DNA of 64,000 bases from Terracoccus sp. 273MFTsu3.1 (GTDB lineage Bacteria; Actinomycetota; Actinomycetes; Actinomycetales; Dermatophilaceae): positions 1-64,000 of the forward strand of contig NZ_KB911828.1 in the NCBI RefSeq assembly GCF_000383675.1, read 5' to 3'. The notes under the pieces are model-generated. The model saw only the letters and a program-made list of their open reading frames with translations, was not told the DNA's origin and did not search any database. The position numbers and the translations under genes were made by a program. This document shows, piece by piece, positions 1 through 64,000 of this stretch (positions within the stretch are counted from its first letter, which is position 1; every line of letters begins with the position of its first letter).

Positions 1-1031
1 ACGTTGTTGATGCCGAAGTTCTCCTCCATCGGCGTCAGCTTGTAGAGCTGCTCGAGGACGGCGTCGGGGTTGAAGCCGTTCTTGATCTCGATGACGAGGC
101 GCAGGCCGTGCTGCCGGTCGGAGAGGTCCTTGAGGTCGGCGATGCCCTGCAGCTTCTTGCCCTGGACGAGGTCCTTGACCTTGTCGATGACCTTCTCGGG
201 TCCGACGAGGTAGGGCAGCTCGGTGACGACGATGCCCTTGCGGCGCGGCGTGATCGACTCGATGCGTGCCGTGGCCCGGGTGCGGAAGCTGCCGCGCCCG
301 GTGAGGTAGGCGTCGCGGATGCCCTCGAGGCCGACGATCTTGCCGCCACAGGGCAGGTCGGGCCCCGGGACGAACTTCATGAGGTCCTCGAGCGAGCACG
401 TCGGGTTGGCGATGAGGTGCCGCGCGGCTCCGATGACCTCGACGAGGTTGTGCGGGGGCATGTTCGTGGCCATGCCGACCGCGATGCCGGCGGCGCCGTT
501 GACGAGGAGGTTGGGGTAGGCCGCGGGCATGACCCCGGGCTGGAGCTGGGTGTCGTCGTAGTTGGGGACGAAGTCGACGGTGTCCTCGTCGAGGCCCGCG
601 ACCATGAGGAGCGCGGCGTTGGCCATGCGCGCCTCGGTGTACCGCGCGGCGGCCGGTCCGTCGTCGAGGGAGCCGAAGTTGCCGTGCCCGTCGACGAGGG
701 GCAGGCGCAGCGTGAAGGGCTGGGCCATGCGCACGAGGGCGTCGTAGATCGCCTGGTCGCCGTGCGGGTGGTACTTGCCCATCACCTCGCCGACGACGCG
801 CTGGCTCTTGACGTGGCCGCGGTCGGGCCGCAGCCCGAGCTCGTTGGCCCCGTAGAGGATGCGTCGCTGGACGGGCTTGAGCCCGTCCCGGGCGTCGGGC
901 AGGGCCCGGCTGTAGATGACGCTGTAGGAGTACTCGAGGAAGGCGTTCTGCATCTCCTCCTCGACGTCGATGCCGACGATCTTCTCCTCGAAGTCCTCCG
1001 GTGGAGGCGGGGGGGTCTTTCCACGGGCCAT
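1..1031 (-). CDS. parC: DNA topoisomerase IV subunit A (ParC/GyrA family), 3' end outside window
   Basis: Type IIA topoisomerase breakage-reunion subunit that works with ParE to decatenate or relax DNA. 343 codons are visible, running off the left edge, so the C-terminal part is missing. The N-terminus is proline-rich ([12 protein letters not shown]), followed by the conserved [23 protein letters not shown] segment (residues about 35-57). The QRDR motif HPHGDQ is at 88-93 and the active-site tyrosine is Tyr131 in RYTEARM. The residue at the classical quinolone-contact serine position is Gln93. The ATG at 1029-1031 is preceded by AAGGAG (1043-1048) at good spacing. Topo IV rather than gyrase A is inferred from the N-terminal style of the actinobacterial ParC paralogue; a GyrA assignment is the alternative. 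Confidence 0.85.
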
Positions 1032-1087
1032 GCCGGGTGGTGCTCCTTGCCGCTAGCGGGTGAACACCCCATCTTCGCGCAGGGTGG

Positions 1088-1708
1088 TCACGGCTTCTCA
1101 CCTGCCACGCCGAAACGGCCCCAGTGGGCCACTTCGCGGCCGGTGCGCCGGTGCCGTCGGAGGCTCGGGCTCCTGGGTCCCGGGAGGGCATACCCGATGG
1201 ACACGACGCCCACGATGCTGCGCGTCGAGGGGATGCCGAACGCCTCGTGGACGGCGTCGTGGCGCTCCGGCGGCACCCCGAAGAAGAGGCTGCCGAGGCC
1301 CTCGTCGGTGGCGGTGAGCAGGATGAGGAGCGAGGCCATGCCCGTGTCGACGTCCCAGTAGGGCACGGGCCAGCGCGCCTCGTCCCGGTCGGTCCACCCC
1401 TTGTCGGGCGCCGCGTAGCGGTCGAGGTAGGCGTCCTTGTGCGACAGACACAGCACGAGCACCGGAGCCGCGCGTATGCCGTCGAGCCAGGGGTCGCTCG
1501 CACCGGCGGGCTCCGTCGTGGCCGCCCAGAAGGCGTCGCGCTCGGGCGGTGCGGTGAGCACGACGAAGTCCCAGCCCTGGCTGAACCCGGCGCTCGGGGA
1601 GCGCACCGCGTTGGCGAGGCAGCGCTCCACGACCTCGCGCGGGACCTCCCGGTCGGGGTCGTAACGGCGGACCATGCGCCGGGAGCGGACGACGTCGGTG
1701 AACTCCAT
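1088..1708 (-). CDS. Nitroreductase family protein
   Basis: 206-residue flavin-dependent nitroreductase-family enzyme, a family that reduces nitro or enone compounds with NAD(P)H and FMN. The N-terminal motif VVRSRRMVRRYD (residues about 5-17) is the FMN-phosphate-binding arginine segment of the family. SPSAGFSQGWDFVVL follows, and a C-terminal GLGSLFFGVP segment precedes the dimer-swapped end. The ATG at 1706-1708 starts directly before this conserved block. A longer in-frame opening upstream has no family similarity. An xAnnnT hexamer (1715-1720) lies six bases before the ATG, so leaderless expression is possible. The gene is divergent from the acetyltransferase gene. The substrate is unknown. 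Confidence 0.8.
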   Translation of the reverse strand: MEFTDVVRSRRMVRRYDPDREVPREVVERCLANAVRSPSAGFSQGWDFVVLTAPPERDAFWAATTEPAGASDPWLDGIRAAPVLVLCLSHKDAYLDRYAAPDKGWTDRDEARWPVPYWDVDTGMASLLILLTATDEGLGSLFFGVPPERHDAVHEAFGIPSTRSIVGVVSIGYALPGPRSPSLRRHRRTGREVAHWGRFGVAGEKP

Positions 1709-1751
1709 GCGACCACACTCCCATCTCCCGGGGCCGTGCAGCCCGACGTGA

Positions 1752-1757
1752 CACGAT
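1752..1757 (+). promoter_or_regulatory. Candidate leaderless -10 (weak match) for the Pat-like gene
   Basis: CACGAT lies exactly six bases before the ATG at 1764. It matches the actinobacterial -10 pattern TAnnnT at all but the first position. No Shine-Dalgarno sequence is visible. The placement matches several stronger examples in this window. Confidence 0.3.
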
Positions 1758-1763
1758 GAGGGC

Positions 1764-4463
1764 ATGGAGGGTGGCGAGCTCAGCGACGACACCGGTGCGA
1801 TCGAGCGGGTCTCGGCGCAGGCCACGGGTGCCCCCGTCGAGTGGGAGGCGGACGTCGTGCTCCGGGACGGCACCGTGGCGCACGTCCGGCCGATCACGCC
1901 CGACGACGCAGACGGCATCCGCCACTTCCACAGCCTCCAGTCGGAGGAGTCGATCTACCTGCGCTTCTTCGCCCCGTTGCGCGAGCTGAGCGCCCGGGAC
2001 CTCCACCGCTTCACGCACGTCGACCACCATGACCGGGTCGCCCTCGTCGCGACCCTCGACGGCGAGATCATCGGGATCGGCCGCTACGACCGCATCGACC
2101 CGACGTCGGCCGAGGTCGCCTTCAACATCTCGGACCACTACCAGGGCAAGGGCATCGGCTCGGTCATGCTCGAGCACCTCGCCGCCATCGCGCAGGAGAT
2201 GGGCATCAACCGGTTCGTCGCCGAGGTCCTGCCGCAGAACCGCAAGATGCTCACCGTCTTCAAGGAGGCGGGCTACGAGGTCACGCACCACATCGAGGAC
2301 GGCGTCGTCGAGGTCTCCTTCGACATCTCGCCGACCGAGCAGAGCAAGGCCGTCCAGCTCTCGCGCGAGCACCGCGCCGAGTCCCGCAGCATGCACACGA
2401 TCCTCTTCCCGGAGCGCGTCGCGATCATCGGCGCGAGCCGGCGCGAGGAGTCGATCGGCGCTCTCGTCGTGCGCAACATCCTCGCCGCCGGCTACCGGGG
2501 GCAGCTCTACCCCATCCACCGGGTGGCCGACCGGATCCAGGGCCTCACGGCCTACCCGAGCATCCACGACGTGCCCGAACCCGTCGACCTCGCCATCGTC
2601 GTCGTCCCGGCGGCGCAGGCCATCGAGGTCGTCAAGGACTGCGGCAAGGCGGGCGTCAAGGCGCTCCTCGTCATGTCGGCCGGTTTTGCCGAGGCGGGGG
2701 AGGAGGGAGTCCGCCTGCAGGAGAAGCTCCGTCGTCGAGTGCGCCGTGCCGGCATGCGCATCGTCGGGCCCAACAGCTTCGGCCTCATCAACAACGACCC
2801 GTCGGTCCGCCTCAACGCCACGCTCGCCTCGGTGATCCCCGAGTCCGGTCGCCTCGGACTCTTCGCCCAGAGCGGCGCGCTCGGCGTCGCGGTGCTCGCC
2901 TCCGCGGCCCGCCGCGGCCTCGGCATCTCGGTGTTCGCGTCGGCCGGCAACCGCGTCGACGTCTCGGGCAACGACCTCATGCAGTACTGGATCGACGACC
3001 AGGAGACCGACACCGTCGGCCTCTACCTCGAGTCGATGGGCAACCCGCGCAAGTTCTCGCGCATCGCCCGGGCGCTCGCGGCGGTCAAGCCCGTCGTCGT
3101 CGTGAGCTCAGGGGTGTCGAGCTTCGCCGCCCCACCCGGCCACCGGACCCGCGTCACCAACGTGCCCCCACAGGCGTTCGACGCGCTGCTGCGCCAGGCC
3201 GGCGTCATCCGGGTCGAGAACGTCCACCAGCTCTTCGACGTCGCCCAGCTGACGCTCCACCAGCCGCTCCCGAAGGGCGACCGTGTCGCCATCGTCGGCA
3301 ACTCCGACGCCTTGGGCGCGCTGAGTGCGAGCGCGTGCGTCAGCTGGGGGCTGCGCGTGACGCACGGCCCCGTCTCGCTGCCCCCGCAGGCCTCGGCCGA
3401 GGAGTTCGCCGCCGCGCTCGATGCGGCCTTCGCGGACCCCGAGGTCGACAGCGTCGTCGCCGCCTTCATCCCGCCCCTCGTGACGCAGGACGAGGAGGTG
3501 CACATGGCCGTCCGCACCATCGTCGCTGACCACGAGAAGCCTTGTGTCGCGACGTTCCTCGGCATGCGCGGTGTCGGTGACGGACTCTCCTACGAGCAGA
3601 ACGGCACCCGGCGGTCCGTGCCGGCGTACTCGATGCCCGAGGACGGCATCCGGGCGCTCAACGCCGTCACGCGCTACGCGCTCTGGCGCCAGCGCGACCG
3701 CGGCACCCAGGTCGCCCCGGTGGGCATCGACCGGCTCCGTGCGGAGTCGCTGCTCGACGGCTACCTGGCAGACAGTCCCGACGGACGCGCGCTGACACGC
3801 GAGGAGGCGCGAGACCTGCTCGGCGCCTACGGCATACGCGTCTGGCCCGCGGTGGAGGTCGCGGGCGTCGACGCGGCGGTGGCCGCGGCCGACGAGCTGA
3901 CCTACCCCGTCATCCTCAAGTCGACCTCGCCCGTCGTGCGCCACCAGCCCGGCCTCGTCGGGGTGCGTGGCGACCTCGTCGACGCCGAGGCCGTCCGTGA
4001 CGCGCACACGTCGCTGACCCAGCGTCTGGGTCCGCTCGGGGCCGATCGGTTCGTCGTCCAGCGGATGGCCGTCCCCGGCGTGTCCTGCGTCATCCGCGCC
4101 ACCGAGGACCCGCTCTTCGGTCCGGTGGTCAGCTTCTCCGTCGCCGGGCCGCCCACCGAGCTGCTCGGTGACGTCGCGCACCGCATCCCGCCGCTCACCG
4201 ACGTCGACGTCACCGACCTCATCGACAGCGTCAAGGCGGCGCCGCTCCTCAGCGGCCACCGCGGCGCGGCGCCCGTGCACCGGGCGGCGCTCGCCGACCT
4301 CATCGCGCGGCTCTCGGTCCTCGCCGACGACCACCCCGAGCTGTCCTCGGTCGAGCTCAACCCCGTCAACGCCTGGACCGGCGGGGTCGACGTGCTCGGC
4401 GCCGAGGTCGTCGTGCGACCGGCCCTCGTGCGCAAGGACCCGGGCCGCCGCCGGATGACCTGA
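1764..4463 (+). CDS. GNAT - acyl-CoA synthetase (NDP-forming) fusion, Pat-type protein lysine acetyltransferase
   Basis: 899-residue two-part protein. Residues about 25-175 form a GNAT acetyltransferase domain with the acetyl-CoA loop in NISDHYQGKGIGSVMLEHL. Residues about 205-660 are the CoA-binding and ligase-like domains of NDP-forming acyl-CoA synthetases (VAIIGASRREESIGALVVRN; IVGPNSFGLIN; LFAQSGALGVAV). Residues about 680-890 are an ATP-grasp-like domain (YPVILKSTSPVVRHQ; VELNPVNAW). Pat/PatZ enzymes acetylate and switch off acetyl-CoA synthetases and other metabolic enzymes. The GNAT domain is N-terminal here, as in several actinobacterial forms, rather than C-terminal as in enterobacterial Pat. 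It is followed by DUF5998, a phosphodiesterase and tdk, an order also known from Streptomyces. Confidence 0.85.
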   Translation: MEGGELSDDTGAIERVSAQATGAPVEWEADVVLRDGTVAHVRPITPDDADGIRHFHSLQSEESIYLRFFAPLRELSARDLHRFTHVDHHDRVALVATLDGEIIGIGRYDRIDPTSAEVAFNISDHYQGKGIGSVMLEHLAAIAQEMGINRFVAEVLPQNRKMLTVFKEAGYEVTHHIEDGVVEVSFDISPTEQSKAVQLSREHRAESRSMHTILFPERVAIIGASRREESIGALVVRNILAAGYRGQLYPIHRVADRIQGLTAYPSIHDVPEPVDLAIVVVPAAQAIEVVKDCGKAGVKALLVMSAGFAEAGEEGVRLQEKLRRRVRRAGMRIVGPNSFGLINNDPSVRLNATLASVIPESGRLGLFAQSGALGVAVLASAARRGLGISVFASAGNRVDVSGNDLMQYWIDDQETDTVGLYLESMGNPRKFSRIARALAAVKPVVVVSSGVSSFAAPPGHRTRVTNVPPQAFDALLRQAGVIRVENVHQLFDVAQLTLHQPLPKGDRVAIVGNSDALGALSASACVSWGLRVTHGPVSLPPQASAEEFAAALDAAFADPEVDSVVAAFIPPLVTQDEEVHMAVRTIVADHEKPCVATFLGMRGVGDGLSYEQNGTRRSVPAYSMPEDGIRALNAVTRYALWRQRDRGTQVAPVGIDRLRAESLLDGYLADSPDGRALTREEARDLLGAYGIRVWPAVEVAGVDAAVAAADELTYPVILKSTSPVVRHQPGLVGVRGDLVDAEAVRDAHTSLTQRLGPLGADRFVVQRMAVPGVSCVIRATEDPLFGPVVSFSVAGPPTELLGDVAHRIPPLTDVDVTDLIDSVKAAPLLSGHRGAAPVHRAALADLIARLSVLADDHPELSSVELNPVNAWTGGVDVLGAEVVVRPALVRKDPGRRRMT

Positions 4464-4522
4464 CGCAGCACGGTGTGGACCGCTCGGAGAGGTCACGCCC
4501 GCGCTGGTGCAAGGATGGGGGT

Positions 4523-5122
4523 ATGCGACGCGTCACCCCGGGCACCGGCCGAGTCCTTCCCGAAGACCTCACCGAGGCGATCACCCGTGCCGGCTACTAC
4601 CCCTCGCTCGTCTGCGACGTCGTCGAGTCGGCGATCGCCGACGACGAGGTCGTCTCGCACCTCGTGCACCAGGAGACGACCTTCGACCACGAGACGGTGC
4701 GCCGACACGTGACCGTGCTCGTCGTCACCCCGCAGCGGCTCGTCATCGCCCATGCCGACGACCATGCCGAGTCCGAGGACAAGCTCATGGCGACGGCCAC
4801 GACCGAGACGGTGCCGCTCGCCGCCGTCCGGGGCGTCATGCTGACCCACGTCGTGGCGCAGCCCGACACCTTCGCGCCCGGCACGCACGGTCGTGACCTC
4901 ACGCTGACGCTCGGGTGGGGCGCGGTGAGCCGGCTCGACATGATCCCCGCTGCCTGTGGCGACCCGGACTGCACGTCCGACCACGGCTTCGAGGGCACCA
5001 TCGCCTCCGACGACATCTCGCTGCGCGTCAGCTCGGCCGCCGACGGCGAGGACGCCGTGGGCCGGGCCATGAGCTTCGCCCGGGTGCTCTCCGCGAGCAT
5101 CGGCGGCGGCACGGCTCGCTGA
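4523..5122 (+). CDS. DUF5998 family protein
   Basis: 199 residues. The segments ITRAGYYPSLVCDVVESA, LVHQETTFDHETVRRHVTVLV and ACGDPDCTSDHGFEG are characteristic of DUF5998, an actinobacteria-restricted family of unknown function. CGDPDC could bind a metal. No signal peptide or membrane segment is evident, so it is probably cytoplasmic. The ATG at 4523 is preferred to an upstream in-frame GTG (4475) because AAGGAT sits just before it and family members begin near the LTEAITRAGYYP block. It lies between the acetyltransferase gene and the phosphodiesterase gene, ten bases from the latter, so the two are probably co-transcribed. Confidence 0.75.
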   Translation: MRRVTPGTGRVLPEDLTEAITRAGYYPSLVCDVVESAIADDEVVSHLVHQETTFDHETVRRHVTVLVVTPQRLVIAHADDHAESEDKLMATATTETVPLAAVRGVMLTHVVAQPDTFAPGTHGRDLTLTLGWGAVSRLDMIPAACGDPDCTSDHGFEGTIASDDISLRVSSAADGEDAVGRAMSFARVLSASIGGGTAR

Positions 5123-5132
5123 CCAGCACACC

Positions 5133-6293
5133 GTGCCCGACGACCTGACCGCCCACGCGCCGACGCCGACCGACTGGTCGGCGGGCACCCTGGCCTCCGT
5201 GCTCCCGTCGGTCGCCGACCGACTCGGCGTGCCCGTGTATGCCGGCCGCGACGTCTTCGACCTGCCCACCGTCCCGCGCACCGTCGTCGTGCTCGTCGAC
5301 GGGCTCGGTCACGACCTGCTGCGCCAGCGCAGCGGCCACGCACCCTTCCTGCGCAGCCACCTCGGCACCGCGCACCGGGTGCCGTGCGGCTTCCCGACGA
5401 CGACCGCGACCTCGATGGGGACCTTCGGCACCGGCCTGCCCCCGGGGTCGCACGGGCTGGTCGGCATGCAGGTGCTCGATCCGGCCACCGACCGGCTGCT
5501 CAACGAGCTGTCCTGGGAGGACGGTCCCGACCCGCGCGCCTGGCAGCCGAACGAGACCGTCTTCGAGGCCGCCGAGAACGCCGGCGTCTCGGTGACCATG
5601 GTGGGTCCGCACTACTTCGACGGTTCGGGGCTGACCACCGCGGCGCTGCGGGGCGGCCGCTTCCGGGTCGGACGCACCCTCGACGACCGCGTGTCCGCCG
5701 CTGCGTCGGCGGTGCGGGCCACCCCGCGAGCCCTCGTCTACCTCTACTGGGGCGACGTCGACAAGATCGGCCACGTCCACGGCTGCCAGTCGTGGCAGTG
5801 GGGCGACGAGGTGGAGTCGGTCGACGCCGCGCTGCGACAGCTCGCCGCGCGCGTGCCGGACGACACCTCGATCGTCGTCACGGCCGACCACGGCATGGTC
5901 GACGTGCCCTTCCACGACCGCATCGACCTCGTGCACGAGCCCGGTCTCATGGCCGGCGTGCGGCACCTCGGCGGCGAGCCGCGCAACCTCCAGCTCTATG
6001 CCGAGCCCGGCGCCGCCGCCGACGTCGAGCAGGCGTGGGTGGCCCGGCTCGGCGACCGCGCCCGGATCCTCACCCGGGAGCGCGCCGTCGACGAGGGGTG
6101 GTTCGGCCCGGTGCGAGCAGGGGTCGAGGGCCGCATCGGCGACCTGCTCGTCGTGACGGAGGGGTCCTTCGCGGTCGTGCACTCGGGGCTGATGCGCCGC
6201 GAGGTGGTCGCGCTGCTCGGGCTGCACGGTTCGACGAGCGACGCGGAACTCGCCGTGCCGGTGGTCGTGGTGCCACCCCGCCGCGGCGCCTAG
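5133..6293 (+). CDS. Alkaline-phosphatase superfamily phosphodiesterase/nucleotide pyrophosphatase
   Basis: 386 residues of the alkaline phosphatase superfamily, type I phosphodiesterase/nucleotide pyrophosphatase branch. Metal and nucleophile signatures are VVLVDGLGHDLL (first Asp, residues about 50-60), FPTTTATSMGTFGTG (the catalytic Thr lies here, about 88-102), YLYWGDVDKIGHVHG (Asp/His ligands) and VVTADHGMVDV (Asp-His). It should hydrolyse phosphodiester or pyrophosphate bonds using two metal ions; the substrate is unknown. No signal peptide is seen at the GTG start (5133). The stop codon TAG at 6291-6293 overlaps the candidate promoter of tdk. Confidence 0.8.
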   Translation: MPDDLTAHAPTPTDWSAGTLASVLPSVADRLGVPVYAGRDVFDLPTVPRTVVVLVDGLGHDLLRQRSGHAPFLRSHLGTAHRVPCGFPTTTATSMGTFGTGLPPGSHGLVGMQVLDPATDRLLNELSWEDGPDPRAWQPNETVFEAAENAGVSVTMVGPHYFDGSGLTTAALRGGRFRVGRTLDDRVSAAASAVRATPRALVYLYWGDVDKIGHVHGCQSWQWGDEVESVDAALRQLAARVPDDTSIVVTADHGMVDVPFHDRIDLVHEPGLMAGVRHLGGEPRNLQLYAEPGAAADVEQAWVARLGDRARILTRERAVDEGWFGPVRAGVEGRIGDLLVVTEGSFAVVHSGLMRREVVALLGLHGSTSDAELAVPVVVVPPRRGA

Positions 6294-6296
6294 GGT
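6291..6296 (+). promoter_or_regulatory. Candidate -10 element for leaderless tdk transcription
   Basis: TAGGGT fits the TAnnnT -10 pattern and ends eight bases before the GTG of tdk, with no ribosome-binding site in between. The element includes the stop codon of the upstream gene. The same hexamer and eight-base spacing precede dut at 12844. Confidence 0.45.
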
Positions 6297-6304
6297 GGTG
6301 CCTC

Positions 6305-6997
6305 GTGGCTGAGCTCGTCTTCTTCTCCGGGACCATGGACTGCGGCAAGTCGACCCTCGCCCTCCAGATGGACCACAACCACGGCGCACGGGGTCGCGTC
6401 GGTCTGATCTTCACCAAGATGGACCGCGCCGGCACCAACGTCCTCAGCTCGCGGCTCGGTCTCTCGACCGGGGCGCTCGAGGTCCGCGACGACCTCGACT
6501 TCTGGGAGGCGATCGTCGACCGGGCCACGGCGGGCACCCGCATCGACTACCTCATCTGCGACGAGGCCCAGTTCTACACCAGCGACCAGGTGGAGCAGCT
6601 GGCGCGGATCGTCGACGAGATGGACGTCGACGTCTTCGCCTTCGGCATCACCGCGGACTTCCGCACCGAGCTCTTCCCGGGCAGCAAGCGGCTCATCGAG
6701 CTCGCCGACAAGGTGCAGGTGCTCCAGGTGGAGGCGCTGTGCTGGTGTGGCCGTCGCGCCACGACCAACGCCCGCGTCATGGACGGCGTCATGGTCGTCG
6801 AGGGCGAGCAGGTCGTCGTCGGCGACACGAAGCCCGGCACGACCGGGCTCGTCGAGTACGAGGTGCTCTGCCGTCGGCACTACATGCGCCGGATGACCTC
6901 GCACGCCGCGCGGGCCGCCGCGATCTCGCCCGAGGTGCTGCCCTTCGACCTCGATGTGTGCCCACTGCCGCCGCTGCCGATCACCCAGGCCGACTAG
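6305..6997 (+). CDS. tdk: Thymidine kinase (type II)
   Basis: 230 residues; phosphorylates thymidine to dTMP in the salvage pathway. The P-loop GTMDCGKST is at residues about 8-16. DEAQFYT (about 89-95) carries the Walker B and catalytic Glu. The lasso and zinc region has the cysteine pairs ALCWCGRRA and VLCRRHY. The length is typical of the tetrameric bacterial type II enzyme. The GTG start at 6305 is the only start that keeps the AELVFFSGTM beginning; it has no Shine-Dalgarno sequence but a TAGGGT hexamer eight bases upstream. The gene runs convergently towards sepH, with the 52-bp repeat array in between. Confidence 0.93.
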   Translation: MAELVFFSGTMDCGKSTLALQMDHNHGARGRVGLIFTKMDRAGTNVLSSRLGLSTGALEVRDDLDFWEAIVDRATAGTRIDYLICDEAQFYTSDQVEQLARIVDEMDVDVFAFGITADFRTELFPGSKRLIELADKVQVLQVEALCWCGRRATTNARVMDGVMVVEGEQVVVGDTKPGTTGLVEYEVLCRRHYMRRMTSHAARAAAISPEVLPFDLDVCPLPPLPITQAD

Positions 6998-7061
6998 CGT
7001 CCCCGCCGTCGACCGACGGCGTATGCCGTCCCGCGGGCTCCCTTCGACCGCTCACCCCCGC

Positions 7062-7350
7062 GCCGCGGCCCCCGAACCGTCGCGCCAGGCTGTGACGATG
7101 CCGCGGTAGGGGCGCCGTGGCCCCGGAACCGTCGGGCCAGGGTGTGACGAAGCCGCGTTAGGGGCGCCGTGGCCCCCGAACCTGCGGGCCAGGGTGTGAC
7201 GAGGCCGCGTTAGGGGCGCCGCGGCCCCCGAACCTGCGGGCAGGGTGTGACGATGCCGCGGTATGGGCGCCGTGGCCCCCGAACCGTCGGGCCAGGGTGT
7301 GACGAGGCCGCGGTATGGGCGCCGTGGCCCCCGAACCGTCGGGCTCGTCG
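7062..7350. repeat. 52-bp tandem repeat array, about 5.5 copies, between tdk and sepH
   Basis: Copies start at 7062, 7114, 7166, 7218, 7269 and 7321. The fourth is one base short and the last is truncated at about 7347. Each unit begins GCCGTGGCCCCCGAACC, continues with GGGCCAGGGTGTGACGA and ends with a CCGCGGTA-like segment. Most copies can fold CCCGA-ACCG-TCGGG into a short hairpin. Copies differ at only a few positions. It fills the whole gap between two convergent genes and ends close to the sepH stop codon. There are no unique spacers, so it is not CRISPR. It may act as a two-way transcription terminator or be a neutral minisatellite. Confidence 0.9.
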
Positions 7351-7364
7351 GGGTCGGCGGACCG

Positions 7365-8948
7365 TCAGTCGTTCTTGCGGCCGAACATGATGTCGTCCCA
7401 GCTCGGCACGCTGGGTCGTCCCGACTTGCGGGCCGGCGGCGCAGGGCGGGGCACGGGCTTAGCGGCCGGGGCCGCCGCTCTCTGCTCGACGACGTCGTAG
7501 CCGTCGTCGTCGGGCTCGGCGGACACGTCCCGGTCCTCGGCCTCGGGGGAGGGGTCGGACTGCGCAGCGGGCACGCGGGACAGTCGTCGGGCCTCGTCGC
7601 GTCGGCGGGTGGCCGGACGCAGCGGCTGCTCGACCGCAAGCGGGCCGTCCGCCGGCTCGTCCGTCGGGGCCCCGTCGTCGGCACCCTCAGCCTCGCCGTC
7701 GAGGTCGATGTCGATGTCGTCCTGGTCGTGGTCGTCGTCGTGGTCGTCGTCGTGGTCGTCGTCGTGGTCGTGGTCGAGAGCATCCTCGGCGGCCTCGTCG
7801 ACAACATCCTCGGCAACCTCCTCGGCGACGTCCTTGCGAGCGGCGTCGTGCACTGATCCGGCCGAGGTGGGAGCTGCGAGCTCGTCGCCTCGCTCAGCCT
7901 CGGCTGCCGGCTCTGCATCGTCGGCACGCTCGGTCGGTGCCGTGGCAGTCGGCTGCTGCTCCGGTGCCTGCCGCACCGGCTGGGTCGGCTCGGTGCGGCG
8001 TGCCTTGCGGCGGGCGGCGTCGACCCCGACGCGCTGCGCGACGGAACCGGTCTTGACGACCTCGGGGTCGTCCTCCGGGTGCGTGTGCGCCGGGGGAGGC
8101 AGCTCGTCGCGAGGGTCGCCGGCGAGCTCCTCGAGCGGCAGGGCCTCCTCGGGCGCCTCGTCGAGTCCGGGGACCTCGGTGGACTTGGGGCGGCGGCGAC
8201 GACCGCGCTGGGCGCTGCGCTCGCGCATGGCCGCCATGAGGTCGACGGTCTCGCCCTCGCGGCGGCGCATCGTCGAGGCGCCGACCCCGCCCTCTGCCTC
8301 GACGTCGTAGACGCGGCTCGGACGGTTCGAGGCGCTGAGGTGTGGCGCCGGGATCGGACCGGGAGCCTGCTGGTCCTCGTCCTCGCTGAGCCAACGGGCC
8401 TCGTCGTCGACGGCCGAGACGGTGCGGGCGAGCGGGTCGAACTGCCAGGCGGCCTCCCGCTCGCGCCCACCGGCGGTGAAGAGCAGCAGGACGGTCCAGG
8501 CGCCCTTGTCGGTGCGACGGGAGTCCCAGCGCGCCGTGACGGAGTCGATCTCGCGGGTGCGCAGCCGCTCGGTGACGCGCGCGTCGAGGGTGGGTGCCGC
8601 GCCGTGGGAGCCACCGCGCGGGCGCAGCCGGACCTGACGGGCGAGACCGGCCACGTGCTCGCGCTCGGCGAGGATCGGACCCTCGTAGCGGTGCACCTTC
8701 TCGACGGGCCAGCCGGCGCGCTCGGCGACCTCCTCGGCGGTGTGACCGGCCCGGATCATCGCCTGGACGTCCTTGGGCCGCAGTCCGCCCGAGATCTCGA
8801 TCTGGAGCTGGCCGAGCCGCGGTCGGTCCCGCCGCACCGCGGCACGGAGCGAGTCGTCGAGGGGGACGGAGAAGCGGTGGCCCTCGTCGTCGGCCAGCAG
8901 CAGGTGCAATCCGTCCTCGTGGACGCCGACGAGCCTGAGGTGCTGCAT
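7365..8948 (-). CDS. sepH: SepH-like septation protein (DUF3071 N-terminal domain)
   Basis: 527 residues. The N-terminal domain (MQHLRLVGVHEDGLHLLLAD onward, residues about 1-170) is DUF3071, including the helix-turn-helix-like PKDVQAMIRAGHTAEEVAERAGWPVEKVHRYEGPI. In Streptomyces and mycobacteria SepH binds FtsZ and stimulates Z-ring assembly. The C-terminal two thirds are low-complexity and charged, with an Asp/His-rich run (repeated DDDHDDDH) at roughly residues 395-415, then Pro/Ala-rich sequence. It ends in a conserved-looking tail, SVPSWDDIMFGRKND. The ATG at 8948 has GGGAG nine bases upstream. It is convergent with tdk and divergent from the TRIC channel gene. Confidence 0.82.
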   Translation of the reverse strand: MQHLRLVGVHEDGLHLLLADDEGHRFSVPLDDSLRAAVRRDRPRLGQLQIEISGGLRPKDVQAMIRAGHTAEEVAERAGWPVEKVHRYEGPILAEREHVAGLARQVRLRPRGGSHGAAPTLDARVTERLRTREIDSVTARWDSRRTDKGAWTVLLLFTAGGREREAAWQFDPLARTVSAVDDEARWLSEDEDQQAPGPIPAPHLSASNRPSRVYDVEAEGGVGASTMRRREGETVDLMAAMRERSAQRGRRRRPKSTEVPGLDEAPEEALPLEELAGDPRDELPPPAHTHPEDDPEVVKTGSVAQRVGVDAARRKARRTEPTQPVRQAPEQQPTATAPTERADDAEPAAEAERGDELAAPTSAGSVHDAARKDVAEEVAEDVVDEAAEDALDHDHDDDHDDDHDDDHDQDDIDIDLDGEAEGADDGAPTDEPADGPLAVEQPLRPATRRRDEARRLSRVPAAQSDPSPEAEDRDVSAEPDDDGYDVVEQRAAAPAAKPVPRPAPPARKSGRPSVPSWDDIMFGRKND

Positions 8949-9012
8949 GGGTGGGTCTCCCGGTACCGAGTCTGCGTGGTCCTGCCGTGATGGTGTCCGG
9001 TGGCCCGCGTCG

Positions 9013-9029
9013 CGCGACGTGATGTCGCG
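9013..9029. promoter_or_regulatory. Inverted repeat in the sepH/TRIC divergent region
   Basis: CGCGAC-GTGAT-GTCGCG is a perfect six-base inverted repeat with a five-base centre, in the 176-bp divergent gap between sepH and the TRIC gene. It could be an operator or chance GC-rich symmetry. Confidence 0.25.
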
Positions 9030-9108
9030 TCCCGGGGGCCGGCCGTGCGCCGTGCTGTCGAGCATGCCACCGGCCCGGGTGCCCACCAAAGCGACCACGC
9101 CGCACGGG

Positions 9109-9114
9109 TACCGT
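9109..9114 (+). promoter_or_regulatory. Candidate -10 element for the TRIC channel gene
   Basis: TACCGT (TAnnnT) ends ten bases before the ATG at 9125. No Shine-Dalgarno sequence is visible, so the transcript would have a very short leader or none. Confidence 0.3.
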
Positions 9115-9124
9115 TTGCTCTGGC

Positions 9125-9760
9125 ATGCCTACCTCTTTCGCGTCCGCGCAGCTCGCCCTCGACCTCGTCGGCGTGTTCGTCTTCGCGCTGTCCGGTGGCC
9201 TCGTGGCCGTCAAGAAGCGCTTCGACCTCTTCGGAGTGCTCGTGCTGGCCTGTGCCGCGGCCCTCGGCGGCGGCATCGTGCGCGACCTGCTCATCGGCGA
9301 CATCCCGCCCGTCGGCATCAGCGACTGGCGGCTGCTGACCGCCGCGGCGCTCGGCGGTCTCGTCACGTTCCTCTTCCACCCGGGTGTCGAGCGCATCACC
9401 CGGTTCGTCCGGGTCCTCGACGCCGCCGGCCTCGGGGCCTTCGCGGTCGCAGGCAGTCTCAAGGCCGTGACGACGCTCGGGGTCTCGCCGATCGCGGCCG
9501 TCCTCGTCGGCGTCATCACGGCGGTCGGGGGCGGGGTCGTGCGCGACCTGCTGGCGGGCCAGGTCCCCGAGGTGCTGCGCCGCGAGCTGTATGCCGTCCC
9601 GGCCATGCTCGGGTCGATCCTCGTCGTCGTGGCCGCCCAGCTCGGCTCCCTCCAGGACTGGGTGCTCTGGACCGCCGCGGGTCTGGTCTTCGCCCTCCGG
9701 ATCCTTGCCGTCCGCCTCGACCTCAATGCCCCGACCCCGTTGCGCTCCAACCCGACCTGA
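9125..9760 (+). CDS. TRIC-type (UPF0126) trimeric cation channel family protein
   Basis: 211-residue membrane protein with about seven hydrophobic segments. It shows the internal duplication typical of UPF0126: each half carries a glycine-rich motif followed by RDLL (AALGGGIVRDLLIGDIP at about residues 46-62 and TAVGGGVVRDLLAGQVP at about 133-149). Prokaryotic TRIC homologues form homotrimeric channels permeable to K+ and Na+; the physiological role is poorly known. No obvious partner gene is adjacent, since ferrochelatase follows after about 58 bases. Confidence 0.85.
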   Translation: MPTSFASAQLALDLVGVFVFALSGGLVAVKKRFDLFGVLVLACAAALGGGIVRDLLIGDIPPVGISDWRLLTAAALGGLVTFLFHPGVERITRFVRVLDAAGLGAFAVAGSLKAVTTLGVSPIAAVLVGVITAVGGGVVRDLLAGQVPEVLRRELYAVPAMLGSILVVVAAQLGSLQDWVLWTAAGLVFALRILAVRLDLNAPTPLRSNPT

Positions 9761-9818
9761 CGACGGCGCACCACCGCCGACCGTCCAACGAGCCCTTTCA
9801 CCCACCGATGGCGGAGAC

Positions 9819-10946
9819 ATGACACCTGACGCAGCACCGACGCCCGACGAGCCCCAGACCTCGCCGCTCGAACCCTACGACGCCGTGATCCTCCTCGGCT
9901 TCGGCGGTCCCGAGGCTCCCGACGAGGTGATGCCCTTCCTGCGGCGAGTCACGGCCGGACGGGGCATCCCGGACGAGCGTCTCGAGGCCGTCGGTGAGCA
10001 CTACCACCACTTCGGTGGCCGCAGTCCGATCAACGACCAGAACCGCGCGCTCATCGCGGCCCTGCGCGCCGAGCTCGACGCGCGCGACATCAGCACGCCC
10101 ATCGTCTGGGGCAACCGCAACAGCGAGCCCTTCATCGACGACGCCCTGCGCGCGAGCCACGCGGCCGGACACCGCCGTGTCGTCGCCCTGACGACGAGCG
10201 CCTACTCGTGCTACTCCTCCTGTCGCCAGTACCGCGAGAACCTCGCGGACGCCGCGGCCACGGTGGCCGAGGACGGCATCGAGCTGCAGATCGACAAGGT
10301 GTCGCAGTACGCCCGCCGTCCCGGGTTCGCGGCCGCCAACGCGGGCGAGCTCGTCCGGTCGCTGCGCGCGCTCGACGGTGCGCCGGACGCGGAGATCGCG
10401 CTGCTCTTCGTCACGCACTCGATCCCCGACGCGATGGACGACACGTCCGGACCGGGCGACGGCGAGGGCAACCTCTACCAGCGCCAGCACCTGGCGCTCG
10501 CATCGCAGCTGACCGAGGAGGTCAACCGCGTCCTCGGCCGCGACCTGACGGGCGAGCTCGTCTTCTGCTCGCGCTCGGGTCCGCCGACCCAGCCGTGGCT
10601 CGAGCCCGACGTCAACGACCGGATGCGGGAGCTCGCGGCCGCGGGCGTTCGCACGGTGGTCACGGCCCCGATCGGCTTCGTCAGCGACCACATGGAGGTC
10701 GTCTACGACCTCGACACGGAGGCGCAGGCGACGGCCGATGAGCTGGGCCTCACCCACGTGCGCGTCCCGACGGTCGGCACCGACGCGGTCTTCGTGCGCG
10801 ATCTCGTCGACGCCCTGCTCGAACGCGCGGCGGAGGCCCGCGGAGAGGACGTCCCGCAGTTCGAGGGACGGATGCCGTCGGTGTGCGCGCCCGGCTGCTG
10901 CCCCAACCTGCGCCAGGCCCGTCCGGCACTGTGCGGCAGTGACTGA
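9819..10946 (+). CDS. cpfC: Coproporphyrin III ferrochelatase
   Basis: 375 residues. Actinobacteria make haem by the coproporphyrin-dependent route, in which this enzyme inserts Fe2+ into coproporphyrin III. Conserved features are YDAVILLGFGGPE at the start of the domain, the catalytic His in FVTHSIP (about residue 200) and the Glu of GFVSDHMEVVYDLD (about 293). The C-terminal segment CAPGCCPNLRQARPALCG carries the cysteines expected for the [2Fe-2S] cluster of actinobacterial enzymes. The ATG at 9819 is preceded by GGAG only two bases away, so initiation may be weak. The stop codon overlaps the region of a possible GTG start of the next gene, suggesting an operon. Confidence 0.9.
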   Translation: MTPDAAPTPDEPQTSPLEPYDAVILLGFGGPEAPDEVMPFLRRVTAGRGIPDERLEAVGEHYHHFGGRSPINDQNRALIAALRAELDARDISTPIVWGNRNSEPFIDDALRASHAAGHRRVVALTTSAYSCYSSCRQYRENLADAAATVAEDGIELQIDKVSQYARRPGFAAANAGELVRSLRALDGAPDAEIALLFVTHSIPDAMDDTSGPGDGEGNLYQRQHLALASQLTEEVNRVLGRDLTGELVFCSRSGPPTQPWLEPDVNDRMRELAAAGVRTVVTAPIGFVSDHMEVVYDLDTEAQATADELGLTHVRVPTVGTDAVFVRDLVDALLERAAEARGEDVPQFEGRMPSVCAPGCCPNLRQARPALCGSD

Positions 10947-10956
10947 GGGCGACGCG

Positions 10957-11844
10957 ATGACCACCACACGTCCCGTTCCCGCGCTGCCCGACGGTGTCAC
11001 CGTCGAGGAGCTCGAGCGGCTCTGCGTCGAGGTCGCCGTCGAGGCCTCGCGCTTCATCCGCGACGAGCGCCCGCCCCGGATGGGGGTCGCCGCGACGAAG
11101 TCGACCGAGACCGACGTCGTGACCGTCATGGACCGTCGCTCCGAGGAGCTGCTGCACCGGCTCATCCGGGCCGCTCGCCCCGACGACGGCATCCTCGGCG
11201 AAGAGGGTGTCGACGTCACCGGGACGTCGGGCCTGACGTGGGTCGTCGACCCGATCGACGGCACCGTCAACTACCTCTACGAGATCCCTGCGTATGCCGT
11301 GTCCGTGGCCGTCGTCGTCGGGGACGCCCACTCCCAGGGCGGGTGGACCCCGGTCGCGGGCGCGGTCGCCGACCCGTGCCGGCGTCTCGTGCACCACGCC
11401 GGTCGGGGCACCGGCGCCTGGACGAGCCCCGAGGACCCGACGGACTCCGTGGCGCCGGCGCGTCTGTCCGTCTCGGGCGAGGACCGTCTCGCCCGCACCC
11501 TGCTCGCGACCGGCTTCGGCTACGCCCCCGAGGTGCGCGCCCGGCAGGCCGAGGTGCTGCTGCGGGTCCTGCCCCTCGTCCGCGACATCCGGCGCATCGG
11601 CAGCGCCGCCCTCGACCTCGTGCGGGTGGCCGAGGGGTCCGTGGACGCCTACGCCGAGACCGGGCTCAACGCCTGGGACCTCGCGGCGGGCTGGCTCGTC
11701 GTCGAGGAGGCCGGTGGCGTGGTCGTCGGCGCGGGAGCGGAGCCCGGCTCGGCGCCCGGCACCGCCCTCACCGTCGCCGCGGGGCCCGCCCTCGTCGAGC
11801 AGGTCCGCACCCTCTTCGTCGCCCCGGAGGGCGCAGCAGGCTGA
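10957..11844 (+). CDS. Inositol monophosphatase family protein
   Basis: 295 residues of the Mg2+-dependent, Li+-sensitive phosphatase superfamily (inositol-1-phosphatase, FBPase, CysQ). Metal-binding signatures are ILGEEG (about residues 77-82), WVVDPIDGTVNYLY (about 95-108) and NAWDLAAGWLVVEEAGG (about 235-251). The substrate could be myo-inositol phosphate, histidinol phosphate or PAP. The ATG at 10957 has GAGGG seven bases upstream; a GTG at 10939, overlapping the ferrochelatase stop, is the alternative. It ends about 30 bases before a strong hairpin terminator. Confidence 0.88.
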   Translation: MTTTRPVPALPDGVTVEELERLCVEVAVEASRFIRDERPPRMGVAATKSTETDVVTVMDRRSEELLHRLIRAARPDDGILGEEGVDVTGTSGLTWVVDPIDGTVNYLYEIPAYAVSVAVVVGDAHSQGGWTPVAGAVADPCRRLVHHAGRGTGAWTSPEDPTDSVAPARLSVSGEDRLARTLLATGFGYAPEVRARQAEVLLRVLPLVRDIRRIGSAALDLVRVAEGSVDAYAETGLNAWDLAAGWLVVEEAGGVVVGAGAEPGSAPGTALTVAAGPALVEQVRTLFVAPEGAAG

Positions 11845-11874
11845 CCGTCGCGCGCGTGCGCGAGGACACACGAC

Positions 11875-11907
11875 GACGCCCCACCCGGCCGTGCCGGGTG
11901 GGGCGTC
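11875..11907 (+). terminator. Strong hairpin terminator after the ferrochelatase/IMPase pair
   Basis: A perfect 15-bp stem (GACGCCCCACCCGGC, loop CGT, then its complement) lies 30 bases after the IMPase stop codon. There is no U-tract, as is common for actinobacterial hairpin terminators. It could also stop transcription of the small minus-strand gene that ends at 11972. Confidence 0.8.
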
Positions 11908-11971
11908 TGTCGTCCTGGGGGAGCGGACGGCATACGCCCGCTCGTGTCGTGGTGTGTCGCTGGGACGCCGC

Positions 11972-12157
11972 TCAGGCCGCCTGGAACGGCTCGAGCTCGG
12001 GGACGCGGATGCCGTTCTCCGTGGCGAGCCGGGCGAACGACTCCAGCTCGCCGGTGTGCACCTGCACGCGGTAGTCGTCACCCGCCTGTCGCGCTTCGGC
12101 GAGGTCGCCCAGCGCGTCGTTGACACGTTGCCTGATCTGGTCGACGAACTCGGTCAT
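11972..12157 (-). CDS. Small conserved-looking hypothetical protein, 61 aa
   Basis: 61 residues beginning MTEFVDQIRQRVNDALGDLAEARQ, with a predicted helical, acidic N-terminal half and ending VPELEPFQAA. The ATG at 12155-12157 has GGAGG at 12166-12170, spacing eight, which argues for a real gene; a GTG at 12166 would place the start inside that ribosome-binding site. No family is recognised. The pattern EARQAGDDYRVQVHTGELESFARLATENGI suggests a small two-helix regulatory or structural protein. It is divergent from the DUF4193 gene. Confidence 0.65.
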   Translation of the reverse strand: MTEFVDQIRQRVNDALGDLAEARQAGDDYRVQVHTGELESFARLATENGIRVPELEPFQAA

Positions 12158-12504
12158 GGGTGCCACCTCCGGGCCTGGGTTGTCGATCGGTCGAGTCCGG
12201 AGACCCTACCGCGCCGTAGGACCACCAATGTGCACCCGCGATGGTCGGTGAATGGCAAAGCCCAGGTGAACTGTTCGTCCGAAAAGGGTAGGCGTGAGTG
12301 GTGTGGGCGGGCCCGCGTCTCAGGCCTTGGCTCGGCCGACGTGACAACGCCGTGGGGATCGGGCACCATACGCGCACGCGGACATGTTTCGTCGCTGTTA
12401 ACAACGTCGTTGACCGCGCGGGTTCTCGGGAACAAGCACGGGCCCACGAGCGTTCTCCGCGTCACAGACCGCAAGGCGCAGACGAGTAGAAGTGAGACAA
12501 CGAG
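12158..12504. other. Intergenic region between two divergent small genes
   Basis: 347 bases with no convincing gene. The left edge carries the ribosome-binding site of the minus-strand 61-aa gene. The right third carries an ECF-sigma-like promoter for DUF4193 (annotated separately) and a symmetric stretch GTTAACAACGTCGTTGAC at about 12397-12414. The local base composition is less GC-rich than flanking genes. Confidence 0.5.
12428..12454 (+). promoter_or_regulatory. SigH/SigR-like ECF promoter in front of DUF4193
   Basis: GGGAACA (12428-12434), a 16-base spacer and CGTT (12451-12454) match the GGGAAYA-N16/17-CGTT pattern of the thiol-stress sigma factors SigH (mycobacteria) and SigR (Streptomyces). 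It would give a leader of roughly 45 bases before the ATG at 12505. This is a pattern match by eye only. Confidence 0.4.
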
Positions 12505-12804
12505 ATGGCAACCGATTACGACGCGCCACGCAAGACTGACGACGATCTGAGCGAAGACTCCATCGAGGAGCTGAAGTCCCGTCGGGTCGACAAGACGTCG
12601 TCCAGCGTGGACGTCGACGAGACCGAGCAGGCCGAGGGCTTCGAGCTCCCGGGCGCCGACCTCTCCGGTGAGGAGCTGTCGGTGCGCGTCCTGCCCAAGC
12701 AGGCCGACGAGTTCACCTGTGGGCGTTGTTTCCTCGTCCACCACCGCAGCCAGCTCGCCAAGGAGAGTAACGGCATGATGATCTGCACGGAGTGCGCCGC
12801 CTGA
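12505..12804 (+). CDS. DUF4193 family zinc-ribbon-like protein
   Basis: 99 residues. The acidic N-terminal half ([41 protein letters not shown]) is typical of DUF4193. The C-terminus carries two CxxC pairs, Cys72-Gly-Arg-Cys75 and Cys94-Thr-Glu-Cys97, that should bind one zinc. DUF4193 proteins occur throughout actinobacteria and are uncharacterised. The upstream DNA resembles a thiol-stress sigma promoter, which would fit a redox-sensitive zinc site. It is followed by dut after 53 bases. Confidence 0.85.
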
Positions 12805-12843
12805 GCGCATTCCACACCGGGCAGCCGCACGGCCAGGAGCAAG

Positions 12844-12849
12844 TAGGGT
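12844..12849 (+). promoter_or_regulatory. Candidate -10 element for leaderless dut transcription
   Basis: TAGGGT ends eight bases before the GTG of dut at 12858, with no Shine-Dalgarno sequence. The hexamer and spacing are identical to those before tdk, the other dTTP-supply gene in the window. Confidence 0.45.
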
Positions 12850-12857
12850 CGGTCCTC

Positions 12858-13355
12858 GTGACCGACCCTTGTGCTGTCCCGGTCCGGAGGCTCGACCCCG
12901 ACCTGGCCCTGCCCGGCTACGCGCACCCCGGTGACGCCGGTGCCGACCTCTGCTCCCGCGTCGATGTGACGATCCAGCCGGGCGAGCGCGTCCTCGTCCC
13001 GACCGGTGTGGCCCTGGCCCTGCCGGCCGGTCACGCGGGCTTCGTGCACCCCCGCTCCGGCCTCGCGGCACGCCACGGCATCTCCATCGTCAACGCGCCC
13101 GGGACGGTCGACGAGGGGTACCGGGGCGAGATCCTCGTCAACCTCGTCAACCTCGACCCGCGCGAGCCGTTCACGGTCCGGCGCGGTGACCGCATCGCCC
13201 AGCTGGTCGTCCAGCGCGTGGAGCGCGTGCACTTCGTCGAGGTGGATTCGCTCGACGAGACCAGTCGGGGGGACACTGGACACGGATCCACCGGTGGGTT
13301 CGCCACCGGCGGCGCCGCCTCGCCGACACCGGGGGAGACGCCCACCGGGGCGTGA
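12858..13355 (+). CDS. dut: dUTP diphosphatase
   Basis: 165-residue trimeric dUTPase that hydrolyses dUTP to dUMP and PPi. The five conserved motifs are visible: [48 protein letters not shown] and the glycine-rich C-terminal arm [16 protein letters not shown] that closes over the active site. The GTG at 12858 is the last possible start before the domain. The order dut, DUF3710, OB-fold, DUF3159, TrkA pair is a conserved actinobacterial arrangement. Confidence 0.93.
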
Positions 13356-13450
13356 TCATCGGATACGGTTCGCCGGGCGCTGCGTCAGCGCCGACGACCG
13401 CGGGCGGGCATCGTGCCCACCGCGCAGCAGGACTCTAAGGACGGAATGAC

Positions 13451-14209
13451 GTGGGACTCTTCAGCCGGGGCAAGTCGAAGGACCGCCCGGACACCGATGC
13501 CGTGGACCGTGCCGACGACCTCGAGCAGGACGAGCTCGCCGAGGACGGCGCGCTCGACGGCGACGCGGACGGTGACACCGCCGCTTCGGCAACGTCCCGA
13601 CCGCTCGACCGCAGCGAGGTCGAGGACGACGCCGACTACCTCAACCTCGGCGCCATCTGGCTGCGTGGTCAGCAGGGCATGGAGCTGCGCCTCGAGGTCA
13701 ACGAGCAGGAGCAGCAGATCACGGGCGTGACCGCCGTCATCGGTGAGTCGGCGGTGCAGCTGCAGGCCTTCGCGGCCCCGCGCACCGAGGGCGTCTGGAT
13801 CGACATCCGCAACGAGATCGCCGCGAGCATCGTCGATGCCGGCGGCACCGCCGAGGTGGTCACCGGCGAGTTCGGCGAGGAGCTCCTGACCCGGATGCCG
13901 CAGGCCGGACCCGACGGCCGCACCGTCTTCATGCCGGCCCGCTTCGTCGGCGTCGACGGGCCCCGCTGGTTCCTCCGCGCCGTGGTCTCCGGCCGCGCCG
14001 CGATCGAGCCGGCTGCCGCCGAGGCCGTGCACGACGTCATCCGGACGACGGTCATCGACCGCGGCGAGGAGGCCATGCCTCCCCGCGAGCTGCTCCCGCT
14101 GCGCCTGCCCGACGCGGACGGCGCCGTCCAGGCCGAGGAGGGCGCTGCCGAGGGCGGCCCCGACCTCCACCCGTTCGAGCGCGGACCCGAGATCACCGAG
14201 GTCCGTTGA
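13451..14209 (+). CDS. DUF3710 family protein
   Basis: 252 residues. The N-terminal third is acidic and low-complexity (DDLEQDELAEDGALDGDADGD). The rest is the DUF3710 domain, with WLRGQQGMELRLEVNEQEQQITGVTAVIGESAVQLQAFAAPR cut across residues about 72-115 and GPRWFLRAVVSGRAAI near 178. The function is unknown; the family almost always sits next to dut. GTG start at 13451, with AAGGA nine bases upstream. It is followed by the OB-fold gene after 10 bases. Confidence 0.85.
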   Translation: MGLFSRGKSKDRPDTDAVDRADDLEQDELAEDGALDGDADGDTAASATSRPLDRSEVEDDADYLNLGAIWLRGQQGMELRLEVNEQEQQITGVTAVIGESAVQLQAFAAPRTEGVWIDIRNEIAASIVDAGGTAEVVTGEFGEELLTRMPQAGPDGRTVFMPARFVGVDGPRWFLRAVVSGRAAIEPAAAEAVHDVIRTTVIDRGEEAMPPRELLPLRLPDADGAVQAEEGAAEGGPDLHPFERGPEITEVR

Positions 14210-14219
14210 TGGCCGGCCC

Positions 14220-14648
14220 GTGTCCCGCACCGCAGCCCGGCCGGACGCACCCGTGACCACGGGCCACCCCGGCGCCCTGCGCCGGCTCACCGACCGCCTC
14301 ACGCGCTCGTCGCACGAGATCGAGGCGGCCGAGCTGCGCCGTGAGTCCTCGGACCTCGACGGCGTCGTGCACATCGGTGACGCGCCCCAGCGCATCACCG
14401 TCACCGTGTGCGGTGAGGTGCGTTCCGTGACGCTGCGCCCGCGCGAGGAGACTCCTGCCCTCGACGTCGAGGTCTGGGACGGCACCGAGTCGCTCCACCT
14501 CGTGTGGCTCGGCCGTCGGCGCATCGCCGGCATCGTCCCCGGCGTCAAGATCCGTGCCACGGGCCGCATCACGACCCGCCGGAAGGTCAAGACGATGTTC
14601 AACCCGGCCTACGAGCTCATCGGCCGGGCGGGGCAGGCGCATGGCTGA
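14220..14648 (+). CDS. OB-fold nucleic-acid-binding domain protein
   Basis: 142 residues. RITVTVCGEVRSVTLRPRE, LDVEVWDGTESLHLVWLGRR and IVPGVKIRATGRITTRRKV form the beta-strand pattern of a tRNA_anti-like OB fold (residues about 55-130). The ending TMFNPAYELI is typical of this conserved family downstream of DUF3710. The function is not established, and nucleic-acid binding is inferred from the fold. GTG start at 14220; a GTG at 14253 is an alternative. It overlaps DUF3159 by eight bases. Confidence 0.8.
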   Translation: MSRTAARPDAPVTTGHPGALRRLTDRLTRSSHEIEAAELRRESSDLDGVVHIGDAPQRITVTVCGEVRSVTLRPREETPALDVEVWDGTESLHLVWLGRRRIAGIVPGVKIRATGRITTRRKVKTMFNPAYELIGRAGQAHG

Positions 14649-15378
14649 CGCCGACGGCAACGCCGTGGGCCCGGGCGGAGAGCGCACGGGGGAGGGCGAC
14701 GGGGTCGTCCGCTCCGAGGCCGACCTGCGCCGCTACGACACGGTCGAGGAGCTGCTCCGCGACAAGCTGTCCGAAGCCCTCGGCGGTTGGCGCGGGGCCG
14801 TCGAGTCGGCCGTCCCGACCCTCGCGTTCGCCCTCGTGTGGGCGCGCACCGAGAACCTCCGCACCTCCCTCGTGGTCGCCGGTGTCCTCGTGGCCGTCCT
14901 CCTGCTCGTACGCCTCGCGCAGCGCCAGGACCCCCGCTTCATCGCGTATGCCGCCGCGGGCGTCGGGATCTCGGCCTTCTTCGCGCTGCGGTCGGGTCGG
15001 GCGGAGGACGCCTTCCTGCCGGGCATGCTCCAGAACGCCGCGCTGCTCGTCCTGCTGCTCGTGACGAACCTGACCCGGTGGCCGCTCTTCGGCTTCGTCG
15101 TCGGCGTCGCCGAGCCCGAGGCGTTCGCCGAGAACCCCACGTGGTGGCGTCGCCATGCCGGCATCGTCACCGTCGCGGCACGACTCGCCTGGGTGCTCAT
15201 CGCCCTCAACGTCGTGCGGCTCTCGATCATGGTGCCGCTCTACCTCGCCGAGCAGGTGGCCGCGCTGGGCGTGGCCAAGGTCGTCCTCGGCTGGCCGGCC
15301 TACCTGCTCGCCATCACGGCGATGGGCGCCATCCTGCTGCGCGGACGCACCCCGATCGACCCCTCGCGGGTCGCCTGA
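14641..15378 (+). CDS. DUF3159 family membrane protein
   Basis: 245 residues with five or six hydrophobic segments (residues about 57-75, 80-98, 103-120, 134-150, 180-205, 215-235). The pre-membrane sequence DTVEELLRDKLSEALGGWRGAVESAVPTLAF cut at about residues 32-62, the NLTRWPLFGFVVG motif and NPTWWRR are characteristic of DUF3159. The function is unknown. The ATG at 14641 overlaps the end of the OB-fold gene, indicating translational coupling. It is convergent with the TrkA pair, 23 bases away. Confidence 0.85.
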   Translation: MADADGNAVGPGGERTGEGDGVVRSEADLRRYDTVEELLRDKLSEALGGWRGAVESAVPTLAFALVWARTENLRTSLVVAGVLVAVLLLVRLAQRQDPRFIAYAAAGVGISAFFALRSGRAEDAFLPGMLQNAALLVLLLVTNLTRWPLFGFVVGVAEPEAFAENPTWWRRHAGIVTVAARLAWVLIALNVVRLSIMVPLYLAEQVAALGVAKVVLGWPAYLLAITAMGAILLRGRTPIDPSRVA

Positions 15379-15401
15379 CGCCAGGGCCCCTCGACCCCGG
15401 G

Positions 15402-16088
15402 TCAGTCCTCGAGGTTCGTGTGGTGACGCTCTCCCGGCGCGACGAGGTCCTGGAGGCGGTCCTCCTGCTCCGTCGTCGTGATGAAGAGCAGCTCGTCGCC
15501 GGCCTCGATCGCGTCGTCGGGCGTCGGAGCGAGCGGACGCTCCTCGCGGATGATCGCGACGAGCACGGTGTCGGTCGGCCAGTCGACGTCACCGACGCGG
15601 CGCCCCGCGAAGGGGCTGCCCTCGGGAAGGGTGATCTCGACCATCGAGGCGCGTCCCTGCTGGAACTCGAAGATGCGCACGAGGTCGCCGATGCTCACGG
15701 CCTCCTCGATGAGCGCTGTCATGAGGCGTGGGGTCGAGACCGCGACGTCGACGCCCCACGACTCGTCGAACATCCACTCGTTCTTGGGGTTGTTGACGCG
15801 CGCGACGGTGCGCGGGACGCCGAACTCGGTCTTGGCCAGGAGCGAGAGCACGAGGTTGGCCTTGTCGTCGCCGGTGGCGGCGACGCAGACGTCGGACTCC
15901 TCGAGCCGGGCCTCCTCGAGGGCGGCGAGCTCGCACGCGTCGGCGAGCAACCACGACGCCTCGGGCACTCGCGAGGCCTGGACGTCGTCGGCGTCCTTGT
16001 CGATGAGCAGCACCTGGTGCCCGTTGCCGAGCAGCTCACGGGCGATGGAGCGGCCGACGCTTCCGGCTCCGGCGATGACGACGCGCAT
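15402..16088 (-). CDS. TrkA-type K+ uptake regulatory protein (CeoC-like)
   Basis: 228 residues: an N-terminal Rossmann RCK_N domain (MRVVIAGAGSVGRSIARELL; DKDADDVQ) binding NAD(H) or ATP, then an RCK_C/TrkA_C domain from about residue 140 (MVEITLPEGSPFAGRRVGDVDWP). It forms a cytoplasmic gating ring on a Trk/Ktr-type K+ transporter; no transporter membrane subunit is in the window. It is the downstream member of a pair with the gene at 16112-16774, as in the ceoBC/trkAB pair of other actinobacteria. ATG start at 16088. Confidence 0.88.
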   Translation of the reverse strand: MRVVIAGAGSVGRSIARELLGNGHQVLLIDKDADDVQASRVPEASWLLADACELAALEEARLEESDVCVAATGDDKANLVLSLLAKTEFGVPRTVARVNNPKNEWMFDESWGVDVAVSTPRLMTALIEEAVSIGDLVRIFEFQQGRASMVEITLPEGSPFAGRRVGDVDWPTDTVLVAIIREERPLAPTPDDAIEAGDELLFITTTEQEDRLQDLVAPGERHHTNLED

Positions 16089-16111
16089 GGGGTTGATGTC
16101 TCCTGTGCCGG

Positions 16112-16774
16112 TCAGTGGGCGGCCGGGGCCTGGTCGCAGAGCCGCTCGACGCGAGCGAGGTCGTCGCGCGGGACGGTGAGGTGCACGAGGTCGCCCTGCT
16201 GGACGACCATGTCGGGCCGGGGGAGCGTGCCCTCGCCGAGCCGGGTGACGTAGGCGACGCGGGCGCCGGTCTGCTCCTCGAGGTCGGTGAGGTGCCGGCC
16301 GACCCAGCCCTCCGCGAGGGGGACCTCGGCGATGACGATCTTGCCGCTCGGGTCGGTCAGCTCGGGTACGGCGCCCTGCGGCAGCAGCCGCTGGATCATC
16401 TGGTCGGCAGTCCAGCGCACCGTCGCGACGGTCGGTATGCCGAGGCGCTGGTAGACCATGGCGCGCTGGGGGTCGTAGATGCGGGCGGCGACGTGCTCGA
16501 CCCCGAACGTCTCGCGGGCCACGCGGGCGGCGAGGATGTTGGAGTTGTCGCCGCTGCTCACGGCCGCGAAGGCGTAGGCGTCACGGATGCCGGCGGCGAC
16601 GAGGGTGTCACGGTCGAAACCGATGCCCGTGACGGTCTGGCCCTCGAAGGAGGTGCCGAGCCGGCGGAACGCGGAGGCGTCCGCGTCGATGATGGCGACG
16701 TCGTGGCCGTTGCGGCCCAGGGTGCGGGCGAGGGTCGACCCGACGCGGCCGCATCCCATGATGACGAAGTGCAC
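16112..16774 (-). CDS. TrkA-type K+ uptake regulatory protein (CeoB-like)
   Basis: 220 residues with the same two-domain layout as its downstream neighbour: MHFVIMGCGRVGSTLARTLGRNGHDVAIID (Rossmann, GxGxxG) and a TrkA_C domain (IVIAEVPLAEGWVGRHLTDLEEQTGARV). The two proteins probably form a hetero-oligomeric gating ring. GTG start at 16774, with a TAGCGT hexamer seven bases upstream and no Shine-Dalgarno, so it is likely leaderless. It contains a rare ATA isoleucine codon within a GTATGCC-type 7-mer (about 16436). Confidence 0.88.
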   Translation of the reverse strand: MHFVIMGCGRVGSTLARTLGRNGHDVAIIDADASAFRRLGTSFEGQTVTGIGFDRDTLVAAGIRDAYAFAAVSSGDNSNILAARVARETFGVEHVAARIYDPQRAMVYQRLGIPTVATVRWTADQMIQRLLPQGAVPELTDPSGKIVIAEVPLAEGWVGRHLTDLEEQTGARVAYVTRLGEGTLPRPDMVVQQGDLVHLTVPRDDLARVERLCDQAPAAH

Positions 16775-16781
16775 GGACGCG

Positions 16782-16787
16782 ACGCTA
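16782..16787 (-). promoter_or_regulatory. Candidate -10 element for the TrkA-pair operon
   Basis: TAGCGT on the minus strand ends seven bases before the GTG at 16774. It fits TAnnnT, and no ribosome-binding site is present. Confidence 0.45.
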
Positions 16788-16918
16788 CACCGTGAGGCCG
16801 TCGCCCACCCCGCAGGCCGCGCAGGCCGGACGGGGAGCGAAACGGTCGGGACGGCATACGTTCTCGGGGCCGTGTCGGCGGCGCCCCGAGTGGGTCAGTG
16901 CGGCGGGACGATCCGTCA

Positions 16919-16924
16919 TACAGT
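16919..16924 (+). promoter_or_regulatory. Candidate -10 element for the APC permease gene
   Basis: TACAGT ends six bases before the GTG at 16931. This supports 16931 over the upstream in-frame GTG at 16898 as the start of a leaderless gene. Confidence 0.4.
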
Positions 16925-16930
16925 GTCGTC

Positions 16931-18940
16931 GTGCCCGGTACCGGTTCGCTGTTCAAGCGCCTCCTCCTCGGCCGCGCGATGCGCAGCGACAAGCTCGGGG
17001 AGACCCTGCTGCCCAAGCGCCTCGCGCTGCCCATCTTCGCGAGCGACGCCCTCTCGTCCGTGGCCTACGCGCCCGACGAGATCCTGCTCATGCTCGGTCT
17101 GGCGGGCGGCGCTTTCGTCGCGACGCACAGCTGGCAGGTCACCGTCGCGGTCGTCCTCGTCATGGTCGTCGTGGTGGCGTCGTACCGCCAGAACGTGCAC
17201 GCCTACCCCTCCGGCGGCGGCGACTACGAGGTCGCGACCGTCAACCTCGGCCCACGGGCCGGCCTCACCGTCGCCAGCGCCCTCCTCGTCGACTACGTCC
17301 TCACCGTCGCCGTCTCGATCTCGTCCGGTGTGCAGAACGCCGCCACGGTGCTCGGCTTCGTGCGCGGGCACGAGGTCATCGTCGCGGTGGCCCTCATCGC
17401 CTTCCTCACGGCGATGAACCTGCGTGGGGTGCGCGAGTCGGGCAAGGCCTTCGCCGTGCCGGTCTACGCCTTCATGCTCGCCATCATCGGCATGGGCATC
17501 TACGGCTTCATCCAGCACTTCACGGGGACCCTCACGCCGGCGGAGAGCGCCGCGCTGACCCTGAAGCCGGAGGAGGGTCAGGGGCTCACGGGACTGGCCG
17601 CTGCCTTCCTGCTGCTCCGGGCGTTCTCGTCCGGGTGTGCGGCCCTGACCGGCGTCGAGGCGATCAGCAACGGCGTGCCCGCCTTCAAGAAGCCCAAGAG
17701 CGCCAACGCCGCCGCGACGCTGCTGCTCATGGGCACGCTGTCCGTCGTCATGCTCGGGTCGATCATCGCGCTGAGCCAGTGGACCGGCGTCAAGATGGCC
17801 GACGACCCCGGCGCCCAGCTGCTTCGGAACGGGCAGCCGGTCGGCGACTCCTACGTCCAGCACACCGCGATCGGCCAGCTCTCCGAGTCGGTGTTCGCGA
17901 GCTTCCCGATCGGTGTCGTCTTCGTCTCGATCGTCACCGGCCTCATCCTCGTCCTCGCCGCGAACACGGCGTTCAACGGCTTCCCGGTGCTCGGCTCCAT
18001 CCTCGCCCGCGACGGCTACCTGCCCCGCCAGCTGCACACCCGGGGCGACCGGCTGGCCTTCAGCAACGGCATCCTCATCCTGGCCGGCGCCGCCATCGTC
18101 CTCGTCATCGTCTTCAAGGCCGAGGTCACCGCCCTGATCCAGCTCTACATCGTCGGGGTGTTCGTCTCGTTCACCACCTCGCAGGTCGGCATGGTCCGGC
18201 ACTGGACGCGCCACCTCAGGCTCGAGCGCAACGTCAAGGAGCGGGCCCGGATGCAGCGCTCGCGCGTCATCAACGCCGTAGGCGCCGCGATGTCGGCGAC
18301 GGTCCTCGTCGTCGTGCTCCTGACGAAGTTCCAGGCCGGGGCGAAGTACGCCATCCTCGCGATGGTCGTCCTGTTCGTGCTCATGCTCGGGATCAAGAAG
18401 CACTACAACCGGGTGCGCGACGAGCTGGCCATCGACTGGGACGTCGAGCGACCGATGCTGCCGAGTCACGTGCACGCCATCGTCTGCATCTCGAAGGTGC
18501 ACAAGCCGACGATGCGTGCCCTGGCCTACGCCCGGGCCAGCCGTCCGTCCTACCTCGAGGCCGTGACGGTCGACGTCGACCCCGACGAGACGCAGGCGCT
18601 GCTCGACGAGTGGGACAAGCGCGAGATCCCGGTGCCGCTCAAGGTGCTGTCCTCGCCGTACCGCCAGATCACGAAGCCGATTCTCGACTACGTTCGGTCG
18701 ATCCGCAGCGGCAACCCGCGCGACATCGTCACGGTCTACCTGCCGGAGTACGTCCTCGGGAAGTGGTGGGAGCAGGTGCTGCACAACCAGAGCGCGTTGC
18801 GTCTCAAGGCCCGGCTGCTCTTCACCCCCGGTGTCATGGTCGTCAGCGTCCCGTGGCAGCTGCAGTCCTCCGAGGGCGCCGAGCGCGACTGGATCGACGA
18901 GCCGCCCATCAGCGGCTCGGTGCGCGGTGGAGCGCTGTGA
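16931..18940 (+). CDS. APC superfamily amino-acid/cation permease
   Basis: 669 residues. The N-terminal stretch KRLLLGRAMRSDKLGETLLPK followed by LALPIFASDALSSVAYAPDEIL is typical of a large actinobacterial APC family. About 12 membrane segments lie between residues 35 and 450, and a soluble C-terminal domain of about 200 residues (HVHAIVCISKVHKPTMRAL; DIVTVYLPEYVLGKWWE) resembles a universal-stress or regulatory module. The substrate is unknown; relatives are annotated as amino-acid or K+ (KUP/KimA-like) transporters, and divergence from the K+-regulator pair makes K+ plausible. Start taken at GTG 16931 because of the -10 element; GTG 16898 is the alternative. The 3' end overlaps the methyltransferase start by four bases. 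Confidence 0.85.
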   Translation: MPGTGSLFKRLLLGRAMRSDKLGETLLPKRLALPIFASDALSSVAYAPDEILLMLGLAGGAFVATHSWQVTVAVVLVMVVVVASYRQNVHAYPSGGGDYEVATVNLGPRAGLTVASALLVDYVLTVAVSISSGVQNAATVLGFVRGHEVIVAVALIAFLTAMNLRGVRESGKAFAVPVYAFMLAIIGMGIYGFIQHFTGTLTPAESAALTLKPEEGQGLTGLAAAFLLLRAFSSGCAALTGVEAISNGVPAFKKPKSANAAATLLLMGTLSVVMLGSIIALSQWTGVKMADDPGAQLLRNGQPVGDSYVQHTAIGQLSESVFASFPIGVVFVSIVTGLILVLAANTAFNGFPVLGSILARDGYLPRQLHTRGDRLAFSNGILILAGAAIVLVIVFKAEVTALIQLYIVGVFVSFTTSQVGMVRHWTRHLRLERNVKERARMQRSRVINAVGAAMSATVLVVVLLTKFQAGAKYAILAMVVLFVLMLGIKKHYNRVRDELAIDWDVERPMLPSHVHAIVCISKVHKPTMRALAYARASRPSYLEAVTVDVDPDETQALLDEWDKREIPVPLKVLSSPYRQITKPILDYVRSIRSGNPRDIVTVYLPEYVLGKWWEQVLHNQSALRLKARLLFTPGVMVVSVPWQLQSSEGAERDWIDEPPISGSVRGGAL

Positions 18941-20211
18941 GCGGTCGCCAGAACCGCGAGCGGGCCGCCGGCGGCGAGTCCCTCGTCGGGCAGGAGTGGG
19001 AGGTCGAGGTCGGGCCCGTCGCCCACGGTGGCCACTGCGTGGCCCGGCACGACGGTCAGGTCGTCTTCGTGCGCCACACGCTTCCCGGTGAGCGCGTCGT
19101 CGCACGCGTGACCGAGGGCCGCGTCGGCGACAGCTTCGTGCGCGCCGACGCGGTGGAGGTGCTCGAGGCCTCACCGGGACGCGTGCCCGCCCCCTGCCCG
19201 TATGCCGCCCCGGGCCTCTGTGGCGGCTGCGACTTCCAGCACGCGTCGCTCGACACCCAGCGGGAGCTCAAGGGTGCCGTCGTGCGTGAGCAGTTCGCCC
19301 GGGTGGCGGGGCTCGAGGTCGACGTCGACGTGCGGCCCGTGCCGGGCGACGAGCAGGGGCTGCGCTGGCGTACGCGTGTCGAGTTCGCCATCGACGGCGC
19401 CGGACGCGCGGGCCTGCGCGCGCACCGCTCGAACGACATCGTCCCCGTCGAGGACTGCCTCATCGCGACGCGCGCCGTCATCGACTCCGGTGTCCTCGAC
19501 ACCGAGTGGCCCGACGTCGAGTCCGTCGACGTCGTCGACGCCGTGCACCCCGACGAGCCGGTCCTCGTGCCGCTGCCCGCGCCCGAGGGTGGGAGTGCCG
19601 GCGGCGGTGGTCTCGTCGGCGAGCTGGCTCGCGACGGGGACTGGGAAGGCGAGTACGTCGTCTCGGCGCGGGGCTTCTGGCAGGTTCACCCTGGCGCGGC
19701 CACGACGTTCCTGTCACGCGTGTCGACGCTGCTCGGGGCGGAGCCGGGGGACCGCGTCCTCGACCTCTTCGCGGGTTCGGGCCTCTTCACGATGCGTCTC
19801 GGTGAGCTCGTCGCACCTGACGGTGTCGTCCTCGGCGTCGAGGGCGACCGCCGGGCGGTCGAGAACGGCGAGTCCAACACCGAGCACCTCCAGAACGTCG
19901 AGTGGCGTGCCAACCGCGTCGACCGAGAGCTGCGATCGCTCGTCGGCCAGGATGTGACGGCCGACCTGGCCGTCCTCGACCCGCCTCGCACCGGAGCAGG
20001 CAAGGACGTCATGGCCCTGCTGGCCCGGATGGCGCCCAGACGCATCGTCTACGTCGCGTGCGACCCGGCAGCCCTGGCGCGGGACGTCAAGGCCGCCGGG
20101 ACGCACGGCTACGACCTCGTCTCGCTCGAGGCCTGGGACGCCTTCCCGATGACCCACCACGTCGAGTGCATCGCCGTGCTCGAGCCGCGAGACGGGTCGA
20201 CGAGCGCCTGA
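18937..20211 (+). CDS. TrmA/RlmCD-family RNA (uracil-5)-methyltransferase
   Basis: 424 residues. An N-terminal TRAM domain (EWEVEVGPVAHGGHCVARHDGQVVFVRH) is followed by an iron-sulfur motif CPYAAPGLCGGCDFQH (residues about 87-102). The SAM-binding motif is VLDLFAGSGLFTMRL (about 270-284), then DPPRTGAGKD, and the catalytic cysteine is in IVYVACDPAALARD (about 375). It methylates U in tRNA or 23S rRNA; which target is not clear from sequence. The GTG at 18937 overlaps the permease stop codon (GTGA), implying coupled translation. Confidence 0.88.
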   Translation: MSGRQNRERAAGGESLVGQEWEVEVGPVAHGGHCVARHDGQVVFVRHTLPGERVVARVTEGRVGDSFVRADAVEVLEASPGRVPAPCPYAAPGLCGGCDFQHASLDTQRELKGAVVREQFARVAGLEVDVDVRPVPGDEQGLRWRTRVEFAIDGAGRAGLRAHRSNDIVPVEDCLIATRAVIDSGVLDTEWPDVESVDVVDAVHPDEPVLVPLPAPEGGSAGGGGLVGELARDGDWEGEYVVSARGFWQVHPGAATTFLSRVSTLLGAEPGDRVLDLFAGSGLFTMRLGELVAPDGVVLGVEGDRRAVENGESNTEHLQNVEWRANRVDRELRSLVGQDVTADLAVLDPPRTGAGKDVMALLARMAPRRIVYVACDPAALARDVKAAGTHGYDLVSLEAWDAFPMTHHVECIAVLEPRDGSTSA

Positions 20212-20313
20212 GCTCTTCCAGTGCGCAGCACCTCGGCGCGCGATGGTCTTGTCCGCGCAGCGGCGCGACCACCGGGCGATGAGGGACCTCGGCGGGTCTG
20301 GGCTGGTCCCGCG

Positions 20314-20556
20314 TCAGTGCGTGACGGCGAGGCCGTCGACACCGGCCGCCTTCGTGGACGTCGTGCGGATGACGACGGAGCCGGTGCCGGTGACCGTCTG
20401 TAGGGGCAGCCAGCGGATCTGGCGGTAGGCAGTCGTGGCGCCGTTGAGACTCACGCGTCCCAGCCTGACGCCAGCGTGGTAGACGTCGACCGCTCCGCAG
20501 GTGGGACAGGTGGTGACCACGATCGCGACGCGGCGCGCCTGCACCGAGGCGCGGTC
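20314..20556 (-). pseudogene. C-terminal remnant of a secreted-protein gene
   Basis: The minus-strand frame ending at 20314 reads RRVAIVVTTCPTCGAVDVYH, continues with alternating hydrophobic strands (RVSLNGATTAYRQI, GTGSVVIRTTS) and ends GVDGLAVTH. This resembles the C-terminal beta-sandwich seen on cell-wall hydrolases and other exported actinobacterial proteins, with a TCPTCG-type cysteine pair. Only about 75-80 codons show this character. Upstream the frame continues without any start or family signal and runs antisense through the HNH gene, so the N-terminal part is missing. The left boundary is the stop codon; the right boundary is approximate. Confidence 0.4.
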
Positions 20557-20694
20557 AATGACACCCCGGTGCTGGCGCACGGGAGACAGTGCCGTGCGCG
20601 TATGCGCTCCCTGCGACGCGGACCTCTCGGCACCGCGCACTCGCCCTCGCGCGAGTGGTTGGCCCGGGCACAAGCCACTGTCGGTGGCTCGTAC

Positions 20695-20700
20695 TAGTGT
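20695..20700 (+). promoter_or_regulatory. Candidate -10 element for the DUF222-HNH gene
   Basis: TAGTGT ends six bases before the ATG at 20707. There is no Shine-Dalgarno sequence, so the mRNA is probably leaderless. Confidence 0.45.
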
Positions 20701-20706
20701 TCGAGC

Positions 20707-22542
20707 ATGGAGTTGGGGAGCGCCGCGAAGAGCACCGGGGCCGCTGCCGGTGGCGTGCTTGCCCTCCTGACGCAGATCCCCGCTGACGTCTTCGACGCGC
20801 TGCCACCGGTCGCCCAGGCGGCAGTGGTGGCACGCGTGGTGCCGGAACGGCTGCGCACTCTCGACACGGCGAGCGCCGAGGCGGTCCTCGCCGTCGCGCA
20901 GCGGGCGATGAACGTCCTCAGCGCCGTCCAGGACCTTGCGCTGGCGGCCTGTGTCCGGCGCGAGGAGCTCGACCTGGCAGATCTGGACGGTGACTGGGCC
21001 GACGGCTCGGAGTGGCGGCCCTCGTCGGTGAAGATCGTGGCCTCGAGCGTCGCGCCGGTCCTGTGCTCCACGCCGCGCGGTGCCGAGTCGCGGGTCGCCG
21101 ACGCGCTCTGCCTCGTCGAGGACCTCCCGCGCGCTCTGGCGGCCGCGCTCGACGGCCGGGTCACCCCGCGGCAGACGGGCGTCGTGGTGGACCAGGCCGG
21201 ACTCGTCGCAGTCGACGCTCGCCCGGCCTTCGATGCCGTCGTGATGGAGGCGGAGAACGGGATCGAGTTGCTGACACCTGCCCGGCTGCGACGCCAGTGC
21301 GAGCGTGCCGCCATGGCGATCGACCCGGACGCCGCTCATCGTCGGGCGGAGCAGGGTCTGCGTGACCGCTTCGTGCGGGTGGGGCCGGGCCTCGACCCGG
21401 GCACGACGTGGTGGAGGGCGTCGCTGCCGGCCCGGGACTCGATGCAGGCCTGGGGCGCCGTCGACGAGCTGGCCCACGAGTACGTGCGCGCTGACCCGGC
21501 CCGGTCGATCGACCAAGCGAGAGCGGACGCCTTCCTCGACCTGCTGCTCGGCAGCGCCCAGGTGTCGACGACCGTCGAGCTGGTCGTGCCCACCTTCACC
21601 GAACGCGCGACCGATCACCGGCGCGGGGGCGCGCCCGCTGGCCCGAACGGTGCCGCGCCCGTGGGCGCGAACGGTGCCGCGCTCGAGGGCGCGAACGGTG
21701 CCGCCCCCTTGAGCCCGAACGGGGGCGCGCCGGCGGGCCCGAACGGTGCCGCGCTCCCAGGCCGTCACGAGATCCACGCACCCGATCTCGCAGACCTCTC
21801 GGCCGTTCAGACGGGTGCGGATGCCCCGTCCGGTCGGGAGGATCCGCGGCACGTCCCAAGCCCCGTGGCATCGGTCGACGCCCTGTTCTTCGACCTCGCA
21901 CACATCGCAGGTCCTCGCCTCGCGCCGGAGCATGCGATCGCGTCCGAGCTCTTCGGTCTCGTGGCGGTGTCGCCCGCCGGACACCACGAGGGCGCGGACA
22001 CCAACGTGCATGCCCGCGGCCATCCGGTGTCCAGGCCCGGACCTGAGGCGGCCTCGGCGGTGGACCCGACCCGAACCGGCCTGGTCGGACGTCCGGCCTG
22101 GCGGCCACCGGAGCTCGGCGTCCGCCATCCACGGTTCGGATGGATGCTCTCGGCGACGCTGGCCGAGCTGTTGTCCGACCCTGATGTCGCGCTGCGCGTG
22201 ACCCGAGCCGATGTGCTCACCGGAATCACCGTCGCCCGCGACCCCGCGATCTACCGGCCCAACGCCGCTTTGGCACAGCGGGTTCGGGACCGCGACCGCA
22301 CGTGTCGGTTCCCGGGATGCGGCGTCGCCGCGCGCCGGTGCGACCTCGACCACGTCGTGCGTTTCCCCGACGGTCCGACCACCGAGGACAACCTCGTCTG
22401 CCTGTGCCGGACCCACCACGGTTTCAAGCACCACGCCGGCTGGACGCTGACGTCGGAGGTGGACGGCAGCTGCACCTGGACCGCGCCGACAGGCCGCTCC
22501 TACGTGACGCGACCGGCAGACCTCAGGCTCGACGCTGCCTGA
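20707..22542 (+). CDS. DUF222 and HNH-endonuclease domain protein (13E12-repeat type)
   Basis: 611 residues. DUF222 occupies about residues 20-400, and an HNH nuclease domain sits at about 530-580 with zinc cysteines and catalytic His (CRFPGCG, CDLDHVVRFPDG, NLVCLCRTHHGFKHH). These proteins are multicopy in actinobacteria (13E12 family in M. tuberculosis) and are suspected selfish or defence-related nucleases. Residues about 307-355 are an insertion made of eight-residue repeats (variants of GPNGAAPV, GANGAALE), encoded by a 24-bp tandem repeat. It lies directly next to a truncated minus-strand gene, consistent with arrival by transfer. Confidence 0.88.
   Translation: MELGSAAKSTGAAAGGVLALLTQIPADVFDALPPVAQAAVVARVVPERLRTLDTASAEAVLAVAQRAMNVLSAVQDLALAACVRREELDLADLDGDWADGSEWRPSSVKIVASSVAPVLCSTPRGAESRVADALCLVEDLPRALAAALDGRVTPRQTGVVVDQAGLVAVDARPAFDAVVMEAENGIELLTPARLRRQCERAAMAIDPDAAHRRAEQGLRDRFVRVGPGLDPGTTWWRASLPARDSMQAWGAVDELAHEYVRADPARSIDQARADAFLDLLLGSAQVSTTVELVVPTFTERATDHRRGGAPAGPNGAAPVGANGAALEGANGAAPLSPNGGAPAGPNGAALPGRHEIHAPDLADLSAVQTGADAPSGREDPRHVPSPVASVDALFFDLAHIAGPRLAPEHAIASELFGLVAVSPAGHHEGADTNVHARGHPVSRPGPEAASAVDPTRTGLVGRPAWRPPELGVRHPRFGWMLSATLAELLSDPDVALRVTRADVLTGITVARDPAIYRPNAALAQRVRDRDRTCRFPGCGVAARRCDLDHVVRFPDGPTTEDNLVCLCRTHHGFKHHAGWTLTSEVDGSCTWTAPTGRSYVTRPADLRLDAA
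21628..21765. repeat. 24-bp coding tandem repeat inside the DUF222-HNH gene
   Basis: About five to six degenerate copies of a 24-bp unit around CGAACGGTGCCGCGC, each coding eight residues of the form xPNGAAPx or xANGAALx. It lies between the DUF222 domain and the linker to the HNH domain. The number of copies could vary between strains. Confidence 0.75.
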
Positions 22543-22664
22543 GGCGGGCCGGGTCGAGGCGGCTGTGGGGTCGCGAGCGCTCGCCGAGTCCGCTCCCGTC
22601 ACCGCCCGGGGCGCTCTGCCGACCTGACGACGAGGGTGCCGGGCCGTCACGAGACCATGGGGCC

Positions 22665-23090
22665 ATGTCGTTCAGCTACCCAGTCGCCGTGAAGTTCTCC
22701 GAGATCGATCTCGCCGGCGTCGTCTTCAACTCCCACTACCTGACGTGGTGCGAGGACGCGAAGATGGCCTTCCTCGACCACCTCGGCTACGGGCCCTACC
22801 GCTTCGCCGACGAGCACCGGCTCGCCCTCGTCCGGCACGCCGAGATCGACTGGACGGCGAGTCTCAAGCCGCTCGACCACGCCGACATCCGCGTGGTCGT
22901 CGACCGGATCGGCACGTCGTCGTTCACCCTCCGACACGAGATCTGGCGCCGGGGCGAGCACCCGCTCCTCACGGCCACGTGCGTCATCACCTACGTCTGG
23001 TTCGACACCGAGGCCGGCGCGAAGGCCGAGCTCGTTCCCCATTTCCGGGACGCCCTGACGAGTGAGGGCCCGGGGGACCGGCTCGCCTGA
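22665..23090 (+). CDS. Hotdog-fold acyl-CoA thioesterase (4HBT/YbgC family)
   Basis: 141 residues. The family signature is FSEIDLAGVVFNSHYLTWCEDAKMAFL (residues about 11-37), with the catalytic Asp15 and the Val-Val-Phe-Asn-x-x-Tyr pattern of 4-hydroxybenzoyl-CoA thioesterase-like enzymes. It hydrolyses acyl-CoA to free acid and CoA; the natural substrate is unknown. GACCAT lies six bases before the ATG at 22665, a weak leaderless -10. The following Hcp-like gene has its own promoter. Confidence 0.85.
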   Translation: MSFSYPVAVKFSEIDLAGVVFNSHYLTWCEDAKMAFLDHLGYGPYRFADEHRLALVRHAEIDWTASLKPLDHADIRVVVDRIGTSSFTLRHEIWRRGEHPLLTATCVITYVWFDTEAGAKAELVPHFRDALTSEGPGDRLA

Positions 23091-23117
23091 AGCCTTCTGG
23101 CGCGTGGCCCGCGGTGC

Positions 23118-23123
23118 TAGCGT
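23118..23123 (+). promoter_or_regulatory. Candidate -10 element for the Hcp-like gene
   Basis: TAGCGT (TAnnnT) lies 33 bases before the ATG at 23157, leaving a short leader that contains a GGAGG ribosome-binding site at about 23147-23152. Confidence 0.35.
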
Positions 23124-23156
23124 CGACGGACGTGCTCGGCATCGGGTGGAGGCGAC

Positions 23157-23624
23157 ATGGACGCGTTCATGAAGTTCGACGGCATCGACGGCAGCAGCCA
23201 GAGCAAGGACCACAAGGGTGCGATCGACGTGGTCTCGTGGAACTGGGGTGTCACGACCCAGACGAACGGCTCCGGCAGCGGCGGTGCGTCCGGACGTCCG
23301 CGGGCCCACGAGTTCCGGATCGTGCACCGCTACGACCTCGCCTCGCCCCACCTCGCGTCGTTCGCCGCGACCGGCAAGCACCTCAAGGACGCGACGCTCA
23401 ACGTCGCCCATCCCGGCGCTCGCAAGGACTTCCTCACGGTGACGATGAAGGACCTCGTCGTCACCGAGGTCCTCGTCTCCGGTGACGAGGACGACGTCGA
23501 CGAGGAGGTCGCCCTCCAGCCCGCGTGGATCCGCTTCGACTACGCGGAGCCCGGTCCGGGCGGCGGTGCGACCGGGCGAACGTCCAGTGTCACGTGGGAC
23601 ATCCGATCCAACAAGATGGGCTGA
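23157..23624 (+). CDS. Hcp-family (type VI secretion tube-like) protein, orphan
   Basis: 155 residues. MDAFMKFDGIDGSSQSKDHK, then GAIDVVSWNWGVTTQ, is the standard opening of Hcp proteins, followed by HEFRIVHRYDLASPHLASFAATGKHL in the position where Hcp subunits have a helix. The C-terminal strand pattern ends VTWDIRSNKMG. Hcp forms hexameric rings that stack as the tube of type VI machines. No sheath, baseplate or VgrG gene is in the window, as is usual for actinobacterial orphan Hcp genes. A Gly/Ser-rich insertion (SGSGGASGRP) is at about 39-48. ATG at 23157 with GGAGG just upstream. Function is unknown. Confidence 0.7.
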   Translation: MDAFMKFDGIDGSSQSKDHKGAIDVVSWNWGVTTQTNGSGSGGASGRPRAHEFRIVHRYDLASPHLASFAATGKHLKDATLNVAHPGARKDFLTVTMKDLVVTEVLVSGDEDDVDEEVALQPAWIRFDYAEPGPGGGATGRTSSVTWDIRSNKMG

Positions 23625-24958
23625 CCTCCGGCCCCGACGGCGCGAACCTGCACCACGTCCCGCTGGACGAGGTGCTCGAGCGGGCGCTGACGTGCTTGCG
23701 TGAGGGCGACGGGCCGGGCGCCGAGGCGGCGCTCACCGCGGCGACGCGGACGCCGGAGGACGTACGCGTGTTGCACCTTCGCGCGGTCGCAGCGCACCTG
23801 CGTCGAGACGACACCGCCGCGGAGCGGCTCGTCGCCGAGGCGGTCTCGGTGGCCACGGACCCGATGGTGCTCGCGAGCCTGCACAACGACCTCGGCAACA
23901 TGCGTCTGGAGGCCGGGGACCCGGTGGCCGCCGTCGCGGCCTACGAGTCCAGCCTCGCCGTTCACCCGACCGACGCCCCGACGTGGGTCAACCTCGCCAC
24001 CGCGCTGCGGCTGGCCGGGGACCCGGCCCGTGCCGGGGACGCCGGGCTCAGGGCGCTCGAGCTCGACCGACAGAGCCCCCTCGGGCGAGCCGCCGTGACC
24101 GCGGCCGTCCTGGCCCTGACCGCCGACGGTGCGGAGACGCGGGCACTCGAGCTCGTGCGTCGGTGGGTGCGTGTCGACCCCGACCATCCCGGCGCCCGAC
24201 ACCGCCTCGCAGCGCTGGGCGGCCTGCCCCAGCCGGACCGGGCGCCGGACGACTACGTCGAGACGCTCTTCGACGCGACCGCCGAGGCCTTCGACCCCCA
24301 CCTCGCCGGCCTCGGCTACCGCGCGCCGGAACTCGTCGCCGACCGAATCGCCGCGATCTTGGGCCGGCCCGCGGGTGAGCTCGACGTGGCCGACCTCGGC
24401 TGCGGCACGGGCCTCGTCGGGGCACTCGTCCGACCGTGGGCGCGCACCCTGGCCGGCTGCGACCTGTCGCTCAACATGCTCCGGCTGGCGCAGGCGCGCG
24501 GCTGCTACGACGTCCTGCAGCGCGCCGAGCTCGGCGCGTTCCTCCGAGCCGAGCCCACGGCATACGACCTCGTCGTCGGCGCGGACACGCTCTGCTACCT
24601 CGGGGACCTCGGCCCGACGACCACGGCGGCGGCGCGGGCGCTGCGGCCCGGCGGTGTCCTCGTGGTGACCGTCGAGCGGCTCGTCGACGCGGTGGGGGAC
24701 TGGCGGCTCACGTCGTCGGGGCGCTACGCGCATGGGGAGGAGTACCTGCGGTCGGTCTGTGTCGCCGCCGGCCTCGTGGACGTCGAGGTGACCCGGGTGC
24801 ACCTCCGCCTCGAAGCGGGTGTCCCGGTCGAGGGACTGCTCTGGTCGGCGCGTCGACCCGTCACGGGCAGTGGTCCCACCGGTGCGCAAGAGAGGCTGGC
24901 AGAGACGCCCGGTCAGGGGGCGACAACGGCGCGAGCGGAGGGAAGGATGGGCGGGTAG
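23594..24958 (+). CDS. TPR-repeat SAM-dependent methyltransferase
   Basis: About 454 residues. The N-terminal 200 residues are TPR-like helical repeats (HNDLGNMRLEAGDPVAAVAAY; NLATALRLAGDPARAGDAGL). The C-terminal half is a class I methyltransferase with motif I VADLGCGTGLVGALV (about residue 260), then DLSLNMLRLAQ, VVGADTLCYLG and LRPGGVLVVTVE. The substrate is unknown. The start is uncertain: GTG 23594 overlaps the Hcp-like gene by about 30 bases, and a later GTG near 23671 is possible. It is followed by the aconitase promoter region. Confidence 0.75.
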   Translation: MGHPIQQDGLTSGPDGANLHHVPLDEVLERALTCLREGDGPGAEAALTAATRTPEDVRVLHLRAVAAHLRRDDTAAERLVAEAVSVATDPMVLASLHNDLGNMRLEAGDPVAAVAAYESSLAVHPTDAPTWVNLATALRLAGDPARAGDAGLRALELDRQSPLGRAAVTAAVLALTADGAETRALELVRRWVRVDPDHPGARHRLAALGGLPQPDRAPDDYVETLFDATAEAFDPHLAGLGYRAPELVADRIAAILGRPAGELDVADLGCGTGLVGALVRPWARTLAGCDLSLNMLRLAQARGCYDVLQRAELGAFLRAEPTAYDLVVGADTLCYLGDLGPTTTAAARALRPGGVLVVTVERLVDAVGDWRLTSSGRYAHGEEYLRSVCVAAGLVDVEVTRVHLRLEAGVPVEGLLWSARRPVTGSGPTGAQERLAETPGQGATTARAEGRMGG

Positions 24959-24965
24959 GGGTGGA

Positions 24966-24994
24966 CTGACAAGGACGAACGCGTGTGGTTAGAT
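24966..24994 (+). promoter_or_regulatory. Candidate aconitase promoter
   Basis: CTGACA (24966-24971), a 17-base spacer and TTAGAT (24989-24994; TAGATA one base later) make a plausible sigma-A promoter. The predicted transcription start falls inside the 18-bp palindrome that follows. Confidence 0.4.
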
Positions 24995-24995
24995 A

Positions 24996-25013
24996 TATCT
25001 TGACGTCAAGATA
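24996..25013. promoter_or_regulatory. Perfect 18-bp palindromic operator upstream of aconitase
   Basis: TATCTTGACGTCAAGATA is its own reverse complement over all 18 bases, in an AT-rich island 43 bases before the aconitase GTG. Its position over the predicted transcription start suits a repressor. The binding protein is not encoded next to it. The size and symmetry suit a MarR-, TetR- or GntR-type dimer; which one is unknown. Confidence 0.75.
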
Positions 25014-25055
25014 AATCGAGCACCGTGACATCAGAGTTGCTGGAAGGAGCCCGTC

Positions 25056-27860
<2,805 letters not shown>

Positions 27861-27880
27861 CCCGCAGACCAGCACAGCCC

Positions 27881-27921
27881 GACGGGCCCGTATGCCGTAC
27901 GCCACGGCAGGCGGGCCCGTC
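27881..27921 (+). terminator. Hairpin terminator after acnA
   Basis: GACGGGCCCG (27881-27890) pairs perfectly with CGGGCCCGTC (27912-27921). The 21-base loop contains a second stem, GCCGT-ACGCC-ACGGC, so the structure extends further. It begins 20 bases after the stop codon. It contains a copy of the GTATGCC 7-mer. Confidence 0.75.
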
Positions 27922-27984
27922 GCGCGTGCGGGCGCTCGGGGACCCGGCCGGACGGCATACGCGCTCGGATGGCATGCTCGTCGC

Positions 27985-29136
27985 GTGAACGAGCGACACG
28001 CCGTCCTGACCGTGTGGGAGACCGGATTCGACTGGTCCCCGGCCCCCGACGTCGACTACGCCGACGTCCACGTCGACGGTGCTGAGGCGGTGACCTACCG
28101 CGCCCGGGTCTGGGAGTCGCCCGTCGTCGAGTCCCCTTTCGTCGCAACGGAGCTCATCCCGTCGTGGAACGCCCGCACGCCGGCCGGCACGTGGCTCCGG
28201 GTCGAGGGGAGGGTGGCCGACGACGGAGGCTGGACGCCGTGGTTCACCTTCGCCCGGTGGGGCGAGGACGACCCGGCGGGGGAGTCACCGATCACCCGGA
28301 CCACGGTCCCGGACCAGGCCTTCGACACCGGGAGGGTCTCGACGGACACGTGGCTGTCGGCGCCCGGCCGGGGCGTCGATCGGTGGCAGCTGCGCGTCAC
28401 GGCCATGGCGCTTCCGGATGACGAGATCGCCTGGCCCACGGTGACGCTCGTCGCCGGCGCGGCCTCACGCTTCGCCGTCACGCCTGACGAGTCGACGAGC
28501 CGACCCGGAGTGGGGCGCGGTCACGAGGTCGCGGTCCCGCCGCACTCGCAGCGGCTGCACGTGGGGTCGTTCCCCCAGTGGGACAACGGCGGCGAGTCGT
28601 GGTGCTCGCCGACGTCGACGACGATGATCCTCGAGCACTGGGGGAGAGCGCCGTCGCGGGACGAGGCCTCGTGGGTCGGACACGACACCGACCCGGAGGT
28701 CGTGCACGGCGTGCGCCGCGTCTACGACGTGGCCTACGAGGGCGCGGGCAACTGGGCGTTCAACACCGCGTATGCCGGCGCGCGCGGGCTGCGGGCCTAC
28801 GTGACCCGCCTGCGTGACCTCACCGAGGTCGAGGCATTCGTCGCGGCGGGCATCCCGCTCGTCGTGTCGGTGGGCTTCCGCGAGGACGAGCTCGACGGAG
28901 CCGGCTACGAGACGAACGGCCACCTGCTGACCGTCGTCGGCTTCACGGACCAGGGTGACGTCGTGTCCAACGACCCCAACTCCCATCGCATCGCGAGCAA
29001 CGAGCAGGTGCGCAGCGTCTACCGCCGCGACCAGTTCGAACGGGTCTGGCTCGGCACCAACGGAGGGCTGGCCTACGTCATGCACCCGCGCGACGTCGCG
29101 CTGCCGTCCCCGCCCCCCGAGCCGAACTGGCGCTGA
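27985..29136 (+). CDS. C39-like peptidase family protein, no signal peptide
   Basis: 383 residues. The C-terminal half is a papain-like C39-type domain with catalytic Cys about 207 in GGESWCSPTSTTMI, His about 312 in TNGHLLTVVGF and Asn/Asp in SNDPNSH. The N-terminal 150 residues are a beta-rich domain (ELIPSWNARTPAGTWLRVEG). The protein is closely related along most of its length to the next gene. No signal peptide is visible from the GTG at 27985, unlike the Tat-exported paralogue, so either export is lost or the start is misplaced. CATGCT lies six bases before the GTG. Confidence 0.75.
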   Translation: MNERHAVLTVWETGFDWSPAPDVDYADVHVDGAEAVTYRARVWESPVVESPFVATELIPSWNARTPAGTWLRVEGRVADDGGWTPWFTFARWGEDDPAGESPITRTTVPDQAFDTGRVSTDTWLSAPGRGVDRWQLRVTAMALPDDEIAWPTVTLVAGAASRFAVTPDESTSRPGVGRGHEVAVPPHSQRLHVGSFPQWDNGGESWCSPTSTTMILEHWGRAPSRDEASWVGHDTDPEVVHGVRRVYDVAYEGAGNWAFNTAYAGARGLRAYVTRLRDLTEVEAFVAAGIPLVVSVGFREDELDGAGYETNGHLLTVVGFTDQGDVVSNDPNSHRIASNEQVRSVYRRDQFERVWLGTNGGLAYVMHPRDVALPSPPPEPNWR

Positions 29137-29251
29137 CGCGTCATATTCCTCCGCGACAGGTCCTCATCGCGAGAATTTACGACGCCAACACCCCATGGAG
29201 CGAGGACCGGGTGTTGACTGGCCGCGCGATCCCCCTCCCGGAAGGTGTGCC

Positions 29252-30559
29252 ATGCCCAGTCGCTCCACCGTCTCAGCCGCTCCGTTCCAGCCCAGCCGTC
29301 GCTCGCTGCTCGCCGGTGCCGCCGCCAGCGCCGCCGCCGGTGTCGCCCTCGTCGGCGTCTCGGACGCGCCGCGGGCCCGCGCGGCGGAGACCAAGAAGGG
29401 CGGGGCCGACCGACACGTCCACTACGCCTCGTGGTCCGGAGCCGACCTCGTGTTCGGCCCGTTCGACCGCACCCTCGACTACACCGACCCGCACGCCACG
29501 GGGGGCGCCCCGGTCACCTACGAGGTCGCGACCTGGACCTCTCCCGTCGTCACCCCGGGCTTCGGCCTGACCGAGCTCGTCGCCTCGTGGAACGCCGCGA
29601 CGCCCGGCGGTTCGTGGGTCGAGGTGCGCGTCCGGGGCACCAGCGGTGGCACGACGACGAAGGACTACGTGCTGGGCCGCTGGGCGGCCGAGGACCCCGC
29701 CGACGGCGGTGGCATCCACCGCACCTCCGTCGCCGGCCAGGGCGACACCGTGGCGACCGTCCTCACCGACACCCTCGCGACCCGCACCGGCTACTCCCTC
29801 ACGGACTGGCAGCTCGAGGTGCGGCTCCTGCGGCCGCGCGGCAGCTCCGACACGCCCTCCGTCTCCGTCGTCGGGGCGATGGCCTCGGCCCTGCCCGCTG
29901 TCAAGAAGGTGCCGCGCAGCCCGAACGGACCCGCCTGCGGCACGACCCTCGACGTCCCCACCTACTCGCAGGAGGTCCACGTCGGGCACTACCCGCAGTG
30001 GGACAACGGCGGCGAGGCCTGGTGCTCACCCACCTCGACGTCGATGGTCGTCGCCTACTGGGGTGCCGGGCCGACGGCGTCCGAGACCGCCTGGGTCGAC
30101 CCGCCCGTCGACGCCCAGGTCGACTTCACGGCGCGCAACGTCTTCGACTACACCTACGACGGCGCGGGCAACTGGCCCTTCAACACCGCGTATGCCGCCA
30201 CGCGCGGGAACCTCCGCGGTTTCGTGACCCGGCTGCGCACCCTGACCGAGGCCGAGGCGTTCATCGCCGCCGGCATCCCGCTCGTCGTGTCGGTGTCGTT
30301 CAAGAAGGGCGAGCTCACGGGCGCGGGCTACGGCACCAACGGCCACCTCATGGTCGTCGTCGGCTTCACCGAGTCCGGCGACGTCGTCTGCAACGACCCC
30401 GCCTCGCACCTCGTCGCGAGCGACGACCAGGTGCGCGTCGTCTACGACCGGGAGCAGTTCGAGAACGTCTGGGCGCCGCACAGCGGGGGCATCGTCTACG
30501 TCATCCGGCCCGCCGACCGCCCGCTGCCCCCGGCGCCGGCACACGAGCCCAACTGGTGA
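29252..30559 (+). CDS. Tat-exported C39-like peptidase family protein
   Basis: 435 residues. The N-terminus carries a twin-arginine signal (SRRSLLAGAAASAAAGVALV, residues about 14-33) ending ARAAE. Domain layout matches the upstream gene: a beta-rich domain (LVASWNAATPGGSWVEVRV) and a C39-type catalytic domain with Cys about 257 (GGEAWCSPTSTSMV), His about 363 (TNGHLMVVVGF) and Asp in NDPASH. Long identical blocks with the upstream paralogue (GAGNW.FNTAYA, AAGIPLVVSV) show a tandem duplication. It probably acts outside the cytoplasm as a peptidase or amidase. ATG start with GGAAGG upstream. Confidence 0.8.
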   Translation: MPSRSTVSAAPFQPSRRSLLAGAAASAAAGVALVGVSDAPRARAAETKKGGADRHVHYASWSGADLVFGPFDRTLDYTDPHATGGAPVTYEVATWTSPVVTPGFGLTELVASWNAATPGGSWVEVRVRGTSGGTTTKDYVLGRWAAEDPADGGGIHRTSVAGQGDTVATVLTDTLATRTGYSLTDWQLEVRLLRPRGSSDTPSVSVVGAMASALPAVKKVPRSPNGPACGTTLDVPTYSQEVHVGHYPQWDNGGEAWCSPTSTSMVVAYWGAGPTASETAWVDPPVDAQVDFTARNVFDYTYDGAGNWPFNTAYAATRGNLRGFVTRLRTLTEAEAFIAAGIPLVVSVSFKKGELTGAGYGTNGHLMVVVGFTESGDVVCNDPASHLVASDDQVRVVYDREQFENVWAPHSGGIVYVIRPADRPLPPAPAHEPNW

Positions 30560-30590
30560 CCTGACGCCCAGCGCCGGAGTCGCCGCGGCG

Positions 30591-31358
30591 TCACCGACCG
30601 AGGCCCGACCTCGGGTCGCGGTCGGTGACGCAGTAGAGCGCGCCGGTCGGGTCGAGCAGCGTCGTCCACCCGCCGCCGTGGTCGGCCACGACGGTCGCGC
30701 CGAGGCCCACGTGTCGGGAGACCTCGGTCGGTCGGTCGTCGCAGGCCAGGTCGAGGTGACCGGTGACGGGCCCGGTCGCCGGCTCGACGAGCCGCTGCAG
30801 GAGCAGACGCAGGGGGATGCCGTCCGGGCGCACGAGGTGGCGGAACTCCGGGCGGCCCACCGACCCGCGCAGCCGCCAGCCGGTGAGGTCGGACCAGAAG
30901 GCGCACTCGGTCTCGTAGGCGGCGCCCGGGATGTCGAGGCACACCTGGTCGACGACGCTCTCGTGCCCCCGGGGCCACCGGGTCGGCCAGGGACGTTGGG
31001 CGAGCGGCTCGTGGACGAAGCAGAAGACGAAGCCGCCGGGGGAGCGGAGGACGACGTAGCCGTGCTCCGACCGGTGGATGACCTCGGCGCCGAGGCCCTC
31101 GGCCCGAGCCGCCGACTCTGCGATCGAGCTGACGTGCAGGTCGAGGTGGGTCCCGGGCCCGGCTGCGCCGCCTGCGGCGGTGCGCTGGATCTTGAGGTAG
31201 GGGTCACCGACCGGGGGGAGCAACGTCGTGAACTCCGCGTCGTCCCCGCGAGCCGGCGACGCGGCATACCCCGTCACCGCCGACCAGAAGCGGGTGCCCG
31301 CGGCGTGGACGTCGGGCGGGAGGTCGAGGAAGGCGGTGACCCAGCTGACCGTCGTCAT
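30591..31358 (-). CDS. Two-domain VOC (glyoxalase-like) family protein
   Basis: 255 residues made of two VOC modules (about 5-115 and 130-250). The opening VSWVTAFLDLPPDVHAAGTRFWSAVTGY is typical of the glyoxalase-like branch in actinobacteria; the second module repeats AYETECAFWSDLTGW. Candidate metal ligands are HLDLHV, VHEP and HLDLAC. Function is unknown; relatives include glyoxalase and resistance proteins. ATG start at 31358, with TAGTCT six bases upstream and no Shine-Dalgarno sequence. Confidence 0.8.
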   Translation of the reverse strand: MTTVSWVTAFLDLPPDVHAAGTRFWSAVTGYAASPARGDDAEFTTLLPPVGDPYLKIQRTAAGGAAGPGTHLDLHVSSIAESAARAEGLGAEVIHRSEHGYVVLRSPGGFVFCFVHEPLAQRPWPTRWPRGHESVVDQVCLDIPGAAYETECAFWSDLTGWRLRGSVGRPEFRHLVRPDGIPLRLLLQRLVEPATGPVTGHLDLACDDRPTEVSRHVGLGATVVADHGGGWTTLLDPTGALYCVTDRDPRSGLGR

Positions 31359-31364
31359 GGTCCG

Positions 31365-31370
31365 AGACTA
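31365..31370 (-). promoter_or_regulatory. Candidate -10 element for leaderless VOC gene
   Basis: TAGTCT on the minus strand ends six bases before the ATG at 31358. The same hexamer at the same spacing precedes the SDR gene at 43886. Confidence 0.5.
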
Positions 31371-31389
31371 GGCGAGGCAGACTGGGAGC

Positions 31390-31782
31390 ATGCCGACTCC
31401 GACCTCCTCTGCGTCCCGGGGCCACACCCCACCGGGGTGGCCGCCGGGCGTCCCGCCGGCCCACACGCCCGGCTGGGAGGACCGTGCCGTGCTGTGGCTG
31501 CTCGACCAGTGCCCGCCCGACTACCGCGCGTATGCCGGGTGGCGGCGTCACCCGATCGCGCTCGCGTGGCTGGCCGGTCGGCACCTCGACGGGCAGGTCG
31601 TGGCGATGCGGGACGCGTGGCGCGAGGCGCGTGTCGCCATCGGGCCGCACGTGCCGGCCGACGCCCTCACGGAGATCCTCGGGCAGATCGAGGCGGAGGG
31701 GATCCGGCTGCTGGCGGCCTCGCGCTCGGCGCGGCTGCTCCACGAGGCGCTCCAGGGCAAGGTCTTCGCGCCCCGCCTCTGA
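31390..31782 (+). CDS. Hypothetical protein, 130 aa
   Basis: 130 residues with a Pro-rich N-terminus (TPPGWPPGVPPAHTPGWEDRA) and a helical C-terminal part: VLWLLDQCPPDYRAYAGWRRHPIALAWLAGRHL cut at about residues 33-65, then QVVAMRDAWREARVAIGPHVP and QIEAEGIRLLAASRSARLLH. No family name is recognised. It is divergent from the VOC gene with 31 bases between start codons. CAGACT lies six bases before the ATG. Codon use and composition match its neighbours, so it is likely a real gene. Confidence 0.65.
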   Translation: MPTPTSSASRGHTPPGWPPGVPPAHTPGWEDRAVLWLLDQCPPDYRAYAGWRRHPIALAWLAGRHLDGQVVAMRDAWREARVAIGPHVPADALTEILGQIEAEGIRLLAASRSARLLHEALQGKVFAPRL

Positions 31783-31880
31783 AGGGCGTCGGGGCCCGTG
31801 GTGTGAGGGTCGTGTGACGAGACCGACAGGGCCTCGTGCGCACGGTTGGGAGCCGCCGGACGTTGACCCGTAGACTCGAT

Positions 31881-31900
31881 CGACCCACCCGAGTGGGTCG
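31881..31900 (+). promoter_or_regulatory. Leader hairpin upstream of dxs
   Basis: CGACCCAC-CCGA-GTGGGTCG forms a perfect 8-bp stem with a four-base loop, 26 bases before the dxs GTG and just after a TAGACT hexamer (31871-31876) that could be its -10. It would sit at the very 5' end of the transcript. Confidence 0.45.
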
Positions 31901-31926
31901 AGACACCACCGAGAGGACGAGGCAGC

Positions 31927-33792
31927 GTGGCCCTGCTGGAGACGATCACGAGCCCGGCGGCGCTCAAGGCGCTGCCGGTGACCCAGCTGCCCGCGCTGGC
32001 GGAGGAGATCCGCACCTTCCTCGTCACCGAGGTCTCCAAGACCGGTGGACACCTCGGCCCGAACCTCGGCGTCGTCGAGCTGACGATCGCGCTGCACCGG
32101 GTCTTCGAGTCGCCCCGCGACACCCTCGTCTTCGACACGGGCCACCAGGCCTACGTGCACAAGCTGCTCACCGGGCGGCACGACTTCAGCAAGCTCAAGA
32201 AGCAGGGCGGACTGTCCGGCTACCCGAGTCGCGCCGAGTCCGAGCACGACGTCGTCGAGAACTCGCACGCCTCGACCGCACTCTCGTGGGCCGACGGCAT
32301 CGCCAAGGGCCGCCGACTCTCGGGGGAGAGCGACCGGCACACCGTCGCCGTCATCGGTGACGGCGCCCTGACCGGTGGCATGGCATGGGAGGCGATCAAC
32401 AACATCGCCGTCGACAAGACCCTGCCCCTCGTCATCGTCGTCAACGACAACGAGCGGTCCTACGCACCGACGATCGGCGGGCTCGCCGACCACCTGGCCA
32501 CGCTGCGCACGACTCGTGGCTACGAGCGGTTCCTCGACTGGGGCAAGCGGTCGCTCGCCAGGACGCCGGTCGTCGGCGGCGCGATGTTCGAGACGCTCCA
32601 CGGCGTCAAGAAGGGCATCAAGGACATCGTCGCGCCGCAGGGCATGTTCGAGGACCTCGGCCTGAAGTACATCGGGCCCGTCGACGGCCACGACGAGCAG
32701 GCGCTCGAGCGGGCGTTGGCCAAGGCCAAGGACTTCGGCGGCCCTGTCATCGTGCACGTCATCACCCAGAAGGGCCGTGGCTACCAGCCGGCCATCGACG
32801 ACGAGGCCGACCAGTTCCACGGCGTCGGCAAGTTCAACCCCGAGACCGGGCTGCCCTTCGAGGTGTCCGGTCGCATCTGGACCGACGAGTTCAACGAGGA
32901 GATGGTGGCGATCGGGGCAGAGCGTCCCGACGTCGTCGCCCTCACCGCCGCCATGCTCATCCCGGTCGGCCTCGACGGCTTCGCCGCCGCGTATCCCGAC
33001 CGCGTCTTCGACGTCGGCATCGCGGAGCAGCACGCCGTCACCATGGCGTCCGGGCTCGCCTACGCCGGCCTGCACCCCGTCGTCGCGGTCTATGCGACGT
33101 TCCTCAACCGGGCCTTCGACCAGCTCCTCATGGACTGCGCGCTCCACCGGGCGGGCATCACCCTCATCCTCGACCGGGCCGGCGTCACGGGCAGTGACGG
33201 CGCCTCGCACAACGGCATGTGGGACATGACGCTCACCTCGATCGTGCCCGGACTGCGCCTCGCCGCTCCCCGTGACGGCGAGCAGGTCAGGCGCCAGCTG
33301 CGTGAGGCCGTCGACGTCACCGACGGCCCGACCGTGATCCGCTTCCCGAAGGGCGACGTCGCCGACCCGCTGACGGCGGTCCGCACGATCGGCGACGTCG
33401 ACGTGCTCTTCGAGAACGCCGGCGACGACGTCGACCTGCTCGTCGTGGGCGTCGGCGCCTTCGCCGGGCTCGCCATCGAGGCTGGCGAGAAGATCGCCGC
33501 GCACGGACGCACCGTCCGCGTCGTCGACCCGCGGTGGGTGCTGCCCGTCAGTGACGACGTCGTCGCGCTCGCACGCCGTGCCGAGGCCGTGGCCGTCATC
33601 GAGGACAACCTCGTCAGCGGCGGCGTCGGCGCGGCCGTGGTGCTCGCGCTGCGCGAGGCGGACGTCGACGTGCCCGTCCACACCTACGGCATCCCGAAGC
33701 GCTTCCTCGACCACGCCTCGCGCGGCCAGATCCTCGAGGAGCTCGGCCTGACCGGTGACCAGGTCGTCGCCGACCTCGAGCCGAGGCTCTGA
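31927..33792 (+). CDS. dxs: 1-deoxy-D-xylulose-5-phosphate synthase
   Basis: 621 residues; the first enzyme of the MEP isoprenoid pathway, joining pyruvate and glyceraldehyde 3-phosphate with TPP. Diagnostic segments are [19 protein letters not shown] (about 39-57), the TPP motif [16 protein letters not shown] (about 144-159) with [20 protein letters not shown] near the C-terminus, and [20 protein letters not shown] (about 360-379). Length is typical. GTG start with GAGAGGACGAGG upstream. The following membrane-protein gene starts one base after its stop codon. Confidence 0.95.
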
Positions 33793-33793
33793 C

Positions 33794-34123
33794 GTGCAGC
33801 TCCGGAACGCCGCTGACGTGACGACCGCCCCCATCGCGGCCCTCGGGCTCGTCGGCGGCTACGTCGTCGCGCGCGAGAGCGGCATCCGACCCCTCGGAGG
33901 CGTCGTGCTCGCGGCGGCCGGCCTCTACGCCGGACGCAGCTGGGTCGCCAAGGCCGGGGGCGCGGGCGCCACAGGTCTCGCGGCCGTCTACCTCGGCGGG
34001 TTCGCGGCCTCGCACGTGCTGGCGAGGAAGATCGGCGCGTGGCCCGCCGTCCTCACCGTGGCGGCGGCCAGCGCTGCCGCATCGTGGGTCGTCGCCGACC
34101 GCCCTCGCCGAGTGGCGGATTGA
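33794..34123 (+). CDS. Small hydrophobic membrane protein downstream of dxs
   Basis: 109 residues, almost entirely Ala/Gly/Val-rich, with three or four short hydrophobic segments (IAALGLVGGYVVA; LGGVVLAAAGLYAG; ATGLAAVYLGGFAASHVLA; AVLTVAAASAAASWVVA). No family is recognised. The GTG at 33794 follows the dxs stop codon with one base between, so it is probably translated with dxs. It may be a conserved dxs-neighbour membrane protein, but nothing in the sequence shows a function. Confidence 0.6.
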   Translation: MQLRNAADVTTAPIAALGLVGGYVVARESGIRPLGGVVLAAAGLYAGRSWVAKAGGAGATGLAAVYLGGFAASHVLARKIGAWPAVLTVAAASAAASWVVADRPRRVAD

Positions 34124-34262
34124 CACATGTCGACACCGGCTTTGTGGTCTCCGGTCCCACCGTGGGCCGTTCGAGACTGAACTACTTTCGCCGAAACGGT
34201 TGGGCGTCAACGGATCTCGTTGCAGCAAAGGCGCGAGCGCCCGCCAGAGGTGGAGGACATCG

Positions 34263-35483
34263 GTGTCCAAGCGGTGGAGTCTCGCGCTCGCGAGCGCCAT
34301 GATCACGCTGTCGGTCGCGGCCTGCGGCTCTCCCGGCCAGCCGGGCGCACCGGCTGCCGGCAACGGCACGGGGGCTGCCTCCGGAGGTGTCGGCGCCCCG
34401 TACAAGGTCGGCCTCGTCTACTCCAAGTCGGGCCCGCTGGCCAGCTACGGCGAGCAGTACCGCCAAGGCCTCACGGCCGGCATCGACTACGCCACCAAGG
34501 GCACCGGCGCGGTCGCCGGCCACACGATCCAGATCACCGAGCAGGACGATGCGGGCGACCCGGCCAAGGCCGTCGCCTCGGCGACCGACCTCATCGGGCA
34601 GGGCAACACGATCATCGCGGGCTCGACGTCGAGCGGCGTGGCCCTGCAGGTCGCGCCGCTGGCCAAGGACAACAAGGTGCTCTTCATCTCGGGACCGGCG
34701 GCCGCAGACGCCGTGACCGGTGCCAACCGCTACACCTTCCGCTCGGGTCGCCAGACCTACCAGGACGTCGCGACCGCGGGCAGCATCCTCGGTGACGTCA
34801 AGGGCAAGAAGGTCACGGTGCTCGCGCAGGACAGCGCCTTCGGCAAGGCCAACGTCGCCGCGGTGACGGCCATCCTCGGCGCCAAGGGGGCGACGGTGAG
34901 CGCCGTCGAGGTGCCCTCGGCCGCAACCGACCTGACCCCGTTCGCGACCAAGGTCAAGGGCGCCGCGCCCGACCTGCTCTTCGTCGCCTGGGCCGGTGCC
35001 AACGCCACGGCGATGTGGACCACCCTCGGTCAGCAAGGGGTCTTCGACTCCACGAAGGTCGTCACCGGGCTCGACATCAAGGCGACGCACGCCCTCTTCG
35101 GCGAGGTCGCGACGAAGATCAACTTCCTCTCGCACTTCTTCGACGGCGCGGCGGACAACGCGGCCTACCAGGCTCTCGAAACCGGCCTGAAGAAGCAGGG
35201 CGCCACCGTCGACCTCTTCACCAACGACGGCTTCGTCGCCGGCCAGATGATCGTCCACGCGCTCGAGTCCGGCGGCGGCGACGTCGACAAGATGGTGACC
35301 GCCCTCGAGGGCTGGACCTTCGACGGCCCGAAGGGCTCGCTCGAGATCCGCGCCGAGGACCATGCGCTCCTGCAGCCGATGTTCACGGCCACCCTGAAGA
35401 AGGACGGCAGCAACGTCGTGCCGCAGCTCGTCGACACCCTCGACGCGGCGACCGTCGCGCCGCCCGTCACCCCCTTCAAGTGA
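34263..35483 (+). CDS. Branched-chain amino-acid-type ABC transporter substrate-binding lipoprotein
   Basis: 406 residues, type I periplasmic-binding fold of the LivJ/LivK family. The signal peptide ends in lipobox LSVAAC (Cys21), then a Gly/Ala-rich linker. The binding domain starts YKVGLVYSKSGPLASYGEQYRQGL and includes ITEQDDAGDPAKAVASATDLI and IIAGSTSSGVALQVAPLA. The ligand may be an amino acid, amide or aromatic acid. GTG start at 34263 with GGAGG six bases upstream. It heads a six-gene operon. The 139-bp upstream gap has a TTTCGCCGAAA symmetric element (34186-34196). Confidence 0.9.
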   Translation: MSKRWSLALASAMITLSVAACGSPGQPGAPAAGNGTGAASGGVGAPYKVGLVYSKSGPLASYGEQYRQGLTAGIDYATKGTGAVAGHTIQITEQDDAGDPAKAVASATDLIGQGNTIIAGSTSSGVALQVAPLAKDNKVLFISGPAAADAVTGANRYTFRSGRQTYQDVATAGSILGDVKGKKVTVLAQDSAFGKANVAAVTAILGAKGATVSAVEVPSAATDLTPFATKVKGAAPDLLFVAWAGANATAMWTTLGQQGVFDSTKVVTGLDIKATHALFGEVATKINFLSHFFDGAADNAAYQALETGLKKQGATVDLFTNDGFVAGQMIVHALESGGGDVDKMVTALEGWTFDGPKGSLEIRAEDHALLQPMFTATLKKDGSNVVPQLVDTLDAATVAPPVTPFK

Positions 35484-35499
35484 GCGGACACCAGACGTC

Positions 35500-36234
35500 G
35501 TGATCAGCGCAGAGGCCGTCGGCTGGAAGGTCGGTGGCGCCCAGATCCTCGATGACGTCTCCCTGACCGTGGGGGCCGGTGAGCTGCTCGGCATCATCGG
35601 CCCCAACGGCGCGGGCAAGTCGTCGTTCGTCAACATCCTCAGTGGGGTGACCAAGCCGTCCTCCGGCCGGATCACTCTGCAGGACAAGGACGTCACCGGC
35701 GCGAGCGCCACCCGGCGCGCCCGTCTGGGACTGGCGCGCTCCTTCCAGACGTCGGCGCTCTTCGACGGTCTGAGCGCGGGCGAGAACGTTCGTCTCGCCA
35801 TCCAGGCCGCCGGGCCGGCGGCGTTCTCGCCGTTTCGCGCTGCCGGGTCGGCGTCGTCGGGAGCGATCGAGGACCTCCTGGCCCGAGTGCGTATGCCGGG
35901 TCGCGCGCAGACGCTCGCGCGTGACCTGTCGCACGGCGACCGTCGCAAGCTCGAGCTCGCGATGGCCCTCGCGTCCGAGCCTGCCGTGCTGCTCCTCGAC
36001 GAGCCGATGGCAGGGGTGTCCGCGGAGGACGTCGACGGTCTGAGCGAGATCATCGGCGAGGTGCGCGACTCGGGGGTCGCCGTCGCCATGGTCGAGCACC
36101 ACATGCACGTCGTGCTCGGACTCGCCGACCGCGTCGCCGTCCTGCACCACGGGCAGCTGCTCGCCGTCGGCGCCCCGACCGAGGTGACCGCCGACGCGCG
36201 TGTCCAGCAGGCCTACCTGGGAGAAGCGCTGTGA
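35500..36234 (+). CDS. ABC transporter ATP-binding protein, LivG type
   Basis: 244 residues. Walker A GPNGAGKS (about 34), Q-loop region ARSFQTSALFDGLS, signature LSHGDRRKLELAMAL (about 142), Walker B VLLLDEP (about 164) and the H-loop in MVEHHMHVV. The HGDRRKLE form of the signature is typical of LivG-type subunits. It energises uptake by the LivH/LivM pair downstream. GTG start; the last four bases overlap the start of the LivF-type gene. Confidence 0.9.
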   Translation: MISAEAVGWKVGGAQILDDVSLTVGAGELLGIIGPNGAGKSSFVNILSGVTKPSSGRITLQDKDVTGASATRRARLGLARSFQTSALFDGLSAGENVRLAIQAAGPAAFSPFRAAGSASSGAIEDLLARVRMPGRAQTLARDLSHGDRRKLELAMALASEPAVLLLDEPMAGVSAEDVDGLSEIIGEVRDSGVAVAMVEHHMHVVLGLADRVAVLHHGQLLAVGAPTEVTADARVQQAYLGEAL

Positions 36235-36983
36235 CCGAGAGCAACCCGTCCGCACACGAGTCGTCGCCGGCAGCTCCCGTGCTGACGCTCGACGACGTCC
36301 ACGTCCGCTACGGCGGCTCCCACATCCTCCAGGGCGTGTCGTTCGACGTGCCCGCCACCGGGGTCACCGCGCTGCTCGGCCGCAACGGCGTCGGCAAGAC
36401 GACGACGCTCAGGTCGATCATCGGGCTGGCGCCGCGCACCGGCCGGATCCTGCTCGAGGGCAGGGAGATCCAGGACCGGACGACCGCACGCATCGTTCGC
36501 GGAGGGATCGGCTACGTTCCCGAGGACCGAGAGGTCTTCGGTGGCCTCACGGTCGAGGAGAACCTGCGCCTCGTCGACCCTGACCGTGGGGTCGACGCCC
36601 CCGTGGTGGCCCGGCTCTTCCCGGACCTCGTGTCCCGGCGCGGCCAGCGGGCCGGCACCCTCTCGGGCGGCCAGCAGCAGATGGTCTCGCTGGCCCGGGT
36701 CCTGCTGCGCGAGAACGTCCTCCTGCTCATCGACGAGCCCACCAAGGGCCTCGCCCCCAAGCTCGTGACCGAGGTCGCCGACGTGCTCGCCGAGGTGCAC
36801 CGCACGACCCCCATCCTGCTCGTCGAGCAGAACCTCCCGCTCGTGCGTCGCATCGCGGACCGGGTCGTCGTGCTGGACGCCGGAGCCGTCGTGCACCGGG
36901 GTGCCGCCGCCGACCTCGTCGCGGACGTGGACCTGACCCGCGAGCTGCTCGGGGTCTCGATGCGTCGGCAGGGTGCGGCATGA
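36231..36983 (+). CDS. ABC transporter ATP-binding protein, LivF type
   Basis: 250 residues. Walker A GRNGVGKTT (about 50), signature LSGGQQQMVSLARVLL (about 143), Walker B VLLLIDEPTKGLAP (about 162), H-loop LLVEQNLPLV. GRNGVGKTT and the IDEPTKGLAP sequence are typical of LivF. GTG start overlaps the LivG stop (GTGA) and its own stop overlaps the next start (ATGA), so the set is translationally coupled. Confidence 0.9.
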   Translation: MTESNPSAHESSPAAPVLTLDDVHVRYGGSHILQGVSFDVPATGVTALLGRNGVGKTTTLRSIIGLAPRTGRILLEGREIQDRTTARIVRGGIGYVPEDREVFGGLTVEENLRLVDPDRGVDAPVVARLFPDLVSRRGQRAGTLSGGQQQMVSLARVLLRENVLLLIDEPTKGLAPKLVTEVADVLAEVHRTTPILLVEQNLPLVRRIADRVVVLDAGAVVHRGAAADLVADVDLTRELLGVSMRRQGAA

Positions 36984-37864
36984 GCGACCTCGTCCTGCTC
37001 CTCGTCACCGGTGTCGGCCTCGGCGCCCTCTACTTCATCGCGGCGAGCGGGCTCAGCCTCATCTACGGGCTCATGGGCGTGCTCAACTTCGCCCACGGCG
37101 TCTTCATGACGGCGGGGGCGTATGCCGCCTGGCTGACGATGGGTGCGCTCCCCGACGGGTGGCCGGTGGCCGCCCGCCTCGTGGTCGGCGTCCTCGTCGC
37201 CGTGGCGGTCGGGGCGGTTGTCGGTCTCGTCGTCGAGGTCGTCCTCATCCGGCCGCTCTACCGCCACCACATCCAGCAGGTCCTCGTCACGGTAGGACTG
37301 TCCCTCGCGGGCGTCGCTGCCGCACAAGGGATCTGGGGCGCGGACCCACGACCCGTCGAGAGGCCCGAGTGGATGAGCGGCACGACGGACATCCTCGGTG
37401 CGCGGCTGCCCAACGATCGCTTCGTGTACCTCCTCGTCGCCGTGGCCCTCTTCGCAGGACTTCTCGCGCTCCTGCACCTGACCCGCCTCGGTCTCGTGAT
37501 CCGGGCTGGTGTCGAGAACCGGACGATGGTCGAGGCCCTCGGCATCAACGTGCACCGGACCTTCACCACGGTCTTCGCCCTCGGCGGCGCAGCAGCAGGT
37601 CTCGCCGGGGTGCTCTACTCGCAGTACGCCGGGGCCGTGTCGCCCGCGCAGGGCGGCTCGTTGCTCATCTTCGCCTTCATCGTCGTCGTCATCGGTGGCA
37701 TGGGCTCGCTCACGGGCACGGCGGTCGCAGCCGTCGTCGTCGGGCTCGTCCAGCAGCTCGCCAACTACTACGCGGCGAGCGGCGTCGGTGACCTGTCGGT
37801 CGTGCTGCTCCTCGCGCTCGTGCTTCTGCTCCGACCGACCTCCCTGAAGGGAGCGATGGCATGA
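36980..37864 (+). CDS. ABC transporter permease, LivH type
   Basis: 294 residues with about eight membrane segments. SGLSLIYGLMGVLNFAHGVFMTAGAYAAW cut at about residues 24-52 and IRAGVENRTMVEALGIN (EAA-like coupling loop, about 175-191) are LivH hallmarks. Starts within the stop codon of the LivF gene and overlaps LivM by four bases. Confidence 0.9.
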   Translation: MSDLVLLLVTGVGLGALYFIAASGLSLIYGLMGVLNFAHGVFMTAGAYAAWLTMGALPDGWPVAARLVVGVLVAVAVGAVVGLVVEVVLIRPLYRHHIQQVLVTVGLSLAGVAAAQGIWGADPRPVERPEWMSGTTDILGARLPNDRFVYLLVAVALFAGLLALLHLTRLGLVIRAGVENRTMVEALGINVHRTFTTVFALGGAAAGLAGVLYSQYAGAVSPAQGGSLLIFAFIVVVIGGMGSLTGTAVAAVVVGLVQQLANYYAASGVGDLSVVLLLALVLLLRPTSLKGAMA

Positions 37865-39003
37865 CGTCGCCCACGGACCACCTGACGCACACGCATACGT
37901 CCTCGGTCACTCCGGACGGCGAGGGCGAGGCGACGATGACGCCGGAGGCGCCGGGGGAGGAGCGCCACGGCGCGCACCGGCTCCTCAGGGCGGTGCCGGC
38001 CGTCGTCCTGCTGGCCGTGCTCGCCTTCCTGCCCTACGTGCCGGTCGAGGTGCCGGGCATCCTCCCGGGGCGGGTCAACGGGCCGGGATCGATGCAGCTC
38101 CTCGCGACGTGTCTCGTCATCGGTGGCATCGCCCTGAGCTACGACGTCTTCTTCGGCCGGACCGGGCTGCTGAGCTTCGGGCACGCCCTCTTCGTCGCGG
38201 CCGGCAGCTATCTGCTGACGATCTCGCTCTCGACGTGGGCGCTGCCCCTTCCGTTCGCGGTGCTCGTCGCGCTGGCCCTGTCCACGGTGCTCGCCCTCGT
38301 CGTCGGCGCGGTCGCGCTGCGTGTCGGCGGCATCGCCTTCGCGATGGTGACCCTGGCGTTCGCCCAGGCAGCCTCGATCATCGTCATGCGCAACCCGGGA
38401 GGCGTGACCGGCGGTGAGGAGGGACGCCCGCTCGACCGTGACGCCGTGCCGGACCTGCTCGTCGGCGTCGCCAACGCGCCGTACCGCTACTGGCTGGCGC
38501 TGTGCTTCGTCGTCGTCGCCTGGGTCGTCGTCACGCTCCTCGTGCGGTCGCGAGCCGGGCACGCGATGGCCGCCGTCCGCGAGAACGAGCAGCGCGCCTC
38601 GGTCCTCGGTCTCGGGACCTACCGCGTCAAGCTGCTCGCGATCGTCGTCGGGTCGTTGCTCGGAGCCCTCGGCGGGGTCGTCCACGCCCTCGTGCTCGGT
38701 GGCTCGAACCCCCACCTGACGACCTCGGAGTTCACCTTGTCGCTCCTCGTCATGGTGGTGCTGGGAGGTGCAGGCAGCCGCTGGGGCGCCCTCGTCGGTG
38801 GTGTGCTCTACACGTATGCCGATGCTCGGCTCGTCGAGGTCAGCAACGCCGCGTTCCTGCAGGACCTGCCCGTCGTCGTGCGCCAGGTCCTGTCACAGCC
38901 TCTCTTCATCCTCGGCGCCTTCTTCGTCGTCGTGGTCTACTTCGCTCCGTCGGGTCTCACCGGGCTCGGCGGCAGACTGATCAGGAGGTCAGGGTCCAGA
39001 TGA
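37861..39003 (+). CDS. ABC transporter permease, LivM type
   Basis: 380 residues with about nine membrane segments. It contains YDVFFGRTGLLSFGHALFVAAG (LivM-type loop), AMVTLAFAQAASIIV and the coupling-loop sequence AVRENEQRASVLGLGTYRVK. The first 45 residues are hydrophilic and His/Glu-rich; an internal ATG at 37936 would remove 25 of them. Start 37861 is kept because it overlaps the LivH stop. The stop overlaps the hydrolase start. Confidence 0.9.
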   Translation: MTSPTDHLTHTHTSSVTPDGEGEATMTPEAPGEERHGAHRLLRAVPAVVLLAVLAFLPYVPVEVPGILPGRVNGPGSMQLLATCLVIGGIALSYDVFFGRTGLLSFGHALFVAAGSYLLTISLSTWALPLPFAVLVALALSTVLALVVGAVALRVGGIAFAMVTLAFAQAASIIVMRNPGGVTGGEEGRPLDRDAVPDLLVGVANAPYRYWLALCFVVVAWVVVTLLVRSRAGHAMAAVRENEQRASVLGLGTYRVKLLAIVVGSLLGALGGVVHALVLGGSNPHLTTSEFTLSLLVMVVLGGAGSRWGALVGGVLYTYADARLVEVSNAAFLQDLPVVVRQVLSQPLFILGAFFVVVVYFAPSGLTGLGGRLIRRSGSR

Positions 39004-39932
39004 GCACCACACCGTCCGCGTTCGTCATCGAGCTGCCCGAGGGAAGCCTCGCCATCCACGACCTCAGCCTGGGCACGCCGGCGCCCGACGCGCCCGTCGT
39101 GCTCGCGGTGCACGGCATCACGGCCAACGGCCTGTCGTGGCGCCGGGTCGCCGACGAGGTCGGTCGTCGCCACGGACCCGGCAGCGTGCGCTTCCTCGCC
39201 CCCGACCTGCGCGGCCGGGGCGACAGCCGCTCGGCGCCGGGACCCTACGGTCTCGGCGCGCACGTGGACGACCTGACCTCCATCGCCACCGTGTTCGGCT
39301 CGGCCCCGGTGCTCCTCGGCCACTCGATGGGCGCCTTCATCGCCGCCCTCGCCGCGGCCCGGCACCCCGAGCGGTTCCCGGCGGCCGTGCTCGTCGACGG
39401 CGGCCTCGCCTTCCCCGTGCCCGACGACCTCGACGTCGACGCAGCCATCAAGTCCGTGATCGGGCCGGCCATGGACCGGCTGTCGATGCGCTTCGCCGAC
39501 CCTGCGGCATACCTCGGCTTCTGGTCGGGGCACCCCGCCCTCGGGCCCGTGCTCCGGGGGCCCGGTGGCGACGCAGCCCGGGCCTACGTCGAGCACGACC
39601 TCGTCCAGGACGCCTCCGACGGTCAGTGGCGCAGCACGTGCGTGCTCGAGGCCGTCCGAGCCGACGGCGCCGACGTGATGGCAGATCGGGAGACCCACGC
39701 CGGCCTCGCGACCGCGGTCGGCGAGGGGGTCCGGGCCGAGCTCGTGTGGGCCGAGCGAGGCCTGCTCGACGAGCCGCAGGGGCTCTACGACGAGTCACGG
39801 CTCCAGGCCCTGCACCTGCCGGAGGGCGTGCGGACGACGCGGGTCGACGCCAACCACTACGACGTCATCCTCGGGGACGTGGGCGTCGCAGCTGTCGCCG
39901 ACGCCGTCGACCGCCTCCTCCTCCCGGGGTGA
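39000..39932 (+). CDS. Alpha/beta hydrolase in the Liv-type operon
   Basis: 310 residues. Nucleophile elbow GHSMGA with Ser about 108, oxyanion region VHGITANGLSWR, PDLRGRGDS and a late His in ANHYDVILGD. The lid insert is Asp/Pro-rich. The ATG overlaps the LivM stop (ATGA), and AGGAGG lies eleven bases upstream, so it belongs to the transporter operon. It probably processes the imported compound, for example an ester, amide or lactone; the exact reaction is unknown. Confidence 0.82.
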   Translation: MSTTPSAFVIELPEGSLAIHDLSLGTPAPDAPVVLAVHGITANGLSWRRVADEVGRRHGPGSVRFLAPDLRGRGDSRSAPGPYGLGAHVDDLTSIATVFGSAPVLLGHSMGAFIAALAAARHPERFPAAVLVDGGLAFPVPDDLDVDAAIKSVIGPAMDRLSMRFADPAAYLGFWSGHPALGPVLRGPGGDAARAYVEHDLVQDASDGQWRSTCVLEAVRADGADVMADRETHAGLATAVGEGVRAELVWAERGLLDEPQGLYDESRLQALHLPEGVRTTRVDANHYDVILGDVGVAAVADAVDRLLLPG

Positions 39933-40002
39933 CGACGACCGGGACCGCGTTCACCGTCTGTGGGTGATGCCCGGCTGAGGTACGCCGGTCGATCCTGCCG
40001 TC

Positions 40003-40947
40003 ATGACCCGATTCCTCGTCAACGCAGACACGTTCGCCCGCGCCGAGACCGACCGGATGTTCGCCGCCGTGCTCGCGGACTCGGGCGGGGTCAACCTGCT
40101 CAGCCACACGCGGACGCCGACACCACTCGACCACCAACCGGTGATCAGGATGAACCGCGACACGCTCTACAGCGCCGCTGTCGTCGACATCAGCGGCGGT
40201 GCCGTGCTCACCCTGCCCGATGCCGGGGGACGCTATCTCTCGGCGATGGTCGTCAACCGCGACCACTACGTCAACGCCGTGCTCCACGACCCGGGCCAGC
40301 ACGAGCTGACGACCGAGCGCTTCGACACCGACTACGTCGCCGTGGCCGTCCGGATCCTCGTCGACCCGGCGGATCCCGAGGACGTCGCCGTGGTCAACGC
40401 ACTCCAGGACGGTGTCTCCCTGACGGCGGCAGCGGCACGGCCGTTCACCACACCTGACTACGACGCGGAGTCCCTGGACCGGACGCGCTCGGCCCTGCTC
40501 CAGCTGGCGAAGGGGTACGCCGGCTTCGACGGTGCCTTCGGGAGCCGTGAGGAGGTCGATCCCGTCCGCCACCTGGTCGGGACGGCGGCGGGGTGGGGCG
40601 GCCTCCCGGCGCACGAGGCGACGTACGTCAACGTCGACCCCGGGCTGCCCGTGGGGGAGTACCGACTGACCGTGCGCGACGTCCCCGTCGACGGGTTCTG
40701 GTCCGTCAGCCTCTACACCGCCGACGGGTACTTCGACGACGACGGCAGCCGCGTCAGCCTCAACAACCTGACGGCGCAGAAGGATCCGGACGGCTCCGTG
40801 ACCGTGCACTTCGGCGGCTGCGCAGACGGCCGGCCCAACTGCCTCGGCATCAAGGAGGGGTGGAACTACCTCGTGCGCCTCTACCGGCCGCGGCCCGAGG
40901 TCCTCGACGGCACGTGGACCGTCCCGGAGGTCTCACCCGTCCGCTGA
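40003..40947 (+). CDS. DUF1254/DUF1214 family protein
   Basis: 314 residues. The opening VNADTFARAETDRMFAAVLA, PVIRMNRDTLYSAAVVDISGGAVLTLPD cut around residues 47-74, and the C-terminal DUF1214 part (DGFWSVSLYTADGYF; GIKEGWNYLVRLYRPRPEVLDGTW) identify the family. Function is unknown. No signal peptide is seen; many relatives are exported. It is followed by a 9-bp microsatellite and then by a convergent regulator. GATCCT six bases before the ATG is a weak leaderless -10. Confidence 0.82.
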   Translation: MTRFLVNADTFARAETDRMFAAVLADSGGVNLLSHTRTPTPLDHQPVIRMNRDTLYSAAVVDISGGAVLTLPDAGGRYLSAMVVNRDHYVNAVLHDPGQHELTTERFDTDYVAVAVRILVDPADPEDVAVVNALQDGVSLTAAAARPFTTPDYDAESLDRTRSALLQLAKGYAGFDGAFGSREEVDPVRHLVGTAAGWGGLPAHEATYVNVDPGLPVGEYRLTVRDVPVDGFWSVSLYTADGYFDDDGSRVSLNNLTAQKDPDGSVTVHFGGCADGRPNCLGIKEGWNYLVRLYRPRPEVLDGTWTVPEVSPVR

Positions 40948-40998
40948 CCGCGACGAGGCCGCCGGAGTCGCGAGGTCTCGAGGACGGCGCTCGGCCGC

Positions 40999-41084
40999 GT
41001 CGAGCCCGTCGAGCCCGTCGAGCCCGTCGAGCCCGTCGAGCCCGTCGAGCCCGTCGAGCCCGTCGAGCCCGTCGAGCCCGTCGA
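40999..41084. repeat. 9-bp microsatellite, nine perfect copies plus a partial
   Basis: GTCGAGCCC is repeated nine times without a mismatch from 40999 to 41079, followed by a partial copy (GTCGA). It sits between the convergent ends of the DUF1254 gene and the GAF/PucR-type regulator gene. Being a multiple of three, it leaves every frame open. Perfect copies suggest recent expansion. Confidence 0.95.
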
Positions 41085-41107
41085 CATTGACCGTGCTCCC
41101 GCGGCGG

Positions 41108-42997
41108 TCAGGCCGGGGCCTGGAGCGCGCGGAGGCGCAGCGCGATCTGCAGCTCGAGCGCGTGGTCGGGGTGCTGCCAGGACTCCCCGAGCAGGGCGGC
41201 GATCCGCTCGAGCCGCTGCGAGACGGTGTTGACGTGCACGTGGAGCGTGCCGGCCGCGTGGCGCGGGCTCCCGCCTGCGGCGAAGTAGGCCGCGAGCGTC
41301 CCCACGAGGTCGGTGCCGCGCCGCTCGTCGTAGTCGAGGACGGGACCGAGCAGCTTGCGGACGTACTCGTCGACGTCGGGCGACGAGCCCACGATGAGCC
41401 CGGCGAAGCCGAGCTGGGTCGCCGCGGCGCCCTTGCCCCGGTGTCCGAGGGCGATGAGAGCCCCCACGGTGCGATGGCCCTCCTCGTGCGCCTCGCTGAT
41501 CCCGTCGACGTCCGTGACCGGACCGACGCCGGCCACGGTGACGCACGTGCGCTTGCCGATGCGGGCGGCCACGGCGCGGGCGAGTCCGTCCGGCTCGGTA
41601 CCGGGCACGAGGGCGATGACGTCGCCGTCGTGGGAGCCGACGAGCGAGGCCTCGCCGGTGGCAGCGCTGGCGGAGATGAGCAGGGCGCGGTGCCCGGTCG
41701 GCTCGTCGCCGCGGAGCACGAGCAGGCAGAACGGCCGCTGGGGGTCGAAGCCGACGGCTCGGGAGAGCGCGAGGCGCTCCTCGCGCGAGCCTCGGGAGCT
41801 GACGAGGTCGCTGACGAGACGGTTGCGAGCGGACTGCCGGGCGTCGGCGGCCTGACGCTCGAAGAGCAGGACGAGGGCGGTGACGACGCCGGCGCGCTCG
41901 ACCGTGCGCTGGTCCGAGTCGCTGAGGGTCGGGCCTCCGACGTAGATCGTGCCGAGCCGCTCGCGGGCCGCGGTGACGGCGACCGCGTAGGCGCCGTCCC
42001 GCTCGACGAGGCGACCGGCGCCCAGGCCGGGGAGCGCGTTGAGCGCCGCGAACGGGTCGCCACCGGCAGGGTCCTGCGCGGGTGCCGGACCCGACGAGCT
42101 GTGGCGGTGACCGTTCTCGTCGACGAGCACGGCCCACCCCCCGAGGAGCTCCGCGAGGGCGTGCGTGATGTCGTCGACGCCACCGCCGCCGAGCACGAGG
42201 GAGGCGAAGCGGTCGTGGGCCGCGGCGGCCTTCTCGACGCCCTCGGCATACTGCCTCACCGTCTCGTGGGCGTCCGAGAGGGCGGCCAGCGCGTTCTCGG
42301 CGTCGGCGAGGGCGCGGGTCTGCACGAGGGTCACGGCGGCGAGGGTGGCGAGGTTGCCGAGGAGTCCGACCTCCTCGCGGGTGAACGGGCGCGACGAGCG
42401 GTTGGCGGCGAAGAGCACGCCGACGAAGTGCTTCTCGACGATGAGTGGCGTGCCGCAGATGGCGATGATCCCCTCCTCGCCCACGGCTCCGTCGATGGCG
42501 TTGGTGTGGCGGAAGCGCTCGTCGGCCCAGTAGTCGGCGGTCCAGTAGGGCTTGTGGGTCGAGGCGACGAGACCACCGAGGCCGGCTCCGAGCGCCAGAC
42601 GCACGGACTGGAACGCCGCCGAGACGGAGCCGTCGGTGGCCCGCATGAAGGTGTCGCCCGCCTCGGGGTCGTAGAGCGTGAGGTAGGCGAGGTCGGTCCC
42701 GACGAGACGGCGGGCCCGGCGGACGATCGCGTCGAGCACCGAGCCCGGGTCGCTCTCGGTCGCGAGCTCACGGGCCGTGTCGAGCAGTGCCGCGAGGCCG
42801 GCCTCGCGGTGCTGATGCACCTCGCGGGCGCTCGTGATGCGCAGGGCCAGGTCCCGGGCCTCCGCCGGGGCGTCGGCTGCTGCGATCTCGGCGACGGTGG
42901 CGTCGGCGGCGAGCAGCTCGAGCAGGGCGACGACCTGGTCGGCCTGCTCGGCGCCCACCTGTTCGGCGGGCGGCTGCGTCTCGCTGCGGGTGGCCAC
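41108..42997 (-). CDS. GAF-domain, PucR-type helix-turn-helix transcriptional regulator
   Basis: 629 residues. A GAF-like sensory domain occupies about residues 75-225 (VLDAIVRRARRLVGTDLAYLTLYD; FVGVLFAANRSSRPFTREE). A middle region resembles the CdaR GGDEF-like module (FCLLVLRGDEPTGHRALL). The C-terminal PucR HTH is at about 555-620 (LVGTLAAYFAAGGSPRHAAG, LHVHVNTVSQRLERI). Such proteins activate catabolic operons in response to a small molecule. Neighbouring targets could be the SDR gene just upstream or the Liv-type operon. GTG start with TAGGAT six bases upstream. Confidence 0.85.
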   Translation of the reverse strand: MATRSETQPPAEQVGAEQADQVVALLELLAADATVAEIAAADAPAEARDLALRITSAREVHQHREAGLAALLDTARELATESDPGSVLDAIVRRARRLVGTDLAYLTLYDPEAGDTFMRATDGSVSAAFQSVRLALGAGLGGLVASTHKPYWTADYWADERFRHTNAIDGAVGEEGIIAICGTPLIVEKHFVGVLFAANRSSRPFTREEVGLLGNLATLAAVTLVQTRALADAENALAALSDAHETVRQYAEGVEKAAAAHDRFASLVLGGGGVDDITHALAELLGGWAVLVDENGHRHSSSGPAPAQDPAGGDPFAALNALPGLGAGRLVERDGAYAVAVTAARERLGTIYVGGPTLSDSDQRTVERAGVVTALVLLFERQAADARQSARNRLVSDLVSSRGSREERLALSRAVGFDPQRPFCLLVLRGDEPTGHRALLISASAATGEASLVGSHDGDVIALVPGTEPDGLARAVAARIGKRTCVTVAGVGPVTDVDGISEAHEEGHRTVGALIALGHRGKGAAATQLGFAGLIVGSSPDVDEYVRKLLGPVLDYDERRGTDLVGTLAAYFAAGGSPRHAAGTLHVHVNTVSQRLERIAALLGESWQHPDHALELQIALRLRALQAPA

Positions 42998-43003
42998 GGG
43001 CAG

Positions 43004-43009
43004 ATCCTA
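43004..43009 (-). promoter_or_regulatory. Candidate -10 element for the PucR-type regulator
   Basis: TAGGAT on the minus strand ends six bases before the GTG at 42997. It fits TAnnnT, without a Shine-Dalgarno sequence. Confidence 0.5.
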
Positions 43010-43064
43010 GGCGGGTCGGGTCTCGGGTGGGTCGGGTGAGCGGGGCGACGGCGGGAGGGCCGGC

Positions 43065-43886
43065 TCAGTGGGCCGTCCAGCCGCCGTCCATGGAGAACGA
43101 CGTGCCGCTGATCGAGCCGGAGGCCGGTCCGCACAGGAAGAGCGTGAGCGCTGCGACCTCGTCGGGCTCGACGAGGCGCTTGACCGCCACGGGCGCCAGC
43201 ATGACCTTCTCGACGACCTCGGACTCGGGGATGCCGTGGGTCCTGGCCTGGTCGGCGATCTGCTTCTCCACCAGCGGCGTCCGCACGTAGGCGGGGTTGA
43301 TGCACGTCGACGTGACGCCGTGCGGGGCTCCCTCGAGAGCGACGACCTTCGACAGCCCCTCGAGCCCGTGCTTGGCCGTGACGTAGGCCGACTTGAAGGC
43401 GCTGGCACGGAGGCCGTGGACGCTCGAGATGTTGACGACGCGACCCCAGCCGCGGTCGTACATGTGCGGGAGGCTCTGCCGGATGAGCCGGAACGGCGAG
43501 GTGAGCATGAGGTCGAGGATGAAGTCGAACCGCTCGAGCGGGAAGTCCTCGATGGGGCTCACGTGCTGGATGCCGGCGTTGTTGACGAGGATGTCGACCT
43601 CGGTGGGCAGGTCGGCCAGGGCGTCGAGGTCGCTGAGGTCGGCCGTGATCGTCGCGACGCCCGAGCCCTCGGCCAGGGCTGCGAGGCCCTCCTCGTCGAG
43701 GTCGACGGCGTGCACCTTGGCGCCGGCGGTCGCCAGGGCCTGCGCGACGCTGGCCCCGATGCCGCTCGCAGCGCCGGTCACGAGGGCCGTGCGGCCGGTG
43801 AGGTCGATGGGGTCGTTGACCGCCAGGGAGCCGCGCTGCTGGCGGTCCGGGGCGTCGTCGCGTGCGTCGTTGCGGGCGTCGGCCAT
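43065..43886 (-). CDS. SDR family, probable 3-hydroxybutyrate dehydrogenase
   Basis: 273 residues. Cofactor motif TGAASGIG (37-44), NNAG (102-105), catalytic Tyr168 and Lys172 in YVTAKHG. The segments NNAGIQHVSPIEDFPLERF and INPAYVRTPLVEKQI are characteristic of D-3-hydroxybutyrate dehydrogenases, which use NAD+ to make acetoacetate. The 20 N-terminal residues are an Asp/Arg-rich extension. ATG start with TAGTCT six bases upstream. It lies upstream of the regulator on the same strand. Confidence 0.82.
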   Translation of the reverse strand: MADARNDARDDAPDRQQRGSLAVNDPIDLTGRTALVTGAASGIGASVAQALATAGAKVHAVDLDEEGLAALAEGSGVATITADLSDLDALADLPTEVDILVNNAGIQHVSPIEDFPLERFDFILDLMLTSPFRLIRQSLPHMYDRGWGRVVNISSVHGLRASAFKSAYVTAKHGLEGLSKVVALEGAPHGVTSTCINPAYVRTPLVEKQIADQARTHGIPESEVVEKVMLAPVAVKRLVEPDEVAALTLFLCGPASGSISGTSFSMDGGWTAH

Positions 43887-43892
43887 GCGGGA

Positions 43893-43898
43893 AGACTA
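43893..43898 (-). promoter_or_regulatory. Candidate -10 element for the SDR gene
   Basis: TAGTCT on the minus strand, six bases before the ATG at 43886. Same hexamer and spacing as the VOC gene at 31358. Confidence 0.5.
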
Positions 43899-44084
43899 GG
43901 TAGGTGATCCGGAGCCACCTGTGTGGTGACCTGACACAAAACCCGGCAACCCATGTGGGTCCCGCTCACCCTCGGTCACGGGGCGCCTGGGCCTCGCCGC
44001 TGTCGCCGGCGCTGTCGCCGCTGGCCTGCCCACCGGGACCTTCGCCTCTGGCCCGCGCCGCGCCGTCCGCCGGACGATGAACGG

Positions 44085-45659
44085 GTGGAGACCGTCGTGA
44101 GCACGAGGTGTGGGACGGTGCAGGGCTTCGTGGACGACGGGGTGCACACGTTCCTCGGGATCCCGTACGCCGCGCCGCCGGTCGGAGCCGCTCGGCTCCA
44201 GCCACCCCAGCCCCCGGACCCGTGGCAGGGCGTCCGCGACGCGACGACGCCGGGCGCGGAGCCGCCTCAGGTGGCGCCACCATCGTCCGGTGGGCCGCCC
44301 GCTGGATCGGGGGAGAGCTGGGACGACGTCAGCAGCGCCTTCGAGCAGGTGCGACGTGCCGCCCCGTCCTCGGACTATCTCAACCTCAACATCTGGACGC
44401 CCGAGCCCGGCCGGGTCGGTCTTCCGGTGATGGTCTGGATCCAGGGCGGCATGTTCGAGCTCAGCTCGACGGCGGCGTACGACGGACGACGGTTCGCCCG
44501 TGACGGGGTCGTGTGCGTCGTCATCAACTGGCGCCCCGGCGCGGAGGGCTTCCTCTTTCTCGACGACGGCATCGCCGACCTCGGTCTGCTCGACCAGGTC
44601 GCAGCCCTGGCCTGGGTGCGCGACAACATCGCGTCATTCGGCGGCGACCCGGACCGCGTCACCGTCTTCGGGGAGTCGGCCGGGGCGATGAGCATCGGTT
44701 GCCTCCTCGCGATGCCGGAGGCCGCGGGACTCTTCCGTCGAGCCGTGCTGCAGAGCGGTGCGGCACACCACGTGAGTGAGCCCGAGCACGCCCTGCGCAT
44801 CGCCCACGACCTCGCCCACCGCCTCGGCGTCCCCCCGACGCGCGAGGCCATCGCGGGGACCGGGGTCGCGCGCCTGCTGACGGCGCAGGCCGACCTGAAG
44901 CGTGACCTGCTCGCCGACCCGGACCCGGAGCGCTGGGGCCCGGCGGTGGTGACGACCACGATGCCCTGGCAGCCCGTCGTCGACGGGTCGGTGCTCCCGG
45001 CGCGACCGATCGACCGGATCGCTGCGGGCTCGGCTGCGGAGGTCGACGTCCTCGTCGGCACCAACACCGAGGACTGGCGACTGTGGCTCGTGGTGAGTGG
45101 CGCATTCGCCGGGATCACGGATGAGATCCTGTGTGGCCCGGTCAGCACCCACGGCTACCAGTGTCTCGAGGCCTACGGGCTCGACCCGCAGGTCGCGCTG
45201 CGTGCCTACCGGACGCACTACCCGCGCGCGGTTCCCGGTGACCTGTTGGCGGCGGTCCAGACGGACTGGTGGATGCGGATCCCCGCCATCCGACTCGCCG
45301 AGGCACACGCGTCCGCACGCTCACACGGGGCTTCCCCCGGCGCTCACACCGGCACCTACATGTACGAGTTCGCCTGGGGTTCGCCGGGACTCGGTGCGGT
45401 GCACGCCCTCGAGGTCCCCTTCGTCTTCGACACGGCGCGGAGCGACACGCCTCTCTTCGGGCCGTTGCTCGGAACGGACCCGCCCCAGGAGCTGGCGCGG
45501 GCCATGCACGGAGCCTGGGTGGCGTTCGCCTCGTCGGGAGACCCGGGCTGGGCGGCGTACGAGACCGACCACCGGAGGACGATGCGCTTCGACACCGCCA
45601 GCACGGTGGTCGATGACCCTCGTGCCTGGGAGCAGGCGTTCTGGGAGGGCCTGCGGTGA
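44085..45659 (+). CDS. Type-B carboxylesterase/lipase family protein
   Basis: About 524 residues of the carboxylesterase (PnbA-like) family. Opening CGTVQGFVDDGVHTFLGIPYAAPPVG, nucleophile Ser in VFGESAGAMS (about residue 198), NLNIWTPEP, and the likely catalytic His in GAVHALEVPFVFD. The oxyanion-hole motif, normally HGGG, reads QGGM here (MVWIQGGMF), an unusual change that may alter activity. Start GTG 44085 is chosen; GTG 44097 is the alternative. The stop codon overlaps the start of the E2-like gene (GTGA), an unexpected partner. Divergent from the SDR gene. Confidence 0.82.
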   Translation: METVVSTRCGTVQGFVDDGVHTFLGIPYAAPPVGAARLQPPQPPDPWQGVRDATTPGAEPPQVAPPSSGGPPAGSGESWDDVSSAFEQVRRAAPSSDYLNLNIWTPEPGRVGLPVMVWIQGGMFELSSTAAYDGRRFARDGVVCVVINWRPGAEGFLFLDDGIADLGLLDQVAALAWVRDNIASFGGDPDRVTVFGESAGAMSIGCLLAMPEAAGLFRRAVLQSGAAHHVSEPEHALRIAHDLAHRLGVPPTREAIAGTGVARLLTAQADLKRDLLADPDPERWGPAVVTTTMPWQPVVDGSVLPARPIDRIAAGSAAEVDVLVGTNTEDWRLWLVVSGAFAGITDEILCGPVSTHGYQCLEAYGLDPQVALRAYRTHYPRAVPGDLLAAVQTDWWMRIPAIRLAEAHASARSHGASPGAHTGTYMYEFAWGSPGLGAVHALEVPFVFDTARSDTPLFGPLLGTDPPQELARAMHGAWVAFASSGDPGWAAYETDHRRTMRFDTASTVVDDPRAWEQAFWEGLR

Positions 45660-46525
45660 GCGAAGTCCCGACCCGGCCGGCGGGTTACGTCGTCCGTCGG
45701 ATCCCGAGGGGACGCCAGCCCGTCCTCGACCGGCTCGCCGGGGCCAGCCGTCGGTTCCAGGTCCACGCGCTCGTCGAGCTCGACGTCACGAGGGCTGCGG
45801 AGACGATGCAGGCGCATCCGGAGAGCGACGTCTCGTGGACCGGCTTCGTCATCGCCTCGGTCGCGCGGGCGGTGTCGTTGCACCCGGAGCTGAACGCCCG
45901 CAGGGCCGGCGGTCGTCTGGTCTGCTTCGACCGCGTCGACATCGGTGCCACGGTCGAGCGCGGCACCCCTGACCGCCCTGCCCTTGATGTCGTCGTCGTC
46001 CCTGCAGCAGACCGACTCACGTGCACCCAGGTCACGGCGCTGCTCCACCGGGCCAAGGTCGGGCCGCCTCCGGCACACGAGGTCACCCGTCCGATGGCCG
46101 CGGTGCTGCGACTGCCGAGTCCGCTACGACGGGCGGCGATCCGCGCCGCAGGGGCTCGACCGGGAGTCTCGGCGCAGTTCGGTCCCGCGATCGGCGTCAC
46201 GTCCCTGGGCATGTTCGCGCACACCTGGGGCTGGGCGATCCCGGTCGCCCCGCTCACCGTCATCGTCACCGTGGGCAGCGTCACCGAACGTCCCGCCGTC
46301 GAGTCGGGGGCCGTCGTCGCGAGGCCGCGACTGCCCCTCACGCTGACCTTCGACCACGCCGTCGTCGACGGTGCGCCGGCGGCCCGCTTCGTCGAGACGT
46401 TGCGTGACCTGGTGGAGACGGCGGCCGCCCTGGACGGGACGAACGAGGGCGTTCCGGAGGACCCGGATCCGATGTCGCGGAATACTCCGACCACGACAAC
46501 TGGGCCAGGGCTCTCAGGGTGCTGA
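45656..46525 (+). CDS. Stand-alone 2-oxoacid-dehydrogenase acyltransferase (E2 catalytic) domain protein
   Basis: 289 residues resembling only the C-terminal catalytic domain of E2 subunits. There is no lipoyl domain and no peripheral-subunit-binding domain. The catalytic motif is intact: LTFDHAVVDGAPAARFVETL with His and Asp of HxxxDG at about residues 234-239. SLGMFAHTWGWAIPVAPLTVIVTVGSV matches the trimer-core strand region. It probably is a CoA-dependent acyltransferase acting on a free or carrier-bound acyl group. It is translationally coupled to the carboxylesterase. The last 25 residues are low-complexity (Thr/Pro/Gly). Confidence 0.75.
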   Translation: MSEVPTRPAGYVVRRIPRGRQPVLDRLAGASRRFQVHALVELDVTRAAETMQAHPESDVSWTGFVIASVARAVSLHPELNARRAGGRLVCFDRVDIGATVERGTPDRPALDVVVVPAADRLTCTQVTALLHRAKVGPPPAHEVTRPMAAVLRLPSPLRRAAIRAAGARPGVSAQFGPAIGVTSLGMFAHTWGWAIPVAPLTVIVTVGSVTERPAVESGAVVARPRLPLTLTFDHAVVDGAPAARFVETLRDLVETAAALDGTNEGVPEDPDPMSRNTPTTTTGPGLSGC

Positions 46526-46946
46526 CCTGCGCAAACGTGAGCCGACGTGCGACGCCATCCCGACCGTTAGGCGCTGGATGGGCCCTCGATAGGCACCCCG
46601 TGGTGCGGGCAGCGTGCCAAGAAGCGCCTGCGTACGAGCGCCAGGACCTATCAGGTCGGCGTCAAGGCGCGCTGCGCTGCCGCGACAACCTGCCGTCGCG
46701 GTCTGCATGGCTCAGGCTTCCGCGGACGTCTCGACCCTGTTCTTGAGGCTCCGTGGCGCGGCAGCTGACGGGCGAAGGAGGAGCGGCGTAGCGGCCGGAT
46801 CCGCCTCACGCGGTGCTCTGTTCGGGTTGGGCCGGCTCCGGCTGAGGCTATGGGGGGCCGTGTTGCGCGGGGTCCCGCGCGCCCGAGATCGTCAACGCCT
46901 CAACCGGCTGGTTCCGCGCTGCGGCGCCCAGAGTCCCTGCTTCTCA
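46526..46946. other. Gene-free interval between convergent gene blocks
   Basis: About 420 bases between the E2-like gene (plus strand) and the aldehyde dehydrogenase (minus strand). No open frame here has recognisable similarity, codon bias or a ribosome-binding site. The composition looks less GC-rich and more even than neighbouring coding DNA. It may be a decayed gene or an old insertion site marking the start of the all-minus catabolic region. Confidence 0.5.
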
Positions 46947-48464
46947 TCAGGTCTCGGATGTGAACCAGATGCCATCCCTGGCGAAGGGGTCGGCGAAGCC
47001 GACATAGCACGTCTCGAGGTACTCCTCGATGCCTTCACGACCGCCCTCGCGGCCCAGACCCGAGTGCTTGACCCCGCCGAACGGTGCGGCGGGGTTGGAC
47101 ACGACGCCGGTGTTGAGTCCGAGCATGCCGGTCTCGAGGCGCTCGCTGAGGCGCAGGCCGCGGTCGAGGTCGCGGGTGTAGACGAAGCAGACGAGCCCGA
47201 AGGGCGTCGCGTTGGCGAGACGGACGGCCTCGTCCTCGGTGTCGAAGGCCACGAGGGGGGCGACGGGACCGAAGATCTCCTCGTCGAGGATGGCCGCGCC
47301 GGCGGGCACGTCCGTGAGCACCGTGGGAGGGAAGAAGTATCCGGCCCCGTCGACCGGACGCCCGCCCAGGGCGAGGGTCGCGCCGGAGGCGACCGCCCCT
47401 TCGACCAGGCCGCTGACCTTTGACACCGCTGCTTCGTTGATGAGCGGACCCAGCCGCGTGGCAGGGTCGGTGCCCCGGCCGACCGTCACGCCGGCCATCC
47501 GCTCGGTGAGCCGGCGTGCGAACTCGGGGGCGACCCTGCGGTGCACGAGGAACCGGTTCGCGGCCACGCAGGCCTCGCCGCCGTTGCGCAGCTTGGCGGC
47601 GAGTGCTCCGTCGACGGCGGCGTCGAGGTCGGCGTCCTCGAATACGATGAAGGGCGCGTTGCCGCCGAGCTCCATCGACACCCGGAGCACCTGGTCGGCG
47701 GAGTCCGCGATGAGTCGCTGCCCGACCGCCGTGGAGCCGGTGAACGACAGCTTGCGCAGCCGGCCGTCCTTGATCAGCGGCCCGGTCACCTCCGCCGCTC
47801 GGGTCGTGGGGATGACGTTGAGCACGCCGGCGGGCAGCCCTGCGTCCTGGAGGATCTCGGCTAGCAGCAGCGCCGTGAGCGGGGTGAGCTCGGCTGGCTT
47901 GAGGACCATCGTGCACCCTGCGGCGACAGCCGGTGCGATCTTGCGGGTGGCCATGGCGAGCGGGAAGTTCCACGGGGTGATGAAGAGGCACGGACCGACC
48001 GGCCGCTTCGTCACGAGAAGGCGGTTGGCCCCATCGGGTGCGATCGAGTAGCGGCCGGAGATCCGCGGCGCCTCCTCTCCGAACCAGCGCAGGAACTCGG
48101 CGCCGTAGGCGACCTCGCCGTGCGCCTCGGCCAGGGGCTTGCCCATCTCGAGGGTCATCAGGAGCGCGAGATCGTCGGCGCGGATGGTGACGAGCTCGAA
48201 GGCCTGACGCAGGATCTCGGCCCGGACGCGCGGCGGTGTCCCGGCCCAGGACGGCTGGGCCGAATGGGCCGCGGCCAGCGCTCGCCGACCGTCACCGGGC
48301 TGCGCATCCGCGACGGAGGCGAGGACGGACTCGTTCGAGGGGTCGACCACCTCGAAGCGGCTCCCGTTCTCGGAGGCCGTCCATCGGCCGTCGATGTAGA
48401 GGCCGGTGGGGGTCCGTGCCAGCAGGGCACGTTCGGTCTCGTCGGTGACCGCTGTCGTCGTCAT
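46947..48464 (-). CDS. NAD(P)-dependent aldehyde dehydrogenase, succinate-semialdehyde dehydrogenase-like
   Basis: 505 residues of the ALDH superfamily. PWNFPLAMATRKIAPAVAAGCTMVLKPAELTP cut at about 165-195 (cofactor binding), general base Glu about 264 in MELGGNAPF, catalytic Cys about 298 in GGEACVAANRF, and C-terminal PFGGVKHSGLGREGG. NGGEACVAANR is typical of GabD-type enzymes, but glutarate, glycolaldehyde and lactaldehyde dehydrogenases are close alternatives. Start ATG 48464 with AGGAAG upstream. It is the last gene of the minus-strand region, 105 bases after the hydroxy-acid oxidase; that gap holds an inverted repeat GAGTCG-ACCGCG-CGACTC (48515-48532). Confidence 0.85.
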   Translation of the reverse strand: MTTTAVTDETERALLARTPTGLYIDGRWTASENGSRFEVVDPSNESVLASVADAQPGDGRRALAAAHSAQPSWAGTPPRVRAEILRQAFELVTIRADDLALLMTLEMGKPLAEAHGEVAYGAEFLRWFGEEAPRISGRYSIAPDGANRLLVTKRPVGPCLFITPWNFPLAMATRKIAPAVAAGCTMVLKPAELTPLTALLLAEILQDAGLPAGVLNVIPTTRAAEVTGPLIKDGRLRKLSFTGSTAVGQRLIADSADQVLRVSMELGGNAPFIVFEDADLDAAVDGALAAKLRNGGEACVAANRFLVHRRVAPEFARRLTERMAGVTVGRGTDPATRLGPLINEAAVSKVSGLVEGAVASGATLALGGRPVDGAGYFFPPTVLTDVPAGAAILDEEIFGPVAPLVAFDTEDEAVRLANATPFGLVCFVYTRDLDRGLRLSERLETGMLGLNTGVVSNPAAPFGGVKHSGLGREGGREGIEEYLETCYVGFADPFARDGIWFTSET

Positions 48465-48569
48465 GTCGTCACTTCCTGGCAGAGCATGCGGTGGAGGGTG
48501 GAAGGGGAGCGCGGGAGTCGACCGCGCGACTCAGCCCACGGCTTACGCCATCGGAACAAGCGGCTCGGC

Positions 48570-49589
48570 CTAGCGGCGCACGAGGTCGGGCCCCACGTCG
48601 GAGCACGAGCGGCATCCGGCGAGCGCCAGCGACTCCTCGACCTCCGAGGTCAGGGCATCGAGCAGCGTTCGTACGCCGTCGGATCCGTCGGTCGCGAGGG
48701 CCCAGATCACCGGCCGCCCCACGAGCACGGCCCGGGCGCCGAGGGCGAGCGCCTTGACGACATGGGAACCGGTGCGCACGCCGCCGTCGACGTAGACCTC
48801 CACGTGGGCACCGACCGCTGTGGCGACCTCCGGGAGAGCGAGCGGGGCTGGCACGACACCGTCGAGCTGGCGGCCACCGTGCGTCGACACGATGACGGCC
48901 GAGGCGCCGGCGGCGACGCAGTCCCTGGCGGCTTCAGCGGTGAGCACACCCTTGGCGACGATGGGCAGCCCGGTGGACTCGGCGAGCCGCTCGAGGTCGC
49001 GAGGGCCCACGTCCGCCGCCTGCATGAGGCGCGGGTCGGCGACGTCGCGGTGGTCGAGCGCCTCCACGATGCCGGTCCTCGGCAGCGTCGCCGGGAAGCC
49101 GGCGCGCTTGCGGGCAACGCGGGGGGTGTCCACGGTCACGACAAGCGCCTTCGCGCCGGCAGCAGCGGCACGGCGAGCGATCTCGTCGGTGACGCCCCGG
49201 TCCTGGAGGACGTAGATCTGCTGCCAGAAGGGGCCGGCCGCGGCCGCCACCTCCTCGACCCGGGTGCTCGCCCTCATCGACAGTACGAGGAGACTGCCGG
49301 CGGCCTTCGCTCCCCGGGCCACCCCGACCTCCCCGTCGGGGTGGGCGAGACGGTGGGCGGCCGTAGGAGCGACGAGCACCGGTGAGGCCACGGGCTGCCC
49401 GAGCACATGGGTCGCCGGCGACGTGGCCGAGACGTCTCTCAGCACCCTCGGACGCAGCAGGACGTCGTCCCACGCCTGCTCCTGCCGCGCGAGCGTCCGC
49501 TCGGCCCCGGCGCCGGCCGCGAAGTAGGCGAAGACGTCGGGTGGCAGGACCTCCTCCGCCCGACGCAGCGACGACGCGAGGTCACTCAC
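48570..49589 (-). CDS. FMN-dependent alpha-hydroxy-acid oxidase/dehydrogenase
   Basis: 339 residues. N-terminal DVFAYFAAGAGAERTL (Tyr of the active site), PVLVAPTAAHRLAHPDGEVG, and the catalytic His about 236 in VIVSTHGGRQLDG, then the phosphate-binding VYVDGGVRTGSHVVKALALGARAVLVGRP. This family oxidises glycolate, lactate, mandelate and other 2-hydroxy acids. GTG start at 49589 overlaps the stop codon of the EboE-like gene by four bases, so it is translated as part of that unit. The C-terminus ends in a Cys-containing stretch (LALAGCRSCSDVG). Confidence 0.85.
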   Translation of the reverse strand: MSDLASSLRRAEEVLPPDVFAYFAAGAGAERTLARQEQAWDDVLLRPRVLRDVSATSPATHVLGQPVASPVLVAPTAAHRLAHPDGEVGVARGAKAAGSLLVLSMRASTRVEEVAAAAGPFWQQIYVLQDRGVTDEIARRAAAAGAKALVVTVDTPRVARKRAGFPATLPRTGIVEALDHRDVADPRLMQAADVGPRDLERLAESTGLPIVAKGVLTAEAARDCVAAGASAVIVSTHGGRQLDGVVPAPLALPEVATAVGAHVEVYVDGGVRTGSHVVKALALGARAVLVGRPVIWALATDGSDGVRTLLDALTSEVEESLALAGCRSCSDVGPDLVRR

Positions 49590-50806
49590 GTCCCCGTCAC
49601 CAGCCGCTGCGTCTCGGCGCGGATCCACTCGAGCTCGCGGGAGACGTAGTCGACGATGTCGCCGTCCTTCAGGTGCGCGGGCAGCACGTCCCAGGTGTAG
49701 GTCTCGATCTCGAGGTGGTCCGAGAGCGGGGTCTGCGCGTGCACCTCGAGAGCGGCCGTGATCCCGGAGCGGGTCGTGCTGAGACCTCCCAGGTCGTCGA
49801 GGAAGATCGGCACGTGGAAGTGGGTGCGCCACTCGCGCGGTCCGCCGCTCGGGTCGGCCCGCCAGGCTGCGATCGCGTCGGCGAGCGTGAGGAAGCGCGT
49901 CAACTCTCCGTCGCGGCGCTCCGTCGTCTGGCTGAGGTAGATCGTGTCGGTGAACGCCTCGAGGGTGTCGACGGTCGAGGCCGTGACCTCCGGAACGCGC
50001 AGCGCGGCGGCCGCCTGCAGCTTGAATACGGGGACCCCCGCCTCGGTGAGCAGCCGCAGCGAGGCGGCGATGTCCTCGAACTGCACCGACTGGTGGCAGA
50101 TGTCGAAGACGACGCCGAGGTGGCGACGGACCAGTCCCACGACCTCGCTGACCGGTAGCCCAGTGAGGCGGCAGAGCGTGTCGGTGCCGCTAGCGGACCA
50201 GACGTCCTCGCGGAACCACGCGACGGTCTCCTCGGTCGTCTCGAGGAAGCACGCCGGCTCCGGCTCGAGGGCCAGCTTGACCCGGCGTCCCGTCCGGCGT
50301 TCGAGCTCGACGAGGTGGGCGACGACCGAGAGGACGTTCTCGGTCAGCCGCGCCCGGTCCGCCGCCGTCACCACCTTGGGACGGAAGGCGAGAGGCGAGG
50401 TCTGGATCGATGGTGATACGTGCGACGGCGTCACCTCGGCGAGGATGTCGGCAACCTGGCAGGTGTAGCGCACCCGGTCCGGGCCCGACCAGTCCGGCTC
50501 GTAGACCTGCTCCATCACGACGCGGCCCTTGAAGGGGCCGTAGGGAAAGGCGTTGACGGTGTAGACGTACATGTCGTTGGCGGCCAACCACGCCCGAAGG
50601 CGCTCGCGCTCGGCTGCGTCCTCGGTCAGCGTCTGGGCGGAGGAGGCCGACAGCCGCAACGACACGGCATACGGCTCGTCGGGCGCGATCCGGGCCTTCA
50701 CGAGCGGGGCGTACGTCATGAGGCTGTCACTCATCTCGTCCCAGGTGTCGCCGGGGTGCACGAGCGTTGAGTAGGCGAGGTGCTGGACGGCCGGGGTGGG
50801 CTTCAC
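49586..50806 (-). CDS. EboE-like TIM-barrel protein (xylose-isomerase-like)
   Basis: 406 residues. YSTLVHPGDTWDEMSDSLM, YAVSLRLSASSAQTL, YVYTVNAFPYGPFKG and MEQVYEPDWSGPDRV match the EboE family, TIM-barrel proteins first seen in the ebo (edge-biogenesis) clusters of cyanobacteria and other bacteria and called metabolite-traffic proteins. Acidic and His residues that could bind a metal are in LALEPEPACFLETTEE, VVFDICHQSVQFED and HFHVPIF. No other ebo gene is present here. GTG start overlaps the E2-like stop codon, and its own stop overlaps the oxidase start. Role is unknown; an isomerase or epimerase of a small polyol or sugar acid is possible. Confidence 0.6.
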   Translation of the reverse strand: MKPTPAVQHLAYSTLVHPGDTWDEMSDSLMTYAPLVKARIAPDEPYAVSLRLSASSAQTLTEDAAERERLRAWLAANDMYVYTVNAFPYGPFKGRVVMEQVYEPDWSGPDRVRYTCQVADILAEVTPSHVSPSIQTSPLAFRPKVVTAADRARLTENVLSVVAHLVELERRTGRRVKLALEPEPACFLETTEETVAWFREDVWSASGTDTLCRLTGLPVSEVVGLVRRHLGVVFDICHQSVQFEDIAASLRLLTEAGVPVFKLQAAAALRVPEVTASTVDTLEAFTDTIYLSQTTERRDGELTRFLTLADAIAAWRADPSGGPREWRTHFHVPIFLDDLGGLSTTRSGITAALEVHAQTPLSDHLEIETYTWDVLPAHLKDGDIVDYVSRELEWIRAETQRLVTGT

Positions 50807-51579
50807 GACGCCCTCCGATCGTGGGCCTCGAGCCGTTGACGGACCTGGGTGAGCAACACGGCCGCGTCGGTGCCCGCCGCATGCTCGTCGACGGTCAGGG
50901 CGAGGTGGACGAACGTGCCCATCCCGATCCCGCGGCCGCCGTCGGGCAGGGCGACGACTGCCGGTCGGTCGACGGCGTCGCCGACGGAGAGCGCCACGAG
51001 CTCGCCGCCCGCGAGGACGGGGAGGTCGAACAGCAGCCCGGTGCCCCGCAGGTCGTGGACGGCCAGCGTCGCGCCGGATGGCTCGCCCTCGTGCGCGGGG
51101 ACGGCGGATGCGTCGTCGAGAGTCCGTCGCAGCCCTGACACCGAGAGGTCGTGGGCGTTCACGACCTCCCGGTGTGGCCCGTCCGGGGCGTGGACCCTCA
51201 GGACAGGGCGGGACGCCGCGGTGGCTGCACCGGAGACCGCGCGGAGCGCCTGGACGGCGGACTCGACGACGCTGGCGAGCAGGTCCGTCGTCCTCGCGAG
51301 TCTCGTGACCTCGACCTCTGCGACGGAGGTGCGCAGCTTCCGGGACTCGATGGCTACTGCAGCAGAGGGGGATTCGGCGGTCGTCGCGGCACGGCCCACG
51401 TCGGCCACAGTGACCCGACCGAGCGGGCCCGTCCCGGCAATCCTGTCGAGGCTCACCCCTCGGTCGCTCGCCAGGCGCCGCACCCGTGGGGAGTGGACGT
51501 GACGAGGGCGACGGCCTCCGGGAGGGGCGGCCGGCCTCCCCCCGGGGAGGAAGGGGGCGAGCGCGGCGGGCACGCTCAC
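50803..51579 (-). CDS. Truncated, probably non-catalytic E2-like subunit
   Basis: 258 residues. It starts almost directly with a peripheral-subunit-binding domain (HSPRVRRLASDRGVSLDRIA, then GTGPLGRVTVADV; residues about 29-61). There is no lipoyl domain, since only 28 residues precede it. The remainder follows the E2 catalytic fold but is short. The motif normally written DHRxxDG reads DEHAAGTD (231-238), so the catalytic His/Asp arrangement is lost. It therefore looks like an E1-binding scaffold rather than an acyltransferase. GTG start overlaps the E1 beta stop (GTGA), and its stop overlaps the EboE-like start. No lipoyl protein or E3 gene is in the window. Confidence 0.7.
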   Translation of the reverse strand: MSVPAALAPFLPGGRPAAPPGGRRPRHVHSPRVRRLASDRGVSLDRIAGTGPLGRVTVADVGRAATTAESPSAAVAIESRKLRTSVAEVEVTRLARTTDLLASVVESAVQALRAVSGAATAASRPVLRVHAPDGPHREVVNAHDLSVSGLRRTLDDASAVPAHEGEPSGATLAVHDLRGTGLLFDLPVLAGGELVALSVGDAVDRPAVVALPDGGRGIGMGTFVHLALTVDEHAAGTDAAVLLTQVRQRLEAHDRRAS

Positions 51580-52553
51580 GACTGCAGCGCCTTCTCGACG
51601 GTGCTGGCGACGCTCTCGGCCGAGGGCATGACGAGGTCCTCGAGGGAGTCGGCCGACGGCAGCGGGATGTGGGGCGTCGTGATCCGCTGCACCGGCCCGT
51701 CGAGGTCCCAGAACGCCTCGTCGGCGACGATGGAGGCGATCTCGGCGCCCCAGCCCAGCAGCTGCGGGTTCTCCTCGACGGTGAAGAGCCGACCCGTCCT
51801 CGCCACCGACCCCAGGATGGTTCGGGTGTCGAGCGGCACGAGCGAGCGCACGTCGATGACCTCGGCGTCGATGCCTCGCGTGGCCAGGTCCTCTGCCGCT
51901 GCCAGCGCCCGCGGGACCATCATGCCTAGGGCGAGGATCGTTGCGTCACGGCCGGGCCGCCGGATCTTGGCGGTGCCGAGGCTGTCGACGATCTCGCCGT
52001 CGGGGACCTCGCCCTTGGAGGCATAGAGGCCCTTGTGCTCGCAGAAGATCACGGGGTCCTCGTCGCGGATGGCCGCGGCCATGAGGCCGACGACGTCCTC
52101 GGCGGTCGAGGGGGTCACGACCTTGAGGCCGGGGACGGCCATCGCCCAGTTCTCGATCGACTGCGAGTGCTGCGCCCCGAAGCGCAGGCCACCGCCGTTG
52201 CCCGTCTTGATGACGAGGGGCAGGCTCACCTGCCCGTCGGTCATGTAGCGCGTCTTGGCGATCTGGTTCACGACGATGTCCCAGCACACGGCGAAGAAGT
52301 CGGAGAACATGATCTCGGCCACCGGCCGCAGCCCCGTCATCGCGGCGCCCATGGCCGCCCCGAGGATGGCCTGCTCGCTGATGGGCGTGTCGAGGACCCG
52401 CTTCGGGCCGAACTCGTCGAGCAGGCCGACGGTCGTCTTGAAGACGCCTCCCGCCCCGGCGATGTCCTCGCCGACGACGACGACGCGCTCGTCACGACGC
52501 ATCTCCTGCGCGATGCCTCGTGCCACTGCATCTCGGTAGCTCAGTTGCGCCAT
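51576..52553 (-). CDS. TPP-dependent dehydrogenase E1 component, beta subunit
   Basis: 325 residues. LSYRDAVARGIAQEMRRDERVVVVGEDI is the standard opening of E1 beta. The cofactor and subunit-interface region is RVLDTPISEQAILGAAMGAA, and HSQSIENWAMAVPGLKVVTPS corresponds to the active-site His segment. Closest family types are acetoin (AcoB), pyruvate and branched-chain E1 beta. ATG at 52553 with GGAGG six bases upstream; an ATG two codons earlier is the alternative. It overlaps E1 alpha by 13 bases and the E2-like gene by four. Confidence 0.88.
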   Translation of the reverse strand: MAQLSYRDAVARGIAQEMRRDERVVVVGEDIAGAGGVFKTTVGLLDEFGPKRVLDTPISEQAILGAAMGAAMTGLRPVAEIMFSDFFAVCWDIVVNQIAKTRYMTDGQVSLPLVIKTGNGGGLRFGAQHSQSIENWAMAVPGLKVVTPSTAEDVVGLMAAAIRDEDPVIFCEHKGLYASKGEVPDGEIVDSLGTAKIRRPGRDATILALGMMVPRALAAAEDLATRGIDAEVIDVRSLVPLDTRTILGSVARTGRLFTVEENPQLLGWGAEIASIVADEAFWDLDGPVQRITTPHIPLPSADSLEDLVMPSAESVASTVEKALQS

Positions 52554-53605
52554 GACCATCCTCCATCAGCCCAGACATCGGTGAAAGCACTCTCGGGAGA
52601 GGGAAGTTCACCAGCGATGGCTCCCTCGGTGGCGGCGTCGACGAGGGCGAGCACACTCGCGTCGATGGCGTCGAGCTCGTCCTCGGACACGCCCAGCCGC
52701 ACCAAGCGCTCGCGGTAGACCGTGAGCGGGTCGTACGCCTTCCACGCCTCGACCTCCTCGCTCGGGCGGTACTTGCCCGGATCGGCCCGCGAGTGCCCGC
52801 CGTGACGGTAGGTCAGCGCCTCCACGAGGGAGGGGCCCTGCCCCGAGCGGGCGCGGTCGAGGGCCGTCACCGCGGCGAGGTGGACCTCGTCCGCGTCGTT
52901 GCCGTCGATGACGATCGACTCGAGCCCGTAGGCAGGGGCCCGGTCGGCGGCTGGGTGCGGGACCGCGGTGATGTCGTGGATGGAGGTGTACTCCATGTAG
53001 AGGTTGTTCTCACAGACGAAGACGACCGGCAGGCGGTAGACGGCGGCATAGTTGAGGGCCTCGTGGAACGCGCCGATGTTGGTGGTGCCGTCGCCGAAGA
53101 AGCAGACGGCCACCTGGCCCGACCCGCGGTACTGCGCCGACCACGCGGCGCCGTTGGCGATCGTCAGGTGTGCCCCGATGATCGCGTAGGAGCCCATCAT
53201 CCCGTGCTCGACGCTCGTGAGGTGCATCGAACCGCCCTTGCCGCCCATGAGGCCGTTGGCCCGGCCGAGCAGCTCGGCGAGCACGGGCGTCATCGGCACG
53301 CCGCGCGCCAGGGTGTGGGCGTGCCCTCGGTAGGTCGCGAAGGTGTAGTCGTCCTCGCGCATCGCGGCGCCGAAGCCGGCTGCGATCGCCTCCATCCCGA
53401 GCGACAGGTGGCTCGTGCCCTTGACGAGCTGCTTCATGAACAGGTCGTAGGCGCGCTTCTCGAAGGTGCGCATCTCCCGCATCGACCGGTAGAGCTGCCG
53501 GCGGCGGTCGAGGTCGACATCGAGGGCGTCGTTGGCGTCGCTGCGCTCCGGGGGGAGCACGACGCCGTGCTCGCCGTAGCGGTGCTCGGACAGGGGAAGC
53601 TTCAT
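52541..53605 (-). CDS. TPP-dependent dehydrogenase E1 component, alpha subunit
   Basis: 354 residues. MREMRTFEKRAYDLFMKQLVKGTSHLSLG cut near residues 39-67, the phosphorylation-loop region THLTS-like segment GGSMHLTSVEHG, and the TPP motif GDGTTNIGAFHEALNYAAVYRLPVVFVCENN cut across residues about 168-198 (GDG...NN). YRHGGHSRADPGKYR is the conserved His loop. The pattern suits acetoin or pyruvate dehydrogenase E1 alpha. ATG start overlaps the stop of the M24 gene (ATGA), so the M24 protein and the E1 are translationally coupled. Confidence 0.88.
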   Translation of the reverse strand: MKLPLSEHRYGEHGVVLPPERSDANDALDVDLDRRRQLYRSMREMRTFEKRAYDLFMKQLVKGTSHLSLGMEAIAAGFGAAMREDDYTFATYRGHAHTLARGVPMTPVLAELLGRANGLMGGKGGSMHLTSVEHGMMGSYAIIGAHLTIANGAAWSAQYRGSGQVAVCFFGDGTTNIGAFHEALNYAAVYRLPVVFVCENNLYMEYTSIHDITAVPHPAADRAPAYGLESIVIDGNDADEVHLAAVTALDRARSGQGPSLVEALTYRHGGHSRADPGKYRPSEEVEAWKAYDPLTVYRERLVRLGVSEDELDAIDASVLALVDAATEGAIAGELPSPESAFTDVWADGGWSWRN

Positions 53606-54957
53606 GCGGGGACCTCCGACGGGGTGGCACTGCCGGCGCGGTTGAGGTGGGACTGGCTGTCGCGCATGGTCGGCAGGTAGCCACCGGTGGTGAAGTAGCG
53701 CTTTCCGGCCACGAGCAACTCCTCGGCCGGGAACTTCGTGATGACCTCGCAGCCGGTGGCCGTCACGACGACCTCCTCCTCGATCCGAGCGGCGCCCCAC
53801 CCGTCGGCTGCGGGCCAGTAGGTCTCGAGGGCGAAGACCATGCCCTCCTCGAGCGTCTCGGGGCTGTCGAAGGAGGTCAGACGACTGAAGATCGGCCGCT
53901 CCCAGATCGACAGGCCGATGCCGTGGCCGTACTGCAGCGCGAAGGCAGCCTCCTCGTTGGCGAAGCCGAACTCCTGGGCCGTCGGCCACAGCGCGACGAC
54001 GTCGGCGGTCGTGACGCCCGGCCTGATGATGTCTATCGCCCGGTCCATGAGCTCGCGGCAGATCGTGTACGCGTCACGCTGCGCCCTCGACGCGCTGCCC
54101 ACCGCGAAGGTGCGGTAGTAGCAGGTGCGGTAGCCCATGAAGCTGTGCAGGATGTCGAAGAACGCCGGGTCCCCGGGTCGGATGAGGCGGTCGGTGAACA
54201 CGTGCGGATGCGGCGAGCAGCGTTCTCCCGAGATGGCATTGACTCCCTCGACGTGCTCGGAGCCGAGGTCGTAGAGGGTCTTGCTCACCAGGCCGACGCA
54301 CTCGTTCTCACGCACCCCAGGCCGCAGGAACTCGTAGAGGTTCTCGTAGGCCGCGTCCACCATCGAGGCGGCCTGGGTGAGCAGGCCGATCTCGTCACCG
54401 GTCTTGATCCGCCTCGCCGCGAGGAACTGCTGCTGCCCGTCGACGACGTGGAAGCCGGCCGCCTCGAGGGCGAAGAGAACGGGCGGCTCGATGATGTCGA
54501 CACCGATGTCCTGCCCTTCGAGGCCGAAGTCGCGCATCACCTGGGCGACCTTGGCGGCGACGTCCGCTGCGCGGCCGGCCTCCGGGGAGATGGCGCCGCG
54601 GAGGGTGGAGATGCCGGCACGGGCGCCGTAGTGGTCACCCCGACCTGCGGCCGCGTGCGGCTCGTCGAGCCAGCGCGACTGGAGCTGGTGGTGCCGCGCG
54701 GCCGAGCCGAAGTCCCAGAGGACGGGGTCGCCGCCGCGGGGCAGGATCGCGAAACGGATCATCTTGTCCATGGCCCACGTCCCGATGTGGGTCGCGGTCA
54801 TGTAGCGGATGTTGTGGAAGTCGAAGGTCAGCAGGGCGCCCAGGTCCGACCGGTCGAGCTCTGCCTTGAGCCGGGCGAGCCGGTCGCGGCGCAGCCGGTC
54901 CATGTCGAGACGACTCTCCCAGTCGACCGCGTTCGTGCCGTACGTCGGTGACACCAT
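53602..54957 (-). CDS. M24 (pita-bread) family protein with altered metal site
   Basis: 451 residues. An N-terminal creatinase-type domain (LLTFDFHNIRYMTATHIGTW; VLWDFGSAARHH) is followed by the pita-bread domain. Of the five ligands of M24 metalloenzymes, four are visible: Asp268, His345 (GHGIGL), Glu378 (FALETYW) and Glu393 (ARIEEEVVV). The second Asp, expected 11 residues after the first, is Cys279 (FDILHSFMGYRTCYYRTF). The N-terminal domain resembles DddP-like and creatinase-like proteins more than aminopeptidase P. Activity may be a hydrolase or lyase rather than a peptidase. ATG 54957 with GAGGAG six bases upstream. It is coupled to E1 alpha. Confidence 0.75.
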   Translation of the reverse strand: MVSPTYGTNAVDWESRLDMDRLRRDRLARLKAELDRSDLGALLTFDFHNIRYMTATHIGTWAMDKMIRFAILPRGGDPVLWDFGSAARHHQLQSRWLDEPHAAAGRGDHYGARAGISTLRGAISPEAGRAADVAAKVAQVMRDFGLEGQDIGVDIIEPPVLFALEAAGFHVVDGQQQFLAARRIKTGDEIGLLTQAASMVDAAYENLYEFLRPGVRENECVGLVSKTLYDLGSEHVEGVNAISGERCSPHPHVFTDRLIRPGDPAFFDILHSFMGYRTCYYRTFAVGSASRAQRDAYTICRELMDRAIDIIRPGVTTADVVALWPTAQEFGFANEEAAFALQYGHGIGLSIWERPIFSRLTSFDSPETLEEGMVFALETYWPAADGWGAARIEEEVVVTATGCEVITKFPAEELLVAGKRYFTTGGYLPTMRDSQSHLNRAGSATPSEVPA

Positions 54958-54990
54958 GACTACTCCTCGGGAACGTGGGTGGATCGGCTG

Positions 54991-55575
54991 CTAGTGAGCC
55001 GGTGGCGCTGGGACGGGGGGTGATGGGGTGAGGTGGTCCTCGACGTCTGCGGGCGGTGGGAGGGGTGGCCGGGTGAGCAGGTAGGCCGCAGCGGCGGCCG
55101 CGCGCTCCTCGGCGAGGTAGTAGGCCACCTCGACGAGCTCGAGGGCCATCCCGTCGGGGTCGCTGAAGTAGACCCAACGCCAGCCCGCGAGGGGGCCGGA
55201 GTCGACCACATTGACGTCGGAGTAGAAGGTGACGCCGCGCGCCTCGAGGTCGGCCTTGGTCGCGCGGACGTCCGCGACGCGGAAGCAGACGTGGGCTGCG
55301 CCGAGGTGGTTGTTCGGTATCGGACGGGTGCTCGTCACCGGGCGGTTCGCGTACTCGATGAGCTCCATCATCGAGTGCTCACCCGCCCAGAAGCAGACTT
55401 GGCGCAGGCGGGCGCCGGGCACGCCCACGCCCTTCTCGAGGTCCGGTCCGTCGAACCACGGAGTGGGTTCATTGGCGAAAGGCAGGCCGAGCACGTCGTG
55501 GTAGAACCGGATCGACCGGTCGAGGTCCGTCACGACGAGACCGACGTGGTGCACCGCCTGCAGCTGGGATCCCAT
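54991..55575 (-). CDS. VOC (glyoxalase/dioxygenase-like) family protein
   Basis: About 193 residues. VHHVGLVVTDLDRSIRFYHDVLGL (opening), candidate metal ligands His in VHHVGLVV, Glu in SMMELIEYA, His in AAHVCFRV and Glu in DPDGMALELVEV, as in glyoxalase I and related metalloenzymes. The C-terminus is a Pro-rich tail. Start taken at ATG 55575 with GGAGG five bases upstream; a GTG at 55593 that overlaps the dehydrogenase stop is the alternative. It lies in the same operon as the upstream dehydrogenase; isomerase, epimerase or lyase activity on an oxo-acid or hydroxy-ketone intermediate is possible. Confidence 0.8.
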   Translation of the reverse strand: MGSQLQAVHHVGLVVTDLDRSIRFYHDVLGLPFANEPTPWFDGPDLEKGVGVPGARLRQVCFWAGEHSMMELIEYANRPVTSTRPIPNNHLGAAHVCFRVADVRATKADLEARGVTFYSDVNVVDSGPLAGWRWVYFSDPDGMALELVEVAYYLAEERAAAAAAYLLTRPPLPPPADVEDHLTPSPPVPAPPAH

Positions 55576-55589
55576 GGCCGCCTCCCGCG

Positions 55590-56666
55590 TCACGCCGGAC
55601 CGGCGCTGGTCGGTGAGACGAGGATCTTCAGCTGGTCACCCGAGGGGCTGACGAGGACGTCGAACCCATCGGTGACGACGCGCTCGAGACCGATCTGCGC
55701 GGTGACGGCCTTGGCGACCGGGTACTTCCCCGAGGCGATGAGCCGGATGATTCGGGGCCAGTCGGTGATCAGGTAGCACCAGCTGCCGATATAGCTGATG
55801 TCTTTCTCGGACAGGCGCATCGCGTCGATCGTCGCCGGCTTGGTGTGCAGGCCGGTCTGGACGATCGAGCCCCGGGTTCGGACGCTGTTCATCGCGGTGG
55901 TGAGGCCCGGCGTGCTGCCCGAGCACTCGGCCACGACGTCGACGCCCGCGCCTCGTGTCAGTTGCGCGATCGACTCGGCGAAACCGTCGGCGGTGGGGTC
56001 GAGCACCGGTCCGACGTCGAGCGCGGCTGCGAGGGCGGCCCGGTTTGGGTTGGGCTCGGCGATCACCACGGTCGCCGCGCCGAGCGCATCGGCATACAGC
56101 GCGGAGAGCACGCCGATCGGGCCGGCGCCGGTGACGAGCACGATGTCGCCGCCGCGGATCCCGACCCGGTCGATACCGTATGCCGCCACGCTCGCGGGCT
56201 CGACGACGGCTCCCTCGACGTCTGAGACCTCGTCCGGCAGGGTCGAGACCTGGTACTCCTTGAGCACGGCATACTGCGCGAGTCCGCCTGTCTCGGCGGA
56301 CAGTCCGGTGCAGGCGAAGCGTACGCACAGGTGACCGAGCCCCTGGCGGCAGAACGTGCAGCGACCGCAGACGATGGCCGGCATGATCGCGACGCGGTCG
56401 CCAACGGCCACGTCGGTGACCTGCGGGCCCACCTCGACGACCCGCGCCGAGAACTCGTGCCCGAGCGTCTGCGGGAGGGTCGCGCCGGTGAGGGGGTGCG
56501 GGGACGTGGGGGTGACGATGGGGCCCACGACGTACTCGTGGAGGTCAGTGCCGCAGATGCCGCACCAGAGGACCTCGACGAGGACGTCGTCGGCTGCCTT
56601 GATCTCCGGGATCGCGACGTCCTCGATGCGGATGTCGGACTTTCCGTGGAAGCGTGCTGCACGCAC
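55590..56666 (-). CDS. Zinc alcohol dehydrogenase, 2,3-butanediol dehydrogenase-like
   Basis: 358 residues of the medium-chain dehydrogenase family. The opening AARFHGKSDIRIEDVAIPEI, then CGICGTDLHEYVVGPI, and LTGATLPQTLGHEFSARVVEVG closely follow (R,R)-butanediol dehydrogenase. Catalytic zinc ligands are in GICGTD (Cys38) and GHE (69-71); structural zinc cysteines are 100, 103, 106 and 114. NAD-binding motif is VTGAGPIGVLSALYA. It oxidises a secondary alcohol such as butanediol, sorbitol or threonine. GTG start at 56666 with GAGGAG upstream. It is downstream of the ABC transporter genes on the same strand. Confidence 0.82.
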   Translation of the reverse strand: MRAARFHGKSDIRIEDVAIPEIKAADDVLVEVLWCGICGTDLHEYVVGPIVTPTSPHPLTGATLPQTLGHEFSARVVEVGPQVTDVAVGDRVAIMPAIVCGRCTFCRQGLGHLCVRFACTGLSAETGGLAQYAVLKEYQVSTLPDEVSDVEGAVVEPASVAAYGIDRVGIRGGDIVLVTGAGPIGVLSALYADALGAATVVIAEPNPNRAALAAALDVGPVLDPTADGFAESIAQLTRGAGVDVVAECSGSTPGLTTAMNSVRTRGSIVQTGLHTKPATIDAMRLSEKDISYIGSWCYLITDWPRIIRLIASGKYPVAKAVTAQIGLERVVTDGFDVLVSPSGDQLKILVSPTSAGPA

Positions 56667-56764
56667 TGGAGTCTCCTCGGTGGTTTCGGTGGTGGGACGG
56701 ACGGCGCTGTCTCGCAGCGCAGTTCGCAGTTCGCGGGCGTGGTTAGGGCGAGGTGCGACGGCCG

Positions 56765-59251
<2,487 letters not shown>

Positions 59252-59364
59252 GTCCCGTCCTTCGGTCGGCCTGTGGTTCTCGGTCGTGGTGGCGACGACG
59301 GAAGGCTCCCGTACGGGGTCGGCCGGGCCGTCGGTCGTGACGGCACCGGCCGCCCCGTGCGGCG

Positions 59365-60483
59365 TCACTTGAGCAGCTTCGCCTGGGCCTGTCCGTCCAT
59401 CTGGGCAGACAGGTAGATGTCACCGGGGAGGTCCTTCTTGCACGTCACCGGGTTGGGCTTGCTGCCGACGGAGTCCTCGAAGGTCGGCGCCTTGAACTGC
59501 TTCGACGACGGCGGCGTGCCGCCCGTCGCGAGGGCGACGGCCCACTGGACGGCGAGGCGGGCGTTGTCGTTGCCCGTCGCGACGGTGAAGAGCTTGAAGT
59601 CAGGGTTCTGCGCCTTGTGGGCCTCGTAGAAGCACGACAGAACGTTGCCGTCCGAGGTCGCGAGAGCCGGGATCGAGCGCCCGCTCTTCTCGAACTCCGG
59701 CAGGGCTCCGACGAGGGAGGGGCCGAAGTCGGAGACGATCGCGTCGATCTTCGGGTACTTCGCGATCGCGGCGCTCAGCACCTGCTGCGTCTTTGCCGGA
59801 TCCCAGTTGGTGACCTCGAAGGGCGCCTGCCCGATGAAGGTGTACTTCCCGGTGGGGTCGAGGACGCTCTTCATGCCCTTGAGCTCGTCGAGGCCCTGGC
59901 TGTTGCCGGCGGGACCGGACAGGAACAGGATGTTGCCGCCGTCGGGCAGGGTCTTGACGAGCCAGTCGGCCCAGTTCTTGCCGTCCGTGACGAAGTCCGC
60001 ACCCACCCAGACGTCGTAGTCCTTGCCGTCGGCGCCGCCCGGGTTGACTCGGTAGGGCACGGTGGTGACGCCGGCCTCCTTGGCGCTCTGGAGCGCCGGC
60101 AGCATGGCGTTGCCCGCGTCGGGGAAGACGACGAGGGCGTTGACGCCCTTGGCGACCAGGCCCTGGATGTCGGAGATGGCCTTCTGCGTGTCGCCCTGTC
60201 CGTCGGCGTACGTGAAGCTCGTGACGCTCGGGCACTTGGCGATCTCGTCCTTGGCCGAGGCCGTGGTGACGAGCCGCCAGCTGTTGCCGCCGAAGCCGTC
60301 GGTCAGGCCGAGGGTGATCTTGTTGGAGCCGCACCAGGAGGGGGCTCCGGCGACGGTGCTGCCTGCGGCAGTGCCGCCGGCGCCGGGAGCACCGTCCTCG
60401 GACGAGCTGCCGCAGGCGGCAAGAGCCAGGGCTGCGACGCCGGACATCGCGAGGAGGCGGACGGCGGTGGTGGATCGGGACAT
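59365..60483 (-). CDS. Ribose-type ABC transporter substrate-binding lipoprotein
   Basis: 372 residues, RbsB/type I periplasmic-binding family. The signal peptide ends in lipobox LALAAC (Cys24), followed by Ser/Gly/Ala-rich linker. Mature domain: ITLGLTDGFGGNSWRLVTTA, DTQKAISDIQGLVAKGVNAL, VVFPDAGNAMLPALQ, VWVGADFVTDGKNWADWLV and FLSGPAGNSQGLDELKGM. This is typical of sugar or polyol binders, but the ligand cannot be named. ATG start at 60483. It lies between the two permease-bearing genes of the same operon. Confidence 0.88.
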   Translation of the reverse strand: MSRSTTAVRLLAMSGVAALALAACGSSSEDGAPGAGGTAAGSTVAGAPSWCGSNKITLGLTDGFGGNSWRLVTTASAKDEIAKCPSVTSFTYADGQGDTQKAISDIQGLVAKGVNALVVFPDAGNAMLPALQSAKEAGVTTVPYRVNPGGADGKDYDVWVGADFVTDGKNWADWLVKTLPDGGNILFLSGPAGNSQGLDELKGMKSVLDPTGKYTFIGQAPFEVTNWDPAKTQQVLSAAIAKYPKIDAIVSDFGPSLVGALPEFEKSGRSIPALATSDGNVLSCFYEAHKAQNPDFKLFTVATGNDNARLAVQWAVALATGGTPPSSKQFKAPTFEDSVGSKPNPVTCKKDLPGDIYLSAQMDGQAQAKLLK

Positions 60484-60538
60484 TGCAGATCGACCTTTCT
60501 GGTGGTCAGGAGCCGGGTGTGGCAGGAGGAGAGGCGGG

Positions 60539-61549
60539 TCAGGCCGCGACGGTGGCGGCGCGGCGGTCTGACCGTCTGCGGAGCCGGGACCAGTTGATGG
60601 TGTAGAGCGCGACGCCGATGGCGAACGCAGCCGACTGCACGAGGGTCTTGCCCGCGAAGTCGAAGCCGAGGGCCAGAACGAACTGGTCCAGCTGGGTCAG
60701 GAAGAGGGCAGCGACGGCGGTGGCCACGAGGTTGCCCCGGCCACCGAGCAGAGAGGTGCCTCCGAGCACCACGGCCGCCACCGAGGCGAGCAGGTAGCTG
60801 TCGCCCTGGTATGCCGTCGGCTTGTTGAGGATGCCGGCGAGCAGGAGCGCTCCCAGCCAGTAGAAGACCTGCGCGAAGACGTAGCCGCCGGCCTTGAAGC
60901 CCTGCACGCGCAACCCCGCCGCCCACGCCGCCGAGCCGTTGGCCCCGACGGCCTCGAAGCGACGTCCTGACGCCGTCTTCTTGACGACGACCGTGACGAC
61001 GGCCGTGGCCACCACGGCGACGACGAGAGCGTGCGGGACGCCGAGTGTGCTGTCACCGGCGAGGCGGGCGAGCAGGTCGGTGGTCTGGCGCGGCGTGCCG
61101 CCCGACACGCCCAGGACCGCGGCGTACAGCAGGGCGTTGGTGCCGAGGGTGGCGACGATCGGGTTGAGGCCGAGCCGCCCGATGAGCAGGCCGTTGCCGA
61201 GCCCGGTGAGGAGGGAGACGCCCAGGGCCAACAGGGCCGCCGGGAGCACCTTGGAGTCGTCGCCGTAGGCCTGGTGGGTCACGATGACGATGACGAGCGA
61301 CACCGAGCCGGCGACCGAGAGGTCGATGCCGCCCTGCATGACGACCAGCGTCTGGCCGAGGGCGACGATCGCGAGCACCGCCGCGAACGGCAGCATGCTC
61401 TGGACCGCGCCGGAGCTGACGCTGCTCGGGGCGAGGACGAAGCCGGCGGCGACGAGGAGGGCCAGGGCCGCGACCACGGTGAGCAGTCCGCGCGACAGCG
61501 ACCGCGGTGCGCGGCGCGAAGGTGCGGCTGTCTCGTTCTTCGGGTCCAT
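60539..61549 (-). CDS. Ribose-type ABC transporter permease
   Basis: 336 residues of the RbsC/BPD_transp_2 family with about nine or ten membrane segments. ALGQTLVVMQGGIDLSVAGSVS, LGLNPIVATLGTNALLYAAV, and GGTSLLGGRGNLVATAVAAL are the family motifs. It is a second permease in addition to the one fused to the ATPase, so the membrane domain is probably a heterodimer. ATG 61549 with GAGGAG six bases upstream. It is the first gene after a recognisable promoter at about 61622-61650. Confidence 0.88.
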   Translation of the reverse strand: MDPKNETAAPSRRAPRSLSRGLLTVVAALALLVAAGFVLAPSSVSSGAVQSMLPFAAVLAIVALGQTLVVMQGGIDLSVAGSVSLVIVIVTHQAYGDDSKVLPAALLALGVSLLTGLGNGLLIGRLGLNPIVATLGTNALLYAAVLGVSGGTPRQTTDLLARLAGDSTLGVPHALVVAVVATAVVTVVVKKTASGRRFEAVGANGSAAWAAGLRVQGFKAGGYVFAQVFYWLGALLLAGILNKPTAYQGDSYLLASVAAVVLGGTSLLGGRGNLVATAVAALFLTQLDQFVLALGFDFAGKTLVQSAAFAIGVALYTINWSRLRRRSDRRAATVAA

Positions 61550-61621
61550 GACCAACTCCTCGACACTGAGGGCTTCGCTGCCGGCCGTCCGGATCCCCGG
61601 TCGACCGTGGTGTTGGGTGAG

Positions 61622-61650
61622 ACTGTACATACGACAGTGGGCGTTAACAA
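61622..61650 (-). promoter_or_regulatory. Promoter and overlapping inverted repeat of the ABC/catabolic operon
   Basis: On the minus strand TTGTTA (-35, 61645-61650), a 17-base spacer and TACAGT (-10, 61622-61627) form a good sigma-A promoter, with about 65 bases of leader to the permease ATG. ACTGT-N7-ACAGT (61622-61638) overlaps the -10 element and could be a repressor operator (LacI-, GntR- or DeoR-type). No regulator gene is visible beside it. Confidence 0.55.
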
Positions 61651-61732
61651 GAGGTTCACGCGACGGACTTCGTCGATGAGACCGGACCGTGATGCGGAGC
61701 CAGGGGGCACCCGCACGAAGGGGACGAAACCC

Positions 61733-62641
61733 CTATCCGCGCGTCTCGGGCTGCGTGGGGGAGTGCGCGGCGGCCGGCGCGTGGAACCGGCTCAGGTCGG
61801 CCATGTCACGCGGACCCCAGCCGGCGTCGACGGCGGCCTGGACCCGCGCGAGCGCCTGCTCGGTCAGCGGCAGCGCCGCGCCGGTGGTCCGGCCCTGTGC
61901 GGTGATGAGGCCGAGGTCCTTGGCGACGAGGGCCAAGCTCATCGCGGTCGGTGTCTCGGGATCGAGGAACGCGGAGCGCTTGTATCGGACGAAAGGCGCT
62001 GCCACCACACTGCGTTCGAGCACGTCGTAGGCCTCGGCGCGAGGGACGCCGGAGCGCTCGGCAAGGTCGAGCGCCTCCGCGAGGGCGGCGTTGAGGTCGT
62101 GCACGACGAGGTTGACCGCGAGCTTCATGGCCTGTCCCGCGCCGACGTCGCCCACTCGGAGCACCTCGGCCGCGAAGGCCTTGAGCACCACGCGTGCGGC
62201 CGCGACGTCCTCGGGCGTGCCGGACGCCATCACGAGCAGCGTGCCGGCGACGACCGCCGGCACGCTCCCCGACACGGGGGCGTCCACGAAGCGGTGACCG
62301 GCCTCGCGCAGGTGACGTCCCAGCGTGGCCGCGGCGTCGGTGCCGCTGGTACCCAGGTCGATGACGAGGGTGCCTGGCGTCAACCCGCGCTGAACGGCGT
62401 CGGCGAGCAGGACCGAGCGGGTGACGCCGCCGTCGGCGAGCACGGTCAGCACGGCGTCAACACCGGTCACTGCGTCCTCTGCGGTCTCGGCCAGGACGAG
62501 GCCATCGCCGCTCGAGTCCACCAGGGCGCGGGCCGAGGCCGTCGTCCGGTTCCAGACGCGGACGTGGTGTCCGGCCCCGGCCAGGCGAAGGGCCATCGCG
62601 GCGCCCATGCGCCCGGTCCCGAGGAGCGCGACCTCAGCCAC
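61733..62641 (-). CDS. 3-hydroxyisobutyrate dehydrogenase-family oxidoreductase
   Basis: 302 residues of the beta-hydroxyacid dehydrogenase family. NAD(P) motif ALLGTGRMGAAMALRLAGAG near the N-terminus, VDAPVSGSVPAVVAGTLLVM (substrate-binding loop, about 118-137), catalytic Lys in GAGQAMKLAVNLVVHDLNAA (about 170). Members oxidise 3-hydroxyisobutyrate, tartronate semialdehyde, 2-hydroxy-3-oxopropionate or similar. GTG start at 62641 overlaps the end of the upstream alcohol dehydrogenase by eight bases. Separated from the ABC operon by a 183-bp promoter region. Confidence 0.85.
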   Translation of the reverse strand: MAEVALLGTGRMGAAMALRLAGAGHHVRVWNRTTASARALVDSSGDGLVLAETAEDAVTGVDAVLTVLADGGVTRSVLLADAVQRGLTPGTLVIDLGTSGTDAAATLGRHLREAGHRFVDAPVSGSVPAVVAGTLLVMASGTPEDVAAARVVLKAFAAEVLRVGDVGAGQAMKLAVNLVVHDLNAALAEALDLAERSGVPRAEAYDVLERSVVAAPFVRYKRSAFLDPETPTAMSLALVAKDLGLITAQGRTTGAALPLTEQALARVQAAVDAGWGPRDMADLSRFHAPAAAHSPTQPETRG

Positions 62642-63698
62642 GGCGGGGGTCCACGAGGATCTTGCCGCCGGCGGTCCCGGCCATGAGTGGCTCGAGACCG
62701 CGCGTGACGACGTCGTCCAGCGGCACGGTCGTGGTCCCGATGGTCTCGCCGAGCGGGCTTCCCTCGAGCAGGGCGAGGGCGCGCGGGAGATCGGTGGCAC
62801 AGATGTGGGCGACCGTCGTGGCGATGTCGACCTCGCGCAGCACGACATCGGAGAGGACGAGCTCCTGGGGCGCCTTGACCAGACCGACGAACAAGGTTCG
62901 GCCGCCTCGGGCGCAGAGCGCGAGCGAGCGGGCCGCGGCGCCCGGGGCGCCCGAGCTCTCGATGACCACCTGGGGGTCGACCCCGACGAGGTCGCGCAGC
63001 TCCTCCACGGTGCTGTCGCGGCTCACGGCTATGGTCCGGGTCGCCCCGAGCCGCTCTGCCACGTCGAGCCGCTCGGGATCGACGTCAACGACCGTGACCG
63101 TGCCGCGGTGGTCGCGCAGCCCGGCGAGGATGAAGGAGCCGATCGCGCCGGCTCCGAGGAGCAGCACGTCGTCGTCGGGAGCGATGCCGGCCCGGTCGAC
63201 GGCGTGCAGCCCGACGGCGAGGGGCTGTGCGAGCACCGCCTCCGTGTCGTCGCAGCCCTCGGGGACCGGCACGAGCGTGCTGACGGGGGCGGCCACGAGC
63301 TCGGCGAGGCCGCCGTGCGTGGACAGACCCAGCGTGTAGTAGCCGGCGCAGAGGTTGGTCCGACCCGCTGCGCACCAGCGGCAGCTGCCGCACGAGACCC
63401 CCGCGCCGCTTGCGACACGGCGGCCGACCCAGGAGCCGAGGTCGGCGTCGCCTCCGGGCCCCACGTCGACCACGGTCCCGATGAACTCGTGTCCCAGCAC
63501 GGTCGGCCCCACGTGTCCGCTCCCCGGGTGACGCCGGTGGAGTGGGACCATCATGGGCCCCTTGGCGTACTCGGTGGCGTCGGTGCCGCACAGGCCGTTG
63601 AGGGTGACCTCGATCAGGACCTCGCCGGCGCGGGGCCGGGGGTCTGGGCGGGTCTCGACCCGGAGGTCGTGGGGAGCGTGGAGCACTCCTGCGCGCAT
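62634..63698 (-). CDS. Zinc-dependent alcohol dehydrogenase
   Basis: 354 residues of the zinc-binding medium-chain dehydrogenase family. GLCGTDATEYAKGPM (catalytic Cys), VLGHEFIGTVVDVG (His/Glu), structural zinc cysteines in SCGSCRWCAAGRTNLC, and NAD motif LLLGAGAIGSFILAG. It resembles sorbitol, threonine and butanediol dehydrogenases. The substrate is unknown. ATG start at 63698 with AAGGAG eight bases upstream. It is co-directional with a partial dehydrogenase gene on its 5' side, 19 bases away, and overlaps the 3-hydroxyisobutyrate dehydrogenase-like gene. Confidence 0.85.
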   Translation of the reverse strand: MRAGVLHAPHDLRVETRPDPRPRAGEVLIEVTLNGLCGTDATEYAKGPMMVPLHRRHPGSGHVGPTVLGHEFIGTVVDVGPGGDADLGSWVGRRVASGAGVSCGSCRWCAAGRTNLCAGYYTLGLSTHGGLAELVAAPVSTLVPVPEGCDDTEAVLAQPLAVGLHAVDRAGIAPDDDVLLLGAGAIGSFILAGLRDHRGTVTVVDVDPERLDVAERLGATRTIAVSRDSTVEELRDLVGVDPQVVIESSGAPGAAARSLALCARGGRTLFVGLVKAPQELVLSDVVLREVDIATTVAHICATDLPRALALLEGSPLGETIGTTTVPLDDVVTRGLEPLMAGTAGGKILVDPRRG

Positions 63699-63717
63699 GG
63701 TCGCTTCTCCTTTGCGC

Positions 63718-64000
63718 TCAGAGCCGGGCGGATGAGGTGAGGTGGACCTTGACCTGTGAGCGGTCCTCGAGCACCGCGGACACCGCCTTCTCGGCGTCGG
63801 CCAGGTCGTGGCTCGCGGTCACGAGCGGGCTCAGGTCGGTCCCGGTGCGGGACAGGAACCGCAGGGTCTGCGGCCACACACCGGGCGAGCCGATGATGCC
63901 GCGCGCCTGGAGCTCCTTGGACTGGAAAAGGCCGAGCCGGGCCGGCGCGGAGCCGCCCACGTCGATGCCGATGTAGACGATCCGGGCCCGGAAGGCCGCG
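63718..64000 (-). CDS. Zinc alcohol dehydrogenase, C-terminal part only (5' end outside window)
   Basis: 94 codons run off the right edge: ARIVYIGIDVGGSAPARLGL, FQSKELQARGIIGSPGVWPQ, then DLADAEKAVSAVLED. Glycine-rich ARIVYIGID followed by KELQARGIIGSPGVWP is the C-terminal cofactor and substrate domain of medium-chain zinc dehydrogenases. It would be the third such enzyme in the cluster. It ends 19 bases before the next dehydrogenase gene. Confidence 0.8.
   Translation of the reverse strand, partial: AAFRARIVYIGIDVGGSAPARLGLFQSKELQARGIIGSPGVWPQTLRFLSRTGTDLSPLVTASHDLADAEKAVSAVLEDRSQVKVHLTSSARL

Follow-up and report, generated by a model that had tools for sequence, protein, structure and literature searches.

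In the 2-oxo-acid dehydrogenases, the E1 component is regarded as a single station of a complex. The window analysed here, a stretch of 64,000 nucleotides from Terracoccus sp. 273MFTsu3.1, raises the question of what an E1 pair may do when its genes are joined instead to those of an M24-family protein, an EboE-like protein and a hydroxy-acid oxidase. The genes for M24, E1 alpha, E1 beta, an E2 remnant (E2t), EboE and the oxidase (HAO) were found on the minus strand at 48570-54957, overlapping at each junction (Table 1). As read from the sequence, the M24 stop (53602) and the E1 alpha ATG (53605) form an ATGA overlap, and the E1 alpha stop (52541) and the E1 beta ATG (52553) overlap by 13 bases. 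An alternative E1 beta ATG at 52559 is possible and would give a 19-base overlap; 52553 was preferred because a GGAGG site lies 6 bases ahead of it and abuts 52559. The remaining junctions are GTGA overlaps (E1 beta stop 51576 and E2t GTG 51579; E2t stop 50803 and EboE GTG 50806; EboE stop 49586 and HAO GTG 49589). The overlap lengths are identical at five of five junctions in two genomes of the same genus (L051 and L052), so the overlaps are not a matter of chance. Taken by themselves, they suggest that the six proteins may be produced in fixed ratio. After a 105-base gap the run continues into an aldehyde dehydrogenase gene. The unit had been described in an earlier note, together with its protein families and the transporter, alcohol dehydrogenase and VOC genes upstream on the same strand; the sequence, the profile matches and the ORFs bear out this description. 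The stretch from the permease to the aldehyde dehydrogenase was found in three of the nine listed genomes of the genus; one of the six genomes without it is only 74% complete. A scan of the minus strand from 46400 to 64000 found no terminator- or promoter-like site, an outcome at chance level that has little meaning in GC-rich actinobacteria.

Table 1. Genes of the operon, from upstream to downstream.
Feature	Position	Strand	Basis and recurrence
Second Zn alcohol dehydrogenase of the operon	62634..63698	-	PF08240/PF00107
3-Hydroxyisobutyrate-dehydrogenase-like NAD(P) oxidoreductase	61733..62641	-	PF03446/PF14833; recurs near M24
Ribose-type (CUT2) ABC permease	60539..61549 (ORF to 61630)	-	95% copy in L051/L052; recurs near M24
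Sugar-type solute-binding protein	59365..60483	-	PF13407
ABC ATPase-permease fusion, 828 aa	56765..59251	-	ORF; 89% in L051/L052
Zn alcohol dehydrogenase, IolM-like	55590..56666	-	Nearest model scyllo-inosose 3-dehydrogenase IolM, below cut-off
VOC (glyoxalase-type) protein	54991..55575	-	PF00903
M24 protein, Cys-ligand subfamily	53602..54957	-	PF00557
E1 alpha, TPP-binding subunit	52541..53605	-	PF00676, 237 bits; GDG...NN motif in sequence
E1 beta	51576..52553	-	PF02779 and PF02780; relatives among solved E1 beta structures, E down to 1e-80
E2t (E2 remnant)	50803..51579	-	PF02817 (E3_binding) as only Pfam match
EboE-like xylose-isomerase-type TIM-barrel protein, catabolic clade	49586..50806	-	NF035939, 430 bits
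FMN-dependent 2-hydroxy-acid oxidase family protein (HAO)	48570..49589	-	PF01070, 356 bits
Aldehyde dehydrogenase, succinate-semialdehyde-dehydrogenase-like, final gene of the run	46947..48464	-	PF00171

The reading favoured here, tentatively and as somewhat short of probable, is that of a catabolic operon in which a polyol- or cyclitol-like compound would be imported, oxidised and then cleaved at a C-C bond by an E1 working with TPP outside a classical complex. Uptake of a polyhydroxylated compound of this kind would fall to the ribose-type ABC importer, and the Zn alcohol dehydrogenases would convert it to a ketone that EboE may isomerise, epimerise or dehydrate. M24 might cleave a C-O or C-N bond (a C-C bond is less likely), E1 alpha/beta would split the resulting 2-oxo acid or alpha-hydroxyketone, non-oxidatively and with release of an aldehyde, and the aldehyde dehydrogenase and the oxidase would carry out the final processing of the pieces. 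Import of a polyol-like compound, its oxidation and TPP-dependent cleavage had been put forward earlier as a reasonable inference, which the CUT2-type binding protein, the IolM-like dehydrogenase and the xylose-isomerase-like EboE continue to favour. Among proteins of solved structure, the solute-binding protein comes nearest to CUT2-type sugar binders (best E 5e-14), which are too remote for its ligand to be named from them. In myo-inositol catabolism (iol), import is followed by a dehydrogenase, a TIM barrel, a TPP enzyme for C-C cleavage and an aldehyde dehydrogenase. The operon is analogous in its CUT2-type import, dehydrogenase, xylose-isomerase-like TIM barrel, TPP-dependent C-C cleavage and aldehyde dehydrogenase; it differs in that its TPP enzyme is an E1 alpha/beta pair and not IolD, its dehydrogenase at 55590..56666 scores 211 bits against an IolM cut-off of 450, and M24 is extra. 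The aldehyde dehydrogenase likewise scores below the cut-off of its model (TIGR01780, 551 bits against 646). Lactate oxidase and glycolate oxidase are the solved relatives of HAO, and relatives of HAO stand directly behind M24 in L127 (68%) and about 4 kb behind it in L128 (67%). The start codon of the ATPase-permease fusion was chosen by the analysts, its ORF reaching 59368.

The E1 pair is of the PDH/BCKDH type, as judged from PF00676, PF02779, PF02780 and solved E1 relatives; its TPP motif is present, and its other active-site residues were compared by eye only. The pair is thereby of the same family as that of the 2-oxo-acid dehydrogenase complexes (PDH, BCKDH, acetoin dehydrogenase), from which the operon differs by lacking a lipoyl domain, an E2 active-site motif and an E3 gene. 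The acetoin dehydrogenase gene set, for example, is acoA/acoB/acoC/acoL, with a lipoyl E2 and an E3. Profile searches confirmed that the unit encodes neither a lipoyl-bearing E2 nor an E3, and acetoin, pyruvate and branched-chain dehydrogenase operons, which these two components define, were rejected as its identity, in agreement with the earlier note. E2t is an intact ORF in three species, with both its start and its stop coupled to the neighbouring genes. Alignment, dN/dS and the predicted core fold divide it into a peripheral-subunit-binding (docking) domain at about 25-65 and a shrunken, inactive core at about 139-254. No lipoyl domain was found in it by Pfam search, and DHxxxDG, the defining active-site motif of E2 acyltransferases, is absent: E2t has VDEH-AAG in the window and VDEH-LAG in L051 and L052, where L154 has DHRLVDG (the alignment row ownSucB, on the wrong strand, was disregarded). 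E2t evolves faster than all neighbours tested (overall dN/dS 0.38, against 0.05-0.19); its docking domain taken separately gives 0.21, and the value between L051 and L052 is about 1, from few changes; the E1 subunits are under strong constraint (0.05-0.08, window versus sisters). Because full-length E2 is carried both by a metagenome-assembled genome with the same gene order (L132) and by Nonomuraea, whose E1 is closest, E2t looks like a secondarily degraded E2.

E2t could still be at work. It shares a docking domain and an inactive E2-like core with the E3-binding protein (protein X), and differs from it in standing in a bacterial catabolic operon and in having no lipoyl domain, which protein X usually has. 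As an adaptor of this kind, its docking domain would hold E1 or E3, its core would join the housekeeping E2, and lipoyl domains supplied in trans would allow acyl-CoA to be made. The intact frame and the low dN/dS of the docking domain agree with such a role, and other lipoyl-bearing E2 proteins, encoded on contigs C8 and C3, could serve in trans (PF00364 was found at six places in the genome, all on contigs other than the operon's). The modelled core also keeps the E2 fold: a PDB search with it placed DlaT, an actinobacterial E2p core, first and had AceF cores as hits 4-10, although the model was built from a seven-row alignment that included four full E2 relatives and may have been pulled towards that fold. 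The fast evolution of E2t beside its constrained neighbours argues against an adaptor, as does the lack of an E2 catalytic domain at most related loci without E2, and we regard this role as rather unlikely. A further reading, a 2-oxo-acid dehydrogenase pathway of the ordinary kind that is decaying, with E2t dying and the E1 step being lost or served by another complex, would account for the lost lipoyl domain and motif, the relaxed dN/dS and the patchy presence in the genus. It is very improbable given the strong purifying selection on E1 alpha, E1 beta, M24 and the transporter, the open frames and the spread of E2-less M24-E1 units over several families of Actinomycetota.

This spread bears directly on the preferred reading of an E1 outside a classical complex. 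Where split E1 alpha/beta genes directly follow M24, a lipoyl domain was detected within 5 kb at 5 of 43 loci, all with at least 2.5 kb downstream; none was found in the stretch at the other 38. Loci with fused E1, taken as a control, had one in 18 of 18 cases. An E2 catalytic-domain match was likewise absent from the stretch at 36 of the 38 E2-less loci, the remaining two being L051 and L052. Left out of the 43 were L111 and L137 (E1 apart from M24) and L167 (only 1.5 kb downstream), and the 18 controls were drawn from 22 rows by leaving out L101, L188 and L189, which have no more than 2 bases downstream, and L124, a 33% match whose locus is of the split type. Eight segments went into the lipoyl HMM (two from L102, the others from L103, L127, L131, L132, L154 and the C3 E2), and the sources of these segments are bound to match it; it contains nothing from L124, L125 or 15 of the 18 controls. 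Two E1 trees were built from a selection of the counted loci. In the second, of 32 rows, the window genus and Nonomuraea, which has a full E2, were sisters (100/100), nested in a group whose other rows are without E2 (fork 86/91). The first tree, of 35 rows, also contained the C3 outgroup, L111, which has a long branch and an E1 that does not adjoin M24, and L127, which has an end branch of length 10 and whose ORF is probably wrong. Since the lineage is mostly E2-less and E2t has neither lipoyl domain nor motif, the E1 probably acts without a dedicated acyl-transferring E2. The E2-less lineage, the half-lost E2t and the close relatives with full E2 form a natural series for a biochemical test of complex loss.

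The same loci complicate the choice of substrate. A deaminase-like amidohydrolase (one member scores 634 bits against NF006056, cut-off 391) was found at 28 of the 38 E2-less loci and a bicupin protein at 15; the window operon has neither, and 19 of the 38 loci are from Streptomyces. For these reasons the E2-less group may run a pathway other than that of the window, and the loci do not amount to 38 independent cases. An aldehyde dehydrogenase lies close behind E1 at only seven of them. The frequency of the amidohydrolase takes weight from the polyol and free-E1 readings and adds it to another, in which the substrate is nitrogen-containing or aromatic and M24 cuts a C-N bond in the manner of creatinase or ectoine hydrolase, M24-family enzymes like the operon protein. 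Ectoine hydrolase is among the NCBIfam models matched by M24, below cut-off, and M24 relatives on Paenarthrobacter plasmids adjoin genes for RidA, flavin reductase and, in one case, an amidase; the contexts in these plasmid records gave no experimentally tested substrate. Set against the absence of the amidohydrolase and bicupin genes and the presence of the CUT2 sugar-type importer, the IolM-like dehydrogenase and EboE, a nitrogen-containing or aromatic substrate is possible, if doubtful.

The M24 protein is also distinguished by its metal site. Cys279 replaces the second metal-ligand Asp, and a Cys stands at this position in 110 of 111 relatives of at least 50% identity. The position was fixed by prolidase alignment, and its equivalence to Asp307, the second metal-ligand Asp of RdDddP (PMC4108388), is inferred. 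DddP, of the same family, is the nearest NCBIfam model; the operon protein differs in its score (105 bits against a cut-off of 600) and in its Cys. A simple peptidase role was rejected on the Cys for Asp and the operon context, and the protein is probably a small-molecule lyase or hydrolase. The operon serves to define an M24 subfamily in which the metal site contains an unusual, conserved Cys. This subfamily also occurs in a Rhodobacterales plasmid cluster (Phaeobacter pP92_e, Pacificitalea, Tritonibacter) of the order M24, E1 alpha, E1 beta, lipoyl protein, aldehyde dehydrogenase, E2 catalytic protein. The cluster shares with the operon its M24 (56-57% identity), E1 pair, aldehyde dehydrogenase and sugar ABC transporter, and differs in that E2 is made as two proteins, E3 comes next in Phaeobacter, and no EboE was found in the stretches examined. 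A plus-strand gene of the window at 45656-46525, of the E2 catalytic type and with a DHAVVDG motif retained, was considered as the counterpart that would complete a split E2. This was rejected, the gene being on the opposite strand with an esterase-like ORF adjoining and without a match in L051 or L052; its match to the Phaeobacter protein is a weak 27%.

Comparison of loci revealed a recurring backbone of a regulator, alcohol dehydrogenases, a ribose-type importer, VOC, M24 and EboE, in which the E1-E2t block occupies the position between M24 and EboE. The dehydrogenase at 62634..63698 is an upstream member, and its cluster recurs in Actinoplanes (L129) and Nanopelagicales (L140). The VOC protein has no match in L051 or L052 and is missing from the corresponding place in G007 and G008. 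EboE follows M24 directly at six of nine EboE-bearing loci, and in the window genus and L132 the two are separated by an E1-E2 block. The suggestion that three unrelated enzyme families had been inserted into an E1/E2 operon is thus reversed. The earlier note also allowed that the same set with a full-length E2 might already be described: L132 does have the window's order from the alcohol dehydrogenase to EboE with such an E2, and no describing paper was found. Keyword searches of a literature collection without most subscription papers gave no description of the gene set, which speaks weakly for its absence from the literature.

EboE had no Pfam match at 0.001 and scored above the cut-off of NF035939, the NCBIfam EboE model (430 against 250 bits); its predicted fold (AF2 pLDDT 90.4; Foldseek) resembles UlaE and xylose isomerase. 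The ebo operon has been proposed to make a cyclitol derivative (PMC5133447). The window protein resembles the EboE of the ebo operon (scytonemin and eustigmatophyte ebo clusters) in family and fold; it differs in that it falls in a clade of its own (100/100), marked by an inserted stretch of about 24 residues, and stands outside any ebo cluster, among catabolic neighbours. The operon links the unexplained EboE family to catabolism and offers a route to its reaction, and the labels "metabolite traffic protein EboE" and, for M24, "Xaa-Pro peptidase family protein" are probably misleading for these genes. A broader proposal would make the M24-linked E1 alpha/beta a widespread class of E1 that acts apart from any E1-E2-E3 complex, as a free TPP-dependent enzyme that cleaves C-C bonds or decarboxylates, with a Cys-ligand M24 lyase supplying its substrate; in this operon the pair and the EboE clade would together degrade a cyclitol related to the ebo product. 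We think it unlikely. The nearest branch outside the clade is L054, where EboE has a DHQ-synthase-like sugar phosphate cyclase and a TatD protein as neighbours; like the proposed product of the ebo operon, this counts in favour of the catabolic reading preferred here. The genome's other EboE is found on contig C1, in an ebo-like cluster.

The six genes for an M24 protein, both E1 subunits (E1alpha and E1beta), an E2-like protein without a lipoyl domain (E2t), an EboE-like protein and a hydroxy-acid oxidase form a catabolic unit that is real and conserved, and no description of it was found in literature keyword searches. The unit has overlaps at all five junctions: ATGA at the first, 13 bases at the second and GTGA at each of the remaining three. 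The earlier note's claim of an overlap at every junction is borne out by the sequence, and the ribose-type transporter, butanediol-dehydrogenase-like enzyme (here an alcohol dehydrogenase) and VOC protein it had placed upstream are all present on the same strand. The upstream set comprises the importer genes (ribose-type permease, sugar-type solute-binding protein at 59365-60483, ABC ATPase fused to a permease), genes for two alcohol dehydrogenases and for a 3-hydroxyisobutyrate-dehydrogenase-like enzyme, and the VOC gene. An aldehyde dehydrogenase gene lies downstream, 105 bases past the oxidase gene, and the contig carries another alcohol dehydrogenase, the third (77% to that of Actinoplanes L129), at or past the end of the window. 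The XRE-cupin regulator of the operon belongs to a homologue cluster that occurs in 49 of the loci compared.

Two other genomes of the genus share the unit. When their stretches (L051 and L052) were compared from the permease onward, gene content and order as far as the aldehyde dehydrogenase were those of the window, the VOC gene excepted, and all five overlaps were kept. The identity of their operon genes to the window was 82-96%, with E2t at only 59-60%. In a relatives search of 147 genomes, E2t proper was matched only in these two besides its own genome (three of the nine listed genomes of the genus; 62% identity in this search), and the remaining matches were weak (up to 5.6e-14), as ordinary E2 proteins give.

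Relatives of the M24 protein at E up to 1e-30, including distant ones of about 30% identity, occurred in 47 of 396 phylum genomes, and at least 584 were confirmed in a contig scan, from which the best 80 loci were kept. Among these 80, the fetched stretch contained E1 in 51 (split in 32, fused in 19); nine stretches encoded EboE and 18 a CUT2-type binding protein. EboE lies directly behind M24 in L126, L129, L130, L131, L133 and L140. The earlier note had raised the case of the same set with a full-length E2 being already described for a known pathway. Such an order (ADH-VOC-M24-E1a-E1b-E2-EboE) exists in L132, a metagenome-assembled genome of doubtful label (Bifidobacterium breve), with lipoyl, docking and catalytic domains in E2; the hydroxy-acid oxidase and aldehyde dehydrogenase do not come after EboE there, and literature keyword searches returned no description of the set. 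In the Nonomuraea locus L154, the importer, ADH and M24 come with E1a (76%) and E1b (82%), and the E2 is full-length. The Rhodobacterales plasmids have E2 divided over two genes behind M24, E1a and E1b: a lipoyl protein comes first, then an aldehyde dehydrogenase, then the E2 catalytic protein on its own, with E3 next in Phaeobacter. In L102, L124 and L125 the first half of the divided E2 has docking as well as lipoyl parts, and the aldehyde dehydrogenase gene separates it from the catalytic half. Across L099-L205, the M24 subfamily with a conserved Cys at a metal-ligand position has different partners in different lineages, among them E1 (split or fused), RidA, an amidohydrolase, a bicupin protein and SDR genes.

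Compared with the full-length E2 of L154 and L132, E2t has no lipoyl domain, and its catalytic domain is cut short at the front. Pfam recognised a peripheral-subunit-binding (E3_binding) domain only, and the tail from residue 139 aligned weakly to an actinobacterial SucB model. Where L154 has the catalytic motif DHRLVDG and L132 has DHRAIDS, each of the three E2t proteins shows DEH-AAG or DEH-LAG. An AF2 model, for which four of the seven input sequences were full E2, had a mean pLDDT of 75.1 with a confident core, and a PDB search with it placed the actinobacterial E2p core DlaT first and AceF cores at ranks 4-10. E2t keeps the docking domain and, in the model, a fold like that of the E2 core; the catalytic motif is gone. 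Its dN/dS (Nei-Gojobori, window against L051/L052) was 0.37-0.38, compared with 0.05-0.19 for the ten other genes of the operon that were tested. Among its regions, the docking domain had the lowest value (0.21-0.22), followed by the core (0.37-0.40) and the linker (0.47-0.52). The L051-L052 pair, which shows few changes, gave about 1. Selection on E2t is relaxed yet still purifying, which fits a vestige or an adaptor alike. The main rival explanation is the latter, that E2t may be the adaptor by which E1 uses a housekeeping E2. The own genome encodes E2 proteins with lipoyl domains on contigs C8 and C3, the C3 one beside another E1, and service in trans is possible.

The occurrence of lipoyl E2 beside split E1 was scanned with lipoyl and E2 catalytic HMMs in 109 loci (9 named or same-genus, 20 further and the best 80 of at least 584). 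A recognised split E1 pair was present in 46 of the 109, directly behind M24 in 44 of the 46, and 43 of these 44 had at least 2.5 kb downstream. A lipoyl domain was found within 5 kb in five of the 43 (L102, L124, L125, L132, L154), and none anywhere in the stretch in 38, a number that includes L051 and L052, leaves the window itself outside the count and is not one of independent loci (19 are Streptomyces by record title). As a control, the domain was present in 18 of 18 fused-E1 loci having sequence downstream. Partners in the 38 E2-less stretches included an amidohydrolase (28), a bicupin protein (15) and an SDR of one cluster (22); the window operon has neither amidohydrolase nor bicupin protein. 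An aldehyde dehydrogenase lies close behind E1 in 7 E2-less loci out of 38, so release of an aldehyde followed by its oxidation is no general trait of this group. In a tree built from the concatenated E1 subunits of a selection of loci (32 rows), the window and L051 adjoin L154 (100/100) within a group whose other eight rows lack E2 (fork 86/91), and L132 stands beside eleven E2-less rows of a Streptomyces-like group (91/82); three changes in lipoyl E2 presence are needed. By this placement and the E2 pattern, a working E2 was very likely present in the ancestor common to L154 and the window genus, and the window genus has since lost it. The earlier note had seen unrelated families inserted into an E1/E2 set. 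A common M24-EboE backbone that carries an E1-E2 module, with its E2 degraded in the window genus, accounts instead for the odd combination.

The metal site of the M24 protein is altered. By alignment to prolidase 3q6d, the second metal-ligand Asp is Cys (Cys279 in the operon's protein) in 16 of 16 aligned relatives (GYRTCYYRTF and near variants), in which D268, H345, E378 and E393 are invariant. By motif count, 110 of the 111 relatives with at least 50% identity have Cys, the protein in L202 that gave no motif match being truncated by the end of its stretch; of two more distant matches, one carries Cys, the other Gln. The nearest NCBIfam model, far under its cut-off, is the DMSP lyase DddP, in which two metals are held by six residues, Asp307 among them (PMC4108388). 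The natural guess is a lyase or hydrolase acting on a small molecule.

The operon EboE exceeds the NCBIfam EboE cut-off. At 1e-20, EboE occurred in 18 of 396 genomes of the phylum sample, and no M24 or E1 of the window type was found at E 1e-8 in 14 EboE loci from 13 of the 18 (12 others and the own second copy). Operon-type proteins form a separate clade (100/100; 10 rows against 11) with an insertion of about 24 residues. In Foldseek, the EboE model (pLDDT 90.4) hit UlaE, xylose isomerase and tagatose 3-epimerase-like proteins at a probability of 1.00; TM-scores were about 0.5 when scaled to the query and reached 0.73 when scaled to the target. Metal ligands of the xylose-isomerase-like superfamily sit at C-terminal strand ends, and the invariant E181, D235, Q264, H331 and E368 are placed likewise, on or adjoining such ends of strands predicted in the model. 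The nearest branch outside the clade, L054, adjoins DHQ-synthase-like and TatD genes, which makes descent of operon-type EboE from a cyclitol-handling enzyme plausible. A cyclitol derivative is the proposed product of the ebo operon (PMC5133447), and PMC6282210 likewise refers to the formation of cyclitols. In the ebo-like cluster with the second own EboE, the TatD-like and PhnA-like genes are far under model cut-offs and no sugar phosphate cyclase was identified.

In the proposed pathway, the substrate would be imported by the ribose-type transporter and oxidised by the alcohol dehydrogenases; EboE would then rearrange or dehydrate it, M24 would break a bond, and E1, a TPP enzyme, would cleave C-C, probably without a dedicated E2, before a final aldehyde and hydroxy-acid oxidation. 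Inositol breakdown runs through import, a dehydrogenase, a xylose-isomerase-like dehydratase and a TPP enzyme, a likeness in logic, although no membership test made placed the operon in that pathway. The frequency of amidohydrolase and bicupin among the E2-less relatives is a warning that a polyol substrate is uncertain.

Coordinates of the operon and of neighbouring or related features
Feature	Location	Strand	Remarks
Six-gene unit	window 54957-48570	-	
ABC ATPase-permease fusion, ribose-type importer	window 56765-59251		828 residues; similar-length ORF at same place in L129
XRE-cupin regulator of operon	L064:4807-5703	-	just past window end; 58% to L129 counterpart
tRNA-Asp (ARAGORN)	window 59539-59625	+	antisense within solute-binding-protein gene
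Type B carboxylesterase-like ORF and stand-alone E2 catalytic-domain protein	window 43953-46525	+	ORF of 568 aa, family by eye
Second own EboE, ebo-like cluster	contig C1, L056:4930-11906		UbiA-type prenyltransferase (SCO3242 family), TatD-like, PhnA-like, inositol-phosphate-synthase-like

The tRNA-Asp reported by ARAGORN is probably a false positive. No counterpart of the carboxylesterase-like ORF or of the stand-alone E2 catalytic protein turned up in the L051 and L052 stretches. The two genes overlap by GTGA, and the E2 protein (PF00198) keeps a DHAVVDG motif.
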